Source: Ruicaihuangia caeni (lineage in GTDB: Bacteria > Actinomycetota > Actinomycetes > Actinomycetales > Microbacteriaceae). From it: a stretch of DNA of 64,000 nucleotides. The DNA lies in assembly GCF_029952955.1 (NCBI RefSeq), contig NZ_JASATX010000002.1:245316-309315 (forward strand). The letters run 5' to 3'. Under the pieces are notes generated by a model that was not told where the DNA came from, ran no database searches, and saw only the letters and a program-made list of their open reading frames with translations. Made by a program: the position numbers and the translations under genes. Positions 1 through 64,000 of this stretch are shown here, piece by piece (the stretch's first letter is position 1; each line of letters begins with the position of its first letter).

Positions 1-66
1 ACCCAGGCCGTGAAGAACCGCAAGCAGGCCCGCAGCCGCTACGGCGCGAAGATGGAGAAGAAGTAA
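1..66 (+). CDS. rpsL: 30S ribosomal protein S12, 3' end only
   Basis: The first 66 bases read in frame as the basic C-terminal tail of S12 (Lys/Arg-rich, ending Met-Glu-Lys-Lys) and stop at TAA 64-66. The rest of the gene lies upstream of the window. The stop overlaps the start of rpsG as TAATG, so the two are translationally coupled in the usual str operon order rpsL-rpsG-fusA-tuf. Only 21 codons are visible, so the call depends largely on this context. Confidence 0.85.
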
Positions 67-536
67 TGCCTCGCAAGGGACCTGCTCCGAAGCGCCCGGT
101 CGTCGCCGACCCGGTCTACAACGCGCCCATCGTCAGCCAGCTGGTGAACAAGATTTTGCTCGACGGCAAGAAGGGCCTCGCAGAGCGCATCGTCTACGGC
201 GCGCTCGAGAACGTGGCCAACAAGTCGGGCCAGGATGCCGTGACCGTGCTCAAGAAGGCGCTCGACAACGTGCGCCCCACCCTCGAGGTCCGCAGCCGCC
301 GCGTCGGTGGCTCGACCTACCAGGTGCCGGTCGAGGTCAAGCCTCACCGTGCGAACACGCTCGCCCTCCGCTGGCTCACGAGCTACGCCAAGGCTCGTCG
401 TGAGAAGACGATGACCGACCGCCTCACCAACGAGATCCTCGACGCTTCGAACGGCCTCGGCGCCGCGGTCAAGCGTCGTGAGGACACTCACAAGATGGCC
501 GAGTCCAACAAGGCGTTCGCGCACTACCGCTGGTAA
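66..536 (+). CDS. rpsG: 30S ribosomal protein S7
   Basis: A 156-residue protein of normal S7 length, primary binder of the 3' major domain of 16S rRNA and part of the small-subunit head and E site. It begins [10 protein letters not shown] and carries the conserved [14 protein letters not shown] segment near residue 80 and the RWLTSYA segment near residue 100. It ends in HYRW, as is common in bacteria. The ATG overlaps the rpsL stop (TAATG). fusA follows after 90 bases in the classic str operon order. Confidence 0.98.
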
Positions 537-626
537 GAACCAGTGCCGGATGCCGCGGCCACCGCACGACGGAGGCTTGCGGCATCCGGCAACGAAATCG
601 CTCCAACCCCACAACGGAGGAACCCC

Positions 627-2741
<2,115 letters not shown>

Positions 2742-2854
2742 CCCACCGCGCGAGGGCTCGCCGAGCCCGAGTAACATAAATACACACCAACCAGTGAACG
2801 CCTCGACCATCCAGGCCGGGCGCCGACACGAGAGAGTCCTGAGGAGGACCCACA

Positions 2855-4048
2855 GTGGCTAAGGCCAAGTTCGAGCGGACCAAGCCGCACGTCAACATCG
2901 GAACGATCGGTCACGTCGACCACGGCAAGACCACGCTGTCTGCCGCGATCTCGAAGGTGCTTGCTGACAAGTACCCGTCGGCGACCAACGTTCAGCGCGA
3001 CTTCGCGACGATCGACTCCGCTCCTGAAGAGCGCCAGCGTGGTATCACCATCAACATCTCGCACATCGAGTACGAGACGCCGAAGCGCCACTACGCGCAC
3101 GTTGACGCCCCGGGTCACGCCGACTACATCAAGAACATGATCACCGGTGCCGCTCAGATGGACGGCGCGATCCTCGTGGTCGCGGCGACCGACGGCCCGA
3201 TGGCTCAGACCCGTGAGCACGTGCTGCTCGCGAAGCAGGTCGGCGTTCCGTACCTCATGGTGGCCCTCAACAAGTCCGACATGGTCGACGACGAGGAGAT
3301 CCTGGAGCTCGTCGAGCTCGAGGTTCGCGAGCTGCTGTCGAGCCAGGGCTTCCCCGGCGACGACGCTCCGGTGGTTCGCGTCTCGGCGCTGAAGGCGCTC
3401 GAGGGCGACGAGAAGTGGACGCAGTCGATCCTCGACCTCATGCAGGCCGCTGACGACAACATCCCCGACCCGGTGCGTGACCGCGACAAGCCGTTCCTCA
3501 TGCCGATCGAAGACGTCTTCACGATCACCGGTCGTGGAACCGTCGTCACCGGTCGTGCGGAGCGCGGCACCCTCGCCATCAACTCCGAGGTCGAGATCGT
3601 CGGCATCCGCCCGACGCAGAAGACCACCGTCACCGGTATCGAGATGTTCCACAAGCAGCTCGACGAGGCATGGGCCGGCGAGAACTGTGGTCTGCTCCTC
3701 CGCGGCACCAAGCGCGAGGACGTCGAGCGCGGCCAGGTCGTCGTGAAGCCGGGTTCGGTCACCCCTCACACGCAGTTTGAGGGCACCGCCTACATCCTGT
3801 CGAAGGATGAGGGTGGCCGTCACAACCCGTTCTACGGCAACTACCGCCCGCAGTTCTACTTCCGCACCACCGACGTCACCGGCGTCATCACGCTGCCCGA
3901 GGGCACCGAGATGGTCATGCCCGGCGACACCACCGACATGACGGTTGAGCTCATCCAGCCGATCGCCATGGAGGAGGGCCTCGGCTTCGCCATCCGTGAG
4001 GGTGGCCGCACCGTGGGCGCCGGTACGGTGACCAAGATCCTCAAGTAG
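2855..4048 (+). CDS. tuf: Elongation factor Tu
   Basis: A 397-residue GTPase that delivers aminoacyl-tRNA to the ribosomal A site. It shows [10 protein letters not shown] (P loop), RGITI (switch I), DAPGHADY (switch II) and NKSD in the position of NKxD, followed by the two beta-barrel domains. GTG start, with GAGGAGG a few bases upstream. The 113-base gap after fusA has an AT-richer TAACATAAATA stretch that could be a -10 for a separate tuf promoter, although I see no clear -35. A strong hairpin terminator follows at 4066. Confidence 0.98.
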
Positions 4049-4065
4049 CACTCGCTGCAACGTCA

Positions 4066-4094
4066 GGGGTCGGACCTTCGGGTCCGGCCCCTTT
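4066..4094 (+). terminator. Intrinsic terminator after tuf
   Basis: An 11-bp GC-rich stem (4066-4076 with 4081-4091, one G-U pair) is closed by a TTCG tetraloop and followed by TTT. It lies 17 bases after the tuf stop and ends the str operon. Confidence 0.85.
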
Positions 4095-4100
4095 CGCTTA

Positions 4101-4125
4101 CCTGCCTGCCTGCCTGCCTGCCTGC
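4101..4125 (+). repeat. CCTG tetranucleotide microsatellite
   Basis: Six tandem CCTG units plus one C lie directly after the tuf terminator. The tract is non-coding and of a type that can change length by slippage. Confidence 0.9.
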
Positions 4126-4160
4126 ACATCGGCCCGCGGCTGCACCGGGTGTCCACCCGC

Positions 4161-4563
4161 CGTCGCGAGGGTTTGCTGCACCCGCGACGGTTCCAACCCG
4201 CGCGACTGAAGCGAACCCTCGCGAGAGCGCCACTGCAGCAACCCTCGCGAGAGCCCCGACTGCAGCAAACCCGAGCGCATCCGTCGGGGTGCGTGCTCAC
4301 GCGGTGCACACCACTCTTGGGCCGCAGGCATCCGGACCATCGTTTCCGACCCGGTGGCGCGAGGGTTCAGTGCGCCTGCGCGGGGCCCAACCCCCGCGCG
4401 TGCAGCAAACCCTCGCGACAGAGCGCGACGGTACGTGTTCACGCGGTCCACATCGCCTCTTTGGCCACAGGCATCCGGTGCCACAGTCCCCACCCGCTGT
4501 CACGAGGGTTCAGTGCACCTGCGCGGGTTCCAACCCCCGCGACTGCAGCAAACCCTCGCGCCA
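4161..4563. repeat. Array of palindromic GAGGGTT/AACCCTC modules
   Basis: Three full stem-loop modules and one half module share the arms CGCGAGGGTT and AACCCTCGCG. Module A: 4163-4173 with 4214-4224. Half module: 4240-4250. Module C: 4358-4367 with 4408-4417. Module D: 4501-4510 with 4551-4560. The loops carry related CGCGGGTTCCAACCCCCGCG-type secondary palindromes and TGCAGCAAA. The linker at 4294-4335 recurs at 4436-4478, giving a tandem period of about 142 bp. No convincing gene is present from 4095 to 5034; open frames here follow the repeats. Confidence 0.85.
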
Positions 4564-4714
4564 GTGGCCACACGCGCAACGGCGCCCGACGAGGTACGGA
4601 AGTGCCCCAAGATGCAACAGGCTGCGAGGATGCCGTGAACCCCGCCCCACGGCATCCGTGCCCCGCCCGCGACTCCCGCACGATTCCGCGGAACCGCGCG
4701 CGACACGCCCGGGT

Positions 4715-4744
4715 TTGCAGCAATGCGAACCATGCCGCTAAACT
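4715..4744 (+). promoter_or_regulatory. Probable promoter of the S10 operon
   Basis: TTGCAG (4715-4720) and TAAACT (4739-4744) are separated by 18 bases and followed by a leader of about 285 bases before rpsJ. The -35 hexamer lies in a GGGTTTGCAGCA string that resembles the repeat modules upstream. A second TTGACA at 4938 lacks a well-spaced -10. The leader has short inverted repeats but no riboswitch I recognise. Confidence 0.55.
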
Positions 4745-5034
4745 CGTCTAGTTCAACATTCCGCGCGCTACGCGTGGATCACTGTCAGGGCAGTGCATAG
4801 ACCCGCGCCTCAGGCGCGCTGAGTCTAGGCCGCGGGCAGCAGAACACGACTTGAATCGACTTCCTCCGTTCATCGGGGAGACGTGTGTGCCTGGCGCGAG
4901 CCTGGCGTGTGCGCGCCGGGGGCGGAGTCGGTGAGATTTGACAGAAAAACAGTGGTGCGACAGCAGTAGTGCTACTACGGCGTCCAATGCAGCCCCCGGG
5001 ATGTACGACGCCTTGACAGGAGAGAGAGTCAGAG

Positions 5035-5343
5035 ATGGCGGGACAGAAGATCCGCATTCGACTGAAGTCGTATGACCATGAGGTCATCGACACCTCGGCG
5101 CGCAAGATCGTCGACACGGTGACCCGTGCAGGCGCGACCGTTGTAGGCCCGGTGCCCCTTCCCACTGAGAAGAACGTGGTCGTCGTGATCCGTTCGCCTC
5201 ACAAGTACAAGGACAGCCGAGAGCACTTCGAGAAGCGCACCCACAAGCGCCTCATCGACATCATCGACCCGACGCCCAAGGCTGTCGACTCGCTGATGCG
5301 CCTCGACCTGCCCGCAGACGTCAACATCGAGATCAAGCTCTAA
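5035..5343 (+). CDS. rpsJ: 30S ribosomal protein S10
   Basis: A 102-residue S10, the first gene of the S10 operon and a small-subunit head protein also known as the antitermination factor NusE. It shows [11 protein letters not shown] at the N-terminus, the PLPT loop and a C-terminal DVNIEIKL. Length and motifs are normal. It follows an AGGAGAGAGAG ribosome site and precedes rplC by 10 bases. Confidence 0.98.
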
Positions 5344-5353
5344 GGAGGAACCA

Positions 5354-6007
5354 GTGTCTGCTGCGAAGAAGACCACCAAGGGCCTCCTTGGCAAGAAGCT
5401 CGGCATGACCCAGGTCTGGGACGAGAACAACAAGCTCGTGCCCGTGACTGTGGTCGAGATCAGCCCCAACGTCGTCACCCAGATCCGCTCGGAAGAGGTC
5501 GACGGCTACAGCGCGGTTCAGATCGCTGCCGGTCAGATCGACCCCCGCAAGGTCAACAAGCCCGCCACCGGCCACTTCACCAAGGCCGGTGTGACCCCTC
5601 GCCGTCACCTCACGGAGCTCCGCACGTCGGATGCCGCTGAGTACTCAGTCGGCCAGGAGCTCACCGTCGACATCTTCGAGGCCGGTCAGCTGGTCGACGT
5701 CGTCGGCACCAGCAAGGGCAAGGGCTTCGCCGGTGTGATGAAGCGCCACAACTTCGCTGGTGTGAGCGCCTCGCACGGTGCTCACCGCAACCACCGCAAG
5801 CCCGGTTCGATCGGCGCCTCGGCCACCCCCGGCCGCGTGTTCAAGGGCCAGCGCATGGCGGGCCGCATGGGCGGCGACCGCGTGACGGTGCTCAACCTCA
5901 AGGTGCACTCGGTCGACGCCGAGAAGGGCCTGCTGCTGGTCAAGGGCGCCGTTCCCGGCGCGCGCGGCCGGCTCGTGTTCGTTCGCAACGCCGTGAAGGG
6001 AGCGTAG
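5354..6007 (+). CDS. rplC: 50S ribosomal protein L3
   Basis: A 217-residue L3, an early-assembly protein whose long loop reaches toward the peptidyl transferase centre. [13 protein letters not shown] opens the domain and [15 protein letters not shown] lies in the loop near residue 140. GTG start 8 bases after TAAGGAGG, which itself overlaps the rpsJ stop. Second gene of the S10 operon. Confidence 0.98.
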
Positions 6008-6012
6008 TTCTC

Positions 6013-6660
6013 ATGGCTACCTCGATCGACGTCCTCGACGCCAACGGCAAGAAGGCCGGCTCCGTCGAGCTGCCCGCCGAGCTGTTCGACGTCCAGACCA
6101 ACGTCCCGCTCATCCACCAGGTCGTCGTGGCGCAGCTCGCCGCAGCGCGCCAGGGCACTCACAAGACCAAGCGTCGTGGTGAGGTCTCCGGCGCCGGCCG
6201 CAAGCCGTTCAAGCAGAAGGGCACCGGCCGCGCCCGCCAGGGTTCGATCCGTGCCCCGCAGATGACCGGCGGTGGCGTGGTGCACGGCCCGCAGCCGCGC
6301 GACTACTCGCAGCGCACCCCCAAGAAGATGATCGCCGCCGCACTGCTCGGCGCCCTGTCCGACCGCGCTCGCGGTGGACGCGTGCACGTGGTCGAGGCGA
6401 TCACCCCCGAGGGTCCTTCAACCAAGGGCGCGCTCTCGCTCCTGTCGAATGTCGCCCAGTCGAAGCACGTCCTCATCGTGCTCGAGCGCGACGACGACAA
6501 CGCGTACCTCAGCGTGCGCAACCTGCCCACCGTGCACGTGCTGCCGGCCGACCAGCTGAACGCCTACGACGTGCTCGTGAGCGACGACATCGTCTTCACC
6601 AAGGCTGCGTTCGAAGCGTTCGTCGCGTCGAAGACCAAGAAGGAAGAGGTCAGCGCATAA
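6013..6660 (+). CDS. rplD: 50S ribosomal protein L4
   Basis: A 215-residue L4. The exit-tunnel loop is recognisable as [20 protein letters not shown] followed by [11 protein letters not shown]. It starts 5 bases after rplC and its TAA overlaps the rplW ATG. In gammaproteobacteria L4 represses the S10 operon through the leader; whether that happens here cannot be read from the sequence. Confidence 0.98.
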
Positions 6661-6959
6661 TGGCCGCTCTCAACAAGGACCCCCGCGAGATCATCATCGC
6701 CCCGGTCGTCAGCGAGAAGAGCTACGGCCTGATCGACGAGGGCAAGTACACGTTCATCGTGGACCCGCGCTCGAACAAGACCGAGATCAAGCTCGCGGTC
6801 GAGAAGATCTTCGGCGTGAAGGTCGCCTCGGTGAACACGCTGAACCGCGCCGGCAAGACCCGCCGCACCCGCTTCGGCATCGGCAAGCGCAAGGACACCA
6901 AGCGCGCGATCGTGACCCTGAAGTCGGGCTCCATCGACATCTTCACGGCTGTCGGATAA
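6660..6959 (+). CDS. rplW: 50S ribosomal protein L23
   Basis: A 99-residue L23, the docking protein at the tunnel exit for trigger factor and SRP. It contains the [11 protein letters not shown] start of the domain and the basic [18 protein letters not shown] loop. It is coupled to rplD by a TAATG overlap. Normal length. Confidence 0.98.
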
Positions 6960-6978
6960 GGGACCAGAGGAACAAGAC

Positions 6979-7818
6979 ATGTCTATTCGCAAGTACAAGC
7001 CCACGACCCCTGGTCGTCGCGGTTCGTCGGTCGCGGACTTCGCCGAGGTCACCCGTTCGACCCCCGAGAAGTCGCTGCTGCGCCCGCTCGCCAAGACCGG
7101 TGGCCGCAACAACCAGGGCCGCATCACCACGCGTCACATCGGTGGCGGCCACAAGCGTCAGTACCGCGTCATCGACTTCCGTCGCAATGACAAGGACGGC
7201 GTGAACGCCAAGGTCGCGCACATCGAGTACGACCCGAACCGCACTGCGCGCATCGCGCTGCTGCACTTCGTGGACGGCACCAAGCGCTACATCATCGCGC
7301 CGAACAAGCTCAAGCAGGGCGACATCGTCGAGTCGGGTCCGTCGGCTGACATCAAGCCCGGCAACAACCTGCCGCTGAAGAACATCCCGGTCGGTACGGT
7401 CGTTCACGCAATCGAGCTGAAGCCCGGTGGCGGTGCCAAGATCGCGCGTTCCGCCGGGGCATCCGTTCGTCTCGTGGCGAAGGAAGGCCCGTACGCCCAG
7501 CTGCGCATGCCCTCGGGCGAGATCCGCAACGTCGACGCGCGCTGCCGCGCGACCGTCGGCGAGGTCGGTAACGCCGAGCAGGCGAACATCAACTGGGGCA
7601 AGGCCGGCCGTATGCGCTGGAAGGGCGTCCGCCCGACCGTGCGCGGTGTCGCGATGAACCCGATCGACCACCCGCACGGTGGTGGTGAGGGCAAGACCTC
7701 CGGTGGTCGCCACCCGGTAAGCCCGTGGGGTCAGCCTGAGGGCCGCACCCGCAAGCCGAACCTCGAGAGCGACAAGCTCATCGTTCGTCGTCGCACCGTC
7801 GGTAAGAAGCGCAAGTAG
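6979..7818 (+). CDS. rplB: 50S ribosomal protein L2
   Basis: A 279-residue L2 that helps form the peptidyl transferase environment. It has [13 protein letters not shown] at the N-terminus, GGGHKRQYR, and the diagnostic [13 protein letters not shown] segment near residue 223 with its conserved histidines. AGAGGA precedes the ATG. S10 operon order is kept. Confidence 0.98.
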
Positions 7819-7830
7819 GAGTTGTAGAAG

Positions 7831-8112
7831 ATGCCACGCAGTCTGAAGAAGGGCCCCTTCGTCGACGAGCACCTGCTTCGCAAGGTCGTCACGCAGAACG
7901 AGGCCAACACCAAGAACGTCATCAAGACCTGGTCGCGCCGGTCGATGATCGTGCCCTCGATGCTCGGTCACACCATCGCCGTGCACGACGGTCGCAAGCA
8001 CATCCCGGTGTTCGTCACCGAGACCATGGTCGGGCACAAGCTCGGCGAGTTCGCGCCCACCCGCACCTTCCGTGGACACGTGAAGGACGACAAGAAGGGC
8101 CGTCGCCGCTGA
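7831..8112 (+). CDS. rpsS: 30S ribosomal protein S19
   Basis: A 93-residue S19, a head protein contacting S13 and the A-site tRNA. It begins [14 protein letters not shown] and contains [21 protein letters not shown] and [10 protein letters not shown], all hallmarks. Normal length, 12 bases after rplB. Confidence 0.98.
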
Positions 8113-8138
8113 CGCGGTGACGTGAGGAGGAAAGAAAC

Positions 8139-8504
8139 ATGGTGGAGTCGATCGCACGCGTGCGACACATCCGCGTTACGCCTCAGAAGGCCCGCCGCGT
8201 CGTCAACATGATCCGCGGCAAGCAGGCCTCCGAGGCCCTGGCCATCCTGAAGTTCGCCCCCCAGGGCGCGAGCGAGCCCGTGTACAAGCTGGTCGCCTCG
8301 GCGATCGCCAACGCACGGGTCAAGGCGGATGCCGCCGGCGCCTACCTGGACGAGCAAGACCTGTACATCGCGAAGGCATTCGTCGACGAGGGCACCACCC
8401 TCAAGCGTTTCCAGCCGCGCGCGCAGGGTCGTGCCTTCCGTATCAACAAGCGCACCAGCCACATCACTGTTGTGCTCGCCACGCCTGAGGAGGGTACGAA
8501 GTAA
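8139..8504 (+). CDS. rplV: 50S ribosomal protein L22
   Basis: A 121-residue L22, whose beta-hairpin lines the exit tunnel at the macrolide constriction. [17 protein letters not shown] is at the N-terminus and the RGRAFRI-type loop appears as [19 protein letters not shown]. The start follows GAGGAGG. The stop TAA directly abuts the rpsC ATG. Confidence 0.98.
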
Positions 8505-9254
8505 ATGGGCCAGAAAGTAAACCCGTACGGCTTCCGGCTCGGTATCACCACCGACCACGTGTCGCGGTGGTTCTCCGACAGCACCAAGGCCGGCCAGCGC
8601 TACGCCGACTACGTTGAGGAAGACGTCAGGATCCGCCGGATGCTGACGAAGGACCTCGACCGCGCGGGCGTGTCCCGCATCGAGATCGAGCGCACCCGTG
8701 ACCGCGTGCGTGTGGACATCCACACCGCTCGCCCGGGTATCGTCATCGGCCGCCGCGGCGCCGAGGCCGAGCGCATCCGCGCCGACCTCGAGAAGCTCAC
8801 CGGCAAGCAGATCCAGCTCAACATCCTCGAGGTGAAGAACCCCGAGGCCGACGCACAGCTGGTCGCCCAGGGCATCGCCGAGCAGCTCAGCGCCCGCGTG
8901 GCCTTCCGCCGCGCGATGCGCAAGGGTCTGCAGGGCGCGCAGCGCGCCGGCGCCAAGGGTGTCCGCATCCAGGTGTCGGGTCGTCTCGGCGGCGCCGAGA
9001 TGAGCCGTTCGGAGTTCTACCGCGAGGGCCGGGTGCCGCTGCACACGCTCCGCGCGAACATCGACTACGGCTTCTACGAGGCCCGCACCACCTTCGGCCG
9101 CATCGGCGTGAAGGTCTGGATCTACAAGGGCGACATCACCAACAAGGAACTTGCCCGCGAGCAGGCCAACCAGAAGCCTTCGCGCGAGCGTCGTGATGGC
9201 GGACGCCGTGGCCCCCGCGCCGAGCAGCCCGCCGCTGCAGGAGTTGAGGCGTAA
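8505..9254 (+). CDS. rpsC: 30S ribosomal protein S3
   Basis: A 249-residue S3 with an N-terminal domain ([13 protein letters not shown]), a KH domain ([11 protein letters not shown] near residues 84-95) and the S3 C-terminal domain ([19 protein letters not shown]). The last 30 residues are a basic, low-complexity tail, common in actinobacterial S3. S3 helps form the mRNA entry pore. Confidence 0.98.
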
Positions 9255-9256
9255 CC

Positions 9257-9676
9257 ATGCTTATTCCCCGTCGAGTCAAGTACCGCAAGCAGCACCACCC
9301 GGGCCGCAGCGGTCAGGCCTCGGGTGGCACCAAGGTCACGTTCGGTGACTTCGGCATCCAGGCCCTCACCCCCGCCTACGTGACCAACCGTCAGATCGAG
9401 GCCGCTCGTATCGCGATGACCCGTCACATCAAGCGTGGTGGAAAGGTGTGGATCAACATCTACCCCGACCGTCCGCTGACCAAGAAGCCCGCCGAGACCC
9501 GCATGGGTTCGGGTAAGGGCTCGCCCGAGTGGTGGGTCGCGAACGTCAAGCCGGGTCGCGTCCTGTTCGAGGTCGCCGGTGTGAACGAGGAACTCGCTCG
9601 CGAGGCCCTGACCCGTGCTATCCACAAGCTGCCCCTCAAGGCACGCATCATCAAGCGCGAGGAGGGCGACGCGTAA
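9257..9676 (+). CDS. rplP: 50S ribosomal protein L16
   Basis: A 139-residue L16, located near the A site of the large subunit. It starts [17 protein letters not shown] and contains [24 protein letters not shown], which identifies the family. Normal length. Its stop overlaps rpmC (TAATG). Confidence 0.98.
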
Positions 9677-10005
9677 TGGCGATCGGTTCCAAGGAGTTCG
9701 CACCCGCCGAGCTCGACACGTTCGAAGACGACCGGCTGGCTGACGCCCTGAAGAAGTCGAGGGAAGAGCTCTTCAACCTTCGCTTCCAGGCGGCGACCGG
9801 CCAGCTGGAGAACCACGGCCGCCTCCGTGCGGTCAAGCGCGACATCGCTCGCATCTACACGGTGATCCGTGAGCGCGAGCTCGGTATTCGTGCCACCCCC
9901 GCCCCGGTCGAGGCTCCCGCCAAGGCCGAGAAGAAGAGCAAGGCCAAGAAGGATGCCGCTGAGTCGGCCGCTCCCGAGGCCGCTGAGACCGAGGAGACCA
10001 AGTAA
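9676..10005 (+). CDS. rpmC: 50S ribosomal protein L29 with C-terminal tail
   Basis: A 109-residue protein. Residues about 10-75 are L29 ([20 protein letters not shown], then [13 protein letters not shown]). The last 30-35 residues form an Ala/Lys/Glu low-complexity tail, so it is longer than the usual 60-80 residues. The ATG at 9676 overlaps the rplP stop; the frame is open further upstream inside rplP, but that part is not L29. Confidence 0.95.
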
Positions 10006-10295
10006 TGGCTGAGGCCGAGAAGAAGGTCGCCGCCGAGGATCTCGTGCGCGGCTACCGCAAGACGCAGCGCGGCTACGTCGTCAGCGACAAGATGGACAAG
10101 ACTATCGTCGTCGAGGTCGAGGACCGCAAGAAGCACCCGCTGTACGGCAAGGTCATGCGTCGTACGTCGAAGCGCAATGTGCACGACGAGAACAACACCG
10201 CCGGCATCGGCGACCTCGTGGTCATCGCTGAGACCCGTCCCTTGAGCGCTACCAAGCGCTGGCGCCTGGTCGAGATCGTCGAGAAGGCCAAGTAA
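10005..10295 (+). CDS. rpsQ: 30S ribosomal protein S17
   Basis: A 96-residue S17, a primary 16S rRNA binder. The OB-fold core reads [26 protein letters not shown] and ends [20 protein letters not shown]. It is coupled to rpmC by TAATG and is the last gene of the S10 block. rplN follows after 34 bases. Confidence 0.98.
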
Positions 10296-10329
10296 GCCCC
10301 TGGGCTTGCTTCGATAAGGAGTTCAGAAC

Positions 10330-10698
10330 GTGATTCAGCAGGAATCCAGGCTCAAGGTCGCCGACAACACCGGCGCGAAGGAGCTGCTGACCATCCGTGT
10401 GCTCGGAGGGTCTGGCCGCCGCTACGCCGGCCTCGGCGACATCATCGTGGCGACCGTGAAGGATGCCATCCCCGGCGGCAACGTCAAGAAGGGCGATGTC
10501 GTCAAGGCGGTCATCGTGCGGTCCAAGAAGAACACCCGCCGTCCCGACGGGTCGTACATCAAGTTCGACGAGAACGCCGCCGTGATCCTGAAGAACGACG
10601 GGGAGCCGCGCGGCACCCGCATCTTCGGACCGGTCGGCCGTGAGCTTCGCGACAAGAAGTTCATGAAGATCGTCTCGCTGGCCCCGGAGGTCATTTAG
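10330..10698 (+). CDS. rplN: 50S ribosomal protein L14
   Basis: A 122-residue L14, part of the intersubunit bridge region. [19 protein letters not shown] at the N-terminus and [20 protein letters not shown] at the C-terminus are near-universal. GTG start preceded by AAGGAG. It opens the spc gene block. Confidence 0.98.
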
Positions 10699-10700
10699 TC

Positions 10701-11060
10701 ATGGCAAACATCAAGAAGGGTGACCTCGTGCAGGTCATCAGCGGCGCCACGCAGGCCCGCGGCGGTGACCGTGGCAAGCAGGGTCGCGTCATCTCGGTGA
10801 TCCCCGAGAAGAACCGCGTGGTCGTCGAGGGCATCAACCTCGTCACCAAGCACGTTCGCGTGGGCCAGACCCAGCGCGGCACCAAGACCGGTGGCATCGA
10901 GACGCACGAGGCGCCGATCCACGTGTCGAACGTCGCGCTGGTCGACCCCAAGACCAAGAAGCCGACCCGCGTGGGCTTCCGTACCGAGACGGTGGAGAAG
11001 AACGGTGTCACCAAGACCGTTCGCGTCCGCTACTCCAAGAAGTCAGGTGAGACCCTCTGA
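10701..11060 (+). CDS. rplX: 50S ribosomal protein L24
   Basis: A 119-residue L24, an assembly initiator. The KOW motif is [24 protein letters not shown], then [19 protein letters not shown]. It starts 2 bases after rplN and its TGA overlaps the rplE ATG. Confidence 0.97.
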
Positions 11061-11644
11061 TGAGCAACACTGCCGCTGTGGCTGGCAAAATCCAGCCGCG
11101 CCTCAAGCAGAAGTACCGCAGCGAGATCATCGCGCAGCTGACTGAGCAGTTCGGCTACTCGAACGTGAACCAGGTGCCGGGTCTTGTGAAGATCGTCGTC
11201 AACACCGGTGTCGGTGAGGCGGCTCGCGACAGCAAGGTGATCGAGGGCGCCGTGCGCGACCTCGCCGCGATCACCGGCCAGAAGCCGCAGGTGACCAAGG
11301 CCCGCAAGTCGATCGCGCAGTTCAAGCTGCGTGACGGCATGCCGATCGGCGCGCACACCACCCTTCGCGGTGACCGCGCGTGGGAGTTCCTCGACCGCCT
11401 GCTCTCGCTGGCCCTGCCTCGCATCCGCGACTTCCGCGGCCTGTCGCCGAAGCAGTTCGACGGCAACGGCAACTACACCTTCGGCTTGCAGGAGCAGTCG
11501 GTGTTCCACGAGATCGACCAGGACAAGATCGACCGCGTGCGCGGCTTCGACATCACGGTCGTGACCACTGCCAAGACGGACGAAGAAGGTCGTGCGCTCC
11601 TCCGGGCGCTCGGATTCCCCTTCAAGGCCGACGACGCGAGCTGA
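11060..11644 (+). CDS. rplE: 50S ribosomal protein L5
   Basis: A 194-residue L5, a 5S rRNA binding protein. It contains [17 protein letters not shown], the [20 protein letters not shown] segment and [21 protein letters not shown] at the C-terminus. The next gene is rpsH after 83 bases. rpsN is absent from this gap, although many relatives have it here. Confidence 0.98.
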
Positions 11645-11727
11645 GCACTACAACCGAATAGCAATCCGCCCAGGTCGGCATCCGCGGAACGGGTGTCGAT
11701 ACCAGACGAGAGAGAGAACCTTCCCTC

Positions 11728-12126
11728 ATGACCATGACAGATCCGGTCGCAGACATGCTGACCAGACTGCGCAACGCGAACTCGGCTCACCACGAGTCGG
11801 TGTCGCTTCCCAGCAGCAAGCTGAAGTCCAACATCGCCCAGATCCTCAAGCGTGAGGGATACATCGCCGACTGGAAGGTCGAAGACGCCCGCGTCGGTCA
11901 GACCCTGACGTTGGACCTCAAGTACGGCCAGAACCGTGAGCGCTCGATCTCGGGCATCAAGCGCGTGTCGAAGCCCGGCCTCCGCGTGTACGCGCGCTCG
12001 ACCGAGATCCCCACCGTCATGGGTGGCCTCGGCATCGCCATCCTGTCGACCTCCTCGGGGCTCCTCACCGACCGCGAGGCGAGCAAGAAGGGCGTGGGTG
12101 GGGAAGTCCTCGCCTACGTGTGGTGA
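11728..12126 (+). CDS. rpsH: 30S ribosomal protein S8
   Basis: A 132-residue S8, a central-domain assembly protein. [15 protein letters not shown] opens the protein and the end reads [13 protein letters not shown], typical of S8. ATG 11734 would remove only two residues and is an alternative start. An 83-base spacer without a gene separates it from rplE. Confidence 0.97.
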
Positions 12127-12132
12127 TCGGCC

Positions 12133-12669
12133 ATGTCACGTATTGGACGTCTTCCCATTCCCGTCCCCGCCGGCGTCACCATCTCGGTCGACGGCTCGGA
12201 CGTCACCGTCAAGGGCCCGAAGGGTGAGCTGAAGCTCGCCGTCGCCAGCCCCATCGAGGTCAAGGTCGAAGAGGGCCAGGTGCTCGTCACCCGTCCCGAC
12301 GACGAGCGCGAGTCGCGCTCGCTGCACGGCCTGACCCGCACGCTCATCAACAACCAGATCATCGGTGTGACCGAGGGCTACTCCAAGGGCCTCGAGGTCG
12401 TCGGCACCGGCTACCGCGTGCAGCAGAAGGGTGCGGCCATCGAGTTCGCGCTCGGCTTCTCGCACCCGGTCACGGTTGAGCCGCCGGCGGGCATCACGTT
12501 CGCCGTCGAGGGCAACAACAAGATCACCGTCAGCGGCATCGACAAGCAGGCCGTCGGTGAGGTTGCAGCGAACATCCGCAAGATCCGCAAGCCCGAGCCG
12601 TACAAGGGCAAGGGCGTGCGCTACGCCGGCGAGGTCGTGCGCCGCAAGGCCGGAAAGGCTGGTAAGTAA
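12133..12669 (+). CDS. rplF: 50S ribosomal protein L6
   Basis: A 178-residue L6 made of two related alpha/beta domains. It begins [12 protein letters not shown] and has the C-terminal [18 protein letters not shown] signature. It starts 6 bases after rpsH and overlaps rplR by TAATG. Normal length. Confidence 0.98.
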
Positions 12670-13040
12670 TGGCAATCGGAACGCGAGGCAAGAGCAAGTC
12701 CGCCGCGAAGGACCGTCGCCACGCGCGTCTGCGCAAGAAGATCGCGGGTTCGGCCGAGCGTCCGCGCCTGGTCGTCACCCGCTCGTCGCGGCACGTGTTC
12801 GTGCAGGTCGTCGACGACACCAAGGGTGTGACGCTGGCGTCGGCTTCGACCATGGAAGCCGACCTGCGCGCACTCGACGGCGACAAGACCGCCAAGGCAC
12901 GCCGTGTCGGTGAGCTGGTGGCCGGTCGTGCGAAGGATGCCGGCATCGAATCGGTCGTCTTCGACCGTGGAGGCAGCCGCTACGCGGGTCGCGTGGCCGC
13001 GGTCGCCGAGGGAGCTCGAGAGGGTGGACTGAACCTGTGA
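12669..13040 (+). CDS. rplR: 50S ribosomal protein L18
   Basis: A 123-residue L18 that binds 5S rRNA with L5. A basic N-terminus is followed by [20 protein letters not shown] and the C-terminal [20 protein letters not shown]. Start overlaps the rplF stop and the end overlaps the rpsE GTG by 4 bases. Confidence 0.97.
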
Positions 13041-13708
13041 GCGAGAACAACAAGGAGCAAGAAGTGGTTGCAGAGGCACCCGTGGAGACGGCAGCGTCTT
13101 CCGAGCCGACCAACGAGCCTCGTGAGGCCCGTCGTGGCAGCCGCGAGCGCAACCCCAACCGTGAGCGCGGCAGCCGCGACGCCGAGAAGAGCCAGTTCCT
13201 CGAGCGCGTCGTCACGATCAACCGCGTGTCGAAGGTCGTGAAGGGCGGTCGTCGCTTCAGCTTCACCGCGCTAGTCGTCGTGGGCGATGGCAACGGTCTC
13301 GTCGGCGTCGGTTACGGCAAGGCCCGTGAGGTGCCGACGGCGATCTCGAAGGGCGTCGAAGAGGCGAAGAAGAACTTCTTCCGCGTGCCTCGCGTGCGTG
13401 CCACCATCCCTCACCCCGTGCAGGGCGAGGCGGCGGCGGGCGTGGTGCTGCTGCGCCCCGCAGCCGCCGGTACCGGTGTTATCGCCGGCGGTCCGGTGCG
13501 CGCGGTGCTCGAGTGCGCCGGCATCCACGATGTGCTGAGCAAGTCGCTCGGTTCGTCGAACACCATCAACATCGTTCACGCGACTGTTGAGGCCCTCAAG
13601 CAGCTCGAGGAGCCCCGCGCGGTCGCAGCGCGCCGCGGCCTCGAGTTCGACGAGGTCGCCCCGGCCCGCCTGGTGCGCGCCGAGGCCGAAGCGAAGGCAG
13701 GTGCATGA
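13037..13708 (+). CDS. rpsE: 30S ribosomal protein S5, N-terminally extended
   Basis: A 223-residue S5. The double-stranded RNA binding domain starts near residue 50 ([20 protein letters not shown]) and the second domain includes [15 protein letters not shown]. Residues 1-48 are an Asn/Glu/Arg-rich extension not present in shorter S5 proteins. GTG start overlapping rplR by 4 bases. S5 contributes to decoding fidelity. Confidence 0.97.
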
Positions 13709-13893
13709 TGGCCGCTCGCCTCAAGATCACGCAGATCAAGGGCAAGATCAGTGAGAAGCAGTACCAGCGCGACACGCTGCGCAGCCTTGGGCTGAAGCGC
13801 ATCGGCGATGTGGTGGTACGCGAGGACAACGCACAGAACCGTGGGTATGTGCGCACCGTCGCTCACCTGGTGAAGGTCGAGGAGATTGACTGA
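13705..13893 (+). CDS. rpmD: 50S ribosomal protein L30
   Basis: A 62-residue L30 recognised by [11 protein letters not shown] and [18 protein letters not shown]. Two consecutive ATG codons (13705 and 13708) can start it; the first forms an ATGA overlap with rpsE. It overlaps rplO by one base. Confidence 0.95.
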
Positions 13894-14507
13894 TGGCTGA
13901 CGAAGAAGCCAAGAAGAAGGCCCCGGCCGAGAAGGCCGCCAAGGCCCCGGCTGAGAAGGCCACCGCCGAGAAGAAGGCGCCCGCCAAGAAGGCCGACGCT
14001 GCCAAGGCAGACGAGACCAAGAAGGCTCCTGCGAAGAAGGCTGAGAAGACGGATGCCGTCGAGCCTCGCCCGCAGGTGCTGAAGGTGCACCACCTTCGCC
14101 CCGCCGCGGGCGCGAAGAAGGAGCGCACCCGCGTTGGTCGCGGTGAGGGCTCGAAGGGTAAGACCGCGGGTCGCGGCACCAAGGGCACCAAGGCCCGCTA
14201 CCAGGTGAAGCCCGGCTTCCAGGGCGGCCAGCTCAACATGGTGATGCGCGCTCCCAAGCTGCGCGGGTTCAAGAACCCGTTCCGCGTGGAGTACCAGGCG
14301 GTCAACCTCGAGAAGCTCGCTGAGCTCTACCCCAACGGTGGCGACGTCACCATCGGCGACCTGATCGCCAAGGGCGTCGTTCGCAAGAACGAGAAGGTCA
14401 AGGTTCTCGGCCAGGGCGACATTACGGTTAAGCTGAATGTTGCTGTCGACAAGGTCTCCAGCTCGGCTGAGCAGAAGATCGTCGCGGCCGGCGGCACCGT
14501 CAAGTAG
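13893..14507 (+). CDS. rplO: 50S ribosomal protein L15 with Lys/Ala-rich N-terminal extension
   Basis: A 204-residue protein. L15 proper starts near residue 52 ([20 protein letters not shown]) and includes [20 protein letters not shown]. The first 50 residues are almost only Ala, Lys, Glu, Pro and Asp in PAEKA/PAKKA repeats, resembling histone H1-like tails, which makes the protein about a third longer than usual. The start is fixed by the overlap with rpmD. A hairpin follows before secY. Confidence 0.96.
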
Positions 14508-14516
14508 TCGTTCCGT

Positions 14517-14544
14517 GGGGGCGGCTCACATCTGAGCCGCCCCC
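14517..14544 (+). terminator. Hairpin between rplO and secY
   Basis: A perfect 12-bp stem (14517-14528 with 14533-14544) with a CATC loop, without a following T run. It may attenuate transcription between the ribosomal genes and secY or protect the upstream mRNA end. Confidence 0.7.
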
Positions 14545-14573
14545 ATAACGACGTTCGCCACCCTGGAGGCCCC

Positions 14574-15896
14574 GTGTTTCGTGCTGTAGCGCGGATTTTC
14601 CGTACTCCCGACCTTCGCAGGAAGATCGGGTTCACGCTCGGCATCGTCGCCCTCTTCCGGCTCGGCTCGTTCATCCCCGCGCCGTTCGTCGACTATGCGA
14701 ACGTTCAGACCTGTCTTGCCGGCAACGCCGGCACCTCCGGGCTCTATGAGCTCGTCAATCTCTTCAGCGGTGGCGCGCTCCTCCAGCTCTCGGTGTTCGC
14801 GCTCGGCATCATGCCGTACATCACCGCGTCGATCATCGTGCAGCTGCTGCGCGTGGTCATCCCTCACTTCGAGACCCTCTACAAGGAGGGTCAGGCCGGT
14901 CAGGCCAAGCTGACGCAGTACACGCGCTACCTCACCATCGCGCTCGGCGTGCTGCAGTCGACCACGCTCATCACGGTGACGCGCAGCGGCGCCCTGTTCG
15001 GCGCCTCGGGCGTCGCCGAGTGCAGCCAGCTCATCAGCGACCCGTCGTGGTACGCGACCCTGCTCATGGTCATCACCATGACCGCGGGCACCGGCCTCAT
15101 CATGTGGATGGGCGAGCTCATCACCGAGCGCGGCATCGGCAACGGCATGTCGCTGCTCATCTTCACCTCGATCGCAGCGACCTTCCCGAGCGCGCTCTGG
15201 TCGATCGCCGTGGCCGAGTCGTTCGAGATCTTCCTCGTCGTGATCGCGATCGGGCTTGTCATCATGACCGCGGTCGTGTTCGTGGAGCAGTCGCAGCGCC
15301 GCGTTCCCGTGCAGTACGCGAAGCGGATGGTCGGGCGTCGCACTTACGGCGGCAACAACACCTACATCCCCATCAAGGTCAACATGGCCGGCGTCATCCC
15401 GGTCATCTTCGCCTCGTCGCTGCTGTACCTGCCTGCGCTGATCGCCCAGTTCAATCAGCCCGCGTCAGGGCAGAGCCCTGCCGAGTGGGTCGTCTGGATC
15501 CAGAACAACTTCACCTCGGGCGACAACCCGCTCTACATGGCGGTCTACTTCCTGCTCATCATCGGCTTCACGTACTTCTACGTCGCGATCACCTTCAACC
15601 CCGAAGAGGTCGCCGAGAACATGAAGAAGTACGGCGGCTTCATCCCCGGCATCCGCGCCGGCCGTCCCACGGCCGAGTACCTCGACTACGTGCTCACGCG
15701 CGTGACGCTGCCGGGCTCCATCTACCTCGGCATCGTGGCGCTGATCCCGCTGATCGCGCTCGCCACCGTCGGGGCGAACCAGAACTTCCCGTTCGGCGGC
15801 GCAAGCATCCTGATCATCGTCGGCGTAGGCCTCGAGACGGTGAAGCAGATCGACGCGCAGCTGCAGCAGCGACACTACGAAGGGCTCCTCCGATGA
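14574..15896 (+). CDS. secY: Protein translocase subunit SecY
   Basis: A 440-residue polytopic channel of the Sec translocon with about ten membrane segments. Visible landmarks are [20 protein letters not shown], the plug region, [16 protein letters not shown] (the cytoplasmic loop contacting the ribosome and SecA) and the C-terminal [18 protein letters not shown] start with CTGGAGG upstream. Its TGA overlaps the adk ATG. Confidence 0.98.
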
Positions 15897-16510
15897 CCGA
15901 CGCACACCCCTCAAGCGCCTCCGGCGTGCGCCTGCTCATCATCGGTCCTCCTGGGGCAGGCAAGGGCACGCAGGCCGCGCGGCTCAGCGAGTCGTTCGGC
16001 ATCCCGGCGATCTCGACCGGCGACATCTTCCGCGCGAATGTCAGCGCCCAGACACCCCTCGGCATCGAGGCGAAGTCGTACATGGATCGCGGCGAGTACG
16101 TGCCCGATTCACTCACGAACGCGATCGTCGCCGACCGGCTCACCTGGGATGACGCTGCGAGCGGCTTCCTGCTCGACGGGTACCCCCGCACGCTCGACCA
16201 GGTGGTCGAGCTCGACCGCATCCTTGAAGCCGAGGGCGCCCAGCTCGACGCGGTAGTGCTGCTGACCGCCGACACCGACGAGGTCGTCGCGCGACTCCTC
16301 AAGCGCGCGGTCGAGCAGGGGCGCGCCGACGACACCGAAGACGTGATCCGTCGTCGCCTCGAGGTGTACGCCGAGCAGACGGCGCCGCTCATCGAGGTCT
16401 ACGCGAAGCGCGGACTCGTCGGCGAGGTCGACGGCCTGGGCAGTGTCGAAGACGTCACGGCTCGCATTCTCGAAGCCCTCGCTGCCCGGGGCATCGCCGT
16501 CACCGCCTGA
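15893..16510 (+). CDS. adk: Adenylate kinase
   Basis: A 205-residue short-form adenylate kinase (ATP + AMP = 2 ADP). P loop GPPGAGKGT at residues 18-26, AMP-binding STGDIFR and [10 protein letters not shown] are present. The LID is short and has no zinc cysteines, as usual in actinobacteria. Start overlaps secY (ATGA) and stop overlaps map (TGATG). Confidence 0.98.
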
Positions 16511-17346
16511 TGGTTCGTTTCCGAGGTCGGGGCATCTACAAGACGCCCGACGAGTTGCGAGCCATGGTGCGTCCGGGCGAGGTCACGGCCGCGTCGCTCG
16601 CCGCGGTGCGCGAGGCGATCCGGCCGGACGTCACCACGCTCGAGCTCGACCGCATCGCCGAGCAGACAATCCGCTCGCTGGGCGGCCAACCCAACTTCGC
16701 GCTCGTTCCCGGCTACTCGCACACGGTGTGCGCTTCGGTCAATGAGGCGGTCGTGCACGGCATCCCCGACGAGCGCCGCCTCGAGCCGGGCGACATCATC
16801 TCCATCGACAGCGGCGCCCTCGTCGACGGCTGGAACGGCGACTCGGCCATCACTGTAGTGCTGCCGGATGCCGACCGCCCCGCGCTCGTCGAGGAGCGGC
16901 AGCGGCTCTCGAAGGTCACCGAGCATTCACTCTGGGCCGGTATCGCGGCACTGGCGAGCGCCAAGCACCTGAACGAGGTGGGCGCCGCGATCGAGGCCGA
17001 TATCCGACGCGAGGGCCAGTACGGCATCCTCGAGGAGTACATCGGGCACGGCATCGGGCGATCGATGCACGAAGATCCGCCCGTGTTCAACTACGCCGTG
17101 AGCGGCAAGGGCCCCGCCGTCAAGCCGGGTCTCGTCGTCGCGATCGAGCCCATGGTCACGCTCGGCGGAATCGACACCCGGGTGCTCGACGACGAGTGGA
17201 CGGTCGTGACCGCCGACGGTTCGGCGAGCTCGCACTGGGAGCACTCGGTCGCCGTGCACGCGGACGGCATCTGGGTGCTCACCGCCGAAGACGGGGGAGC
17301 GGCCGGGCTCGCCGAGTTCGGCGTCGCACCTGTGCCGATCCCCTGA
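16510..17346 (+). CDS. map: Methionine aminopeptidase, type I
   Basis: A 278-residue metallopeptidase that removes the initiator methionine. Metal ligands can be seen in SIDSGALVDGWNGDSA (two Asp), HGIGR (His), VAIEPM (Glu) and WEHSVAV (Glu). Coupled to adk. The secY-adk-map-infA order is standard for actinobacteria. Confidence 0.97.
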   Translation: MVRFRGRGIYKTPDELRAMVRPGEVTAASLAAVREAIRPDVTTLELDRIAEQTIRSLGGQPNFALVPGYSHTVCASVNEAVVHGIPDERRLEPGDIISIDSGALVDGWNGDSAITVVLPDADRPALVEERQRLSKVTEHSLWAGIAALASAKHLNEVGAAIEADIRREGQYGILEEYIGHGIGRSMHEDPPVFNYAVSGKGPAVKPGLVVAIEPMVTLGGIDTRVLDDEWTVVTADGSASSHWEHSVAVHADGIWVLTAEDGGAAGLAEFGVAPVPIP

Positions 17347-17423
17347 GCGACTCCCGCTCCGACACCCCGACGCCCCGCGCGCCGGGGAGGTGCGGTCGGG
17401 GAAGTATAGCCCGCAAGTGGCGA

Positions 17424-17443
17424 TTACGTGGGAAATCACGTAA
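17424..17443. promoter_or_regulatory. Perfect TTACGTG/CACGTAA palindrome upstream of infA
   Basis: A 7-bp inverted repeat with a GGAAAT centre, about 90 bases before infA, in the only sizeable gap (186 bases) of this part of the operon. It looks like a regulator site or RNA stem. No well-spaced -35/-10 pair could be assigned around it. Confidence 0.5.
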
Positions 17444-17532
17444 GCTTGAGCGTTGGTGTCGGGCGTGGCGTGAGCCTTGCCAAAACACCGAACGCATGAC
17501 CAGCAGTACGAATTCTTAGCGACAGTGAGGCT

Positions 17533-17754
17533 ATGGCCAAAAAAGACGGCGTCATCGAGATCGAGGGGTCGGTGCTCGAAGCACTTCCCAACGCGATGTT
17601 CCGGGTGGAACTGACCAACGGGCACAAGGTGCTCGCTCACATCTCGGGCAAGATGCGCCAGCACTACATCCGCATCCTTCCTGAGGATCGGGTCATCGTC
17701 GAACTGAGCCCCTACGACCTCACCCGCGGTCGCATCGTCTACCGCTACAAGTAA
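17533..17754 (+). CDS. infA: Translation initiation factor IF-1
   Basis: A 73-residue S1-domain (OB fold) protein that blocks the A site during initiation. [23 protein letters not shown] and [19 protein letters not shown] match IF-1 throughout. It is preceded by a 186-base intergenic region that probably holds its own promoter. rpmJ follows. Confidence 0.98.
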
Positions 17755-17821
17755 TCGTCTGCTGGAAAGGAACGGCCCAGGCCACCGTCTGGGTACGAGG
17801 CCAGCGATCCAAGGAACCAAT

Positions 17822-17935
17822 ATGAAGGTCAACCCCAGCGTCAAGCCGATCTGCGACAAGTGCAAGGTGATCCGTCGCCACGGCAACGTCATGGTGATCT
17901 GCGAGAACCCCCGCCACAAGCAGCGTCAGGGCTGA
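17822..17935 (+). CDS. rpmJ: 50S ribosomal protein L36
   Basis: A 37-residue protein beginning [14 protein letters not shown]. The zinc ribbon residues Cys11, Cys14, Cys27 and His32 are all present, so this is the zinc-binding (C+) form. AAGGAACCAAT precedes the ATG. It sits between infA and rpsM as in most actinobacteria. Confidence 0.97.
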
Positions 17936-18136
17936 TCGGACGGGCCTCGACGGCCCGACGACCGGCATCTGCCGCGCAGCGGACGCACTGCGCTCGCGCA
18001 GAGACTCACAACTCAATAGCAACCAGGCAACACCACAAAGCGAGGGCGTCCGCGGACGCTCGCGTGGACACCCCGGGGCGGAGGCCCGGGCACCGGTGCT
18101 GTCCCATACCTCCACTCACTCCCAGGAGAAGCCAAT

Positions 18137-18511
18137 ATGGCACGTCTTGCCGGCGTCGACATCCCGCGCGAGAAGCGCGTGGAAGTCGCACTGACGTATA
18201 TCTACGGTGTCGGCCGTACCCGCTCGCTGAAGACCCTCGCTGACACCGGGATCGACGGCAACACCCGCGTGAAGGATCTGTCTGACGATCAGCTCGTCGC
18301 CCTTCGCGATTACATCGAAGGCAACTTCAAGGTCGAGGGTGATCTCCGCCGCGAGGTCGCCGCCGACATCCGCCGCAAGGTCGAGATCGGCAGCTACGAG
18401 GGCCTCCGCCACCGCAAGGGCCTGCCCGTGCGCGGTCAGCGCACCAAGACCAACGCGCGTACCCGCAAGGGCCCGAAGCGCACCGTCGCCGGCAAGAAGA
18501 AGGCGCGCTAG
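18137..18511 (+). CDS. rpsM: 30S ribosomal protein S13
   Basis: A 124-residue S13, a head protein contacting the P-site tRNA and the B1 bridges. It begins [21 protein letters not shown] and contains [21 protein letters not shown] at the basic C-terminus. CAGGAG precedes the ATG. The 201-base gap upstream carries small GC-rich hairpins (for example GGGCC/GGCCC just after rpmJ). Confidence 0.98.
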
Positions 18512-18554
18512 GCCCCGGCCCGCGCTCCAAGGACTCCAGGAGTAGAAGACACCT

Positions 18555-18953
18555 ATGGCAACACCGAAGTCGGCCGCGCGCAAGCCCCGCCGCAAGGACA
18601 AGAAGAACGTCGCGATGGGCCAGGCGCACATCAAGAGCACGTTCAACAACACCATCGTCTCGATCACCGACCCGAGCGGCGCAGTCATCAGCTGGGCATC
18701 GTCGGGCGGCGTGGGCTTCAAGGGCTCGCGCAAGTCGACGCCCTACGCCGCGCAGATGGCCGCCGAGTCGGCTGCGCGTCAGGCGCAGGAGCACGGCATG
18801 AAGAAGGTCGACGTCTTCGTGAAGGGCCCGGGCTCGGGCCGCGAGACCGCCATCCGCTCGCTGCAGGCAGCGGGCCTCGAGGTCGGCTCGATCAACGACG
18901 TCACCCCGCAGGCGCACAACGGATGCCGCCCGCCCAAGCGCCGTCGCGTCTGA
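18555..18953 (+). CDS. rpsK: 30S ribosomal protein S11
   Basis: A 132-residue platform protein. [37 protein letters not shown] and the C-terminal [11 protein letters not shown] are hallmarks. It follows rpsM by 43 bases and is followed by a 15-bp hairpin, not by rpsD, which many bacteria have here. Confidence 0.98.
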
Positions 18954-18971
18954 GCACCAGTCTCCCGTGAT

Positions 18972-19010
18972 GCACGGTGGCCGGAGCGGCAACGACTCCG
19001 GCCACCGTGC
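18972..19010 (+). terminator. 15-bp perfect hairpin after rpsK
   Basis: The stem 18972-18986 pairs perfectly with 18996-19010 around a 9-base loop. There is no T run. It separates rpsM-rpsK from rpoA-rplQ and may act as a partial terminator. Confidence 0.7.
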
Positions 19011-19066
19011 GTCGCGATACAACTCAACACAACCGACCGGCTCGTCGCCCGGCAAACCCTCCTCAC

Positions 19067-19088
19067 AGGTGTCATATAGCGGACACCT
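19067..19088. promoter_or_regulatory. AGGTGTC/GACACCT inverted repeat before rpoA
   Basis: A 7-bp perfect inverted repeat around ATATAGCG ends 18 bases before the rpoA GTG, just before the AAAGGAA ribosome site. The centre contains TATAGC, which could be a -10. It may be an operator on an internal rpoA promoter or an mRNA hairpin near the ribosome site. Confidence 0.45.
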
Positions 19089-19106
19089 TGCCGAAAGGAA
19101 CAAGTA

Positions 19107-20096
19107 GTGCTCATTGCACAGCGCCCCACTCTCACGGAAGAGAACATCTCGGAGTTCCGCTCGCGGTTCGTCATCGAGCCGCTCGAGCCGGGCTTCGGCT
19201 ACACCCTCGGCAACTCGCTGCGTCGCACGCTGCTCTCGTCCATCCCGGGCGCGGCAGTCACCAGCATCCGCATCGATGGCGTGCTCCACGAGTTCACGAC
19301 CGTCGAGGGTGTGAAGGAAGACGTCACCGAGATCATCCTGAACATCAAGCAGCTGGTCGTCTCCAGCGAGCACGACGAGCCGATCACCGCCTACCTGCGC
19401 AAGCAGGGTGCCGGCCAGGTGACCGCCGCCGACATCTCGGCTCCCGCCGGTGTGGAGATCCACAACCCTGAGCTCGTCATCGCGACGCTCAATGACAAGG
19501 CCAAGTTCGAGCTCGAGTTGACCATCGAGCGCGGTCGCGGCTATGTGTCGGCGACCCAGAACCGCAGCGAGTTCAGCGAGGCCGGTCAGATTCCGGTCGA
19601 CTCGATCTACTCGCCGGTCCTCAAGGTCACCTACAAGGTCGAGGCCACTCGTGCCGGTGAGCGCACCGACTTCGACCGCCTCGTCGTCGACGTCGAGACC
19701 AAGCCCGCGATCAGCCCGCGCGACGCGATCGCGTCGGCCGGCAAGACGCTGGTGGAGCTCTTCGGCCTCGCCCGCGAGCTGAACACTGCTGCTGAGGGCA
19801 TCGAGATCGGGCCTGCTCCGGTCGACGTCGTCATGTCGAACGAGCTCAGCATGCCGATCGAAGACCTCGACCTCTCGGTGCGCAGCTACAACTGCCTGAA
19901 GCGTGAGGGCATCAACTCGGTGAGCGAGCTCGTCGCCCTCTCGGAGGCCCAGCTGATGAACATCCGCAACTTCGGGCAGAAGTCGGTGGATGAGGTCAAG
20001 GACAAGCTTGTCGAGCTCGGCCTGTCGCTGAAGGATGCGGTTCCCGGTTTCGACGGGGCCCACTTCTACGGCGGCTACGACGACGAGAACAACTGA
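19107..20096 (+). CDS. rpoA: RNA polymerase alpha subunit
   Basis: A 329-residue alpha subunit. The N-terminal dimerisation domain shows [20 protein letters not shown]. After an acidic linker near residue 235 comes the C-terminal domain with [16 protein letters not shown] and [12 protein letters not shown], which binds UP elements and activators. GTG start behind AAAGGAA. Confidence 0.98.
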
Positions 20097-20145
20097 TCAC
20101 GTCGTCGTGACGCCGACGACTTTCTGACAACGGAGAAACCAAGAA

Positions 20146-20733
20146 ATGCCTAAGCCCAACAAGGGACCCCGCCTCGGTGGCGGACCGGCGCACGAGCGCC
20201 TGCTGCTGGCGAACCTCGCCGCGCAGCTCTTCACCCACAAGAGCATCAAGACCACCGAGACCAAGGCGAAGCGGCTGCGCCCCTACGCCGAGCGCCTCAT
20301 CACCTTCGCCAAGCGCGGCGACCTGCACTCGCGCCGTCGTGTGCTCCAGGTGATCACCGACAAGAGCGTCGTGCACGAGCTGTTCACGCAGATCGCGCCG
20401 CTGGTCGAAGAGCGTGAGGGCGGCTACACCCGCATCACCAAGCTCGGCTTCCGCAAGGGCGACAACGCTTCGATGGCGCAGATCGAGCTCGTGCTCGAGC
20501 CGGTCGTGAAGAAGAAGGCCGCGGCGAAGAAGGCCGACGCGCCCGCTGCTGAGGCGCCTGCCGCCGACGAGCCGGCTGCCGACGAGACCGTAGTTGAGGA
20601 AGCGGCCGACGAGACCGCTGCTGACGCGACGGAGACCGAGACGACGGATGCTGCTGACGCGCCCGCTGCTGACGCGCCCGCCGCTGAGGAAGCTCCGGCC
20701 GACGCCGAAGAAGGCGCCGACGAGGCCAAGTAG
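20146..20733 (+). CDS. rplQ: 50S ribosomal protein L17 with acidic C-terminal tail
   Basis: A 195-residue protein. Residues 1-120 are ordinary L17 ([34 protein letters not shown]). Residues about 125-195 are an Ala/Glu/Asp-rich tail with AAEAPAADE-like repeats. The extension roughly matches other high-GC actinobacteria, where L17 tails vary in length. A terminator follows 25 bases later. Confidence 0.97.
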
Positions 20734-20758
20734 CCCAGCGCCCCGCAGTACTGCAGAA

Positions 20759-20787
20759 GGCCCCGCCCCTGATGGAGCGGGGTCTTT
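20759..20787 (+). terminator. Terminator at the end of the ribosomal super-operon
   Basis: Stem GGCCCCGC (20759-20766) with GCGGGGTC (20777-20784), followed by TTT. It lies between rplQ and the oppositely oriented acyltransferase gene. Confidence 0.8.
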
Positions 20788-20858
20788 CGCTGTCCGGGGC
20801 ACTGATGTCGGCGCGCAGTGCCGCTCCCGGAGTTCGCCTCGTGCGCGTGCTGATTCGC

Positions 20859-22829
20859 CTACTGGGGCAAGTCGCCGAGCCAGTAGTCGTGCCGGTCGAG
20901 TACCGGCGGCAGCAGCGCGAGGCGCTGCAGCGCGTCGCGGAGCGCCGACGCGTACACGGCGCCGGCGGCATCCCCTCCCGCATGGATCTGATCGCGCGCC
21001 AGGAGATCGAGCCTGGGGGCGATCGCATCGCGCCAGTTGGCGAGCTCCACGTTGCGATAGCGCTGCGCGAACTCGCTGAGCGCGGCGTTCACCTCGGGCG
21101 TCCAGCCCCGCGGCGCCTGCACATTGACGAGCACGATGCGCCGCTCCGGGCCGGCGATCTCTCGCACCTGCTCGAGCGTGTCCATACCGATCGAGCCGTT
21201 CGTGCCGAGACCGACGACGATCGTGTCGCGGAGCGTGCCGGCGTCCTTCTCCTGCTGCAACAGCTCCGGTGCCTGTCGCATCTGGCGTGAGACGACGGCG
21301 TCGACCCGGATGCCGGGGAACTGCGCCTGCAGTTGAGGCACGACCGCCAGCATGACCGAGTCGCCGATGGCGGTGATCTGGTCGCCGCTCGGGAGCGCCG
21401 CTGAATCTGCACGGTCTACCGGAGAGGTCGAGCCGGCCCCGGCTTCGCCAGCCCCTGCTTCTGACCCATCGTCCCGCTGTGCGTCGCCACCGCGCGGCCC
21501 CGAGGATGCCGTGTCGTCGAGCGCAGCTTGACCGCGCGCGATCTGCGATTGCGCACTGCTCGTGCCGGGATCGAGCGCGATCGCCACGACGGTTGCAGTG
21601 CCCGCGGCTGCCACCACCGCCGTGATAGCGGCCGCGGCGATGCGACTGCGCGGGGCATCCCAGGCTCGCCGGTACGCGCTGAGCGTCGCGCGGAAGCCCA
21701 GGCGCCGCACTGGCTGCTCGACGAAGCGATACGACAGTTCGGCGGCCACCACCGTGATGGCGAGTGACAGTGCAGCGAGCTGCCACATGAACTCCGCTCC
21801 CTGCCAGGTGGGCAGCGCGTCGAGCAGCAGCACGTACACGGGCCAATGCCAGAGGTAGAGGCCGTAGCTCCGCGTGCCGATCCAGCGGAACGGCGCCCAC
21901 TCGAGCGCTCGGCCGAGAGCGGAGCCGGGTGCGACGGCGGCGGCCAGCACGAGAGCGGTGAGCAGCGACACGGCAACAAGCCCACCGCGATAGGCGAAGA
22001 GGGCGTCACCGTCGAGCCATACGAACGCCGCGACGATTCCCATGATCGCGACCGACGCGGCGGGCATGAGCAGCGGGCGCACGGCGCGCGGCCAGCGCCC
22101 GACGGCATCCGGCCAGCCTCCCATCAGCAGCGCCACGATGATGCCGATGGTGAGCCCGAAGCTGTGGGTGTCGGTGCCGAAGTAGACCCGGGTCGGGTCG
22201 GCCGGGTCCACGAGCAGCCCCATGGCGACGGCGGATGCTGCCGCTGCAGCGGCGACGAGCGCTACCCGAACCCAGCGTCGGCGAACCACCAGCAGCGCGA
22301 GCAGCACCAGCGGCCATGCCAGGTAGAACTGCTCCTCCACAGCGAGCGACCAGAGGTTGCGGAGCAGTTCCGGCGAGGTGGAGTCGAAGTACGAGTTGCC
22401 GTCGGCGATCGCGAGCCAGTTGTAGCTGAACGTCGCAGTGCCGAGCACCTGCCAGCCGAGCTTGTGCAGCGCGTCGCCGCCGATGGCGAGCGCCGCACTC
22501 GCCGTGACGACGACGAGGAGCCCGATCGCCGGCAGCAAGCGGCGGGCGCGGCGCCGCCAGAAATCGACGAGGTCGATGCGCCCCGAGCGCGCGTGCTCGC
22601 GCAGCAGCAGCGTGGTGATCAGGAACCCGCTGATGACGAAGAACAGGTCGACGCCCAGGAACCCGCCCGGCAGCACCCCGGGCAGCAGATGGAACGCCAG
22701 CACTGCGGTGACGGCAACGGCGCGCATACCGTCCAGTCCCAGCAGCCGCCCGGCGTTTCGAGCGGTCGACGGTCCAGCCGTCTGAGCGGCGTTGAGGTTG
22801 GGAGACTGGGCGGCGTGGACTTCGGGCAT
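20859..22829 (-). CDS. Membrane acyltransferase-3 with C-terminal SGNH domain (OafA/YrhL type)
   Basis: A 656-residue protein that probably O-acetylates a cell-envelope polysaccharide. The N-terminal half has about ten membrane segments with GLDGMRAVAVTAVLAFH and FFVISGFLIT near the start, as in acyltransferase-3 proteins, and WSLAVEEQFYL further on. After a disordered linker, the outer SGNH domain starts with AIGDSVML (about residue 488) and has a D-x-x-H pair near residue 613. I chose ATG 22829 because the longer frame would run through truA on the other strand. It interrupts the usual rplQ-truA neighbourhood; substrate unknown. Confidence 0.9.
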   Translation of the reverse strand: MPEVHAAQSPNLNAAQTAGPSTARNAGRLLGLDGMRAVAVTAVLAFHLLPGVLPGGFLGVDLFFVISGFLITTLLLREHARSGRIDLVDFWRRRARRLLPAIGLLVVVTASAALAIGGDALHKLGWQVLGTATFSYNWLAIADGNSYFDSTSPELLRNLWSLAVEEQFYLAWPLVLLALLVVRRRWVRVALVAAAAAASAVAMGLLVDPADPTRVYFGTDTHSFGLTIGIIVALLMGGWPDAVGRWPRAVRPLLMPAASVAIMGIVAAFVWLDGDALFAYRGGLVAVSLLTALVLAAAVAPGSALGRALEWAPFRWIGTRSYGLYLWHWPVYVLLLDALPTWQGAEFMWQLAALSLAITVVAAELSYRFVEQPVRRLGFRATLSAYRRAWDAPRSRIAAAAITAVVAAAGTATVVAIALDPGTSSAQSQIARGQAALDDTASSGPRGGDAQRDDGSEAGAGEAGAGSTSPVDRADSAALPSGDQITAIGDSVMLAVVPQLQAQFPGIRVDAVVSRQMRQAPELLQQEKDAGTLRDTIVVGLGTNGSIGMDTLEQVREIAGPERRIVLVNVQAPRGWTPEVNAALSEFAQRYRNVELANWRDAIAPRLDLLARDQIHAGGDAAGAVYASALRDALQRLALLPPVLDRHDYWLGDLPQ

Positions 22830-22907
22830 GGGAGACCTGGGCTCGAGCGAGGCGGCAACCAGCCTAGGCGGGCGTCGCTGAGAACCGCCGCTGGGCGGCG
22901 CGCGTTC

Positions 22908-22913
22908 TAGACT
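22908..22913 (+). promoter_or_regulatory. TAGACT -10 of a leaderless truA transcript
   Basis: TAGACT ends 8 bases before the truA ATG, leaving no room for a Shine-Dalgarno sequence. This is the spacing expected if transcription starts at or next to the start codon. Confidence 0.55.
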
Positions 22914-22921
22914 TCGGGACG

Positions 22922-23818
22922 ATGAACGGTCAGGAAGGCGCGACGGCGAACGCGACGCTCGGTGAAGTGCGCTTGCGCCTCTCCATCGCCTACGACGGCA
23001 CCGACTTCGCCGGCTGGGCCAGGCAGCCTCGCCTGCGTACCGTGCAGGGCGAGTTGGAGCGCGCGCTCGACACGGTGCTTCCTGGACGCCACCACCGCTT
23101 GACGGTCGCAGGGCGGACGGATGCCGGGGTGCACGCAACCGGGCAGCTCGCGCACCTCGACCTGACACCTGATGAGCTCGCGGTGCTCGCCAAGCAGCGC
23201 AGCCGCTCGCACGCGCGCCCGCTCGCTCCCGAGGAGGCGCTCCGTCGCAGGATCAACGGGCTCGCCGGGCACGCTGACGACCTCATCGTCTCGACCATCG
23301 ACCGCGCGCCAGAGGGGTTCGACGCGCGGTTCTCGGCGGTGTGGCGGCGGTACCAGTACCGCGTGGCGGATGATCTCGGCATCCGTGATCCCCTCCAGCG
23401 CCATTCCACCGTCTGGGTCAGCGGTCGGCTCGATGTGGAAGCCATGGATGCCGCAGCCAGGTCGCTGCTCGGCCTGCACGATTTCGCGAGCTTCTGCAAG
23501 CCGCGCGACGGCGCGACGACGATCCGCACGCTGCAGTCGTTCGGCTGGCACCGCGACGCAGCGGGGGTGCTCGTCGCCGAGGTGCAGGCCGACGCGTTCT
23601 GCCACAGCATGGTGCGCGCGCTGGTCGGCGCGTGCGTCGCGGTGGGGGAGGGGCGCATCGGCCTGGACGAAGTGCCGGGCATCCTGCAGGCACGCGAGCG
23701 CACGAACCGATTCCATGTGATGCCGGCGAAGGGTCTGACGCTCACCCAGGTGGGGTACCCGCCCGACGACCAGCTGGCCGCTCGCGCAGAGCAGACGCGC
23801 GCGCGGCGTTCGGAGTGA
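22922..23818 (+). CDS. truA: tRNA pseudouridine(38-40) synthase TruA
   Basis: A 298-residue enzyme that isomerises uridines 38-40 in the tRNA anticodon arm. The catalytic Asp is in AGRTDAGVHA (Asp67). RLSIAYDGTDFAGWARQP opens the fold, and WRRYQYRV and FCHSMVRALVG follow. It sits between rplQ and rplM as in many actinobacteria, apart from the acyltransferase gene. Probably leaderless. Confidence 0.96.
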   Translation: MNGQEGATANATLGEVRLRLSIAYDGTDFAGWARQPRLRTVQGELERALDTVLPGRHHRLTVAGRTDAGVHATGQLAHLDLTPDELAVLAKQRSRSHARPLAPEEALRRRINGLAGHADDLIVSTIDRAPEGFDARFSAVWRRYQYRVADDLGIRDPLQRHSTVWVSGRLDVEAMDAAARSLLGLHDFASFCKPRDGATTIRTLQSFGWHRDAAGVLVAEVQADAFCHSMVRALVGACVAVGEGRIGLDEVPGILQARERTNRFHVMPAKGLTLTQVGYPPDDQLAARAEQTRARRSE

Positions 23819-23907
23819 ACTCGGCGCTCCGGGCCCGCTGGCGCTGACCCGGGCCTCGGTGCTGAAGCAAGACCGGGCGCGCTGTAGGGGTCGGCACCGG
23901 CGCGGTA

Positions 23908-23934
23908 TTGCCAGTGCTGCGGGAATGCTAGACT
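23908..23934 (+). promoter_or_regulatory. Probable promoter of rplM-rpsI
   Basis: TTGCCA (23908-23913) and TAGACT (23929-23934) are 15 bases apart, somewhat short. They lie about 130 bases before rplM. The resulting leader contains a CTGCC/GGCAG hairpin near 23948 and GGTGT/ACACC segments that could pair, so a ribosomal-protein leader structure is possible but not identified. Confidence 0.45.
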
Positions 23935-24062
23935 TTCCCGTTGGTGTCTGCCGTCGGCAGGCATCCGGTTGAGCCCTCCACCCGAGCGTTCACAGCGATC
24001 CGCTGCAGAACGCCCGACCGGAGCGGGATTCACGAACACCTCGACAAGAAAGCCGTAGCACT

Positions 24063-24509
24063 GTGACGCGCACGTTCACCCCCACGCCCGCTGACATCCA
24101 GCGCGACTGGGTCGTCATCGACGCCACCGACGTTGTGCTCGGTCGTCTCGCAAGCCACACCGCAGCCCTGCTGCGTGGCAAGCACAAGGCGACCTTCGCC
24201 CCGCACATCGACATGGGCGACTTCGTCATCATCATCAACGCCGAGAAGGTCGCCCTGACCGGCGCCAAGCTCGAGAAGAAGAAGGCGTACCGCCACTCGG
24301 GTTACCCGGGCGGCCTCACTGCCACCACCTACGCGGAGCTGCTCGAGAAGCACCCCGTTCGCGCCGTCGAGAAGGCTGTGCGCGGCATGCTCCCGAAGAA
24401 CTCGCTGGGCCGCGCTCAGATCAAGAAGCTGAAGGTGTACGCGGGTGCCGAGCACCCTCACGCCGCGCAGCAGCCCACGCCGTACACCCTTGACCAGGTC
24501 GCCCAGTAA
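24063..24509 (+). CDS. rplM: 50S ribosomal protein L13
   Basis: A 148-residue L13, an early-assembly protein. It shows [33 protein letters not shown] and the [10 protein letters not shown] segment. GTG start with AAGAAAG upstream. It forms a two-gene operon with rpsI, 29 bases apart. Confidence 0.97.
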
Positions 24510-24538
24510 GCGCGCCGGATAGGACCAGAGAGACTCCC

Positions 24539-25024
24539 ATGGCGAAGATCGCAGACTCCATCGACCAGGCTCCCGAGAGCTTCACGACCGAGACGCCGGC
24601 CGCTGCCGCCGCCTCGACCCCCCGCCCCGTGCTCAACGTGTCGGGTGCCGCAGTGGGCCGCCGCAAGGAGGCCATCGCTCGCGTGCGCCTCGTGCCGGGC
24701 AGCGGCAAGGCCACGGTCAACGGCCGTGCGCTCGAAGAGTACTTCCCCAACAAGCTCCACCAGCAGCTGATCAACGACCCCTTCAAGGTGCTCGACCTGC
24801 TCGGCAGCTACGACCTCACCGCGCGCATCACCGGCGGCGGCCCCTCGGGCCAGGCCGGCGCGCTGCGCCTCGCCGTTGCCCGTGCGCTCAACGAGATCGA
24901 CCGTGAGAATAACCGCCCGACCCTCAAGAAGGCCGGCTTCCTCACGCGCGACGCACGCATCATCGAGCGCAAGAAGGCCGGTCTGAAGAAGGCCCGCAAG
25001 GCCTCGCAGTTCTCGAAGCGCTGA
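24539..25024 (+). CDS. rpsI: 30S ribosomal protein S9
   Basis: A 161-residue S9 whose C-terminal tail ([12 protein letters not shown]) reaches the P-site tRNA. The core starts near residue 38 with [15 protein letters not shown]. The first 35 residues are an Ala/Thr-rich extension. The [19 protein letters not shown] segment is diagnostic. Confidence 0.97.
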
Positions 25025-25048
25025 TCGTCCCGCGCATCCAGGGACGTC

Positions 25049-26410
25049 ATGCCTCGACTATTCGGCACTGACGGGGTCCGGGGCCTGGCCAACGGTGCAC
25101 TCACCGCTGACCTGGCCCTGGGCCTCGCCCAGGCGGCCGCGGTCGTCCTGACCCAGGGACGGCACGCTGCCGAACGCCGGCGCTACGGGCGTCGGCCCGT
25201 CGCCGTGCTCGCGCGCGACCCTCGCGTGTCGGGGGAGTTCATCTCCTCGGCGGTCGCCGCAGGGCTCGCGAGCTCCGGCATCGACGTGCTCGACGCTGGC
25301 GTCATCCCGACCCCGGCCGCTGCGTTCCTCATCGCCGACATCGACGCCGACTTCGGTGTGATGGTGTCGGCATCCCACAACCCCGCGCCTGACAACGGCA
25401 TCAAGTTCTTCGCGCGCGGTGGTCAGAAGCTTCCTGATGAGGTTGAAGACCGCATCGAAGCCGCGCTCGCGGCGCCGAAGCTCGCACCCACCGGCGCAGG
25501 CGTCGGCCGCATCCGCCGCTTCGCGGATGCCGAAGACCGCTACGTCGTGCACCTGCTCGGCACGCTCCCCAACCGGCTCGGCGGCATCAAGGTCGTGCTC
25601 GACTGCGCCCACGGAGCCGCAGCGGGCGTATCGCCACAGGCATTCGCGGATGCCGGCGCCGATGTCACGGTCATCGGTGCAGATCCCGACGGCCTCAACA
25701 TCAACGACGGCGTCGGTTCGACGCACCTCGACAAGCTCGCAGAAGCGGTCGTCTCGCTGGGCGCCGACGTGGGAATCGCCCATGATGGCGACGCCGACCG
25801 GTGCCTCGCCGTCGATCGCGACGGCAAGATCATCGATGGCGACCAGATCATGGCGATCCTCGCGCTCTCAATGGCCGAACGCGGCAAGCTCGCCGAACAG
25901 ACTCTCGCGGTCACCGTCATGAGCAATCTCGGCCTGCGCCGGGCCATGGCAGCTCATGGCATCTCGCTCGTCGAGACGAAGGTGGGCGACCGCTATGTGC
26001 TCGAGGCGCTCAACGAGCGCGGTCTCTCGCTGGGCGGTGAGCAGTCGGGTCACGTGATCATGACCGAGTTCGCCACGACTGGCGATGGCGTGCTCACAGG
26101 CCTGCACCTCGTCGCCGAGATGGCTCGCACCGGCAAGTCGATCGCCGAACTTGCCTCGGTCATGACGGTCATGCCGCAGGTGCTCGTCAATGTGCGCGGC
26201 GTCGACCATCTGCGGATGAGCGAAGACGAGGGCATCGCCGAAGCTGTTCGAGCCGCAGAGGCCCGGCTCGGCGACACAGGACGCGTGCTGCTGCGCCCGT
26301 CGGGAACCGAGCCCATGGTGCGTGTCATGGTCGAAGCCGCGGATCAGGCCACGGCCCAGCAGACCGCCGACGGGCTCGCGGATGTCGTCCGGGAGCGCCT
26401 CGCCGTCTAA
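25049..26410 (+). CDS. glmM: Phosphoglucosamine mutase
   Basis: A 453-residue enzyme of the alpha-D-phosphohexomutase family that converts glucosamine-6-phosphate to glucosamine-1-phosphate for peptidoglycan precursors. The phosphoserine is in SASHNP (Ser109), metal binding in DGDADRC, the sugar loop in GGEQSGH and the phosphate loop in [14 protein letters not shown]. It follows rpsI by 24 bases. glmS, the preceding pathway step, is at 45269, beyond the island. Confidence 0.97.
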
Positions 26411-26504
26411 CGGCCAGACGGCGATGCTTGTCGCCGGGCACCAGCAGACGTACCCTCCGAGGCGAGTCTCGGCATCCGCCGTGACCGGTTCGAAGGAGCA
26501 CCTG

Positions 26505-26801
26505 GTGACGAGCACGCTCGATTCCGGCGCAACGTCCGACGCCTTGGAGGGCACCGCCTTCACCCACGAGGGCGATGCGCTGGTCGCGCATTTCGACACC
26601 AAGGACTTCGCCGGTGCGATGCGACTGCTGAACGCGGTCGCGGATTCCGCCGAATCCCTCAACCATCACCCCGACGTCGAGCTGGGCTACGGCCGTCTCG
26701 ACCTGCGGCTCACCTCGCACGAGGCCGGCGGCGTGACCGACCTCGATCTCGAACTGGCCCGGCACGTCCAGGCCGCTGCCCGCGAACTCGGATACGCCTG
26801 A
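26505..26801 (+). CDS. Pterin-4a-carbinolamine dehydratase family protein
   Basis: A 98-residue protein with the family signature: SLNHHPDVELGYGRLDLRL followed by THE-type TSHEAGGVTDLDLELARHV. The usual enzyme dehydrates 4a-hydroxytetrahydrobiopterin, but many bacterial members have no aromatic hydroxylase partner and an unclear role. I chose GTG 26505 because AAGGAG ends 6 bases upstream. The frame is open to 26322, but that part overlaps glmM. Confidence 0.85.
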   Translation: MTSTLDSGATSDALEGTAFTHEGDALVAHFDTKDFAGAMRLLNAVADSAESLNHHPDVELGYGRLDLRLTSHEAGGVTDLDLELARHVQAAARELGYA

Positions 26802-26851
26802 ACAGCCGTGCGGGCGTCATCGCCCTGGCACGCTCCGGCGCCGAAAAGCGG

Positions 26852-26881
26852 TGCGCCGGCGAGACAGTCCTCGCCGGCGCA
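26852..26881. terminator. Bidirectional terminator at the left edge of the island
   Basis: A perfect 12-bp stem (26852-26863 with 26870-26881) and a 6-base loop lie between the convergent dehydratase and dehydrogenase genes. Confidence 0.8.
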
Positions 26882-26902
26882 ACGCCTCACCGCATGTGGT
26901 GA

Positions 26903-27937
26903 TCAAGCCGTGGTCAGAACGACCTTCGTCATCTCCTTGGCGTCGAACGCGCGGTATGCCTCCTGCGCCTCGTCGAGCGGCATGGAGTGCGTGAGCACCG
27001 GCGAGGGGTCGATCGATCCGGCCTGGATGCCGGCGAGCAAGCGCTCTCGGTCGCGCGACGGGTCGCCGACCGAGAACACGAGCGTCAACTCCTTCTCGAA
27101 CATGGTGCCGTTGTTCAGGGGGAAGTCGGGCTCGAAGTGGGCGCCGATGACCGACACCACTCCCTGAGGCCGCGCGAGATCGAACGCGCCCTTCATGGCC
27201 GGGACGCTGCCCGACGCCTCGATGACGACATCCGCGCCGAGCCCAGCGGTCGCCCGCTCGACGGCGGCTGGCGCGTCATCCGGTGACACGGCGGTCGCGC
27301 CCAGCTGCTCGGCGAGTTCGCGTCGCTCAGCGACACCATCGACGGCGATCACCGTGCGTGCGGTGCCCGCAGAGCTGATGATCGACATGAGCCCCACCGG
27401 TCCGCAGCCCAGCACGACCACGACGTCGCCGAAGCCGACGCCCGCACGCCGCACACCGGCGAACCCGGTCGGCAGGATGTCGGCGATGAACACCGCCTGC
27501 TCGTTCGTGACCCCTTCGGGAACCTCGAAGAGCGAACGGTTGGCGAACGGCACACGCACGAGTTCAGCCTGCCCGCCGTCCAGGCGAGGGTAGACGCCGG
27601 AGTATCCGAACAGTGACCGGTTCTCGCACTGGGTCGGGCGGCCCGCCCGGCAGTGTCGGCACGTGCCGTCGGAGGTCATGCTCGTGTTCACCACGCGCAT
27701 ACCCGGCTTCACCGCGGTCACCCGATCGCCGACCGCCACGATCTCACCGACGAACTCGTGGCCGGGGATGGTGCCGAACTCGAATCCTGGCGTGTAGCCG
27801 TGGTACGGGAGCAGATCGGCGCCGCAGATCGCGCTGTGGGTGACGCGGACGATGGCGTCGTCATCCGATTGCAGTTGCGCGTCGGGTGCATCCTCGACCC
27901 GGATCTGCTCTTTGCCGACGAGGCGGACGACCTTCAT
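26903..27937 (-). CDS. Zinc-type alcohol dehydrogenase (MDR family)
   Basis: A 344-residue medium-chain dehydrogenase. Catalytic zinc ligands are Cys38 and the GHE pair (His60, Glu61). The Rossmann motif is VLGCGPVGLM near residue 175. The structural zinc loop keeps Cys93, Cys96 and Cys104, but the first of the four cysteines is Asp90. It overlaps the VOC gene by 4 bases (ATGA), so the two form one operon divergent from the B6 cluster. It might oxidise pyridoxine or 4-pyridoxate, the steps for which no known enzyme is present here. That role is inferred from position only. Confidence 0.85.
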   Translation of the reverse strand: MKVVRLVGKEQIRVEDAPDAQLQSDDDAIVRVTHSAICGADLLPYHGYTPGFEFGTIPGHEFVGEIVAVGDRVTAVKPGMRVVNTSMTSDGTCRHCRAGRPTQCENRSLFGYSGVYPRLDGGQAELVRVPFANRSLFEVPEGVTNEQAVFIADILPTGFAGVRRAGVGFGDVVVVLGCGPVGLMSIISSAGTARTVIAVDGVAERRELAEQLGATAVSPDDAPAAVERATAGLGADVVIEASGSVPAMKGAFDLARPQGVVSVIGAHFEPDFPLNNGTMFEKELTLVFSVGDPSRDRERLLAGIQAGSIDPSPVLTHSMPLDEAQEAYRAFDAKEMTKVVLTTA

Positions 27938-28335
27938 GCCAGGGTCTCCAATTCGATGAGGTTTCCTTCAGGATCGGTCAAGAAGAAGCGTGCGCCGCCC
28001 CACGGCGGGCGGAACACCTCCGAGCGAACCTCCACGCCGGCCGAGCGGAGCTGCTCGTACGCGGCGTCGCAGTCATCGACCTCGAGCACGAGGCAGTGAT
28101 TCGGGGTCGGCCCCTGAGGCAGCACCGTCATGGTGAAGCCGGGGAGATCGTTCGCCGGGTGGCCCTGCTCGGCGAGCGAGAGGCGGGTGGCACCGTTGAC
28201 GAGCGTCGTGTATGCGGGGCTCTCGTACTGCGCCTCGACCGTGAAGCCGAGGTGGGTGGTGTAGAAATCAGTCAGCGCGGCGACATCGTCTACCGCGAGA
28301 ATGACGCCGGCGCGGTTCGCTGAGATTGGCGGCAT
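27934..28335 (-). CDS. VOC (glyoxalase/bleomycin-resistance fold) protein
   Basis: A 133-residue two-module VOC protein: NRAGVILAVDDVAALTDFY starts the first beta-alpha-beta-beta-beta unit and NHCLVLEVDDCDAAYEQL the second, ending FLTDPEGNLIELE. Members bind a metal and act as isomerases, dioxygenases or binding proteins. The substrate cannot be inferred. Co-transcribed with the dehydrogenase. Confidence 0.85.
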   Translation of the reverse strand: MPPISANRAGVILAVDDVAALTDFYTTHLGFTVEAQYESPAYTTLVNGATRLSLAEQGHPANDLPGFTMTVLPQGPTPNHCLVLEVDDCDAAYEQLRSAGVEVRSEVFRPPWGGARFFLTDPEGNLIELETLA

Positions 28336-28441
28336 GGGTCTGTGCTCCCTGTTCCTCGTCGTTGAGGCAGGCGTGAACGCCCGCTCACTAAAGTATGTCG
28401 GAATCGTACATGGCGCGAAAGCTGGATCAGATGGTGCGAAT

Positions 28442-28906
28442 ATGAGCCAAGTTATTGCCCGCAGGAGTCCTTGCCGATCGGGCGTGCGGCAGAGCGCGGC
28501 CTTCCGCGCGTTTGCGGTCGCCGTTGCCGTGGCAGGGCTGCTCTCGGCGTGCTCAGCACCCTCGGCGCCGGCTCGCGCGATCGACGACCTCGGCGCCGAT
28601 GACCAGCGGATGCTGTCGCAGATCGCCCCGATTGCCGCGCGCGACGCGGCGGCCGAGCATACGCGCTTCGTGGACTGCTGGGTGCCGTCCGATCACGCCA
28701 TCGACGGAGAGCCCAGCCACTTCAAAGTGCTCTGCAGGGTCGCGTTCGACGAGGCAGGAGAGCAGCGTCAGCGCGACATGATCTGCATCGGCGCCTTCGA
28801 TGATGACCCGCCGCTCGATTACTGCTATGACTGGGCGTACTACACCGATATGCCGTCGTTCGACGATTCGGATGCCGTCAGGCTCGACCTCTCCCACAAG
28901 GGTTGA
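28442..28906 (+). CDS. Small secreted lipoprotein of unknown function
   Basis: A 154-residue protein with an N-terminal signal (Arg-rich start, hydrophobic VAVAVAGLL) and lipobox LLSAC with lipidated Cys37. The mature part has four further cysteines (in VDCWVP, VLCRVAF, MICIGAF and DYCYDW), which could form two disulfides outside the cell. I do not recognise a family. It stands between the divergent MDR/VOC pair and the B6 cluster. The promoter for the next gene overlaps its stop. Confidence 0.7.
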   Translation: MSQVIARRSPCRSGVRQSAAFRAFAVAVAVAGLLSACSAPSAPARAIDDLGADDQRMLSQIAPIAARDAAAEHTRFVDCWVPSDHAIDGEPSHFKVLCRVAFDEAGEQRQRDMICIGAFDDDPPLDYCYDWAYYTDMPSFDDSDAVRLDLSHKG

Positions 28907-28932
28907 CACTCCGCTCCGGTTTCTCATAGAGT
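28903..28932 (+). promoter_or_regulatory. Promoter of the lactonase-dehydrogenase unit
   Basis: TTGACA (28903-28908) and TAGAGT (28927-28932) with 18-base spacing. The -35 overlaps the stop codon of the lipoprotein gene. The context GTTGACACTC recurs at 36756-36765 in the promoter region of the transporter operon. Confidence 0.6.
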
Positions 28933-28937
28933 GCGAT

Positions 28938-28963
28938 CAATCTCAGATCATCTAAGAAGATTG
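28938..28963. promoter_or_regulatory. CAATCT-N14-AGATTG inverted repeat, candidate operator
   Basis: It is located immediately downstream of the -10 of the promoter at 28903, in an AT-rich patch unlike the surroundings. The position suits a repressor, possibly the IclR protein encoded at 35684, but no shared site was found upstream of the other units. Confidence 0.35.
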
Positions 28964-29041
28964 TTCTAGAGCTGCGCTGGGCCGCCAGCGCGAGCGCCAC
29001 ACCCGCCACGTGCCGCATCGATACTCAAGGAGGAGTAGTCA

Positions 29042-29800
29042 ATGACCGATCCCAAGGTGTACCTGCTTGATGGAGGGAGCCTGGTCATCGACCGCTCCCA
29101 GGTCTTCTGGCACCACGACATCGGGACGCCGGTTCGCTTCCCCGTCTACAGCGTGCTCGTCGAGCACAAAGACGGTCTGCTCATGTACGACACCGGTTAC
29201 GACCTCGAGCACACCCAGCGGGTCCTTCCCTTCGAACTGCCGGAGCAGACTCCCGAGCAGAGCATCCCGGCGCAGCTCGAGCTGTGCGGCTACAAGCCTG
29301 AAGACGTCGACATCGTCATCAACTCGCACTTCCACTTCGATCACGTCGGCGGCAATAAGTACCTCAAGAACGCGCGCGTGCTCGTGCACAAGGAGGAACT
29401 GCGCCACGCCCGTGTCCCCGAGCCCTTCGAGCGTCTGGGCTACTCCGACCTCTCCTTCGACTACGAAGGCGTGAAGTACGAGATGATCTCGGGCGACCAC
29501 GAGATCCTTCCGGGGATCTGGATCTATGAGACGCCCGGGCACACAGCGGGGCACTACTCGCTCTTCGTCGAGATGCAGAACGAGAAGTCGATGCTGTTCT
29601 GCGGCGACGCCGCATACACCTACGAGAGCATCGAGCGCGAGGTCATCGGTGGCTTCCACCTCGACCCGGTCGACTCGGTGGATTCGCTGCGCCGCCTCCG
29701 GTACCTGGCCCGCGCGAAGAACGCCGACCTCTACCCGTCGCACGAAATGGAGCCGTTCCTCACTTGGAAGAAGGCCCCCGAGTACTACGGCGGCAACTAG
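29042..29800 (+). CDS. 4-pyridoxolactonase (metallo-beta-lactamase fold)
   Basis: A 252-residue hydrolase predicted to open 4-pyridoxolactone to 4-pyridoxate. The metal-binding HFHFDH is at residues 96-101, TPGH at 164-167 and CGDAAY near 187-192. Generic annotation would call it an N-acyl homoserine lactonase. Family-specific strings such as KVYLLDGGSL, VRFPVYS, LPFE and FERLGYSDLSF match what I recall of the M. loti 4-pyridoxolactonase, and the neighbours are pathway enzymes. It is about 16 residues shorter, in one loop. AAGGAGGAG precedes the ATG. Confidence 0.88.
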   Translation: MTDPKVYLLDGGSLVIDRSQVFWHHDIGTPVRFPVYSVLVEHKDGLLMYDTGYDLEHTQRVLPFELPEQTPEQSIPAQLELCGYKPEDVDIVINSHFHFDHVGGNKYLKNARVLVHKEELRHARVPEPFERLGYSDLSFDYEGVKYEMISGDHEILPGIWIYETPGHTAGHYSLFVEMQNEKSMLFCGDAAYTYESIEREVIGGFHLDPVDSVDSLRRLRYLARAKNADLYPSHEMEPFLTWKKAPEYYGGN

Positions 29801-29865
29801 TCCGCCGCATTCAGCACGCCGCGGCATCCGTCGCGGCGATCGAACCATACGAAGGAGTGTGAGCA

Positions 29866-30609
29866 ATGGGAAACGCTGAGCAGGCTGCACAGCGCGTCGC
29901 CATCGTGACGGGAGCTGCCCAGGGGATCGGCGCGGCTATCGCCCGCCGGATCGCGAAGGACGGTGTCACCGTCGTCGTCGCCGACATCAACATCGACAAG
30001 GCCAACGAGGTTGCAGCATCCATCGGGGGCTACGCCCACAAGGTCGACGTGAGCAACGAGCAGTCCGTCAAGGAACTCGTGGATGCGGTGATGGAGAAGT
30101 ACGGCCGTGTCGACATCCTCGTGAACGACGCAGCCCTCGTGCCGCAGGTCGCCTGGGAGGACATCACCTTCGACGAGTGGCGTCGCGTGATGGCGGTCAA
30201 CATGGACGGCCTGTTCCTCATGACCAAGGCCGTGTCGAACCAGATGCAGGAGGCCGGGTACGGCCGCATCGTGAACATCGCCTCGAACACGTTCGTCGCA
30301 GGCACGCCGAACTGCGCCCACTATGTCGCCACCAAGGGTGCGTCGATCGGCTTCACGCGCGCACTCGCGGGCGAGCTCGGAAAGTACGGAATCACGATCA
30401 ACGCCATCGCCCCCGGCTTGACCGCCAGCGAAGGCGTCATGGCAGGCCCCCACGCTTCGGGCTTCGATTATGTGGTCCCGATGCAGGCGTTCAACCGCAA
30501 GGGCCAGCCCGACGACATCGCGCCCGCGGTGGCCTTCCTCGTCTCCGAGGAGGCCGGCTGGGTCACGGGCCAGACGCTCGTGGTCGACGGCGGTCACACT
30601 CGCAACTGA
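29866..30609 (+). CDS. Pyridoxal 4-dehydrogenase (SDR family)
   Basis: A 247-residue short-chain dehydrogenase predicted to oxidise pyridoxal (hemiacetal form) with NAD+ to 4-pyridoxolactone. TGAAQGIG (15-22) binds NAD, Asp40 after the second strand favours NAD over NADP, and the catalytic Ser140, Tyr153 and Lys157 are in place. LVPQVAW and ASNTFVAGTPN resemble the tetrameric M. loti enzyme. It follows the lactonase by 65 bases behind GAAGGAGTG, matching consecutive pathway steps. A generic SDR function is the alternative. Confidence 0.85.
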   Translation: MGNAEQAAQRVAIVTGAAQGIGAAIARRIAKDGVTVVVADINIDKANEVAASIGGYAHKVDVSNEQSVKELVDAVMEKYGRVDILVNDAALVPQVAWEDITFDEWRRVMAVNMDGLFLMTKAVSNQMQEAGYGRIVNIASNTFVAGTPNCAHYVATKGASIGFTRALAGELGKYGITINAIAPGLTASEGVMAGPHASGFDYVVPMQAFNRKGQPDDIAPAVAFLVSEEAGWVTGQTLVVDGGHTRN

Positions 30610-30620
30610 CCCACAAGCGT

Positions 30621-30706
30621 GCGTCGCGCGGGTGATTCGCCCGGAACCGCCCGCGCGACGCGCAATCATCCGCCCGTCACGACACTCACGTGATGCTGTG
30701 ACGGGC
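30621..30706 (+). terminator. Two consecutive hairpins after the dehydrogenase gene
   Basis: A 12-bp perfect stem (30621-30632 with 30650-30661) is followed by a 9-bp stem (30672-30680 with 30698-30706) and a T-rich ATTCTCTT. They end the first B6 transcription unit. The AT-rich stretch at 30716-30746 with TAATAC (30741) probably starts the next one, although the -35 is unclear. Confidence 0.7.
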
Positions 30707-30751
30707 ATTCTCTTGCCAATTCACTTCAATTATTAGAAGCTAATACGAGAG

Positions 30752-30766
30752 TCTCGCTATGCGAGA
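30752..30766. promoter_or_regulatory. TCTCGC-TAT-GCGAGA palindrome upstream of the oxygenase gene
   Basis: A 6-bp perfect inverted repeat with a 3-base centre lies just downstream of the possible -10 TAATAC and about 28 bases before the gene start. It is a candidate operator for the main catabolic unit. Confidence 0.4.
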
Positions 30767-30794
30767 TTTAGGACAAAAGATTCCGGAGGACCAG

Positions 30795-31922
30795 ATGAGC
30801 GAATCGAATGGTCGCCACGCAGAGGTGGCCGGCGGCGGTTTCGCCGGCCTCACCGTGGCCACCGCGCTCGCACAACGTGGGTGGAGCGTCACGCTCCACG
30901 AGAAGGGCGACGAACTGCGTGCGTTCGGCGCGGGCATCGTGCTGTGGCACAACAGCCTTGAGGTGCTCAAGGCCATCGGTGCATACGAGCCGCTCCTGCC
31001 GAAGTCGATGGTGCCGCCGTTCTACGAGACGCGCATGCACAATGTGACGCAGTCGAAGGAGGACTTCTGGGGTCTCGAGTGGCGCACGATGACGCGCCAG
31101 GACCTGCATGAGACCCTCGTCGATGCCGCTCGCAACAGCGGTGTCGACATCCGCGTCGCCTCGGAGGTCGTCTCGGCCGATCCGGCCGGCTCGGTGACCC
31201 TCGCCTCTGGCGAAGTGCGCAAGGCCGATCTGGTCATCGGCGCTGACGGCGTGGCATCGAAGGTGCGCGACTCGAACCACTTCGAACTCGAGCGCACGAA
31301 ATCCCGCGACGGCATCACCCGCCTCATCGTCCCCCGCCGCAAGGAAGACCTCGGCCCCGGCGAGTGGGACAACGTCATCGACTTCTGGAACCTCGAGCCG
31401 CGCGTGCTCCGCGTGCTCTACGTGCCGTGCAACGACGACGAGTTGTACCTGGCGCTCATGGCACCGATCGAAGACAAGGAAGGGTCGGCCGTGCCGATCA
31501 ACTACGACGTCTGGGTCGAGAGCCACCCCTACCTCGCCCCGGTGCTCGAGGAGGCCGCGAAAATCCACGGCCGTTACGACGGGTACCAGACCACCGTGCT
31601 GAAGCAGTGGACGAAGGGTCGCATCGCGCTCATCGGCGACGCCGGCCACGCCATGTGCCCGGCGCTGGCGCAGGGTGCCGGCACAGCGATGTCGAACGCG
31701 TACACCGTCGCAGTCGCAGCGACCGAGGCGGCCAATGCCGACCTGCCCCAGGCGCTCGTCGACTGGGAGGCCCGCGAACGCCAGATCACCGATGAGTGCC
31801 AGGAGCGCTCGGCGTGGTTCGCCGAGACCCGCAGCATGGCCAAGGGAAACCAGTTCACACCGCAGATGCTGGAGACAGCGCGGTACGACCCCACGACGAG
31901 GGAGATGATCAGTGTCGGTTGA
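30795..31922 (+). CDS. 2-methyl-3-hydroxypyridine-5-carboxylate oxygenase (MHPCO), FAD monooxygenase
   Basis: A 375-residue class A flavoprotein predicted to hydroxylate and open the pyridine ring of MHPC with NADH and O2, giving (acetamidomethylene)succinate. FAD motifs are GGGFAG (13-18), GADG (149-152) and GDAGHAMCPALAQGAG (281 on). Segments such as ELRAFGAGIVLWHN, GEWDNVIDFWN and the C-terminal SKGN-like MAKGNQFTP are those I recall for the M. loti enzyme of similar size (379). Start chosen at ATG 30795 behind CGGAGGA rather than the open frame from 30759. It overlaps the next gene by 11 bases. Confidence 0.9.
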   Translation: MSESNGRHAEVAGGGFAGLTVATALAQRGWSVTLHEKGDELRAFGAGIVLWHNSLEVLKAIGAYEPLLPKSMVPPFYETRMHNVTQSKEDFWGLEWRTMTRQDLHETLVDAARNSGVDIRVASEVVSADPAGSVTLASGEVRKADLVIGADGVASKVRDSNHFELERTKSRDGITRLIVPRRKEDLGPGEWDNVIDFWNLEPRVLRVLYVPCNDDELYLALMAPIEDKEGSAVPINYDVWVESHPYLAPVLEEAAKIHGRYDGYQTTVLKQWTKGRIALIGDAGHAMCPALAQGAGTAMSNAYTVAVAATEAANADLPQALVDWEARERQITDECQERSAWFAETRSMAKGNQFTPQMLETARYDPTTREMISVG

Positions 31923-32505
31923 GTCGCTGCCGGGCTATGAGGTCCGCACCTGGTACTCGGCGGTCGAGGAGATAGTTCGAGAGGCGGGGAACGAGCTCGA
32001 ACAGCCCCTCGTCAAGGCCGCCGTCGGCGTCGCCATCCGCAACCCCTTCGCCGGGAAGCCGTTCCAGCAGGATTTGAGCTCGCTCACCGATCCGAGTCGC
32101 GAACTCGGCATCCAGCTCGGCAAGCGCGCCGCGGCGCTGCTCGGCGGGCGTCCCGTCGAGGGCTACGGCAAGGGCGGAGTCGCGGGGATCAACGGCGAGC
32201 AGGAGCACGTTGTGGCCTGCGTCACCACGGTGTTCGGCAACGGATTCCGGGATGCCGTCGGCGGCGGTCGCGCCTGGATCTCCTCGGTGACCAAGGTCGC
32301 CGCCCCGGGCGTCTCCATCGACATCCCGCTCGCGTTCAAGGACGAGGTCTACGTACGCGACTACTACGACGGCATCACGCTGCACATCCCCGACGGCCCG
32401 CGCCCGGATGAGCTCCTCATCTGCGTCGCAGTGGCGAGCGGCCCACGCCCGCACGCGCGGGTCGGCGGCATGACGAAGCAAGAGGCGCTCGCTCAGTTCT
32501 CCTGA
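31912..32505 (+). CDS. DUF1185/AA_synth family protein
   Basis: A 197-residue protein that I place in the 'amino acid synthesis' (DUF1185) family from strings such as RTWYSAVEEI, NPFAGK, EGYGKGGVAGINGEQEH and DEVYVRDYYDGI. The family has no established reaction. The GTG start lies 11 bases inside the MHPCO gene, so the two proteins are made together. A role next to ring opening, such as handling a labile product or a side reaction, is a guess from position. Confidence 0.75.
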   Translation: MSVESLPGYEVRTWYSAVEEIVREAGNELEQPLVKAAVGVAIRNPFAGKPFQQDLSSLTDPSRELGIQLGKRAAALLGGRPVEGYGKGGVAGINGEQEHVVACVTTVFGNGFRDAVGGGRAWISSVTKVAAPGVSIDIPLAFKDEVYVRDYYDGITLHIPDGPRPDELLICVAVASGPRPHARVGGMTKQEALAQFS

Positions 32506-32549
32506 GCACCGCCTTCACCAGCATCCTGATTGAAAGGAATCCACGACCT

Positions 32550-33299
32550 ATGAAGAAGCCTGGACCTCTGAACGCTCCGCCCGAGATCATGTCGGTGCTC
32601 GACGATCTGTCGCGCTCGCACCGCATCCTCGAGATGGAGGGGCACGGTGACATGTCCATGGGGCACTTGTCGTACCGCGACCCGGAAGGCCGCGGACTGT
32701 GGCTCAAGCGCGGCAACCTGGCGCTGAGCGAGGTGCAGCCCGACGACTACATCCTGATCGACTTCGACGGGAACGTGCTGCAGGGCGAGGGGCTGCGCCA
32801 CCTCGAGTGGCCGCTGCACGCCGAGATCATGAAGGCGCGCGATGACGTCAACTTCGTCGGCCACTCGCACGCTCACTTCGCGACGGTCTACGGAGCAGGC
32901 AAGGGCACACTCGGCCCGGTGAACAACCACGGCGTGTGGTTCGCGAACGGCGGGGTTCCCCGCTTCGACGAGACCAGCCACATCATCACCACGGTCGAAC
33001 TCGGCAAGGCGGTCGCCCGCACGCTCGGTGACGCCGAAGCCGTGCTGCTCGCCAACCACGGCATCGCATTCGTCGGCTCCGACGTGAAGTCGCTCACGCT
33101 GTGCGGCATCTTCCTCGAGTGGTCGGCCAAGTTCCAGATCGATCTCGAGGCCAGCGGCAACGACTTCGAGTTCCCGGATGCCGACGAGACGGTCGAGAAG
33201 AACCGGCGCATTTACCCCGAAGCCGCCCGCAACAACTACTGGTGGTACTTCAACCGCAAGCTCGACCGCCTCGAGGGGCGCGAGCCCCAGCCGATGTAG
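32550..33299 (+). CDS. 3-hydroxy-2-methylpyridine-4,5-dicarboxylate 4-decarboxylase (class II aldolase fold)
   Basis: A 249-residue protein of the class II aldolase/adducin family. Metal-binding histidines are expected in GHSHAH (His105, His107) and LLANHG, with the acid/base Glu region at LEWPLHAEIMKA. In M. loti the family member HMPDdc decarboxylates the 4,5-dicarboxylate to MHPC. The assignment here rests on the fold plus flanking pathway enzymes. A sugar-phosphate aldolase is the generic alternative. GAAAGGAAT precedes the ATG. Confidence 0.82.
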   Translation: MKKPGPLNAPPEIMSVLDDLSRSHRILEMEGHGDMSMGHLSYRDPEGRGLWLKRGNLALSEVQPDDYILIDFDGNVLQGEGLRHLEWPLHAEIMKARDDVNFVGHSHAHFATVYGAGKGTLGPVNNHGVWFANGGVPRFDETSHIITTVELGKAVARTLGDAEAVLLANHGIAFVGSDVKSLTLCGIFLEWSAKFQIDLEASGNDFEFPDADETVEKNRRIYPEAARNNYWWYFNRKLDRLEGREPQPM

Positions 33300-33337
33300 T
33301 TCGAGAAACCCACCCTGATCATTCGAAGGAGAATGCC

Positions 33338-34279
33338 ATGTCGATCCCAGCAGTAGTCACGGTCGTAGGTTCGGGCACGATGGGCCCGGGCATCGCGGCC
33401 GTCTTCGCTCGCGCCGGTGCGCAGGTGCGCGTCTACGACGTCGTCGCCGAAGCCCTGACCCGTGCCGAGCAGGCCGTCGCGATGTGCGAGGGCGTGCTCG
33501 ACAACCTCGGCAGCAACAAGGTGGATGGCGGCAGCGTGTCGTACACGACCGACATCGCCGAGGCCCTGCGCGGCACCGAGTTCGTGCTCGAGGCCGTTCC
33601 CGAGCGCGAGGACCTCAAGAAGAGCGTGCTCGCCCAGATCGAGGCCGAGGTGAGCGACGAGACGATCATCGCGTCGAACACGTCCGGCATCCCGATCACC
33701 AAACTCGGCGAGGCGCTCAACGCGCCTGCGCGCTTCATCGGCATGCACTGGTCGAACCCGCCGCACCTGATCCCCATGATCGAGGTCGTGCCGGGCGAGC
33801 AGACCTCGGACGCCGTGCGCGACCGTCTCATCGAGATCGTCAACGCGTTCGGCTACGAGGCGGTGCTCGAGCGCGAGGTGCCCGGCTTCGTCGAGAACCG
33901 GGTCCTGTACGCGATCATGCGCGAGTGCCTCGCGCTCGTCGACGAAGGCGTCATCTCTGAGCGCGACCTCGACACCGCGGTGCGCTGGGGGATCGGGTAC
34001 AAGCTCGCGGTCGTCGGACCGATGCGCCTGCTCGACATGGCGGGGCTCGATATCTACACGAGCGTCGCGGGCTACCTCAACCGCGACCTGTCGAACACCG
34101 ACGGGGTGCCCGCCTTCATCAGCGACCGCGTTGCGTCCGGCAAGCTGGGCTTCAAGTCGGGCGGCGGCATCTTCGAGTACGGCGAGGGCGATGTAGCTGC
34201 GCTGCGCGGCGAGATCGTGCGCCAGCTCACTGCTGTTCGTAAGGCCATGCCGGCCCCTCTGAGCGACAACCCGGTCTGA
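33338..34279 (+). CDS. 5-formyl-3-hydroxy-2-methylpyridine-4-carboxylate 5-dehydrogenase (3-hydroxyacyl-CoA dehydrogenase fold)
   Basis: A 313-residue NAD+ enzyme predicted to oxidise the 5-formyl group to the 4,5-dicarboxylate. GSGTMG (11-16) is the nucleotide loop. His137 in GMHWSNPPH and Glu149 form the catalytic pair, and PGFVENRVLYA and WGIGYKLAVVGPM.LLDMAGLDIY follow. These fit the M. loti FHMPC dehydrogenase better than a beta-oxidation enzyme: no hydratase or thiolase genes are nearby and the enzyme has a single domain. AAGGAGA precedes the ATG. Confidence 0.87.
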   Translation: MSIPAVVTVVGSGTMGPGIAAVFARAGAQVRVYDVVAEALTRAEQAVAMCEGVLDNLGSNKVDGGSVSYTTDIAEALRGTEFVLEAVPEREDLKKSVLAQIEAEVSDETIIASNTSGIPITKLGEALNAPARFIGMHWSNPPHLIPMIEVVPGEQTSDAVRDRLIEIVNAFGYEAVLEREVPGFVENRVLYAIMRECLALVDEGVISERDLDTAVRWGIGYKLAVVGPMRLLDMAGLDIYTSVAGYLNRDLSNTDGVPAFISDRVASGKLGFKSGGGIFEYGEGDVAALRGEIVRQLTAVRKAMPAPLSDNPV

Positions 34280-34286
34280 TCCGTCG

Positions 34287-35150
34287 ATGGCTGTCGAATC
34301 GCAAGACATGCAGCAAGGCGTGCAGGCAGGCGGGTTCGAGGATCGCCGGGTCAACACCGGTGACATCGAGCTGCAGGTGCGCGTGCGTGGAACAGGCGAC
34401 ACCACGGTGTTCCTGTTCCACGGCGTCACCGCCAACCTTGATGTGTGGCGCCCGATCGCCGAGGATCTCGCAGCGCAATTCACCGTGGTGGCGGTCGATC
34501 AGCGCGGGCACGGGCGAAGCGACAAGCCTGCCAGTGGATACACGCATACCGACTACAGCAACGATGTCATCGCTCTGGTCGAGCAATTGGGCGGCAATGG
34601 CGGCAAGGACGTCGTAGTCGGCCACTCGCTCGGGTCGCGCAACGCGACGGTCGCGACCGCCCGGCGCCCAGATCTCATCGACGGCTTCGTCGGCATCGAC
34701 TTCACGCCGTTCATCGAGACAGAGGTCTTCGATTCTCTCGAGGCCAGGGTCAACGGTGGAGACCAGCACTTCGCTGATCGCGATGCGGTCATCGAGTACT
34801 TGCAGAACCGGTACCAGAAGATCCCGCGCGAGGCGATCGTGCGCCGCGCTGACTATGGCTACGTGCGCGACGGTGATGGACTCCGCCCGCTCGCCTCGCC
34901 CGAAGCCATGGCGCAGACTGTCACGGGGCTCCGAGCAGACCTCGCACCATTCACCGAAGACGTCGCCCGGCCCGCGCTGTACATCCGCGGCGCGGAGAGC
35001 ACGCTGGTCACCCAGGCCGCGTTCGAAGCCACCAGGCGCCTGCGTCCCGACCTCGGCTACCAGCTGGTCGACGACGCTGACCACTATGTTCCAGAGGAGC
35101 AACCGCGAGCGATCGCGGACAGCATCCGTTCGTTCATCGCCGGGCTCTGA
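34287..35150 (+). CDS. 2-(acetamidomethylene)succinate hydrolase (alpha/beta hydrolase)
   Basis: A 287-residue hydrolase predicted to split the ring-opened product into succinic semialdehyde, acetate, ammonia and CO2. The triad is Ser114 (GHSLG), Asp138 (GIDFTPFIETE) and His266 (DDADHY). All three fall at the M. loti AAMS hydrolase positions shifted by eight. VDQRGHGRSDKP and LEARVNGG are further shared strings as I recall them. It begins 7 bases after the dehydrogenase stop and completes the core pathway. Confidence 0.88.
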   Translation: MAVESQDMQQGVQAGGFEDRRVNTGDIELQVRVRGTGDTTVFLFHGVTANLDVWRPIAEDLAAQFTVVAVDQRGHGRSDKPASGYTHTDYSNDVIALVEQLGGNGGKDVVVGHSLGSRNATVATARRPDLIDGFVGIDFTPFIETEVFDSLEARVNGGDQHFADRDAVIEYLQNRYQKIPREAIVRRADYGYVRDGDGLRPLASPEAMAQTVTGLRADLAPFTEDVARPALYIRGAESTLVTQAAFEATRRLRPDLGYQLVDDADHYVPEEQPRAIADSIRSFIAGL

Positions 35151-35172
35151 CCGGCCGAAAGGAAGGCACGAC

Positions 35173-35628
35173 ATGCCACTCAACATCAAGGACCTCAAGG
35201 TCACCAGCCCCGACATCGGAACGCTCGAGAAGATCGACGACCGGTTCGCAGCCGAGACGGGCAACCAGGTGCCGCGGGTGCAGATCTCGGGTGCGCCGGC
35301 CGAGGCCGTGGAGCTCGCGCTGATCCTGCACGACCCCGACGCGCCGCTGGCGAACGGGTTCACGCACTGGACGGTATACGGCATCGACCCGTCCACCACC
35401 GAACTCGGCGGTGACGCTGCCGTGGGGCGCACCGGACCGAACGGCATCGGCGAGAAGGCGTACACCGGACCGCAGCCGCCGCACGGTCACGGCACCCACC
35501 ACTACTACTTCTGGGTGTACGCGCTCGACACGAAGGTGGAAGGCGAGCCGACTCGCGAGGAGTTCCTGGCCAAGTACGCGGACAATATCATCGAGCAGAA
35601 CCGCACGGTCGGCACGTACGAGCGCTGA
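35173..35628 (+). CDS. PEBP-family protein (YbhB/YbcL type)
   Basis: A 151-residue protein of the phosphatidylethanolamine-binding protein family: ALILHDPDAPLANGFTHW carries the conserved D-x-D-A-P pocket, and GEKAYTGPQPPHGHGTHHYYFWVYALD the P-P-x-G-x-H loop. Such proteins bind small anionic ligands, and the bacterial ones are mostly uncharacterised. It sits 22 bases after the last pathway hydrolase behind GAAAGGAAGG and before the regulator. A ligand-binding or scavenging role for an intermediate is speculation. Confidence 0.85.
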   Translation: MPLNIKDLKVTSPDIGTLEKIDDRFAAETGNQVPRVQISGAPAEAVELALILHDPDAPLANGFTHWTVYGIDPSTTELGGDAAVGRTGPNGIGEKAYTGPQPPHGHGTHHYYFWVYALDTKVEGEPTREEFLAKYADNIIEQNRTVGTYER

Positions 35629-35683
35629 TCAGCCCGATTGGCGAGGGCGGCCGATAGCGGTCCGGCAAAGGAGAGAGTTGGCG

Positions 35684-36505
35684 ATGCAGTCGACGTCGAC
35701 GCAGGGCAACACGACGCAGGGCAACACGACGCAGGGCGCGGGCGCTGCGGCGCAGAACAAGACGAAGGGCGTCGACAGCGCACGCCGCGTGCTGCAGATC
35801 CTGCTGCAATTCGGCGAGTCGAAGCCCGAAGTCACGATCGAAGAGGTCGCCGCGCAGCACAACATCTCGATCCCCAGCGCATACCGCTATATCGCGCTGT
35901 TGCGCGAGCTGTATCTCGTCGAGGAGCGCAACCGTGGCACCTACGTGCTGTCGCCGCAGGTGCTGCGGCTGACAGCCGCTGCGGAGGCCAGCATCGACGT
36001 GGCAGCGGCCGCCCAGCCCGTGGTCGACCGACTCGTCGCGCAGACGGGTGAGACCGCGCTGGCCATGCGCCGCATCGGCGACAGTGCGGTCTGCGTGGTC
36101 TCGTCGCAGCCCGACCTGACGCTCGGCATCTCGTTTCGGCCCGGCCACCTCATGCCTCTGCATCGAGGCGCCGGGCCGAAGGTGCTGCTCGCGTCGATGC
36201 CGCGATCGCGACGCGAGTCGTATCTGAGCCGGGTCATGCACGAGTCCAGCCCCGCGCGGATCGACGGGTTCCGCGATGAACTGCGAGCCATTGCGAAGGC
36301 CGGCCTCGCGATCTCCGACTCCGAGGTGGACGACGGTATCTGGGCTGTGGCCGCGGCCGTGAACGTCGAGAACACCGTCGTGGCGACGATCAGCATCGCC
36401 GGCCCGTCGTTCCGCATCGGCGAGGCGCGGCGCGAAGAGCTCGTCGCGACGGTGCAGGCCGCTGCTCGTGAGGTAGAGGCCGCCATTCGACGCGAAGAGG
36501 CGTGA
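35684..36505 (+). CDS. IclR-family transcriptional regulator
   Basis: A 273-residue regulator. Residues about 27-90 are the winged helix-turn-helix (ARRVLQILLQF, VAAQHNISIPSAYRYIALLRE). Residues 95-270 are the effector-binding IclR domain (GETALAMRRIG, LHRGAGPKVLLA, WAVAAAVNVENTVVATISIAGP). ATG 35684 is 10 bases after AAGGAG; a TTG at 35678 is less likely. The first 25 residues are a TQGNT repeat tail. It is the only regulator in the island and probably senses a B6 metabolite. Confidence 0.9.
   Translation: MQSTSTQGNTTQGNTTQGAGAAAQNKTKGVDSARRVLQILLQFGESKPEVTIEEVAAQHNISIPSAYRYIALLRELYLVEERNRGTYVLSPQVLRLTAAAEASIDVAAAAQPVVDRLVAQTGETALAMRRIGDSAVCVVSSQPDLTLGISFRPGHLMPLHRGAGPKVLLASMPRSRRESYLSRVMHESSPARIDGFRDELRAIAKAGLAISDSEVDDGIWAVAAAVNVENTVVATISIAGPSFRIGEARREELVATVQAAAREVEAAIRREEA
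35698..35737 (+). repeat. 15-bp in-frame tandem repeat in the IclR gene
   Basis: GACGCAGGGCAACAC occurs twice, followed by its first ten bases. It encodes TQGNT units in the disordered N-terminus. Copy number changes would keep the reading frame. Confidence 0.85.
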
Positions 36506-36687
36506 TCGCGCAACGACCCGACCAGCCAGCGATCCGCTCGGCCACCTTGGTCACGGTCCGGAAACGAACTCCGGGCCGCTGAGAAACCTGCCCTGGACCG
36601 GCAGTACGCTGCCGCGTGAGGCGCACTTCGAACGAGGTGCACACGCGGCTTTCCGTCGTGCTCGCGCATTGGCAGAGGAGCCTTCGC

Positions 36688-36704
36688 GCCCCGCGAAAAG
36701 GGGC
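36688..36704 (+). terminator. Weak hairpin after the IclR gene
   Basis: GCCCC (36688-36692) pairs with GGGGC (36700-36704) across a 7-base loop. It lies in the 345-base gap between the regulator and the transporter operon. The first 180 bases of the gap show nothing else I recognise. Confidence 0.35.
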
Positions 36705-36725
36705 ACGAAAACCGGCATTCAAACT

Positions 36726-36796
36726 TGTTGACACCCCCGGCGCTGCTCTTATATGTTGACACTCTAACTGCAGGCTTTGAGAAAAAGTCCGCAGTT
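36726..36796 (+). promoter_or_regulatory. Promoter and candidate operators of the transporter operon
   Basis: TTGACA (36728-36733) can pair with TATATG (36750-36755, 16 bases) or TATGTT (36752-36757, 18 bases). TGTTGACAC occurs twice, 28 bases apart (36726 and 36754). Downstream, AACTGC (36766-36771) and GCAGTT (36791-36796) form an inverted repeat. The region drops in GC content relative to its surroundings, as expected for a regulated promoter. Confidence 0.6.
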
Positions 36797-36850
36797 GCGG
36801 CGCGACGAGGGAGTCGCGACGTCCTTGACACGAAGGGATACTTCCGCGTT

Positions 36851-37942
36851 ATGTCACGTTCCACAGTTCTTCCCAGGAGGCTCGCCAAGGTCGGTCTCGC
36901 CGCGGTGCTGGGAGCAGCTCTTCTCGCTACGGCGGGCTGCACTGCTCGAGGCGGTGACACCGGTGATACCGGTGACAACGGCAAGGCCGAAGGCACGAAG
37001 GTCGAGCAATTCGCCATCGTCACGCCCGAGAAGGAATCCGACCACGGTTGGAACCAGCAGGGCATCTGGGCTGCTCAGCAGGTGGCCGACGAACTCGGCA
37101 TCAAGCTCGATGACAACTCGAACGTCGGTTACGACAACACCGAGACGATCCTGAGCCAGGTGGCCGAGAAGGGCAACGACTTCATCATCGCCCACGCCAG
37201 CGGGTTCAACACCGCCGGTGCCCGCGTCGGACAGAGCACCGGTGTTCCCGTGCTCGTGGTCGACTACGACCAGAACGTTCCCGGCAAGGTCGCGACCGTC
37301 ATGACCGAAGCGCAGGAGGGCGCATACCTCGCCGGCGTCGCGGCTGCGATGAGCACCACGACCAAGACCGTCGGCGTCGTGGTCTCGGCGGAGGACCTCA
37401 ACTGGTTCACCATGTCGGGTGGCTTCGCGCAGGGCGTCTACAGCGTCGACCCGTCCATCAGCGTCGTGCTCGCCTACATCGGCCCCGCTGAGTACGGCGA
37501 CTCGGCCGGTGGACGCAACGTGGCCGCTCAGGTGATCGCGGCCGGCGCCGACGTCATCTTCGGCATGGGCGACGGCGCGACCGTCGGCTACCTGCAGGCG
37601 ATCGAGACCGCCAACACCGGCTACCCGGTGCGCTACATCGCCACCATCGGCGACGTGACCGAGGCCGTGACCGACCCGAGCATCGTGCTCACCTCGGTGC
37701 TCTGGAACTTCGCCGACGCGTACAAGCAGGCGATCGCCGACATCGAGGCCGGCACCTTCGGTGAGAAGTCGTACTCGCTCACGGTCGAGAACGGCGGTCT
37801 CACGCTGCAGGAGAGCGACCAGCTCACCGACGAGATCCTCGCCGCGGTCGAAGAGGCCAAGAAGGGCATCATCGACGGCTCGGTCAAGGTCGAGAAGACC
37901 ACGACGAAGGACGCGGTCCAGGCCGTCATCGACGCCCACTGA
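36851..37942 (+). CDS. BMP-family ABC transporter substrate-binding lipoprotein
   Basis: A 363-residue lipoprotein with signal peptide and lipobox (LATAGC, Cys30), then a BMP/PnrA type-1 binding fold: DHGWNQQG, NTETILSQV, GVPVLVVDYD and the glycine-rich GADVIFGMGDGATVGYLQ. PnrA-like proteins usually bind purine nucleosides. The genetic context here suggests a B6 vitamer (pyridoxamine, pyridoxal or pyridoxine). ATG 36851 starts a proper signal peptide. It opens the operon with ATPase, two permeases and the aminotransferase. Confidence 0.92.
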   Translation: MSRSTVLPRRLAKVGLAAVLGAALLATAGCTARGGDTGDTGDNGKAEGTKVEQFAIVTPEKESDHGWNQQGIWAAQQVADELGIKLDDNSNVGYDNTETILSQVAEKGNDFIIAHASGFNTAGARVGQSTGVPVLVVDYDQNVPGKVATVMTEAQEGAYLAGVAAAMSTTTKTVGVVVSAEDLNWFTMSGGFAQGVYSVDPSISVVLAYIGPAEYGDSAGGRNVAAQVIAAGADVIFGMGDGATVGYLQAIETANTGYPVRYIATIGDVTEAVTDPSIVLTSVLWNFADAYKQAIADIEAGTFGEKSYSLTVENGGLTLQESDQLTDEILAAVEEAKKGIIDGSVKVEKTTTKDAVQAVIDAH

Positions 37943-38131
37943 TCCATCGAGCGCGGCCGGCCCGCGCCGATCGACACCGATTGATCGGCGCGAAGCCGCT
38001 CGCGCGCAGCAACACTCGACACCGGGTCGTCCCGGGGCGGGCGCTCAGACGCCTTCCCCGGGACGCCGCCCGACATCAGGAGACGACGTCGTTTCCGAAC
38101 AGGGACGCGGCTCCAGAGAGAGAAGCAAGTC

Positions 38132-39766
38132 ATGAATCGTGCAGACCTTCACGCTCCGGTGGAAGGCGCGCAGAACGAGGTCCTCGTCAGGCTCGAGGGC
38201 ATCGGCAAGGTGTTCCCAGGGGTCGTCGCGAACGACGACATCAGCCTGGAGGTGCGCCGCGGGCAGGTGCACTGCCTGCTCGGCGAGAACGGCGCGGGCA
38301 AGTCGACGCTCATCAGCATCCTGGCCGGCATGCAGCAACCCGACAGCGGCCACATCGAGATCAACGGCGCGCGCGTCGCGATCAGCTCTCCGCGCGTCGC
38401 CATGGACCACGGCATCGGGGTCGTCTATCAGCACACGACCCTCATCCCCACCCTCACGGTGCTCGAGAATCTGATGCTCGGCGACACCGGCAGACTCCCG
38501 CTGGATCGCAAGGGCGCGATGAAGCGGCTCAAGGAGGTCAGCGCCAAGCTCGGCGCCGACATCAACCCCAATGCTCTCGCCGGCGACCTCGGTCTCGGGC
38601 AGCAGCAGCAGGTCGAGATCGCCAAGGCGATGTGGCAAGGATCGAAGGTGCTCATCCTCGACGAGCCCACCTCGATGCTGACACCGCAGGCGATCGCCGA
38701 GCTCGAAGAGAGCGTCAACCGCCTCAAGGCCGAGGGGCTCGCCGTGATCTTCATCACGCACAAGCTGCGCGAGGCATACGCGATCGGCGACTGCGTGACT
38801 GTGCTTCGTGGCGGCCGCATGGCCGCGTACATCAGTCCTGAAGAGCTGAGCCAGTACGACGAAGAGGCCGCGAAGAAGCGCATCCTCGAGGCGATGTTCG
38901 GCGACGACATCGACAACGTCAGCGCCGACCAGGCGGAGGAGCTCGCCGGTGCGACGCGCGCCGGGCAGGACCATGACGCGGATGCCGCGGCATCCCGCCC
39001 TGTCGTCCTCGAACTCCGCGGAGTCTCGAGCCACGCCGGCCGCATGGAGATCGGCATCGAAGACGTCTCAATCGCCGTGCACGCGGGCGAAGTGCTCGGC
39101 ATCGCAGGCATCGACGGCCACGGCCAGAGCGCGCTCGCCGAGACCATCGCAGGTCAGCGCTCGGCGCAGAAGGGCGCCGTGCTCTTCGAGGGCCGCGAGG
39201 TGACCAAGCTCGGCGTTCGCGCCCGCCAGCGGCTGGGACTGCGGTACGTCACCGACGACCGGCTGCACGAGGGCATCGTGGGCGACCTCTCGGTCGCGGT
39301 GAATCTCGTGCTCAAGCGCATCGGCCAAGCACCCTTCTGGAAGCGGGGGCAGATCAACCGCTCGGCGGTTCAGGCCGAAGCGGCCGAGCGGATCGCGGAG
39401 TACGAGATCCGCACGCCGGGAGCGGACACGCGCGCCGGTACGCTCTCCGGCGGAAACATCCAGAAGATCCTGCTCGCGCGCGAGCTGTCGCACGACCCGA
39501 AGGTCGTCGTGTTCCACAAGCCGACGTACGGTCTCGACCTCAAGACCGTGCACCGTGTTCGCGAGGCCGTGCGCCGCTTCGCAGCGGAAGGCGGGGCCGC
39601 GCTCCTCATCTCGACCGACCTCGACGAGCTCGTGGAGCTCTCCGACCGCATCGCCGTCATCTCGAAGGGCCGCATCGTCGGAGAGGTCGCGAACGACTCG
39701 TCGGGAACGAGCGAGCGAGTCGGCGAGCTCATGACCGGTTCGACCCGCGAGCCCTCGCTCGCCTGA
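38132..39766 (+). CDS. ABC transporter ATPase with two nucleotide-binding domains
   Basis: A 544-residue fused ATPase of the BMP/ribose-type importer class. Domain 1 has GENGAGKST (51-59) and LILDEPTS, but a degenerate LGQQQQ signature. Domain 2 has a degenerate Walker A (GIDGHGQSA), a canonical LSGGN signature and HKPTYGLD in place of Walker B, so only one of the two composite sites looks fully competent. Such asymmetry is known for this class, although the Lys in the second Walker B is unusual. AGAGAGAAG precedes the ATG. Confidence 0.93.
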   Translation: MNRADLHAPVEGAQNEVLVRLEGIGKVFPGVVANDDISLEVRRGQVHCLLGENGAGKSTLISILAGMQQPDSGHIEINGARVAISSPRVAMDHGIGVVYQHTTLIPTLTVLENLMLGDTGRLPLDRKGAMKRLKEVSAKLGADINPNALAGDLGLGQQQQVEIAKAMWQGSKVLILDEPTSMLTPQAIAELEESVNRLKAEGLAVIFITHKLREAYAIGDCVTVLRGGRMAAYISPEELSQYDEEAAKKRILEAMFGDDIDNVSADQAEELAGATRAGQDHDADAAASRPVVLELRGVSSHAGRMEIGIEDVSIAVHAGEVLGIAGIDGHGQSALAETIAGQRSAQKGAVLFEGREVTKLGVRARQRLGLRYVTDDRLHEGIVGDLSVAVNLVLKRIGQAPFWKRGQINRSAVQAEAAERIAEYEIRTPGADTRAGTLSGGNIQKILLARELSHDPKVVVFHKPTYGLDLKTVHRVREAVRRFAAEGGAALLISTDLDELVELSDRIAVISKGRIVGEVANDSSGTSERVGELMTGSTREPSLA

Positions 39767-39788
39767 GTCCGCGACCCAAGGACCATCC

Positions 39789-40967
39789 ATGACCACGAAT
39801 ATGCAACTCGCACCCTCCACCGGTGCGCCGCAACCCGCTCCCTCCACGGATGCGGTCCCGCAGCCCAAGCAACGAGGCCGAGGCCGCGCCGCAGTCGACG
39901 TGCTCGTGCGCACCATCACCCCGGTGGTGCTCGCGCTGCTCGCCGGTGCACTGGTGCTGCTCATGCTGGGCAAGGACCCGCTGCAGTTCTACGGCGACAT
40001 CGTCTACTACGGCCTCGCCGGCAACGGTTGGCAGAACAGCATGATCGCGATGGCGCCGCTGCTGCTCATCGCACTGGGCCTCATCATCGCCTTCCGCGGC
40101 AAGCTGTGGAACCTCGGCTACAACGGCCAGTACCTGCTCGGCGCGGCCATCGTCGCGGGCTTCGGTCCCGACATCCTGGTCTCGTTCCCGCTGGCGATCG
40201 GCATCCCGCTGCTCGCCATCATGGCCATCGTCGTGGGCGCCGCGTGGACGATCATCCCCGCGCTGCTCAAAGCGAAGTACGGCACGAACGAGATCATCAC
40301 TACGCTGATGATGTCGTTCATTGGCGTCTCGGTCACCAACATCCTGGTGAAGGGGCCGTTCCAAGACGCGAGTGTGGCGGTGCCGCAGACGCGTGAACTG
40401 CCGTTCGACGGCATGCTGCCGTACATCCCGGGCACGAAGGTGCACATCGGGTTCATCATCGCGATCCTGATGGTGCTCGCCTTCCACTTCATCCTCAAGC
40501 GCACCTCGTTCGGCCTGCGGCTCGACGTGTTCGGCGCGAGCACGAAGTCGGCGAAGCACGTGGGCATCGACGCGCGCAGGATGACGATCGTCATCTTCGT
40601 GCTCAGCGGCGCGATGATCGCGCTCGCCGCGGCCATCGACATCATGGGCCTGTGGGGCTACCTGCGCACCAACTGGAACCCTGCGTACGGCGACAAGATC
40701 CTGCCGTTCGTGTTCCTCGCCCGGCTCAACCCGCTCGCATCGATCCCGCTCGTCGCGTTCTACGCGGTGCTGGCCACCGGTGGAACGATCGCCGCGCAGG
40801 CGAGCAACTTGTCAGTCGACTTCCTCTTGGTGATCGTCGCGCTGATCCTGATGTTCATGACGATCATCGAGTACATCGGCATGAAGCGCGATCTCGGCCA
40901 GAGCTACCTGCCACAGGGGCTCCGCCAGTCGCTTCGTCTGGGCTCGGTTGGAAGGAAGAAGCAATGA
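39789..40967 (+). CDS. ABC transporter permease (BMP-type, first subunit)
   Basis: A 392-residue membrane protein with a Pro/Gln-rich cytoplasmic N-terminus (about 35 residues) and about nine hydrophobic segments. It has the coupling-helix region GLRLDVFGASTKSAKHVGID and KYGTNEIITTLMMSF typical of BPD_transp_2 nucleoside/branched-chain permeases. It follows the ATPase by 22 bases and overlaps the second permease by 4 bases. Confidence 0.9.
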   Translation: MTTNMQLAPSTGAPQPAPSTDAVPQPKQRGRGRAAVDVLVRTITPVVLALLAGALVLLMLGKDPLQFYGDIVYYGLAGNGWQNSMIAMAPLLLIALGLIIAFRGKLWNLGYNGQYLLGAAIVAGFGPDILVSFPLAIGIPLLAIMAIVVGAAWTIIPALLKAKYGTNEIITTLMMSFIGVSVTNILVKGPFQDASVAVPQTRELPFDGMLPYIPGTKVHIGFIIAILMVLAFHFILKRTSFGLRLDVFGASTKSAKHVGIDARRMTIVIFVLSGAMIALAAAIDIMGLWGYLRTNWNPAYGDKILPFVFLARLNPLASIPLVAFYAVLATGGTIAAQASNLSVDFLLVIVALILMFMTIIEYIGMKRDLGQSYLPQGLRQSLRLGSVGRKKQ

Positions 40968-41887
40968 CCGAGGCGATCCTCGTCGCATTCCTCATCGGCA
41001 CGATCGCCGCCGGCATGCCGCTCATGCTCGCGGCGCTGGGCGAGACGATCGGCGAGCAGTCTGGCGTGCTGAACCTCGGTATCGAGGGAATCATGCTCAT
41101 CGGAGGCTACTTCGGCTTCGTCGCAGTGCTCATGACGCAGTCGTTCTGGCTCGGTCTCCTTGTGGGTACGCTCGCCGGCGTGGCGAGCTCGCTCATCATG
41201 CTCGTGCTGAGCGTGTGGCTGGGGCTGAACCAGATCGTGGTCGGTATCGCGATCACGCTCGCGGGATCCGGCATCACGAGCGTGCTGCACACCCAGAACT
41301 ACGGCTCGACCAACCCGCGACTCGGTCTCGACACGCCCTGGAAGATCCCGTTCCTCAGCGACATCCCCGTCGTGGGCCCGAGCATCTTCTCGCAACCGGG
41401 CATGTTCACCGTGGCGCTGCTCATCGCGGCGGCGGTCGCCTGGTGGCTGCACAAGACGAACCCCGGACTCCGGCTCCGAGCGGCCGGACAGAAACCCGCC
41501 TCCCTGGATGCCGCCGGCGGAAGCGTGCTGCGAACCCGCTCGCTCGCGGTGCTGGCAGGCGGAGCCTTCTCCGGTCTCGGTGGCGCGTATCTCGCGCTGC
41601 TCTCGACCGGGGCGTTCACGCCCTTCATGACGCACGGACTGGGGTACATCGCGATCGTCGTCACGATGCTCGCCCGCGGTCGCATCTCCTGGGTGGTCGT
41701 GGCCTCGCTCGTCTACGGGGCCTCGGTCGCAGTGGGCACAGCCATCCAGCTGACGAACATCAACCTGCCGAACGACGTCATCAAGATGCTGCCGTTCATC
41801 ATCGTGATGATCACGCTCATCGTGTTCGCCCGCAGCGCGTACATCCCGCCGGCGCTGGCGGTTCCGTACACTCGAGGCGCTCGCTGA
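40964..41887 (+). CDS. ABC transporter permease (BMP-type, second subunit)
   Basis: A 307-residue membrane protein starting MTEAILVAFLIGTIAAGMPL, with GVLNLGIEGIMLIGGYFGF and NPGLRLRAAGQKPASLDAAG as the coupling helix. It shows about eight membrane segments. ATGA overlap with the first permease, behind GGAAGGAAG. The two form a heterodimeric channel. Confidence 0.9.
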   Translation: MTEAILVAFLIGTIAAGMPLMLAALGETIGEQSGVLNLGIEGIMLIGGYFGFVAVLMTQSFWLGLLVGTLAGVASSLIMLVLSVWLGLNQIVVGIAITLAGSGITSVLHTQNYGSTNPRLGLDTPWKIPFLSDIPVVGPSIFSQPGMFTVALLIAAAVAWWLHKTNPGLRLRAAGQKPASLDAAGGSVLRTRSLAVLAGGAFSGLGGAYLALLSTGAFTPFMTHGLGYIAIVVTMLARGRISWVVVASLVYGASVAVGTAIQLTNINLPNDVIKMLPFIIVMITLIVFARSAYIPPALAVPYTRGAR

Positions 41888-41925
41888 GCCACCCCGGCAT
41901 CGAAGCACCGATTTAAGGAGTCACT

Positions 41926-43104
41926 GTGTCGACAGCACCACTCGATTTCACCCTCTCAGCCGGCCCCACGATGGCGACGCCGCGAACGCTTGCGGCGCTC
42001 GGGTCGCCGATCGTGTACCACTACGACCCCGAATTCATCGCCACCTTCCACCGTGCGGAGGAGAAAGCCGCGAAGGTCTTCAAGACGACCAACGACATCG
42101 TGCTCATGCAGGGCGAGGCGATCGTCGGTCTCGAAGCCGCAGCGCGCGCGATGACCCGTCCCGGGATGAAAGTCCTGAACCTGGCGCAGGGCGTCTTCGG
42201 CAAGGGCATGGGCTACTGGCTCACGAGCTTCGGCGCCGAACTGCATGAGATCGAGGTGCCCTACAACGAGGCCGTCTCGCCCCAAGCGGTGGAGGAATAC
42301 CTTCAGCAGAACCCGGGTATCGAACTCGTGACCGCGGTGCACTCCGAGACGCCATCGGGTACCGTCACCGACTGCTCGAAGATCGGCCCGATCGCTGCCA
42401 AGTACGGCGCAATGACCCTGATCGATGCGGTGTCGTCGATCGGCGGGCTCGAGTTCGAGACCGATGAGTGGCAGATCGACGTGGTCGTCACCGGTGCTCA
42501 GAAATGCCTCGGAGGCCCTCCAGGGATCGCACTGCTCGCGATCAGCGATCGGGCTTGGGAGCGCATTCTCGACAACCCGAACTCCCCGCGTGACTCGTAC
42601 GTCTCCCTGGTCGACTGGAAGCTCAAGTGGAAGCAGAACGAGGCCTTCCCGTACACGCCCTCGGTCTCTGATGTGCACGGCGTCGAGTCGGTGCTCGACC
42701 AGGTGCTCGAAGAAGGGCTCGAGCAGGCGATCGCCCGCCATGCCGCCGCTGCGCGTGCCACGCGGGCGGGGGTGCGCGCGATGGGGCTGGAGCTGTGGGC
42801 GGCATCCGACGAGATCGCGGCCGACTGCGTCACGTCGGTGAGGCTGCCCGACTCTGTCGACCATGTCGAGGCGCGCACGCACATCCGCAACAACTACGGC
42901 GTCATGCTCTCGAGCGGCCAAGGTGCCGGCAACCTGCTGCGTCTGGCGCACATGGGCCCCTCGGCGCGGGGCATGTACCCGATCGTCGGCCTTGCGGCGA
43001 TGGGGCAGGGGCTGCGGGATCTCGGCATGCAGGTCGACATCGGGGCAGGCATCGACGCGGCCCTCACTGAGATCGCCGCGACCCGGCAGGCCGCGGCGGT
43101 CTGA
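41926..43104 (+). CDS. ppat: Pyridoxamine-pyruvate aminotransferase (class V fold)
   Basis: A 392-residue fold-type I aminotransferase predicted to convert pyridoxamine + pyruvate to pyridoxal + L-alanine, with the vitamer as substrate instead of bound PLP. The Schiff-base lysine is Lys193 in TGAQKCLGGPPG (Lys197 in the M. loti enzyme, as I recall). LSAGPTMATPRTLAALG, YHYDPEF, SLVDW and PYTPSVSDVHG are shared strings. It is the last gene of the transporter operon, placing uptake and first step together. Alanine- or serine-glyoxylate aminotransferase is the generic alternative. Confidence 0.87.
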   Translation: MSTAPLDFTLSAGPTMATPRTLAALGSPIVYHYDPEFIATFHRAEEKAAKVFKTTNDIVLMQGEAIVGLEAAARAMTRPGMKVLNLAQGVFGKGMGYWLTSFGAELHEIEVPYNEAVSPQAVEEYLQQNPGIELVTAVHSETPSGTVTDCSKIGPIAAKYGAMTLIDAVSSIGGLEFETDEWQIDVVVTGAQKCLGGPPGIALLAISDRAWERILDNPNSPRDSYVSLVDWKLKWKQNEAFPYTPSVSDVHGVESVLDQVLEEGLEQAIARHAAAARATRAGVRAMGLELWAASDEIAADCVTSVRLPDSVDHVEARTHIRNNYGVMLSSGQGAGNLLRLAHMGPSARGMYPIVGLAAMGQGLRDLGMQVDIGAGIDAALTEIAATRQAAAV

Positions 43105-43201
43105 GGCTCCCGGGTGCCGGCTGACTCCGCGGCGCCCTGATGACTGCTCGTGCGTGCGCCATGCGCGACTGACGCGCGCACGAGCGCACCCCGCTGCTCG
43201 G

Positions 43202-43270
43202 CTCGTCGAGGCGGCTCGGGCTCGGCTTGTCGAGGCTGCTCCACTCGTCGAGCCCGCTCCGCTCGTCGAG
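43202..43270. repeat. CTCGTCGAG palindrome repeats
   Basis: CTCGTCGAG occurs at 43202, 43244 and 43262, with a CTTGTCGAG variant at 43226. The last two lie in an 18-bp tandem. They occupy the 209-base gap between the aminotransferase and citrate-lyase-like genes and end in GCGACCGG. I regard them as intergenic repeats of the host genome. Confidence 0.75.
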
Positions 43271-43301
43271 CGACCGGCCTGATCGTCGGTCGGGGCGGCG
43301 C

Positions 43302-43307
43302 TAGGCT
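43302..43307 (+). promoter_or_regulatory. TAGGCT -10 of a leaderless transcript
   Basis: TAGGCT ends 6 bases before the GTG of the CoA ester lyase gene and no ribosome site is present. It implies transcription independent of the B6 operons. Confidence 0.5.
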
Positions 43308-43313
43308 CGCAGC

Positions 43314-44126
43314 GTGTCGTTCTCCATGGGGCCAGCGCTGCTCTTCTGCCCGGCCGATCGACCGGATCGCTACGAGAAGGCGGCCGCGCGGGCCGATGCG
43401 GTGATCCTCGACCTCGAGGATGCCGTCGCCCCGGCCGACAAGCCCGCGGCTCGCGATGCGGTTCTCCGGCATCCGCTCGATCCAGACCGCACCATCGTGC
43501 GCGTCAACGGCGGCAGCAGCGGCGCGTTCGAAGCCGACCTGGAACTGCTCGCGCAGACCGCCTACCGTACCGTCATGCTCGCCAAGGCCGAGTCGGTCGA
43601 GCAGGTGGCGTGGCTCTCGGAGTATGCCGTCATCGCGATGTGCGAGACGGCGCGAGGGGTGCTCGCTGCGCCGGAGCTCGCGGCGGTGCACAACACCGTC
43701 GGGCTTGCTTGGGGAGCCGAGGATCTCGTGGCGACCGCCGGCGGCACCTCGAGCCGTCGAGCTGACGGGCGCTACCGCGACGTGGCGCGGCACGCGCGGT
43801 CGACGGTGCTGCTCGCTGCGGCGGCGCACGGTCGTGCCGCGATCGACGCCGTGTACGTCGACCTCGCGGATCTGGGCGGGCTCGCGGCAGAAGCGGAGGA
43901 TGCCGCGGCGTCGGGCTTCGCGGCGTCGGCGTGCATCCACCCGAGCCAGGTCCCGGTGATCAGGCAGGCGTATCGGCCCGCTGCGCACGAGGTCGAGTGG
44001 GCGCGGGCCGTGCTGGTCGCGGCAGAGGGGGAGCCGGGTGCCTTCCGCTTCCGCGACGCAATGGTCGACGCCCCGGTGCTCGCCCACGCGAACCGCATCC
44101 TCGCGCGGGCCGACGCCCCGCAGTGA
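43314..44126 (+). CDS. HpcH/HpaI-CitE family CoA ester lyase
   Basis: A 270-residue TIM-barrel protein like citrate lyase beta (CitE). LFCPADRPDRYEKAAARADAVILDLEDAV carries the metal/CoA residues, AMCETARGV the Glu and GAEDLVA the Asp. CIHPSQV is near the end. Substrates range from citryl- to malyl- or methylmalyl-CoA and cannot be chosen here. GTG 43314 fits the leaderless promoter; ATG 43326 is an alternative. Its link to B6 degradation is doubtful. Confidence 0.82.
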   Translation: MSFSMGPALLFCPADRPDRYEKAAARADAVILDLEDAVAPADKPAARDAVLRHPLDPDRTIVRVNGGSSGAFEADLELLAQTAYRTVMLAKAESVEQVAWLSEYAVIAMCETARGVLAAPELAAVHNTVGLAWGAEDLVATAGGTSSRRADGRYRDVARHARSTVLLAAAAHGRAAIDAVYVDLADLGGLAAEAEDAAASGFAASACIHPSQVPVIRQAYRPAAHEVEWARAVLVAAEGEPGAFRFRDAMVDAPVLAHANRILARADAPQ

Positions 44127-44145
44127 AGCGCGGGCGAGGGCGCCG

Positions 44146-45093
44146 CTAGATCTTGCGAAGCAAGACGCTCGACACGGTGTGATCGCTCGCCTTGCGCAGC
44201 ACGAGTGAGGCGCGTGCTCGTGTCGGCAGCACGTTCTGCAGCAGGTTCGGCTCGTTGATCTCGGTCCAGAACCGCTTGGCGCGCGCTCGCGCCTCCTCTT
44301 CGGTGAGCGTGGCATACCGGTGGAAGTACGACTTCGGATCGGCGAAGGCTCCGCGCTGAAGCTTCAAGAACCGGCGCGTGTACCACTCGGCGATGTCGCC
44401 CGTTCGCGCATCGACGTACACGGTGAAGTCGAACAGGTCGCTCACAGCGAGTCGCGCTCCTGGCGTGGGCGGCTGCAGCACATTGAGCCCCTCCACGATC
44501 AGGATGTCGGGGCGCCGCACCACGACCTCGGCATCCGGCACGATGTCGTAGCTCAAATGCGAGTAGAACGGGGCACGCACCTCTGGGGCGCCGCTCTTCA
44601 CCTGCGACACGAACCGCAGCAGCGCCCGCCGGTTGTAGCTCTCCGGGAACCCCTTGCGCTCCATCAGCCCCCGCCGTTCGAGTTCGGCGTTCGGGTACAG
44701 GAACCCGTCGGTCGTCACGAGCTCGACGCGAGGGGTGTCATCCCAGCGCGCGAGGAGTTCGCGCAACAGGCGCGCGATGGTCGACTTGCCCACCGCCACC
44801 GATCCGGCGACGCCGATCACGAACGGCGTGGTGCCGGCCTTTTCTCCGAGGAACGCGCTGACGTCGCGGTGCAGGCGACGCGCGCCCGCGGCGTACAGGT
44901 TCAACAGCCGACTGAGCGGGATGTAGACCTCTTCGACCTCGCGCATGTCGATGACATCGCCGAGGCCCTGCAGCTGCACGAGCTCGTACTCCGTGAGCGG
45001 CATCGCGGCGGCGGGCGCGAGTTCGGACCAGCGATCACGCCCGATCTCGACGAACGGGGTGAGCTGGCCGTTCGAGGCGTTCGCGGAACCCAT
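44146..45093 (-). CDS. coaA: Pantothenate kinase, type I
   Basis: A 315-residue P-loop kinase for the first step of coenzyme A synthesis. [11 protein letters not shown] is at 94-104, with [27 protein letters not shown] and the [14 protein letters not shown] strand following. ATG 45093 gives the normal length, and the longer frame to 45270 would overlap the glmS promoter. Convergent with the CoA ester lyase gene, divergent from glmS. Confidence 0.96.
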
Positions 45094-45100
45094 TCCAGTC

Positions 45101-45106
45101 AGCGTA
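45101..45106 (-). promoter_or_regulatory. TACGCT -10 of a leaderless coaA transcript
   Basis: Read on the minus strand, TACGCT ends 7 bases before the coaA ATG, with an AT-rich TATTAAC just upstream and no Shine-Dalgarno sequence. Confidence 0.5.
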
Positions 45107-45255
45107 GTTAATACGAGAAGAACTTCGGATGCCGCGATCCGCGGTGCGGTCCGGGCACACCGCGCCGCGGTGGCGCGAACCGCCCGCGGGCCGGGCCATG
45201 CGGCGGAGCGCCGCCGCCCCGGCATCCGCTCGGAAACAGCACGGAAAGCGCCCCC

Positions 45256-45261
45256 TAGAAT
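45256..45261 (+). promoter_or_regulatory. TAGAAT -10 of a leaderless glmS transcript
   Basis: TAGAAT is 7 bases before the glmS ATG. The upstream CCCCC and the lack of a ribosome site support a leaderless start. Confidence 0.55.
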
Positions 45262-45268
45262 CGAGCGC

Positions 45269-47116
45269 ATGTGTGGAATCGTGGGCTATGTCGGCAGTGA
45301 CCGGAGCATCGAAGTGCTCATGGGCGGCCTGCGCCGGCTCGAGTACCGTGGCTACGACTCGGCGGGAGTCGCGGTCATCGACGGCGACGGCGACCTCGGT
45401 TCCCGCAAGCGGTCGGGCAAGCTCAAGGTGCTTGCCGACGACCTCAAGCGCCACCCCCTCGACAACGGCGGCACCGGAATCGGTCACACCCGCTGGGCGA
45501 CCCACGGCGGTCCGACCGATGAGAACGCGCACCCGCACCTCGGCGACGACGGCAAGCTCGCCCTCATCCACAACGGCATCATCGAGAACTTCGCCGCGCT
45601 CAAGCAGGAGTTGCTCGACGCGGGCGAGACCTTCACCAGCGAGACCGACAGCGAAGTCGCGGCGCTGCTGGTAGGCCGCGCCTATCGCGAGACGGGCGAC
45701 CTCACAGCCGCCATGCAGCAGGTGGTGAACCGGCTCGACGGCGCCTTCACGCTGCTCGCGATCCACCGCGACCAGCCGGGCGTCGTCGTGGGTGCCCGCC
45801 GCAACTCTCCGCTCATCGTCGGCCTGGGAGAGGGCGAGAACTTCCTCGGCTCCGATGTCGCGGCCTTCATCGAGCACACTCGCCGGGCCGTCGCGATCGG
45901 CCAGGACCAGCTCGTGACCATCCGCCCCGACGAGGTCACCATCACCGACTTCCACGGCAACGTGGCCGAGTTCGAGCCCTTCGAGGTCGCGTGGGACGCC
46001 TCCGCATCCGAAAAGGGCGGCTGGCCGAACTTCATGTCGAAGGAGATCAGCGAGGAGCCCGAAGCGGTCGCGAACACGCTGCTCGGTCGCGTGACCGACG
46101 GGCTCGTGCAACTCGACGAGCTCGCCGAACTCGATCAGACGCTGCGCGATATCGACCGCGTGACCATCGTCGCCTGCGGAACCGCCGCCTATGCCGGCAT
46201 GGTCGGCAAGTACGCCGTCGAGCAGTGGGCGCGGGTGCCAGTCGAGGTCGAGCTCGCCCACGAGTTCCGCTACCGCGAGCCGGTGCTGAGCGAACGCACT
46301 CTCGTCGTGTCGATCAGCCAGTCCGGCGAGACCATGGACACCCTCATGGCGGTGAAGTACGCGGCCGAGCACGGTGCGAAGACGCTGTCGATCTGCAACA
46401 CGCAGGGTGCCACGATTCCCCGCGAGTCGGATGCCGTGCTCTACACGCACGCCGGCCCTGAAGTCGCAGTCGCCTCGACGAAGGCCTTCGTCGCGCAGAT
46501 CACCGCGCTGTACCTCTTCGGTCTGCACCTCGCACGGCTCCGCGCTTCGCTCGACGAACGTGCCCACCGCGACCTGGTGACCGAGCTGACGGACGTTCCG
46601 GCGAAGATCGATCTCGTGCTCGATACGAGCGAGCGCATCAGCGAGCTCGCGCACTGGATGGCAGACACCCGATCGGTGCTCTTCCTCGGTCGCCACGTCG
46701 GGTACCCGGTCGCTCTTGAAGGCGCGCTGAAGCTCAAGGAGCTGGCGTACATCCATGCAGAGGGATTCGCCGCGGGCGAGCTGAAGCATGGCCCGATCGC
46801 GCTCATCGAGCCCGGTCAGATCGTCTTCGTGGTCGTGCCGAGCCCGCGTGACGAGCGATCGCTGCACGCCAAGGTCGTCTCGAACATCCAGGAGATCCGC
46901 GCACGCGGTGCGCGCGTGATCGCGATCGCCGAGCAGGGGGATGCCGCCGTGCTCCCGTTCGCCGACGAGGTCATCCAGATCCCGCTCGCCGGACCGTTCT
47001 TCGAGCCGATGCTGGCCGTCGTGCCGTTGCACATCTTCGCTCGCGACCTCGCGACCGCGAAGGGCCTCGACGTCGACCAGCCTCGCAACCTGGCGAAGTC
47101 GGTCACTGTCGAGTAG
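45269..47116 (+). CDS. glmS: Glutamine-fructose-6-phosphate aminotransferase
   Basis: A 615-residue enzyme that commits fructose-6-phosphate to amino-sugar synthesis. Cys2 in MCGIVGYVG is the glutaminase nucleophile, with [16 protein letters not shown] following. Two SIS domains ([23 protein letters not shown]) form the synthase half and the C-terminus ends KSVTVE. The ATG is fixed by the need for Cys at position 2. No glmS ribozyme was seen upstream. Confidence 0.98.
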
Positions 47117-47209
47117 TCCGTTCCGGGCCCCGGCCCGTCAGACTGGGTTGTGATGGATGAGGCCGGGAAGAGACCCCGTGAAGAAGGCTGCAGTGGAGAG
47201 AGCGCGCGC

Positions 47210-47560
47210 GTGATCGTGGGAGTCGGTGTCGACATCGTCGACCTCGCGCGATTCGAGCGCGCGACGAGCCGTACTCCGGGCCTCGTGGAGAGGCTGTTCG
47301 CTGAGAGCGAACGCACGCTCCCGTTGCGCTCACTGGCGGCCCGCTTCGCCGCGAAAGAGGCGCTCATGAAGGCGCTGGGGGAGACCGACGGCATCCGCTG
47401 GCACGACATGCGGGTCGTCTCGGATGCCGAGCGCAACCCGGGGCTCGAGCTCAGCGGGCGCGCGGCCGAGATCGCCAAAGACCGCGGCATCCGCGCGACG
47501 CACCTCTCCATGGCGCATGACGCCGGTGTGGCCATCGCCTACGTGGTGGCGGAGTCGTGA
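47210..47560 (+). CDS. acpS: Holo-[acyl-carrier-protein] synthase
   Basis: A 116-residue phosphopantetheinyl transferase. GVGVDIVDLARFE holds the magnesium Asp, RFAAKEALMKAL the Glu/Lys motif and HLSMAHD the C-terminal signature. I chose GTG 47210 (IVGVGVDIVD start, behind GGAGAGAG) over GTG 47150/ATG 47153, which add 19-20 unusual residues. Overlaps alr by 4 bases. Confidence 0.95.
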   Translation: MIVGVGVDIVDLARFERATSRTPGLVERLFAESERTLPLRSLAARFAAKEALMKALGETDGIRWHDMRVVSDAERNPGLELSGRAAEIAKDRGIRATHLSMAHDAGVAIAYVVAES

Positions 47561-48663
47561 GCCTTCGCGAGGCGCGCATCGACCTCGGGTCGATCAGCGC
47601 GAACACGAGCGCGATGCGGCAGCGCGTCGGTGCCGACCACGTGATGGCCGTGGTCAAGGCGCAGGCGTACGGGCACGGCGCGATCCAGAGCGCCCGGGCG
47701 GCGATCGACGGCGGCGCGGACTGGCTCGGCGTGGTCGATCTCGACGAGGCGTTCGAACTGCGCGACGCGGGGCTGCGGCATCCGGTGCTCACCTGGCTGC
47801 ACGCGCCGGACGTGAACTTCACGCCGGCGATCGAGGCGGGCATCGATCTCGGCATCAACTCGCTCGACCAGCTCGAGCAGGCGGCCGCCGCGGGGACCGC
47901 GCGCGCTGTCGCGAACGTTCACCTGAAGGTCGACACCGGTCTCGGTCGCAACGGCATTCCTGCCGAACGCGCCGAGCGGGTGTTCTCGCGCGCCGCCGAG
48001 CTCGAGCGACTCGGCCGCCTGCGTGTGCGGGGCTTGTTCAGCCACCTGTCGGGCACGAGCGACGCCGATGACGCCGACCAGGCCGCTCGGTTCTCCAAGC
48101 ATCTCGCCGCCGCGCGCTCGTTCGGCCTCGATCCCGAGCTCGTGCATCTGCACGCCTCCGCGGGTGCGCTGCGCATGCCGCTCGGCGAGTGCACCATGGT
48201 GCGCCTCGGCATCACGATCTACGGGCTCTCGCCGCTGGAAGGCGTGACCTCGGCGGAGCTCGGACTCCGACCGGCCATGCGGCTCTCAGCAGAGGTCGTC
48301 GCGACGAAGACCGTGCCCGCCGGTCACGGTGTCTCGTACGGCTACAGCTATCGCACCCAGCAGCCGACGACTCTCGCGCTGGTACCGCTCGGGTACGCCG
48401 ACGGCATCCCGAGGGCAGCCGGCAATCGCGCGCCGGTATCGATCAACGGCTACCGCGCAACCATCTCCGGGATGGTTGCGATGGACCAGTTCGTCGTCGA
48501 TATGGGTGATCACCCCGTGCGCGTCGGGGATCGCGCCGTGCTGTTCGGCGACCAGAACGCGGGCGACCCACCGGTCGAGGAATGGGCGGAGGCTTGCGAG
48601 ACCATCAACTACGAGATCGTCACCCGCATCGGCGGTCGCACCCGGCGGAGCTTCGTGCAGTGA
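47557..48663 (+). CDS. alr: Alanine racemase
   Basis: A 368-residue PLP enzyme making D-alanine for peptidoglycan. Lys34 in VVKAQAYGHG binds PLP (Gln where Asp is common), Tyr in GVSYGYSY is the second base, and the barrel shows HLKVDTGLGRNG. GTG start overlapping acpS. It begins a chain of four-base overlaps through tsaD. Confidence 0.97.
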   Translation: MSLREARIDLGSISANTSAMRQRVGADHVMAVVKAQAYGHGAIQSARAAIDGGADWLGVVDLDEAFELRDAGLRHPVLTWLHAPDVNFTPAIEAGIDLGINSLDQLEQAAAAGTARAVANVHLKVDTGLGRNGIPAERAERVFSRAAELERLGRLRVRGLFSHLSGTSDADDADQAARFSKHLAAARSFGLDPELVHLHASAGALRMPLGECTMVRLGITIYGLSPLEGVTSAELGLRPAMRLSAEVVATKTVPAGHGVSYGYSYRTQQPTTLALVPLGYADGIPRAAGNRAPVSINGYRATISGMVAMDQFVVDMGDHPVRVGDRAVLFGDQNAGDPPVEEWAEACETINYEIVTRIGGRTRRSFVQ

Positions 48664-49406
48664 CGGGCGAAGCGGTGATCACGCGTTTCACGGTCGAGAC
48701 GCCCGAGCGCATGCAGCAGCTCGGCGCCGCACTCGCGCGTCGATTGCGGGCAGGCGACCTGGTGGCGCTGAACGGCGAGCTCGGCGCTGGCAAGACCACG
48801 CTCACCCGGGGGCTCGGTGCCGCACTCGGAGTGCGTGGCACCGTCACGAGCCCGACGTTCGTGCTCGCGCGCACCCACCCGCGAGGCGACGGCGGCCCTC
48901 CGCTCGTGCATGTCGACGCGTATCGATTGAGCAGCGCGGTCGAACTCGACGACCTCGACATCGACTTCGAATCATCGATCGTCGTGGTCGAGTGGGGCGC
49001 CGGCATGCTCGACGGCATCAGCGACTCCTGGCTCGAACTCGACATCGTGCGGCCGATGGGCGGTGCGGATGCCGGGGATAGCCGCCGTGGTGAGGCCGTC
49101 GAAGCCTCGCTCGAACTCGACAGCAATGCGCGCTGGGGCGATGCCGCCGCAGGCGAGGCCGCCGACGAGCACGACGAAGACGACGAAGATGCCTTGGTGG
49201 GCGACCCGGACGCCCACGAGCGCCCCGCTGAGCGCCCCGCTGATCGTTCGGGGCCCGAGATGCCACCTGGGCTCGTGAACAGGCCGATGAGCGATGAGGG
49301 CGAGCTCGACGCTCCGCGGCCGAGGGTCGTCACCGTCACCGGCCACGGCCCACGCTGGCGCGATCTCGGTTTCCTGGCCGAATTCGGCGGCCGCAGCCGC
49401 GCGTAG
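48660..49406 (+). CDS. tsaE: TsaE, tRNA threonylcarbamoyladenosine ATPase, with acidic insertion
   Basis: A 248-residue protein. Residues 1-130 are TsaE: Walker A GELGAGKTT (39-47), TSPTFVLARTH, HVDAYRL and VEWGAGM. Residues about 131-221 are a Gly/Ala/Asp/Glu/Pro-rich, probably disordered insertion before the last strand (VVTVTGHGPRW), making it about 90 residues longer than usual. GTG start overlaps the alr stop. It works with TsaB and TsaD in t6A37 formation. Confidence 0.93.
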   Translation: MTGEAVITRFTVETPERMQQLGAALARRLRAGDLVALNGELGAGKTTLTRGLGAALGVRGTVTSPTFVLARTHPRGDGGPPLVHVDAYRLSSAVELDDLDIDFESSIVVVEWGAGMLDGISDSWLELDIVRPMGGADAGDSRRGEAVEASLELDSNARWGDAAAGEAADEHDEDDEDALVGDPDAHERPAERPADRSGPEMPPGLVNRPMSDEGELDAPRPRVVTVTGHGPRWRDLGFLAEFGGRSRA

Positions 49407-49409
49407 GCT
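49404..49409 (+). promoter_or_regulatory. TAGGCT -10 of a leaderless tsaB transcript
   Basis: The hexamer includes the tsaE stop codon TAG and ends 7 bases before the tsaB GTG. This suggests an internal promoter inside the alr-tsaD run. Confidence 0.45.
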
Positions 49410-49416
49410 GAATGCC

Positions 49417-50052
49417 GTGCTGCTGGCCATCGACACCTCCATAGGAACGAGCGTCGCAGTGGTCGATCGCGACCGCGGCGTGCTCGCCGAACGCGCGACT
49501 TCGGACACTCGCTCGCACGCCGAAGTGATCGGCGCGTACATCGACGAGTGCCTCGGCGAAGCGCAGGTGGCGGCATCCGCTCTCTCAGCCGTCGCGATCG
49601 GCATGGGGCCCGGACCCTTCACGGGGCTGCGGGTCGGCATCGCCGCCGCCAACGCCTTCGCCTTCGGCATCGGCCGCCCGGTCGTGCGCGTCGTGAGCCA
49701 CGACGCGGTCGCGTTCGCCGAGCTCCGAGCGGGCCGGCGCGATCCGGTGCTGGTCGTGAGCGACGCGCGTCGGCGCGAGGTGTACTGGTCGACCTATGCC
49801 GCGCCCGATTCCGAAGGTCTTCCGAAGCGTGTGCAAGGTCCGGCACTGACCCGTCCCGATGGCCTCGAAGACGCCGTCACCCGGCTCGACGAGTACCGCC
49901 GAGTCGACGCATCCGAGGTGTCAGCGGGTGCGCTCGGCATGCTCGCCGAGACGATGCACCCGCACGGCCGAGAGTTCGCGGCATCCGAGCCGCTGTACCT
50001 GCGCTCACCCGACGTGACGCTCGCCAAGGCCCCAAAGCGGGTGACCGGATGA
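49417..50052 (+). CDS. tsaB: tRNA threonylcarbamoyladenosine protein TsaB
   Basis: A 211-residue ASKHA-fold protein that partners TsaD. LLAIDTSIGTSVAVVD opens the fold and GMGPGPFTGLRVGIAAANAFA is the conserved glycine-rich segment. The C-terminal half is shorter and variable. GTG 49417 agrees with the TAGGCT hexamer; the frame is open further upstream into tsaE. ATGA overlap with rimI. Confidence 0.93.
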   Translation: MLLAIDTSIGTSVAVVDRDRGVLAERATSDTRSHAEVIGAYIDECLGEAQVAASALSAVAIGMGPGPFTGLRVGIAAANAFAFGIGRPVVRVVSHDAVAFAELRAGRRDPVLVVSDARRREVYWSTYAAPDSEGLPKRVQGPALTRPDGLEDAVTRLDEYRRVDASEVSAGALGMLAETMHPHGREFAASEPLYLRSPDVTLAKAPKRVTG

Positions 50053-50696
50053 CGGAGCACACCGACGCCGGGTCGCCGCGCGCCCGCGGACCTTGGCTGC
50101 TGCGCCGCGCCTCGGTCGACGATCTCGACGCCATCATGGGCATCGAGCAGCGCACCTTCCCGACCGATGCATGGTCGCGCGAGGGCATGCACGCCGAGCT
50201 CGTGGGAGCGCACCGCTACTACTTGGTCGCCATCGCGACGGATGCCGGCGGCACTCCCGCCACGAGCGAGACCAACGCCTCCGCCGAGCCCCGAGCCTCG
50301 ACCGAGGTCGTCGACGCCTACGCGGGTCTGCTCGCACCACCCGGTGCGGCGCAGGGCGACATCCAGACCATCGCGGTCGAGGAGCGCGCGCGGGGCAAGG
50401 GGCTGGGACGGCTGCTCATGCACGCGCTCATCGCTGAAGCGCGCAGGCGCGGCATCCGCGAGCTCTTCCTCGAGGTGCGCGCTGACAATCCGCCGGCCCG
50501 CCACCTGTATGACGCGCTGGGCTTCGCGCAGGTCGGCGTTCGTCCGCGCTACTACCAGCCCGACGGCGTCGACGCGATCGTCATGCGACTCCAGCTCCCC
50601 GAGGCGCGCATGGAGTTCACAGAGCGCAGTGCCGTCGTTGATTCCGCGAGTGATCGCGCGCAACAAGACCCCCGGGCGGAGAGGAGCGAGGCATGA
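50049..50696 (+). CDS. rimI: Ribosomal protein S18-alanine N-acetyltransferase (GNAT)
   Basis: A 215-residue GNAT enzyme. The acetyl-CoA loop is [20 protein letters not shown], then [21 protein letters not shown] and [16 protein letters not shown], typical of RimI. A 25-residue loop ([12 protein letters not shown] region) and a 30-residue C-terminal tail extend it. Overlaps tsaB and tsaD by four bases each. Confidence 0.9.
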
Positions 50697-51757
50697 CCGA
50701 GGCAGCCCCACTCGTGCTCGGCATCGAGACGAGTTGCGACGAGACCGGAGTGGGCGTCGTCCGCGGCACGAGACTGCTTGCGAACGTGATCGCCAGCTCG
50801 ATGGAGCAGCACGCGCGGTACGGCGGCGTAGTGCCCGAGGTCGCGGCTCGCGCGCATCTCGAAGCGCTCACGCCGACGCTGACGACGGCGCTCGACGAAG
50901 CCGGGGTGACGCTCGATGAGCTGGATGCGATCGCGGTGACGAGCGGACCGGGGCTCTCGGGCGCGCTCATGGTGGGCGTGGGAGCTGCGAAAGCGCTCGC
51001 CGTCGCCACCGGCAAGCCCCTTTACGCCGTGAACCACCTGGTCGGACATGTGGGCGCCGATGTGCTGAGCACCGGCGACGATGGCGGCGCTGAGGTCGAG
51101 TATCCGACCATCGCCCTGCTGGTGTCAGGAGGGCACACCTCGCTGCTGCTCGTGCGCGACCTCATCTCCGATGTCGAGTTGCTCGGCGAGACCATCGACG
51201 ACGCTGCCGGCGAGGCATTCGACAAGGTGGCTCGGCTGCTCGGGCTGCCGTACCCGGGCGGTCCGCAGATCGACGCGGCCGCGGCATCCGGAGACCCCAC
51301 CGCGATCCGCTTCCCGCGCGGGCTCAGCCTGCCGAAGGACATGGCGGAGCACCGCTACGACTTCTCGTTCTCAGGACTCAAGACCGCCGTCGCGAGGTGG
51401 GTCGAGCAGCGACAGGATGCCGGTGAACCGGTGCCCGTGGCCGATGTCGCCGCGAGCTTCCGCGAAGCGGTCGCCGACGTGCTGGTCACCAAGGCCATCG
51501 CCGCTTGCAACGATCTCGGAGTGCCGAGGCTGCTGCTCGGCGGCGGGGTGGTGGCCAACGCTCGAGTGCGAGCGCTCGCGGAGCAACGAGCGGATGCCGC
51601 CGGCATCGCGCTGCGGATTCCGCCCCTGTCGCTCTGCACCGACAACGGCGCGATGATCGCCGCGCTCGGGGCCCAACTGGTCGCGGGAGGGCGCCCGCCG
51701 TCAGGCCTCGGTTTCGCCGCCGACTCCACACTGCCGGTCACCGACATCCAGGCCTGA
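50693..51757 (+). CDS. tsaD: tRNA N6-adenosine threonylcarbamoyltransferase TsaD
   Basis: A 354-residue ASKHA enzyme catalysing the last step of t6A37 synthesis. [15 protein letters not shown] opens it, the metal His pair is in NHLVGH, and [10 protein letters not shown] and [12 protein letters not shown] follow. It closes the acpS-alr-tsaE-tsaB-rimI-tsaD run. Confidence 0.97.
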
Positions 51758-52219
51758 CCCCAACCGGCGGTCGTCGCCCACCGCCGCCTGTTCCCCTGCC
51801 TCTCGCCGCCCCTCTACCGCTCAGGCCGGACCTCACCCGTCTCCGGTGACCGTTACCCGCCTCGGCCAGAGTTGCTGCTCTGGCCGGCGTGGCCAACTCT
51901 CGCCGCAGTGGATGAACCCCGTCGCGCAGTCGGCTCTTCGTCGGTTCGGGGTGCTGTTGTCCGCCTGGGCCAGAGTTGTTGCTCTGGCCAGCGTCGCGAA
52001 CTCTGGCCCGCGCGGCCAGCCGGGCCCGGGCCGCGAAGCCGAGCCTGCGCGGGAACCCGGGCCCGGCGTGGCTGACTCTCTCCGGTGGGTGGAACCGGGC
52101 GGCCCGAGGTGGCGCTCGCGAAACCGCGCGGTTCCTTCACAGGTGGGCCATGCCGAGGATCGGCCTCAGGGTGCGACCCCTCGGCGGTTTCGACTCGCCT
52201 TCACATGGTCGGATGCGGC
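51758..52219. repeat. Intergenic region with GGCCAGAG-N6-CTCTGGCC palindromes
   Basis: Two perfect 22-bp palindromes (51864-51885 and 51968-51989) lie 104 bases apart, each followed by a GGCGTGGCCAACTCT-like echo. Related single arms (for example near 52009 ACTCTGGCCC) continue the pattern, and GGGCCAGAGTT appears again near 53370. No gene is convincing in these 462 bases. Confidence 0.75.
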
Positions 52220-53221
52220 ATGACTCACGATGCGATGGCACTCACAGCGCTGCTCACGGCGGGCCGTGGGCTCACCACCACGCGCCGGCTTCACGACTTC
52301 GGCTTGACCGACCGCGACATCGAACGCTGCGTGGCCAACAAGGTGCTGGCCAGGGTGCGCAGAGGCGTCTTCGCCGACTTCGCGACGTTCTCGCAGCTCG
52401 ACTCGCGCGAGCGCCACGTCCTGCGCTTCCGGGCGGAAGCTCTGTCGATGAGGTCGGCCCCGGTCGCTTCGCACCTCACTGCGGCGGCGCTGCACGGACT
52501 TCCAATCATCGACGGGTGGCCCGATGCTGTGCATGTGGCCGACTTCGGCGCCCGCGGAGGCAGTGGATGGCCCGGCCGGGTCACGCACCGAGCGGGCGAA
52601 GAAGTCGAACCCGTTGACATCGACGGGATGCTCGCAACGCCGCTGTCACGAACAGTGGTCGACCTCGCACGGATTCTGCCATTCGCGTCGGCGCTCGCCG
52701 TGGTCGACGCGGCGCTCCGGGGCGATCGCGGCAACAGTGCTCGCGGCGTGCTCGCGGGTGCCGCGCCGCCGCGGAGACCGGTTTCCCGCGCGGAGCTTCT
52801 GGCCGAGCTTGCGACCTCGTCACGGAGATTGGGAACTCAGCGTGCTCTGCGCGCTGTCGAAGCCGGGGACCCGCTGGCCGAGAGCGCCGGTGAATCGCTG
52901 AGCCGCGGTCGAATGATCGAACTGGGGTTCGTCATACCGCAGCTGCAGGTGCGCTTCGGCGACATCGAGGGCGGAAGCGCGATCGTGGACTTCTACTGGG
53001 AGGGCCTCCGTGCGATCGGCGAGTTCGACGGGATGGTCAAGTACTCGCGCTCGCTGGAACTCGAGGGGAGAACCGCCGCTGACGTGGTGGTGCGGGAGAA
53101 GCGGCGGGAAGACGCGCTGCGACGCCGAGTCGCCGCGTTCCACCGCTGGACCTGGGCTGATGCCATCGCGGCGCCGAAGTTCGCAAGGCTGCTTGCTGAG
53201 TTCGGCATCCCGTTGAGGTGA
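52220..53221 (+). CDS. AbiEi-like antitoxin / DUF559-type protein without partner
   Basis: A 333-residue protein. The N-terminal 60 residues resemble the winged-helix AbiEi antitoxin domain (LTTTRRLHDFGLTDRDIERCVANKVLARVRRGVF). The C-terminal part, with IVDFYWEGLRAIGEFDGMVKYSR and REKRREDALR, resembles a restriction-endonuclease-like fold of DUF559 type. Such fusion proteins are common and uncharacterised in Microbacteriaceae. No AbiEii toxin gene is next to it. ATG 52220 is uncertain; 52205 is an alternative. Confidence 0.65.
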   Translation: MTHDAMALTALLTAGRGLTTTRRLHDFGLTDRDIERCVANKVLARVRRGVFADFATFSQLDSRERHVLRFRAEALSMRSAPVASHLTAAALHGLPIIDGWPDAVHVADFGARGGSGWPGRVTHRAGEEVEPVDIDGMLATPLSRTVVDLARILPFASALAVVDAALRGDRGNSARGVLAGAAPPRRPVSRAELLAELATSSRRLGTQRALRAVEAGDPLAESAGESLSRGRMIELGFVIPQLQVRFGDIEGGSAIVDFYWEGLRAIGEFDGMVKYSRSLELEGRTAADVVVREKRREDALRRRVAAFHRWTWADAIAAPKFARLLAEFGIPLR

Positions 53222-53530
53222 CCGCCCTCCCTCTCCAGTGCTAGGGACGAGGCACTCGAACACCTTGCGGTGTTCTACCCGGGCCACAGCTCGGCATTTC
53301 TCGCCAGGCCGGCCGGCAGCCACCCCGGGTTGCGGCTCCCGCCGACGCGCCCACTCCCGGTTCGCCACCTGGGCCAGAGTTCCTGCTGTCTCCGGGGAGG
53401 GAAACCCGCTCCGAGGCGGCGTCCTGGTGACTGGCCGACTTTCGATGCTGATTGACACCTGAAAGCAGCACTGGTTGCATTGCCCTTGCCGACTTCGGCT
53501 CAATAATCCCCGGAAGGACCCATTCCTCGT
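53222..53530. other. Intergenic region with degenerate repeat arms
   Basis: These 309 bases hold GGGCCACAGCTCGG near 53280 and GGGCCAGAGTTCCTGC near 53370, degenerate forms of the palindromes at 51864. An AT-richer stretch (GATGCTGATTGACACC at about 53443-53458) precedes the DUF4190 gene and may contain its promoter (TTGACA). I see no gene. Confidence 0.5.
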
Positions 53531-53821
53531 ATGACCACGCCTGCCCCGCAGCCCACGCCGTACTACTCGGCTCCTGCGCAGCAACAGAAGACGAACGTGC
53601 TCGCGATCGTCTCCCTCGTCACCTCGATCATCGGCATGTCGCTCATCGGCGTGATCACTGGTCACATCGCGCTCTCGCAGATCAAGCGCACCGGCGAGAA
53701 CGGCCGGGGTCTCGCGCTGGCCGGAACCATCATCGGCTATGCAGGCATCGTGCTCAGCGTCATCCTGGTACTGGCGTTCCTGCCGTTCATCCTGGCCGGT
53801 GCGGCCATGTCGAGCTACTGA
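53531..53821 (+). CDS. DUF4190 membrane protein (short)
   Basis: A 96-residue protein with a Pro/Gln-rich N-terminus (20 residues) and two membrane helices separated by SQIKRTGENGRGLALAGTIIGY, the DUF4190 signature. Function unknown. It forms a pair with the next gene, 25 bases on, that encodes a related protein. Confidence 0.85.
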   Translation: MTTPAPQPTPYYSAPAQQQKTNVLAIVSLVTSIIGMSLIGVITGHIALSQIKRTGENGRGLALAGTIIGYAGIVLSVILVLAFLPFILAGAAMSSY

Positions 53822-53846
53822 GCCCATCACCGAGGAGGCCACAATC

Positions 53847-54467
53847 ATGTCGAACGTTCCCCCGCCGCTCACGCCGGATCCGGACGAGCGGCCGCAGCAG
53901 GCAGGCTCCGACGCGCCGACTTCGCCCGAGGCGCAAGCCGCTGCACAGCCCGACGTCCCCGGGGCGCCCGTTCCGCCTCCCGCTCCTGAGCCGCCGGCCG
54001 CGCCGAGTGCGCCGCCCGGTGCGACCATGCCGCCTCCCGGCCCTGGGGCTCAGTCGTACGGGGCTCCGCAGAGTCCCTACGGAGCCTCGGGGGCCTCGCC
54101 GTACGCGACCCCACCCGCTGGTCCTGGCGGCCCCAACGCCCCGTACTCCTACTCGCAGCCGGGCGCTGGCACGAAGGCGCCGGTGCTGAGCATCATCTCG
54201 CTCATCGCCGGAATCGTCGGCGTCATCGGCTCGCTCGCTGTCGTCTGGATTCCGATCATCGGTGGCATCCTGCAGCTGTTCATCCCGGCTGCCGCCGTCG
54301 TGCTCGGCTTCCTGGGCAAGAAGCGCGAGCCCTGGGCGTCGAAGGGCCTCTGGCTCACCGGCATCATCCTGGGCTTCGCCGGCATCGCGATCGGCCTGAT
54401 CTCGATCATCGCGTGGATCGCCCTGTTCGCCGCCTTCGGCAACTCGGGATACACCTACAACTACTGA
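53847..54467 (+). CDS. DUF4190-like membrane protein with long proline-rich N-terminus
   Basis: A 206-residue protein. Residues 1-108 are Pro/Ala/Gly-rich and disordered (PPPAPEPPAAPSAPP-type strings, later SYGAPQSPYGAS). Residues 109-206 carry three hydrophobic segments with LGFLGKKREPWASKGLWLTGIILGFAG, related to the preceding protein. ATG 53847 follows GAGGAGG. The tail might contact the cell wall or cytosolic proteins; function unknown. Confidence 0.8.
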   Translation: MSNVPPPLTPDPDERPQQAGSDAPTSPEAQAAAQPDVPGAPVPPPAPEPPAAPSAPPGATMPPPGPGAQSYGAPQSPYGASGASPYATPPAGPGGPNAPYSYSQPGAGTKAPVLSIISLIAGIVGVIGSLAVVWIPIIGGILQLFIPAAAVVLGFLGKKREPWASKGLWLTGIILGFAGIAIGLISIIAWIALFAAFGNSGYTYNY

Positions 54468-54563
54468 TGCTCTGAGCGCCGGAGTGAAGCCCGACAGGGG
54501 CATTCGCTCCGGGCCTGGCCTTCCGTGTCGTCGCGAGGTGAATGCCACGCGCTCGGACGGTTC

Positions 54564-54595
54564 CGTCGCCCCCGTCTCACCAGGCGGGGGCGACG
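54564..54595. terminator. Bidirectional terminator between convergent genes
   Basis: A perfect 11-bp stem (54564-54574 with 54585-54595) with a 10-base loop separates the DUF4190 gene from the methyltransferase on the other strand. Confidence 0.75.
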
Positions 54596-54621
54596 TCGCG
54601 TTCCGGCGAGGCGACGGTCGT

Positions 54622-55800
54622 TCAGACGCGCTCGGCGAGCAGCGCGAGACGGCGCTCGCCGACCCGCGTGAGGATCAGCGTGGCGGCCGCATCGCCGCGC
54701 AGCCCGAGCTTCGTTCGGAGCGCTGCCGGGTCGACGTCCACGCCGCGCTTCTTGATCTCGAGTGAGCCGATGCCCCGGGCGGCGAACTCGCGCTTCAATG
54801 AGCGGATGTCGAGCGCGAGCGTCGCCGTGATGCGGAACGCCTGCGCGAACGGCGTCGGCATGAGACGATCCGCGGTCACGTACGCGATCGTGGGATGCAG
54901 CATCCGCGCATCCAGGCTCCGCGCCAGGTCGCCGATGAGCCGGGCTCTGATCACAGCGCCATCCGGCTCGTAGAGATACTCGCCAAGCCCGCCAGGCGGC
55001 TCGTCTTCGCTGTCGGCGGCGCCGTCGAGGCGCGCGGCTCCGTGCTTGCCGAGCACCAGCGCCGATCGTCGCACGCCCTCCCGAGCGGCCGCGCCGAACC
55101 ACGCCCCGAGTTCGACCACCTCGCGGTCGACCGACACCCACTGCGCCTCGCAGTCAGCGGGAATCAGCTCGCGGTCGATACCTGGGCCGAGTTTCACACC
55201 ACCGGATGCCGTGGCTCGCGCCAGTCCGAACGCTACATCGAGCGAGGGCGACCAGTCGGCCGCGTCATTGAGACGGCGCGAGCCCGACCGGCGTGCGGGG
55301 TCGAGGTACACGCCGTCGAATCCGGCGAGGTCGAAGCCCTCCGCCTCGCCCTGGCGAACGGTGGCGTTCGAGAAGGGAGCGAGGTTGAAGCCCGCGATCG
55401 CAGCCGTCACCTCGTCGCGATCGACGGCGACCACGTCGAGTCCTAGGCTCGCGAAGGCGAGCGCGTCGGCGCCGATGCCGCAGCCCAGGTCGGCGACGCG
55501 CGTCGCACCTGCGTCCGCGAAACGACCGGCGTGGAGTGCGGCGACCTGCAGTCGAGTGGCCTGCTCGAGACCCGCTTCGGTGAACAGCATCCGTTCCGCG
55601 AACTCGCCGAACTTCGCGCGGGCACGGGCCCGGAGCTTGCGCTGCGAGAGCACGGCCGCCACGAGCGCGGGGGGGTGCCCCTGCCGACGCAGGCCGGCGA
55701 CCGCAGTGACGACATCCTCCTTCGACTCGGCCGGCGGCAGCTCATCAAGCAACCGCAGCCCGTCGAGTGAGAGCAGCTCGCGCAGTTCGCCCGCATCCAT
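54622..55800 (-). CDS. THUMP-like domain class I methyltransferase
   Basis: A 392-residue protein. After a helical N-terminus, the SAM-binding motif VADLGCGIGADALAFA is near residue 103, with VVAVDRD as motif II and GVYLDPARR (D-P-x-R catalytic loop) near residue 170. The C-terminal 80 residues form the THUMP-like domain (RGIGSLEIKKRGVDVDPAALRTKL). Target RNA is unknown. The ATG is 5-6 bases from an AAGATT hexamer and may be leaderless. Divergent from groES. Confidence 0.88.
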   Translation of the reverse strand: MDAGELRELLSLDGLRLLDELPPAESKEDVVTAVAGLRRQGHPPALVAAVLSQRKLRARARAKFGEFAERMLFTEAGLEQATRLQVAALHAGRFADAGATRVADLGCGIGADALAFASLGLDVVAVDRDEVTAAIAGFNLAPFSNATVRQGEAEGFDLAGFDGVYLDPARRSGSRRLNDAADWSPSLDVAFGLARATASGGVKLGPGIDRELIPADCEAQWVSVDREVVELGAWFGAAAREGVRRSALVLGKHGAARLDGAADSEDEPPGGLGEYLYEPDGAVIRARLIGDLARSLDARMLHPTIAYVTADRLMPTPFAQAFRITATLALDIRSLKREFAARGIGSLEIKKRGVDVDPAALRTKLGLRGDAAATLILTRVGERRLALLAERV

Positions 55801-55860
55801 CGTTCAATCTTGGCCCACTGGGGCGCGCGTTCCGGAGAGAGGGCTAGCGGTCGAACTGCG

Positions 55861-55887
55861 TTGGCACTCGGATTGCGTGAGTGCCAG
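55861..55887. promoter_or_regulatory. CIRCE element 1 (HrcA operator)
   Basis: TTGGCACTC-N9-GAGTGCCAG, with 8 of 9 arm positions complementary and exact CIRCE spacing. It overlaps the groES -35. Confidence 0.9.
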
Positions 55888-55901
55888 GCCGCCCCTACAC
55901 T
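55873..55901 (+). promoter_or_regulatory. groES promoter
   Basis: TTGCGT (55873-55878) and TACACT (55896-55901) with 17-base spacing, lying between and within two CIRCE elements. Confidence 0.65.
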
Positions 55902-55906
55902 GTGTT

Positions 55907-55933
55907 TTGGCACACTCCAGCGGAGAGTGCTAA
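55907..55933. promoter_or_regulatory. CIRCE element 2 (HrcA operator)
   Basis: TTGGCACAC-N9-GAGTGCTAA: the right arm is consensus and the left arm has two mismatches. It lies just downstream of the expected transcription start. Confidence 0.85.
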
Positions 55934-55966
55934 CCCCTGGATCTTGTCAGAAAGAAGAGGACAACC

Positions 55967-56263
55967 GTGTCGGTCTCCATCAAGCCGCTCGAGGATCGCA
56001 TCGTCATCAAGCAGGTCGAGGCAGAGCAGACGACTGCTTCGGGTCTCGTCATTCCCGACACCGCCAAGGAGAAGCCGCAGGAGGGTGAGGTCGTGGCGGT
56101 CGGCCCCGGTCGCATCGACGACAACGGCAACCGCATCCCGCTCGACGTTGCTGTCGGCGACAAGGTCATCTACTCGAAGTACGGCGGCACCGAGGTCAAG
56201 TACGGCGGCGAGGACCTCCTCGTGCTCTCGGCCCGCGACGTGCTCGCGGTGGTCGTGCGCTGA
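55967..56263 (+). CDS. groES: Co-chaperonin GroES
   Basis: A 98-residue ring-forming lid of the GroEL chaperonin. [24 protein letters not shown] contains the mobile loop, and [18 protein letters not shown] is at the C-terminus. GTG start behind AAGAAGAGG. A terminator follows, and no groEL is adjacent, so it is transcribed alone in this window under double CIRCE control. Confidence 0.98.
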
Positions 56264-56286
56264 GCTGACGGTCAGCACCACTTCTC

Positions 56287-56318
56287 GAACGGCCCGGAGC
56301 TTCGCCTCCGGGCCGTTC
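56287..56318 (+). terminator. Terminator after groES
   Basis: A 13-bp perfect stem (56287-56299 with 56306-56318) with a 6-base loop. The remaining 290 bases to the next gene contain a short duplicated TTGAGCACSGGCGCGCG string near 56336 and nothing else I recognise. Confidence 0.8.
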
Positions 56319-56608
56319 GCCGTCTCTGCGCAATCTTGAGCACCGGCGCGCGCTTGAGCACGGGCGCGCGGCCGTCTCTGACACGCCGCATCGCGTGCTG
56401 GGCTCGTCGGCCGCACCGCGGACAACCCGGCATCCGTCACGATCCCGATGAGCCCGTTTCGCTGCCCGCCCCAGGCATGAGCTGGCGATAGCGTCGTTTC
56501 GTCCGTGTTCCCCGACCGTCCGAATGCCGGTCGATGGCCACCGCCCGGCGCCCCCTCGTGAACCAGCACGAACGGCGTGCCGCGGCGGGCTCGACGAGAG
56601 AGAACTGC

Positions 56609-57265
56609 ATGTCGCGCGCTCGCACCTCCGCCGCAATCGGCCTCGCCGCCTTCATCGCGCTCGCCGCGGTGGGCTGCGCGCCCGAGACTCCAGCCGAGCC
56701 GGAGCCCACGGCCGCCCCCGCGATCGAGGTCGAACCGAGCGGTGACGGGGTTCTCGTGATCGGCACGGTGACGGATGCCGCAGCCGGCGGCGCCGCGATC
56801 GTTGCCGGGGTCGAGCTCGCCGTGCGCGAGATCAACCAGGCGGGCAGCATCGGCGACGGGCCGGTCCAGGTCTACCACCGGGCGGCGAGCAACCCATCGG
56901 CCGTCGATGAACTGGTTGCTCGCGGTGCCGACGTCGTCATCGCGCCGGCATCCGTCGTGCTCGAGGCGCGCGAGGGTCTGCCGGTCATCGTCGTGACCCC
57001 CTCGACCGCGCCGAGCGAGCAGATGCTCGCCGTGCTGCAGCAGCTCGAGCCGGCGCTCGCCGACTTCACCGGAGCGAGCGAGGCCTACGCGGCGGCGGTC
57101 GAAGCGGCCCTCGCCGCCGTGCTCGCCGAGGACGACGGCGGAGCTTCCATCGAGGCGCAACTGGCGCAGGTGTCTGCGGGAGACGCCGAATGCTTCAGCT
57201 TCGGTGAGTGCATCAGCGCTCGGGCGGCCGGGTTCGCGATGGCGTTCGCCGGGCCCTCGCGCTGA
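56609..57265 (+). CDS. Lipoprotein resembling half of a type-1 periplasmic binding protein
   Basis: A 218-residue lipoprotein (lipobox AAVGC, Cys23). Residues 50-155 read like the first lobe of amino-acid/branched-chain binding proteins (GTVTDAAAGGAAIVAGVELAVREINQAG, then GADVVIAPASVVLEAREGLPVIVVTPSTAPSE). The normal second lobe is missing; an Ala-rich helical tail with two Cys (ECFSFGECISAR) follows. No transporter genes are adjacent. ATG 56609 follows GAGAGAGAAC. Function unknown. Confidence 0.7.
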   Translation: MSRARTSAAIGLAAFIALAAVGCAPETPAEPEPTAAPAIEVEPSGDGVLVIGTVTDAAAGGAAIVAGVELAVREINQAGSIGDGPVQVYHRAASNPSAVDELVARGADVVIAPASVVLEAREGLPVIVVTPSTAPSEQMLAVLQQLEPALADFTGASEAYAAAVEAALAAVLAEDDGGASIEAQLAQVSAGDAECFSFGECISARAAGFAMAFAGPSR

Positions 57266-57290
57266 CCGTTCGCCGCCTGTTCAACACTGA

Positions 57291-58907
<1,617 letters not shown>

Positions 58908-58930
58908 CCTAAGGCGCCCATACTGCTCCA

Positions 58931-59090
58931 AGCGCCAGCGTGCGCGCCAACTTGAGACGGTTGCGCCTGAACGCGCTGGCGCGATTGTCTCCATCTGGCG
59001 CTGAAGCTGGTCACTGCCGGGGTGAATGTTGACCCGATGGCCGAGACGGCCATCGGCGCTGGCGCCGCGGCCAAGGCCCGAAAGGGCCTT
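58931..59090. repeat. Hairpin cluster between guaB and guaB3
   Basis: Several inverted repeats follow each other: AGCGCCAG (58931-58938) with CTGGCGCT (58995-59002), GAGAC (58954) with GTCTC (58987), GATGGCC/GGCCATC (59036-59054) and AAGGCCC-GAAA-GGGCCTT (59073-59090), the last with a GNRA-type loop. They probably include the guaB terminator. Confidence 0.65.
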
Positions 59091-59117
59091 CGCTCCAAGC
59101 TCCAGCGCGCGCGCAGA

Positions 59118-59123
59118 TAGGCT
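59118..59123 (+). promoter_or_regulatory. TAGGCT -10 of a leaderless guaB3 transcript
   Basis: TAGGCT ends 6 bases before the guaB3 GTG, with no ribosome site. Confidence 0.55.
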
Positions 59124-59129
59124 GGTTTC

Positions 59130-60248
59130 GTGAATGAGCTCGAGATCGGCCGCGCGAAGCGTGCCCGCCAGGTGTTCGCCTTCGACGATGTGGCCGTCGT
59201 GCCGAGCCGTCGAACTCGTGACCCGCGCGACGTGTCGGTGAGCTGGTCGATCGACGCCTTCCAGTTCGACACGCCGATCATCGCGGCTCCCATGGACTCC
59301 GTCGTCTCGCCTGAGACGGCGATCCAGATGGGCCGCCTGGGCGGTCTCGGAGTGCTCGACCTCGAAGGCGTCTGGACGCGCTACGAGGATGCCGAGGAGG
59401 TGCTCGCCGAGATCCGCCAGTTGCCGCACGACACGGCCACCGAGCGCATGCAGGAGCTGTACTCCGAGCCCATCAAGCCGGAGCTGATCACGCAGCGCCT
59501 CGAGCAGATCCGCGCGGCGGGTGTACCGGTCGCCGGCTCGCTGAGCCCGCAGCGCACGCAGGAGTTCCACGAGACCGTCATCGGGGCCGGTGTCGACCTC
59601 TTCGTGATCCGCGGAACCACGGTGAGCGCGGAGCACGTGTCGAAGAACGTCGAGCCGCTGAACCTCAAGAAGTTCATCTACGAACTCGATGTGCCGGTCA
59701 TCGTCGGCGGCGCCGCCACCTACACGGCGGCGCTGCACCTCATGCGCACCGGCGCGGCTGGCGTGCTCGTCGGCTTCGGCGGGGGAGCGGCGTCGACCAC
59801 CCGCACCTCGCTCGGCATCCACGCGCCGATGGCGACGGCGGTCGCGGATGTCGCCGGCGCTCGCCGCGACTACCTCGACGAATCGGGCGGACGCTACGTG
59901 CACGTCATCGCCGATGGCGGGTTGAACACCAGCGGCGACATCGTCAAGGCGATCGCCTGCGGTGCCGACGCGGTCATGCTCGGCACCGCGCTCGCGCGTG
60001 CCGAGGAGGCGCCGGGCGGAGGCTGGCACTGGGGCGCCGAGGCGCACCACGCCGAGTTGCCGCGCGGCCACCGCGTCGAGGTCGGCACCATCGCGTCGCT
60101 CGAGCAGGTGCTGTTCGGGCCCTCGCGCACCTCTGATGGGCGTGCCAACCTGGTCGGAGCCCTTCGGCGGTCGATGGCCACCACGGGCTACTCCGACCTC
60201 AAGGAGTTCCAACGGGTCGAGGTCGTCGTCGGGTCGTTCCGACGCTGA
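59130..60248 (+). CDS. guaB3: GuaB3 family IMP dehydrogenase-like protein
   Basis: A 372-residue TIM-barrel protein of the actinobacterial GuaB3 group. It begins ELEIGRAKRARQVFAFDDVAVVPSRRTRDP, lacks CBS domains, and has HVIADGGLNTSGDIVKAIACGADAVMLG as the phosphate-binding part. The active-site loop differs from guaB. Some members are reported to act as GMP reductase-like enzymes. Leaderless GTG start. Confidence 0.93.
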   Translation: MNELEIGRAKRARQVFAFDDVAVVPSRRTRDPRDVSVSWSIDAFQFDTPIIAAPMDSVVSPETAIQMGRLGGLGVLDLEGVWTRYEDAEEVLAEIRQLPHDTATERMQELYSEPIKPELITQRLEQIRAAGVPVAGSLSPQRTQEFHETVIGAGVDLFVIRGTTVSAEHVSKNVEPLNLKKFIYELDVPVIVGGAATYTAALHLMRTGAAGVLVGFGGGAASTTRTSLGIHAPMATAVADVAGARRDYLDESGGRYVHVIADGGLNTSGDIVKAIACGADAVMLGTALARAEEAPGGGWHWGAEAHHAELPRGHRVEVGTIASLEQVLFGPSRTSDGRANLVGALRRSMATTGYSDLKEFQRVEVVVGSFRR

Positions 60249-60314
60249 CACCAGCCGCGCGGATGCCGAGGGCTCCCGGCGGCGTGAGGGAGACGAGCGC
60301 ATGACGGAGGACGA

Positions 60315-62045
60315 ATGGCGGTCAATCAGCGTACGGTGAGCCGGTCGTCGAAGCTCGGACCGGACGAGCGGGCCGCCGCGATCGATGCGCTCCGCACGAA
60401 GGAACTCGACATCCTCGTGATCGGCGGCGGCGTCGTAGGCACGGGCGCGGCGCTCGATGCGGTGACGCGCGGCCTCAGAGTCGGCATCGTCGAGGCGCGC
60501 GACTGGGGCAGCGGCACCTCGAGCCGCTCGTCGAAGCTCGTCCATGGCGGCATCCGGTATCTCGAACAGCTCGACTTCAGGCTTGTGCGAGAGGCGCTCA
60601 TCGAACGCGGTCTGCTGCTGCAGCGCATCGCACCCCACCTGGTGAAGCCGGTGCGCTTCTTGTACCCGCTGACCAAGCCGATCTTCGAGCGGCTGTACAT
60701 CGGCGCCGGGATGCTGCTGTACGACCTCTTCAGCTACACGGGCGGTCGTCCGCCGGGCGTGCCGTGGCATCGACACTTGACGAAGCGGCAGATCCGGCGT
60801 GCGGCTCCGAGCCTCGCGGGTGACGCGTTCATCGGAGGCATCAGCTACTACGACGGCCAGGTCGACGACGCGCGGTTCGTCGCGAGCCTCGCCCGCACGG
60901 CATCCTTCTACGGCGCGCACGCTGCCAACCGCGTGCGAGTCGAAGAGTTCCTCAAAGTCGGCCAGCGGGTCGTCGGGGTGGTCGCGCACGACCTGGAGAC
61001 GGGCGAGCGCTTCGAGATCCGCGCCAAGCAGATCGTGAATGCGACGGGGGTCTGGACCGACGACACCCAGGCGATGGTCGGCGAGCGCGGCCAGTTCAAG
61101 GTGCGAGCCTCGAAGGGCGTGCACCTCGTCGTGCCTCGTGACCGGTTCCACTCGAAGCTCGGGCTGCTGCTGCGCACCGAGAAGAGCGTGCTGTTCGTCA
61201 TCCCCTGGGGAAGGCATTGGCTGATCGGCACGACTGACACCGATTGGAACCTCGACAAGGCGCATCCCGCCGCGACCGCGGCCGATATCGACTATCTGCT
61301 CGAGCGAGTGAACGAGGTGCTCGCCGTGCCGCTCACCCGTGAAGACGTGGAGGGCGTCTACGCCGGTTTGCGCCCATTGCTCGCCGGCGAGAGCGAGGAG
61401 ACGTCGAAGCTCAGCCGCGAGCACGTGGTCGCGCACACGGTGCCCGGTCTGGTCGTGGTCGCCGGCGGCAAGTTCACCACCTACCGTGTGATGGCGAAGG
61501 ACGCGATCGACGAGGCGGCTGCCGCCCTCGACGGCAACATCCCGCCCAGTTGCACTCAAGACATCGGGCTGCTGGGCGCCGAGGGCTATCGCGCCGCGTG
61601 GAACAAGCGCGCCAAGATCGCGCGAGCCTTCGGAGTGCACACCGCGCGGATCGAGCACCTGCTCAATCGCCACGGCGTGCTCACCGACGAATTGCTCGAT
61701 CTGATCCGCGCGCGGCCCGAGCTCGCCGAGCCCCTGCCCGGCGCCGACGATTACCTGCAGGCCGAGGTGGTGTACGCGGCGACCCACGAGGGCGCGCTGC
61801 ACCTCGATGACGTGCTCGCCCGTCGCACGCACGTCTCGATCGAGGCGTGGGACCGCGGGGTCTCGGCGGCGCCGATCGCCGCTCGGCTGATGGGCGAGAC
61901 GCTCGGCTGGGATGCCGCTCGAATCGACCGCGAGATCGAGCACTACCTGAAGCGGGTCGCCGCCGAGCGCGCCAGCCAGGAGCAGCCCGACGACGAGTCG
62001 GCCGATCGAGTGCGGCTCTCGGCGCCCGATATCGCGTCGCGGTAG
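60315..62045 (+). CDS. glpD: Glycerol-3-phosphate dehydrogenase, FAD-dependent
   Basis: A 576-residue flavoprotein oxidising glycerol-3-phosphate to dihydroxyacetone phosphate at the membrane. DILVIGGGVVGTGAALDAVTRG binds FAD, SSRSSKLVHGGIRYLEQ is the GlpD signature, and the C-terminal DAO_C helical domain follows. ACGGAGGACGA precedes the ATG, 66 bases after guaB3. No glpF or glpK nearby. Confidence 0.95.
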   Translation: MAVNQRTVSRSSKLGPDERAAAIDALRTKELDILVIGGGVVGTGAALDAVTRGLRVGIVEARDWGSGTSSRSSKLVHGGIRYLEQLDFRLVREALIERGLLLQRIAPHLVKPVRFLYPLTKPIFERLYIGAGMLLYDLFSYTGGRPPGVPWHRHLTKRQIRRAAPSLAGDAFIGGISYYDGQVDDARFVASLARTASFYGAHAANRVRVEEFLKVGQRVVGVVAHDLETGERFEIRAKQIVNATGVWTDDTQAMVGERGQFKVRASKGVHLVVPRDRFHSKLGLLLRTEKSVLFVIPWGRHWLIGTTDTDWNLDKAHPAATAADIDYLLERVNEVLAVPLTREDVEGVYAGLRPLLAGESEETSKLSREHVVAHTVPGLVVVAGGKFTTYRVMAKDAIDEAAAALDGNIPPSCTQDIGLLGAEGYRAAWNKRAKIARAFGVHTARIEHLLNRHGVLTDELLDLIRARPELAEPLPGADDYLQAEVVYAATHEGALHLDDVLARRTHVSIEAWDRGVSAAPIAARLMGETLGWDAARIDREIEHYLKRVAAERASQEQPDDESADRVRLSAPDIASR

Positions 62046-62137
62046 CCGCTGCCCTCCTCCTCGCGACCGCGCACCCGGACCGCCGTCGCGCGGGGGCCCG
62101 ACTCTCTTGGCCGAGCGCGCTGCTGCTGCGCCTCTCC

Positions 62138-62189
62138 GTCGCGCAGTCACCCCGTATCCCTTCGTCGCGCGGTCGCCCCGCATCCCTTC
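62138..62189. repeat. 26-bp tandem duplication downstream of glpD
   Basis: Two 26-base units (62138-62163 and 62164-62189) differ at three or four positions and share GTCGCGC.GTC.CCCC and ATCCCTTC. The 300-base gap 62046-62345 holds no gene I can support. Confidence 0.75.
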
Positions 62190-62331
62190 GTCGAGATGCC
62201 AAGAAGTGCTGCAGATTCGCCGCCGGGGGCGCACTTCCTGTCATGTCGGCGGCTGGTTTCGGCGGAGTCCGCAGACAGCAGGAGAGCGGATGCCGAGCCT
62301 CGGCTGTGAGGTGGTGCGCAGCGGCGCGAAC

Positions 62332-62337
62332 TAGGCT
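62332..62337 (+). promoter_or_regulatory. TAGGCT -10 before the SURF1-like gene
   Basis: TAGGCT ends 8 bases before GTG 62346 with no ribosome site. If TTG 62337 were the start, the hexamer would overlap it, which is less likely. Confidence 0.45.
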
Positions 62338-62345
62338 TGTGGCCC

Positions 62346-63248
62346 GTGTGGAGAGTTGCCCGACGGCCCAAGTGGATCGGCGTGCTGGTCGCGTGTCTGG
62401 CCGTCGCGGCGGCGTTCGCGCTGCTCGGCCAATGGCAGCTCGAGCGCAGCTTCGACCAGGCCGTGGTCATCGAGCGCGACACTGAGACCCCGCATCCGAT
62501 CGAGGCGGTCACCGCTCCCCAGCAGCCCGTCTCCGAGACGCTCGCTGGCCTGGTGGTCACGGTCGAGGGGTCATTCGTCGCCGGCGATTTCGTGACGCTC
62601 ACCGAGCGGCTGCAGCACGGCGAGCCGGGCGATTGGCTGGTCGGCCACTTCCTCACCACGGAGGGCGCGAGCCTCGCGGTCGCGGTCGGATGGCAGGCCG
62701 ACGACAAGGGGTTCGACTCGGCCGCCGACGAGCTCGTCGCACTCGGGGCCATCGAGATCGAGGGGCGCTACCTGCCGAGCGACTCTCCGACCCAATCGGA
62801 GTACGAGGAGGGCCAGCGGTCGGCGCTCGCGGTCGCCGAGCTCATCAATGAGTGGAGCGAGGTCGACGGCGTGTACAGCGGCTACGTCGTGTCGCACACC
62901 GACCTCGGTGTCTCGGCATCCGGTATGGAGGCCATCGACTCGCCCAAGCCGGATTCCGAGTTCGAGCTCAACTGGCTCAACATCTTCTATGCCATCGAGT
63001 GGGCGCTCTTCGCCGTGTTCGCCGTGTACCTCTGGTACCGGCTGGTGAAGGATGCCTGGGAGCGCGAGGTCGAACTTGCCGAGCTCGAGGCGGCAGGGGC
63101 CGGAGCGAGCGCGGAGGCCGAAGCAAACGCAGAGACCCGGGCGAACGCGGCGGCAGGCGGCGCCGCGCATTCCCCCGCAGTGACCTCCAGCGGTTCGCGG
63201 GCAGCATCCGGCGCTCAGGAGCCGCTGCAGCGTGCGCCGGTAGAATGA
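62346..63248 (+). CDS. SURF1-family cytochrome oxidase assembly protein
   Basis: A 300-residue protein with an N-terminal membrane helix (WIGVLVACLAVAAAFALLG) followed by the SURF1 GQWQLERS motif. An extracytoplasmic domain with VTVEGSFVAGDFVTL and EIEGRYLPSDSP follows, then a C-terminal helix (IFYAIEWALFAVFAVYLWY) and a 55-residue Ala/Glu tail in the cytoplasm. SURF1 assists haem a insertion in cytochrome c oxidase. GTG 62346 preferred. Confidence 0.88.
   Translation: MWRVARRPKWIGVLVACLAVAAAFALLGQWQLERSFDQAVVIERDTETPHPIEAVTAPQQPVSETLAGLVVTVEGSFVAGDFVTLTERLQHGEPGDWLVGHFLTTEGASLAVAVGWQADDKGFDSAADELVALGAIEIEGRYLPSDSPTQSEYEEGQRSALAVAELINEWSEVDGVYSGYVVSHTDLGVSASGMEAIDSPKPDSEFELNWLNIFYAIEWALFAVFAVYLWYRLVKDAWEREVELAELEAAGAGASAEAEANAETRANAAAGGAAHSPAVTSSGSRAASGAQEPLQRAPVE
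63241..63246 (+). promoter_or_regulatory. TAGAAT -10 before the DUF3817 gene
   Basis: TAGAAT overlaps the end of the SURF1 gene and ends 7 bases before ATG 63254. Confidence 0.5.
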
Positions 63249-63253
63249 CCGGC

Positions 63254-63685
63254 ATGGCCCTTGCTCCCCGCCTCGAGACGTTTCCGCAGATCCGGGGCAG
63301 CCTGAAGTTCTACCAGGTGACCGCCTACATCACCGGTGTGATGCTGCTGCTCCTGTGCGTCGAGATGGTGCTGAAGTACGCGTTCGGCACCGAGATCGAG
63401 TTCGGCGGGGCATACGGTCTCATCGCGTTCGTGCCCTCGGGCACGGTGCAGGCCGTCAACCTGAGCATCGGCATCCTGATCGCCCACGGCTGGCTCTATG
63501 TCGTGTACCTGATCGCCTGCTTCCGTCTCTGGACGTTCATGCGCTGGCCGTTCCTGCAGCTCGTGCTGCTCGCCACCGGCGGCGTCGTGCCATTCCTGTC
63601 GTTCATCGTCGAGGTCAATGTGACCCGGCGCATCAAGCGCTATCTCGCCAGCCGAGAAGCCGAGCTCGTGGAGGTTGCTGATTAG
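63254..63685 (+). CDS. DUF3817 integral membrane protein
   Basis: A 143-residue protein with three or four membrane helices. [39 protein letters not shown] and [18 protein letters not shown] are typical of the DUF3817 family found next to SURF1 and guaA in actinobacteria. Function unknown. ATG 63254 fits the TAGAAT hexamer; ATG 63245 (ATGA overlap with SURF1) is the alternative. Confidence 0.85.
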
Positions 63686-64000
63686 CGCCGCAGACCGCTC
63701 CGAACAGCCCTCCGACGGGGCTCCAGGCGACGCCGTCGCAGCCTCGATCGATACCGGCGAGAGCGACACCGACCTCGTCGACACCGCACTTTCCGCTGAG
63801 ACGGATGCGGGGGCGGATGCCGAGGCATCCGGTGCCGCGAACACTCCCGACGCGACGGTCGGCGCCCCTGGCACCGCGGCGCGGCCCGTGCTCGTCGTCG
63901 ACTTCGGTGCGCAGTACGCGCAACTGATCGCGCGGCGCGTGCGCGAGGCGAACGTGTACTCGGAGATCGTGCCGCACACGATCAGCGCGGCGGAGGTCGC
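63675..64000 (+). CDS. guaA: GMP synthase (glutamine-hydrolysing), 5' end
   Basis: The frame reads [39 protein letters not shown], the start of the class I glutamine amidotransferase domain of GuaA, and runs off the window. Upstream the same frame is open for about 70 residues of Asp/Glu/Ala/Ser-rich sequence to TTG 63675, which overlaps the DUF3817 stop and abuts GGAGG. No ATG is available; GTG 63888 would give a minimal protein. The true start is uncertain. Confidence 0.85.

Follow-up and report, generated by a model that had tools for sequence, protein, structure and literature searches.

The window analysed here is a 64,000-nucleotide stretch of the Ruicaihuangia caeni genome (contig NZ_JASATX010000002.1, positions 245,316 to 309,315). 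At the edge of an island of vitamin B6 degradation genes, it carries the pair around which this analysis is built. The original prediction described a zinc-type MDR dehydrogenase gene that overlaps a VOC gene and is transcribed divergently at the island edge, and the open reading frames and Pfam domains agree with this description. The MDR and VOC reading frames, both on the minus strand, share 4 bases, and the dehydrogenase has an ADH_N domain (PF08240, 83.8 bits) and an ADH_zinc_N domain (PF00107, 70.7 bits). A hairpin sits between the 3' end of MDR and a convergent upstream gene. On the other side, the VOC start lies 106 bp from that of a divergently transcribed gene for a likely lipoprotein, which begins at 28442. 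The VOC and lactonase genes stand head to head in the same manner at a related locus (L103); comparison of the intergenic palindromes revealed no convincing operator in common. The features of the pair and of the cluster beside it are, in order:

26848..26885, no strand: strong hairpin, likely terminator (16-bp imperfect inverted repeat)
26903..27937, minus: MDR zinc alcohol dehydrogenase, proposed NAD-dependent pyridoxine 4-dehydrogenase (344 aa; PF08240 and PF00107)
27934..28335, minus: VOC protein, proposed non-metal ligand-binding partner (133 aa; PF00903, Glyoxalase)
28336..28441, no strand: putative shared divergent promoter region (from head-to-head spacing)
28442..28906, plus: small lipoprotein, by its signal-like N-terminus (ORF; relatives stand beside the lactonase in many clusters)
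29042..29800, plus: 4-pyridoxolactonase (NF047925, 423 bits, cut-off 325)
29866..30609, plus: pyridoxal 4-dehydrogenase, SDR type (NF047923, 398 bits, cut-off 325)
30759..31922, plus: 2-methyl-3-hydroxypyridine-5-carboxylate oxygenase (MHPCO), an FAD oxygenase (PDB 3alj, 476 bits)
31912..32505, plus: AA_synth family protein (PF06684)
32550..33299, plus: class II aldolase-type decarboxylase (family PF00596 and position)
33338..34279, plus: FHMPC 5-dehydrogenase, proposed also to oxidise 4-pyridoxate (NF042925, 401 bits; PDB 4om8, 305 bits)
34287..35150, plus: (acetamidomethylene)succinate (AAMS) hydrolase (PDB 3kxp, 265 bits)
35173..35628 (start counted by hand), plus: YbhB/YbcL-family protein (its relative in L009 matches TIGR00481)
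35654..36505 (start approximate), plus: regulator, presumably of the IclR family (ORF; relatives in B6 clusters)
36851..41887, plus: BMP-type ABC transporter, comprising a binding protein, an ATPase and two permeases (PF02608 for the first gene)
41926..43104, plus: pyridoxamine-pyruvate transaminase (PPAT; NF046070, 439 bits)

The prediction had also held that every later step of B6 degradation is encoded, and a full set in the window is likely. The lactonase and the SDR score above their family cut-offs, and MHPCO and the AAMS hydrolase match solved structures. For the FHMPC dehydrogenase and PPAT, NF042925 and NF046070 are the best families, with scores below the respective cut-offs of 500 and 600. 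The decarboxylase is the less certain member of the set, its assignment going no further than the class II aldolase family: its PDB matches at E<=1e-15 are all named 'Aldolase', and it is 29–32% identical to the counterpart gene in alphaproteobacterial loci whose gene order we take to be that of Mesorhizobium loti. The ATPase and the two permeases of the transporter were named by eye; the transporter is conserved in B6 clusters. In two congeneric genomes, glmM and CitE-coaA-glmS keep the same order, and the interval between them contains no match to MDR, VOC or any other B6 gene. Since MDR and VOC are missing from this interval together with the B6 genes, the pair belongs to the island.

Taking the FHMPC dehydrogenase as bait in a collection of 84,980 species, we used the best 80 of 217 relatives for locus maps, setting aside the short loci L001–L008. 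A clear FHMPC dehydrogenase is present in 18 of 299 genomes of the family (at least 373 bits, the next match scoring 239). Mapping the proteins of the window onto these loci showed MDR and VOC to recur in many. Searches that started from MDR gave the same picture: among the 299 family genomes (own genome included), MDR at 62% identity or more occurs in four, each time inside a B6 cluster, one of them a broken contig with the order permease-permease-PPAT-VOC-MDR, and among 396 genomes of the phylum (own genome included), MDR at 71% or more occurs in two, both in B6 clusters. Altogether, 25 of 25 MDR orthologues (51–100% identity) lie inside B6 clusters, with one of them, L156, credited to the cluster of L041 because both contigs have a length of 45,986. 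Three checked homologues at 39–42% identity have no B6 genes beside them. Hosts of the orthologues are mainly Actinomycetota, with some metagenome-assembled genomes (MAGs) labelled Chloroflexota, Acidobacteriota or Pseudomonadota; many of the relatives are MAGs of uncertain completeness. One small MAG (L050) has VOC without MDR, both at the locus and genome-wide.

The separate transcription unit of the pair, at the edge of the island in the window, could suggest that MDR and VOC are chance neighbours of the cluster. This is already contradicted by the 25 orthologues, and by the VOC gene starting directly after the PPAT gene in L009 and L011 and directly after the SDR gene in L043, and we give it next to no credence. 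As judged by sequence comparison, MDR and VOC are a genuine and widely shared component of the B6 pathway.

To relate the pair to the known oxidising enzymes, we classed 60 genomes as 22 of MDR type, 18 of actinobacterial pyridoxine-oxidase type, 9 of importer type, 5 alphaproteobacterial controls, 5 with neither (G321, G323, G326, G336 and G340) and 1 unplaced (G176); G732 and G733 were added, giving 24 distinct MDR genomes (under 25 handles, one contig occurring under two of them). The alphaproteobacterial loci in M. loti order each encode two GMC enzymes. The first matches the solved pyridoxine 4-oxidase with 889 bits, and the second, which scores 266 bits against the same enzyme, directly precedes the FHMPC dehydrogenase, a position by which we take it to be the 4-pyridoxate dehydrogenase. 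The two kinds are fully separated in a tree of 40 GMC proteins, from which 13 GMCs from L089 onward (duplicates among them) are left out. The 17 actinobacterial cluster GMCs in this tree side with the oxidase (PDB 4ha6) and not with the FHMPC-adjacent alphaproteobacterial enzyme, and the remaining actinobacterial cluster GMCs are 63–84% identical to one of the 17. In one genome (G305, locus L024) the pyridoxine oxidase is spread over two frames.

According to the original prediction, both the 4-pyridoxate dehydrogenase and the FAD pyridoxine oxidase are missing, and a search of the rest of the genome for a GMC-type 4-pyridoxate dehydrogenase had been proposed as a check. The absence extends to the whole genome (10 contigs, 98.7% complete), which has no match to GMC_oxred_N and no match to either GMC enzyme at E<=1e-20; a 4-pyridoxate dehydrogenase gene of the GMC type was thus not found elsewhere in it. 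Genome-wide searches located an orthologue of this dehydrogenase (at least 65% identity) in all 5 alphaproteobacterial controls and in none of the remaining 55 genomes, which include a MAG labelled Rhodospirillales. Because the orthologue is absent from these 55 whether or not they have MDR, MDR is not a general replacement of this enzyme.

In the 54 non-control genomes besides our own, candidates for the GMC 4-pyridoxate dehydrogenase reached at best 46% identity. In a second GMC tree, the tested proteins fall outside the 4-pyridoxate dehydrogenase clade except for five (L111, L112, L117, L119 and L123), which group with it at low support (44). The surroundings of GMC genes in nine genomes, these five included, gave only generic SDR or ABC matches at 24–37% and no B6 genes. 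The GMCs of G312, G313, G322, G326, G330 and G732, and second copies elsewhere, were judged by identity only, at 33–43% to pyridoxine oxidase. A GMC of the oxidase-type genome G190, located about 28 kb from the FHMPC dehydrogenase, was considered at 43% identity to the 4-pyridoxate dehydrogenase and set aside as it falls in a different clade of the tree (L120).

The distribution of the pyridoxine 4-oxidase is different, in that it excludes MDR. All 5 controls have an orthologue of the oxidase (71–81%), and none of the 24 distinct MDR genomes does, a set that leaves out the MDR carrier G012 and in which the best GMCs are 33–44% identical. Conversely, none of the 18 genomes with the actinobacterial oxidase (the oxidase-type loci L020, L023 and L028 being outside this genome-wide search) has an MDR orthologue; one of the 18 has a 34% homologue. 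MDR-family reading frames found about 8 kb away in L020 are 32% identical and are not orthologues. Fisher's test of this exclusivity gives 4e-6, a value that ignores the kinship of the genomes. The tree of FHMPC dehydrogenases requires 8 changes of the MDR label and 3 of the oxidase label, and in this set the actinobacterial oxidase is restricted to clusters of Microbacteriaceae, so that the independent exclusivity events are fewer than the genome counts suggest.

The two genes also keep similar company. SDR or PPAT adjoins MDR and/or VOC in 21 of 26 distinct loci (after removal, for this figure alone, of the duplicates L091=L011, L153=L103 and L155=L082), and the FHMPC dehydrogenase does so in none of the 26. 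Among 43 loci (counted with duplicates), pyridoxine oxidase has SDR as a neighbour in 29, PPAT in 7 and FHMPC dehydrogenase in none; in four loci in M. loti order, a regulator is all that stands beside it. By comparison, the neighbours of the 4-pyridoxate dehydrogenase in 11 loci are FHMPC dehydrogenase (5), decarboxylase (4) and ABC importer genes (4). All neighbour counts drop MDR matches below 48% and SDR matches below 38% identity. Since MDR and pyridoxine oxidase are mutually exclusive and both stand mostly beside SDR or PPAT, MDR is most likely a pyridoxine 4-dehydrogenase. The prediction that MDR and VOC replace a missing step thus gains strong support from the comparative data, as regards both membership of the pathway and a stand-in function for the missing hydroxymethyl oxidation; of the two steps it had named, pyridoxine oxidation is the one favoured.

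The main rival to this assignment holds that MDR is a 4-pyridoxate 5-dehydrogenase that replaces the missing GMC enzyme, in hosts that degrade pyridoxamine and pyridoxal and not pyridoxine. It has the merit of accounting for an obligatory step for which no other dedicated gene is visible in MDR clusters, and none of the MDR genomes searched contains an orthologue of pyridoxine oxidase, so that the use of pyridoxine by these hosts is only presumed. We nevertheless consider it unlikely, given that MDR never adjoins the FHMPC dehydrogenase and that 18 oxidase-type and 9 importer-type genomes keep the FHMPC dehydrogenase without an orthologue of either MDR or the GMC 4-pyridoxate dehydrogenase. 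In those 27 genomes, other means for the 4-pyridoxate step are needed anyway.

The importer-type clusters (L014, L015, L021, L027, L029, L038, L039, L064 and L065) combine ABC importer genes with the FHMPC dehydrogenase and the lower pathway; the importer is of the NMT1 type in L021, the sole importer-type locus scanned. No lactonase or SDR lies within stretches of up to 10 kb on each side, and the nine genomes have no orthologue of MDR or of either pathway GMC, with three of them (G187, G332 and G333) having no GMC match whatever at threshold. A similar importer adjoins the 4-pyridoxate dehydrogenase in L060 and L079, which suggests that the importer of these clusters carries 4-pyridoxate. 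Two MAGs (G321 and G340) have PPAT, SDR, lactonase and FHMPC dehydrogenase, yet neither GMC nor MDR.

The oxidoreductase common to all cluster types is the FHMPC dehydrogenase. The MDR, oxidase and importer types interleave in its tree, which gives no apparent sign of functional change between them. The M. loti enzyme is reportedly a dismutase that depends on NAD and can also convert FHMPC and 4-pyridoxate into each other, and the related UDP-glucose dehydrogenase performs two such oxidations in sequence. The 4-pyridoxate step thus probably falls to the FHMPC dehydrogenase. Alphaproteobacteria retain a separate 4-pyridoxate dehydrogenase, and their FHMPC dehydrogenase alone is therefore apparently insufficient. 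In oxidase-type genomes, some of which have further GMCs, the pyridoxine oxidase itself might also act on 4-pyridoxate.

The alignment of 25 MDR orthologues (L011, L012 and L054 being incomplete) indicates which residues the clade preserves. By sequence, the positions of the catalytic zinc ligands (C38, H60, E61 and D153) are conserved in 25 of 25, as is D200; an aspartate at the latter position usually favours NAD, and Asp200 fits such a preference. Of the four positions expected for structural cysteines, three (C93, C96 and C104) are Cys in all 25, and the first is Asp in 18 and Cys in 7. The clade is marked by the motifs CGADLxP and LFG[YF]SxxYP. A carboxylate substrate might call for an Arg or Lys that is invariant in the clade and missing from each of the three outgroups; there is no such residue, which again argues against action on 4-pyridoxate. 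Two residues after the catalytic cysteine, position 40 is Ala in 25 of 25 orthologues, Ser or Thr in 3 of 3 outgroups and Ser in the Thermus alcohol dehydrogenase TADH (PDB 4cpd). A Ser/Thr proton relay at this position is common, though not universal, in MDR alcohol dehydrogenases; Ala40 counts against the proposed function in that it would make MDR a less typical alcohol dehydrogenase, and leaves its membership of the MDR superfamily unaffected. The predicted structure (pLDDT 84.9, below 50 at residues 106–117) has TADH as its best fold match (Z 41.6, rmsd 2.3 over 339 residues, 36% identity). A Pfam scan found no GMC domain in MDR, and it fits no NCBIfam model, the best scoring 168 bits against a cut-off of 450.

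The model of the VOC protein (pLDDT 94.8) has the antibiotic-binding proteins TnmS1 and MRD among its best fold matches. An alignment of 17 sequences contains an invariant PPWGG-R, with no conserved metal triad and no invariant His. The VOC protein is probably a carrier or protector of pyridoxal.

Genomic linkage establishes membership of the pathway and not the substrate, and MDR might accordingly act elsewhere in B6 catabolism, for instance on another vitamer or, jointly with VOC, on a side product, or might be a reductase interconverting pyridoxal and pyridoxine. The lost proton relay, which hints at unusual chemistry, and a VOC partner without a conserved metal site are compatible with such roles. 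They would leave unexplained both the exclusivity with pyridoxine oxidase and the position beside SDR or PPAT, and we regard them as distinctly improbable.

We therefore return to MDR as a pyridoxine dehydrogenase. MDR and VOC would form the entry module of the B6 degradation cluster, in which MDR would convert the 4-hydroxymethyl group of pyridoxine, with NAD+, to give pyridoxal and so replace the unrelated FAD-dependent pyridoxine 4-oxidase. The transaminase would supply pyridoxal from pyridoxamine as a second source. Pyridoxal would be oxidised by the SDR to 4-pyridoxolactone, which the lactonase would open to 4-pyridoxate, and the FHMPC dehydrogenase would carry out both of the next oxidations, from 4-pyridoxate to FHMPC and on to the dicarboxylate, so that a separate 4-pyridoxate dehydrogenase would not be needed. 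VOC would probably bind pyridoxine or pyridoxal without metal and carry or protect the reactive aldehyde. The substrate and cofactor of MDR, the double role of the FHMPC dehydrogenase and the role of VOC are what we infer as the best explanation of the genomic patterns. On comparative grounds, we think it probable that MDR has displaced the FAD pyridoxine oxidase as an NAD-dependent enzyme, with 4-pyridoxate handled by the FHMPC dehydrogenase.

Some B6 clusters have a molybdenum hydroxylase in place of the known ring oxygenase, a ring-opening branch that, to our knowledge, has not yet been described as a B6 route. The genomes of clusters of this type (L041, L042, L052, L067 and L040) have MDR and VOC; L053, L057, L074, L010 and L019 are partial loci or loci without type assignment. 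More tentatively, we envisage an actinobacterial version of pathway I without flavin-dependent alcohol oxidation, in which MDR, a pyridoxal-binding VOC and a four-electron FHMPC dehydrogenase may act together and the same module may also serve the molybdenum-hydroxylase branch.

If the proposal is correct, MDR would add an unnamed enzyme family to vitamin B6 catabolism; the literature searched, with most subscription papers outside its reach, contained no MDR-type pyridoxine dehydrogenase. It would also explain B6 degradation in bacteria without the known flavin enzymes, in which the seemingly missing 4-pyridoxate dehydrogenase may be unnecessary. The MDR/VOC signature makes it possible to recognise B6 degraders from genome sequences, and B6 assays would benefit from a pyridoxine dehydrogenase linked to NAD; one existing coupled assay combines PNOX, PPAT and PLDH to yield 4-pyridoxolactone (PMC12393044).

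Several known systems invite comparison with the pair and its cluster. The pyridoxine 4-oxidase of M. loti (GMC; PDB 4ha6 and 3t37) shares with MDR the proposed reaction, pyridoxine to pyridoxal, and the usual place beside the pyridoxal dehydrogenase or PPAT; the oxidase is an FAD enzyme, whereas MDR has an unrelated fold and probably uses zinc and NAD. The 4-pyridoxic acid dehydrogenase of M. loti (GMC, FAD), whose relatives we identified by position beside the FHMPC dehydrogenase, oxidises a hydroxymethyl substituent of the pyridine ring, as proposed for MDR. It is an unrelated protein with different gene neighbours, and it was found neither alongside MDR nor in actinobacteria without MDR. 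The closest solved fold is that of TADH, an enzyme of broad substrate range that shares the Cys, His-Glu and Asp residues of the zinc site with MDR, but has Ser where the B6 group has its invariant Ala. The window VOC resembles the antibiotic-binding VOC proteins MRD (mitomycin-binding) and TnmS1 in fold and in the absence of conserved metal ligands, and differs from them in its linkage to B6 genes. The closest overall counterpart is the M. loti-type B6 pathway I, which has SDR pyridoxal dehydrogenase, lactonase, MHPCO and hydrolase in common with the window, and also PPAT and FHMPC dehydrogenase as far as best-family scores below the cut-offs indicate; the window differs in having a divergent decarboxylase and, instead of the two GMC enzymes, MDR and VOC.

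FHMPC dehydrogenase, the lactonase (4-pyridoxolactonase) and the SDR (pyridoxal 4-dehydrogenase) occur together in the B6 clusters of loci L045-L050, L052, L055, L058 and L059, where the cluster spans roughly positions 1000-10000 of each locus, and most of these clusters also carry the pair of zinc alcohol dehydrogenase (MDR) and VOC genes. Neither MHPCO, the known ring oxygenase of the M. loti-type pathway, nor AAMS hydrolase was found within the compared stretch of these loci. In their place, these loci encode an Mo hydroxylase of the xanthine dehydrogenase type (c15 together with c28 and c29), along with the luciferase-like oxidoreductase c16, the M29-like protein c17 and the cupin c32, each family being assigned by scanning one representative. 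The M29-like fold of c17 may resemble that of NicX, a nicotinate enzyme. Together, the Mo hydroxylase, c16, c17 and c32 probably constitute an undescribed ring-opening branch of B6 degradation.

A second group of FHMPC dehydrogenase clusters comes from Rhodospirillales and relatives (L056, L060, L076-L081, L083 and L086). MHPCO was not found in their compared stretch; these loci contain a gentisate/5-aminosalicylate dioxygenase-like cupin (c19; family scan of the L083 copy) and, in most cases, an LVIVD-repeat protein (c18; family scan of the L056 copy). The c19-bearing clusters are possibly a further ring-cleavage variant.

In the actinobacterial clusters L014, L015, L021, L027, L029, L038, L039, L064 and L065, the pathway is represented by its lower part alone, accompanied by genes of an ABC importer. 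4-Pyridoxate is a waste product of B6 in animals, and these clusters are candidate systems for its use.

Three further genes of the window's cluster were compared across loci:

28442-28906, + strand, small lipoprotein, conserved neighbour of the lactonase
31912-32505, + strand, AA_synth (PF06684) protein, adjoining MHPCO
32550-33299, + strand, putative decarboxylase, class II aldolase family

Across many B6 clusters of Microbacteriaceae, the lipoprotein keeps its place next to the lactonase. Nearly every MHPCO-type locus has the AA_synth protein next to MHPCO; it was not found in the Mo-type loci. The decarboxylase is only 29-32% identical to its counterpart in loci with the M. loti gene order, a low identity suggesting that this step, too, may be served by a displaced or strongly diverged enzyme.
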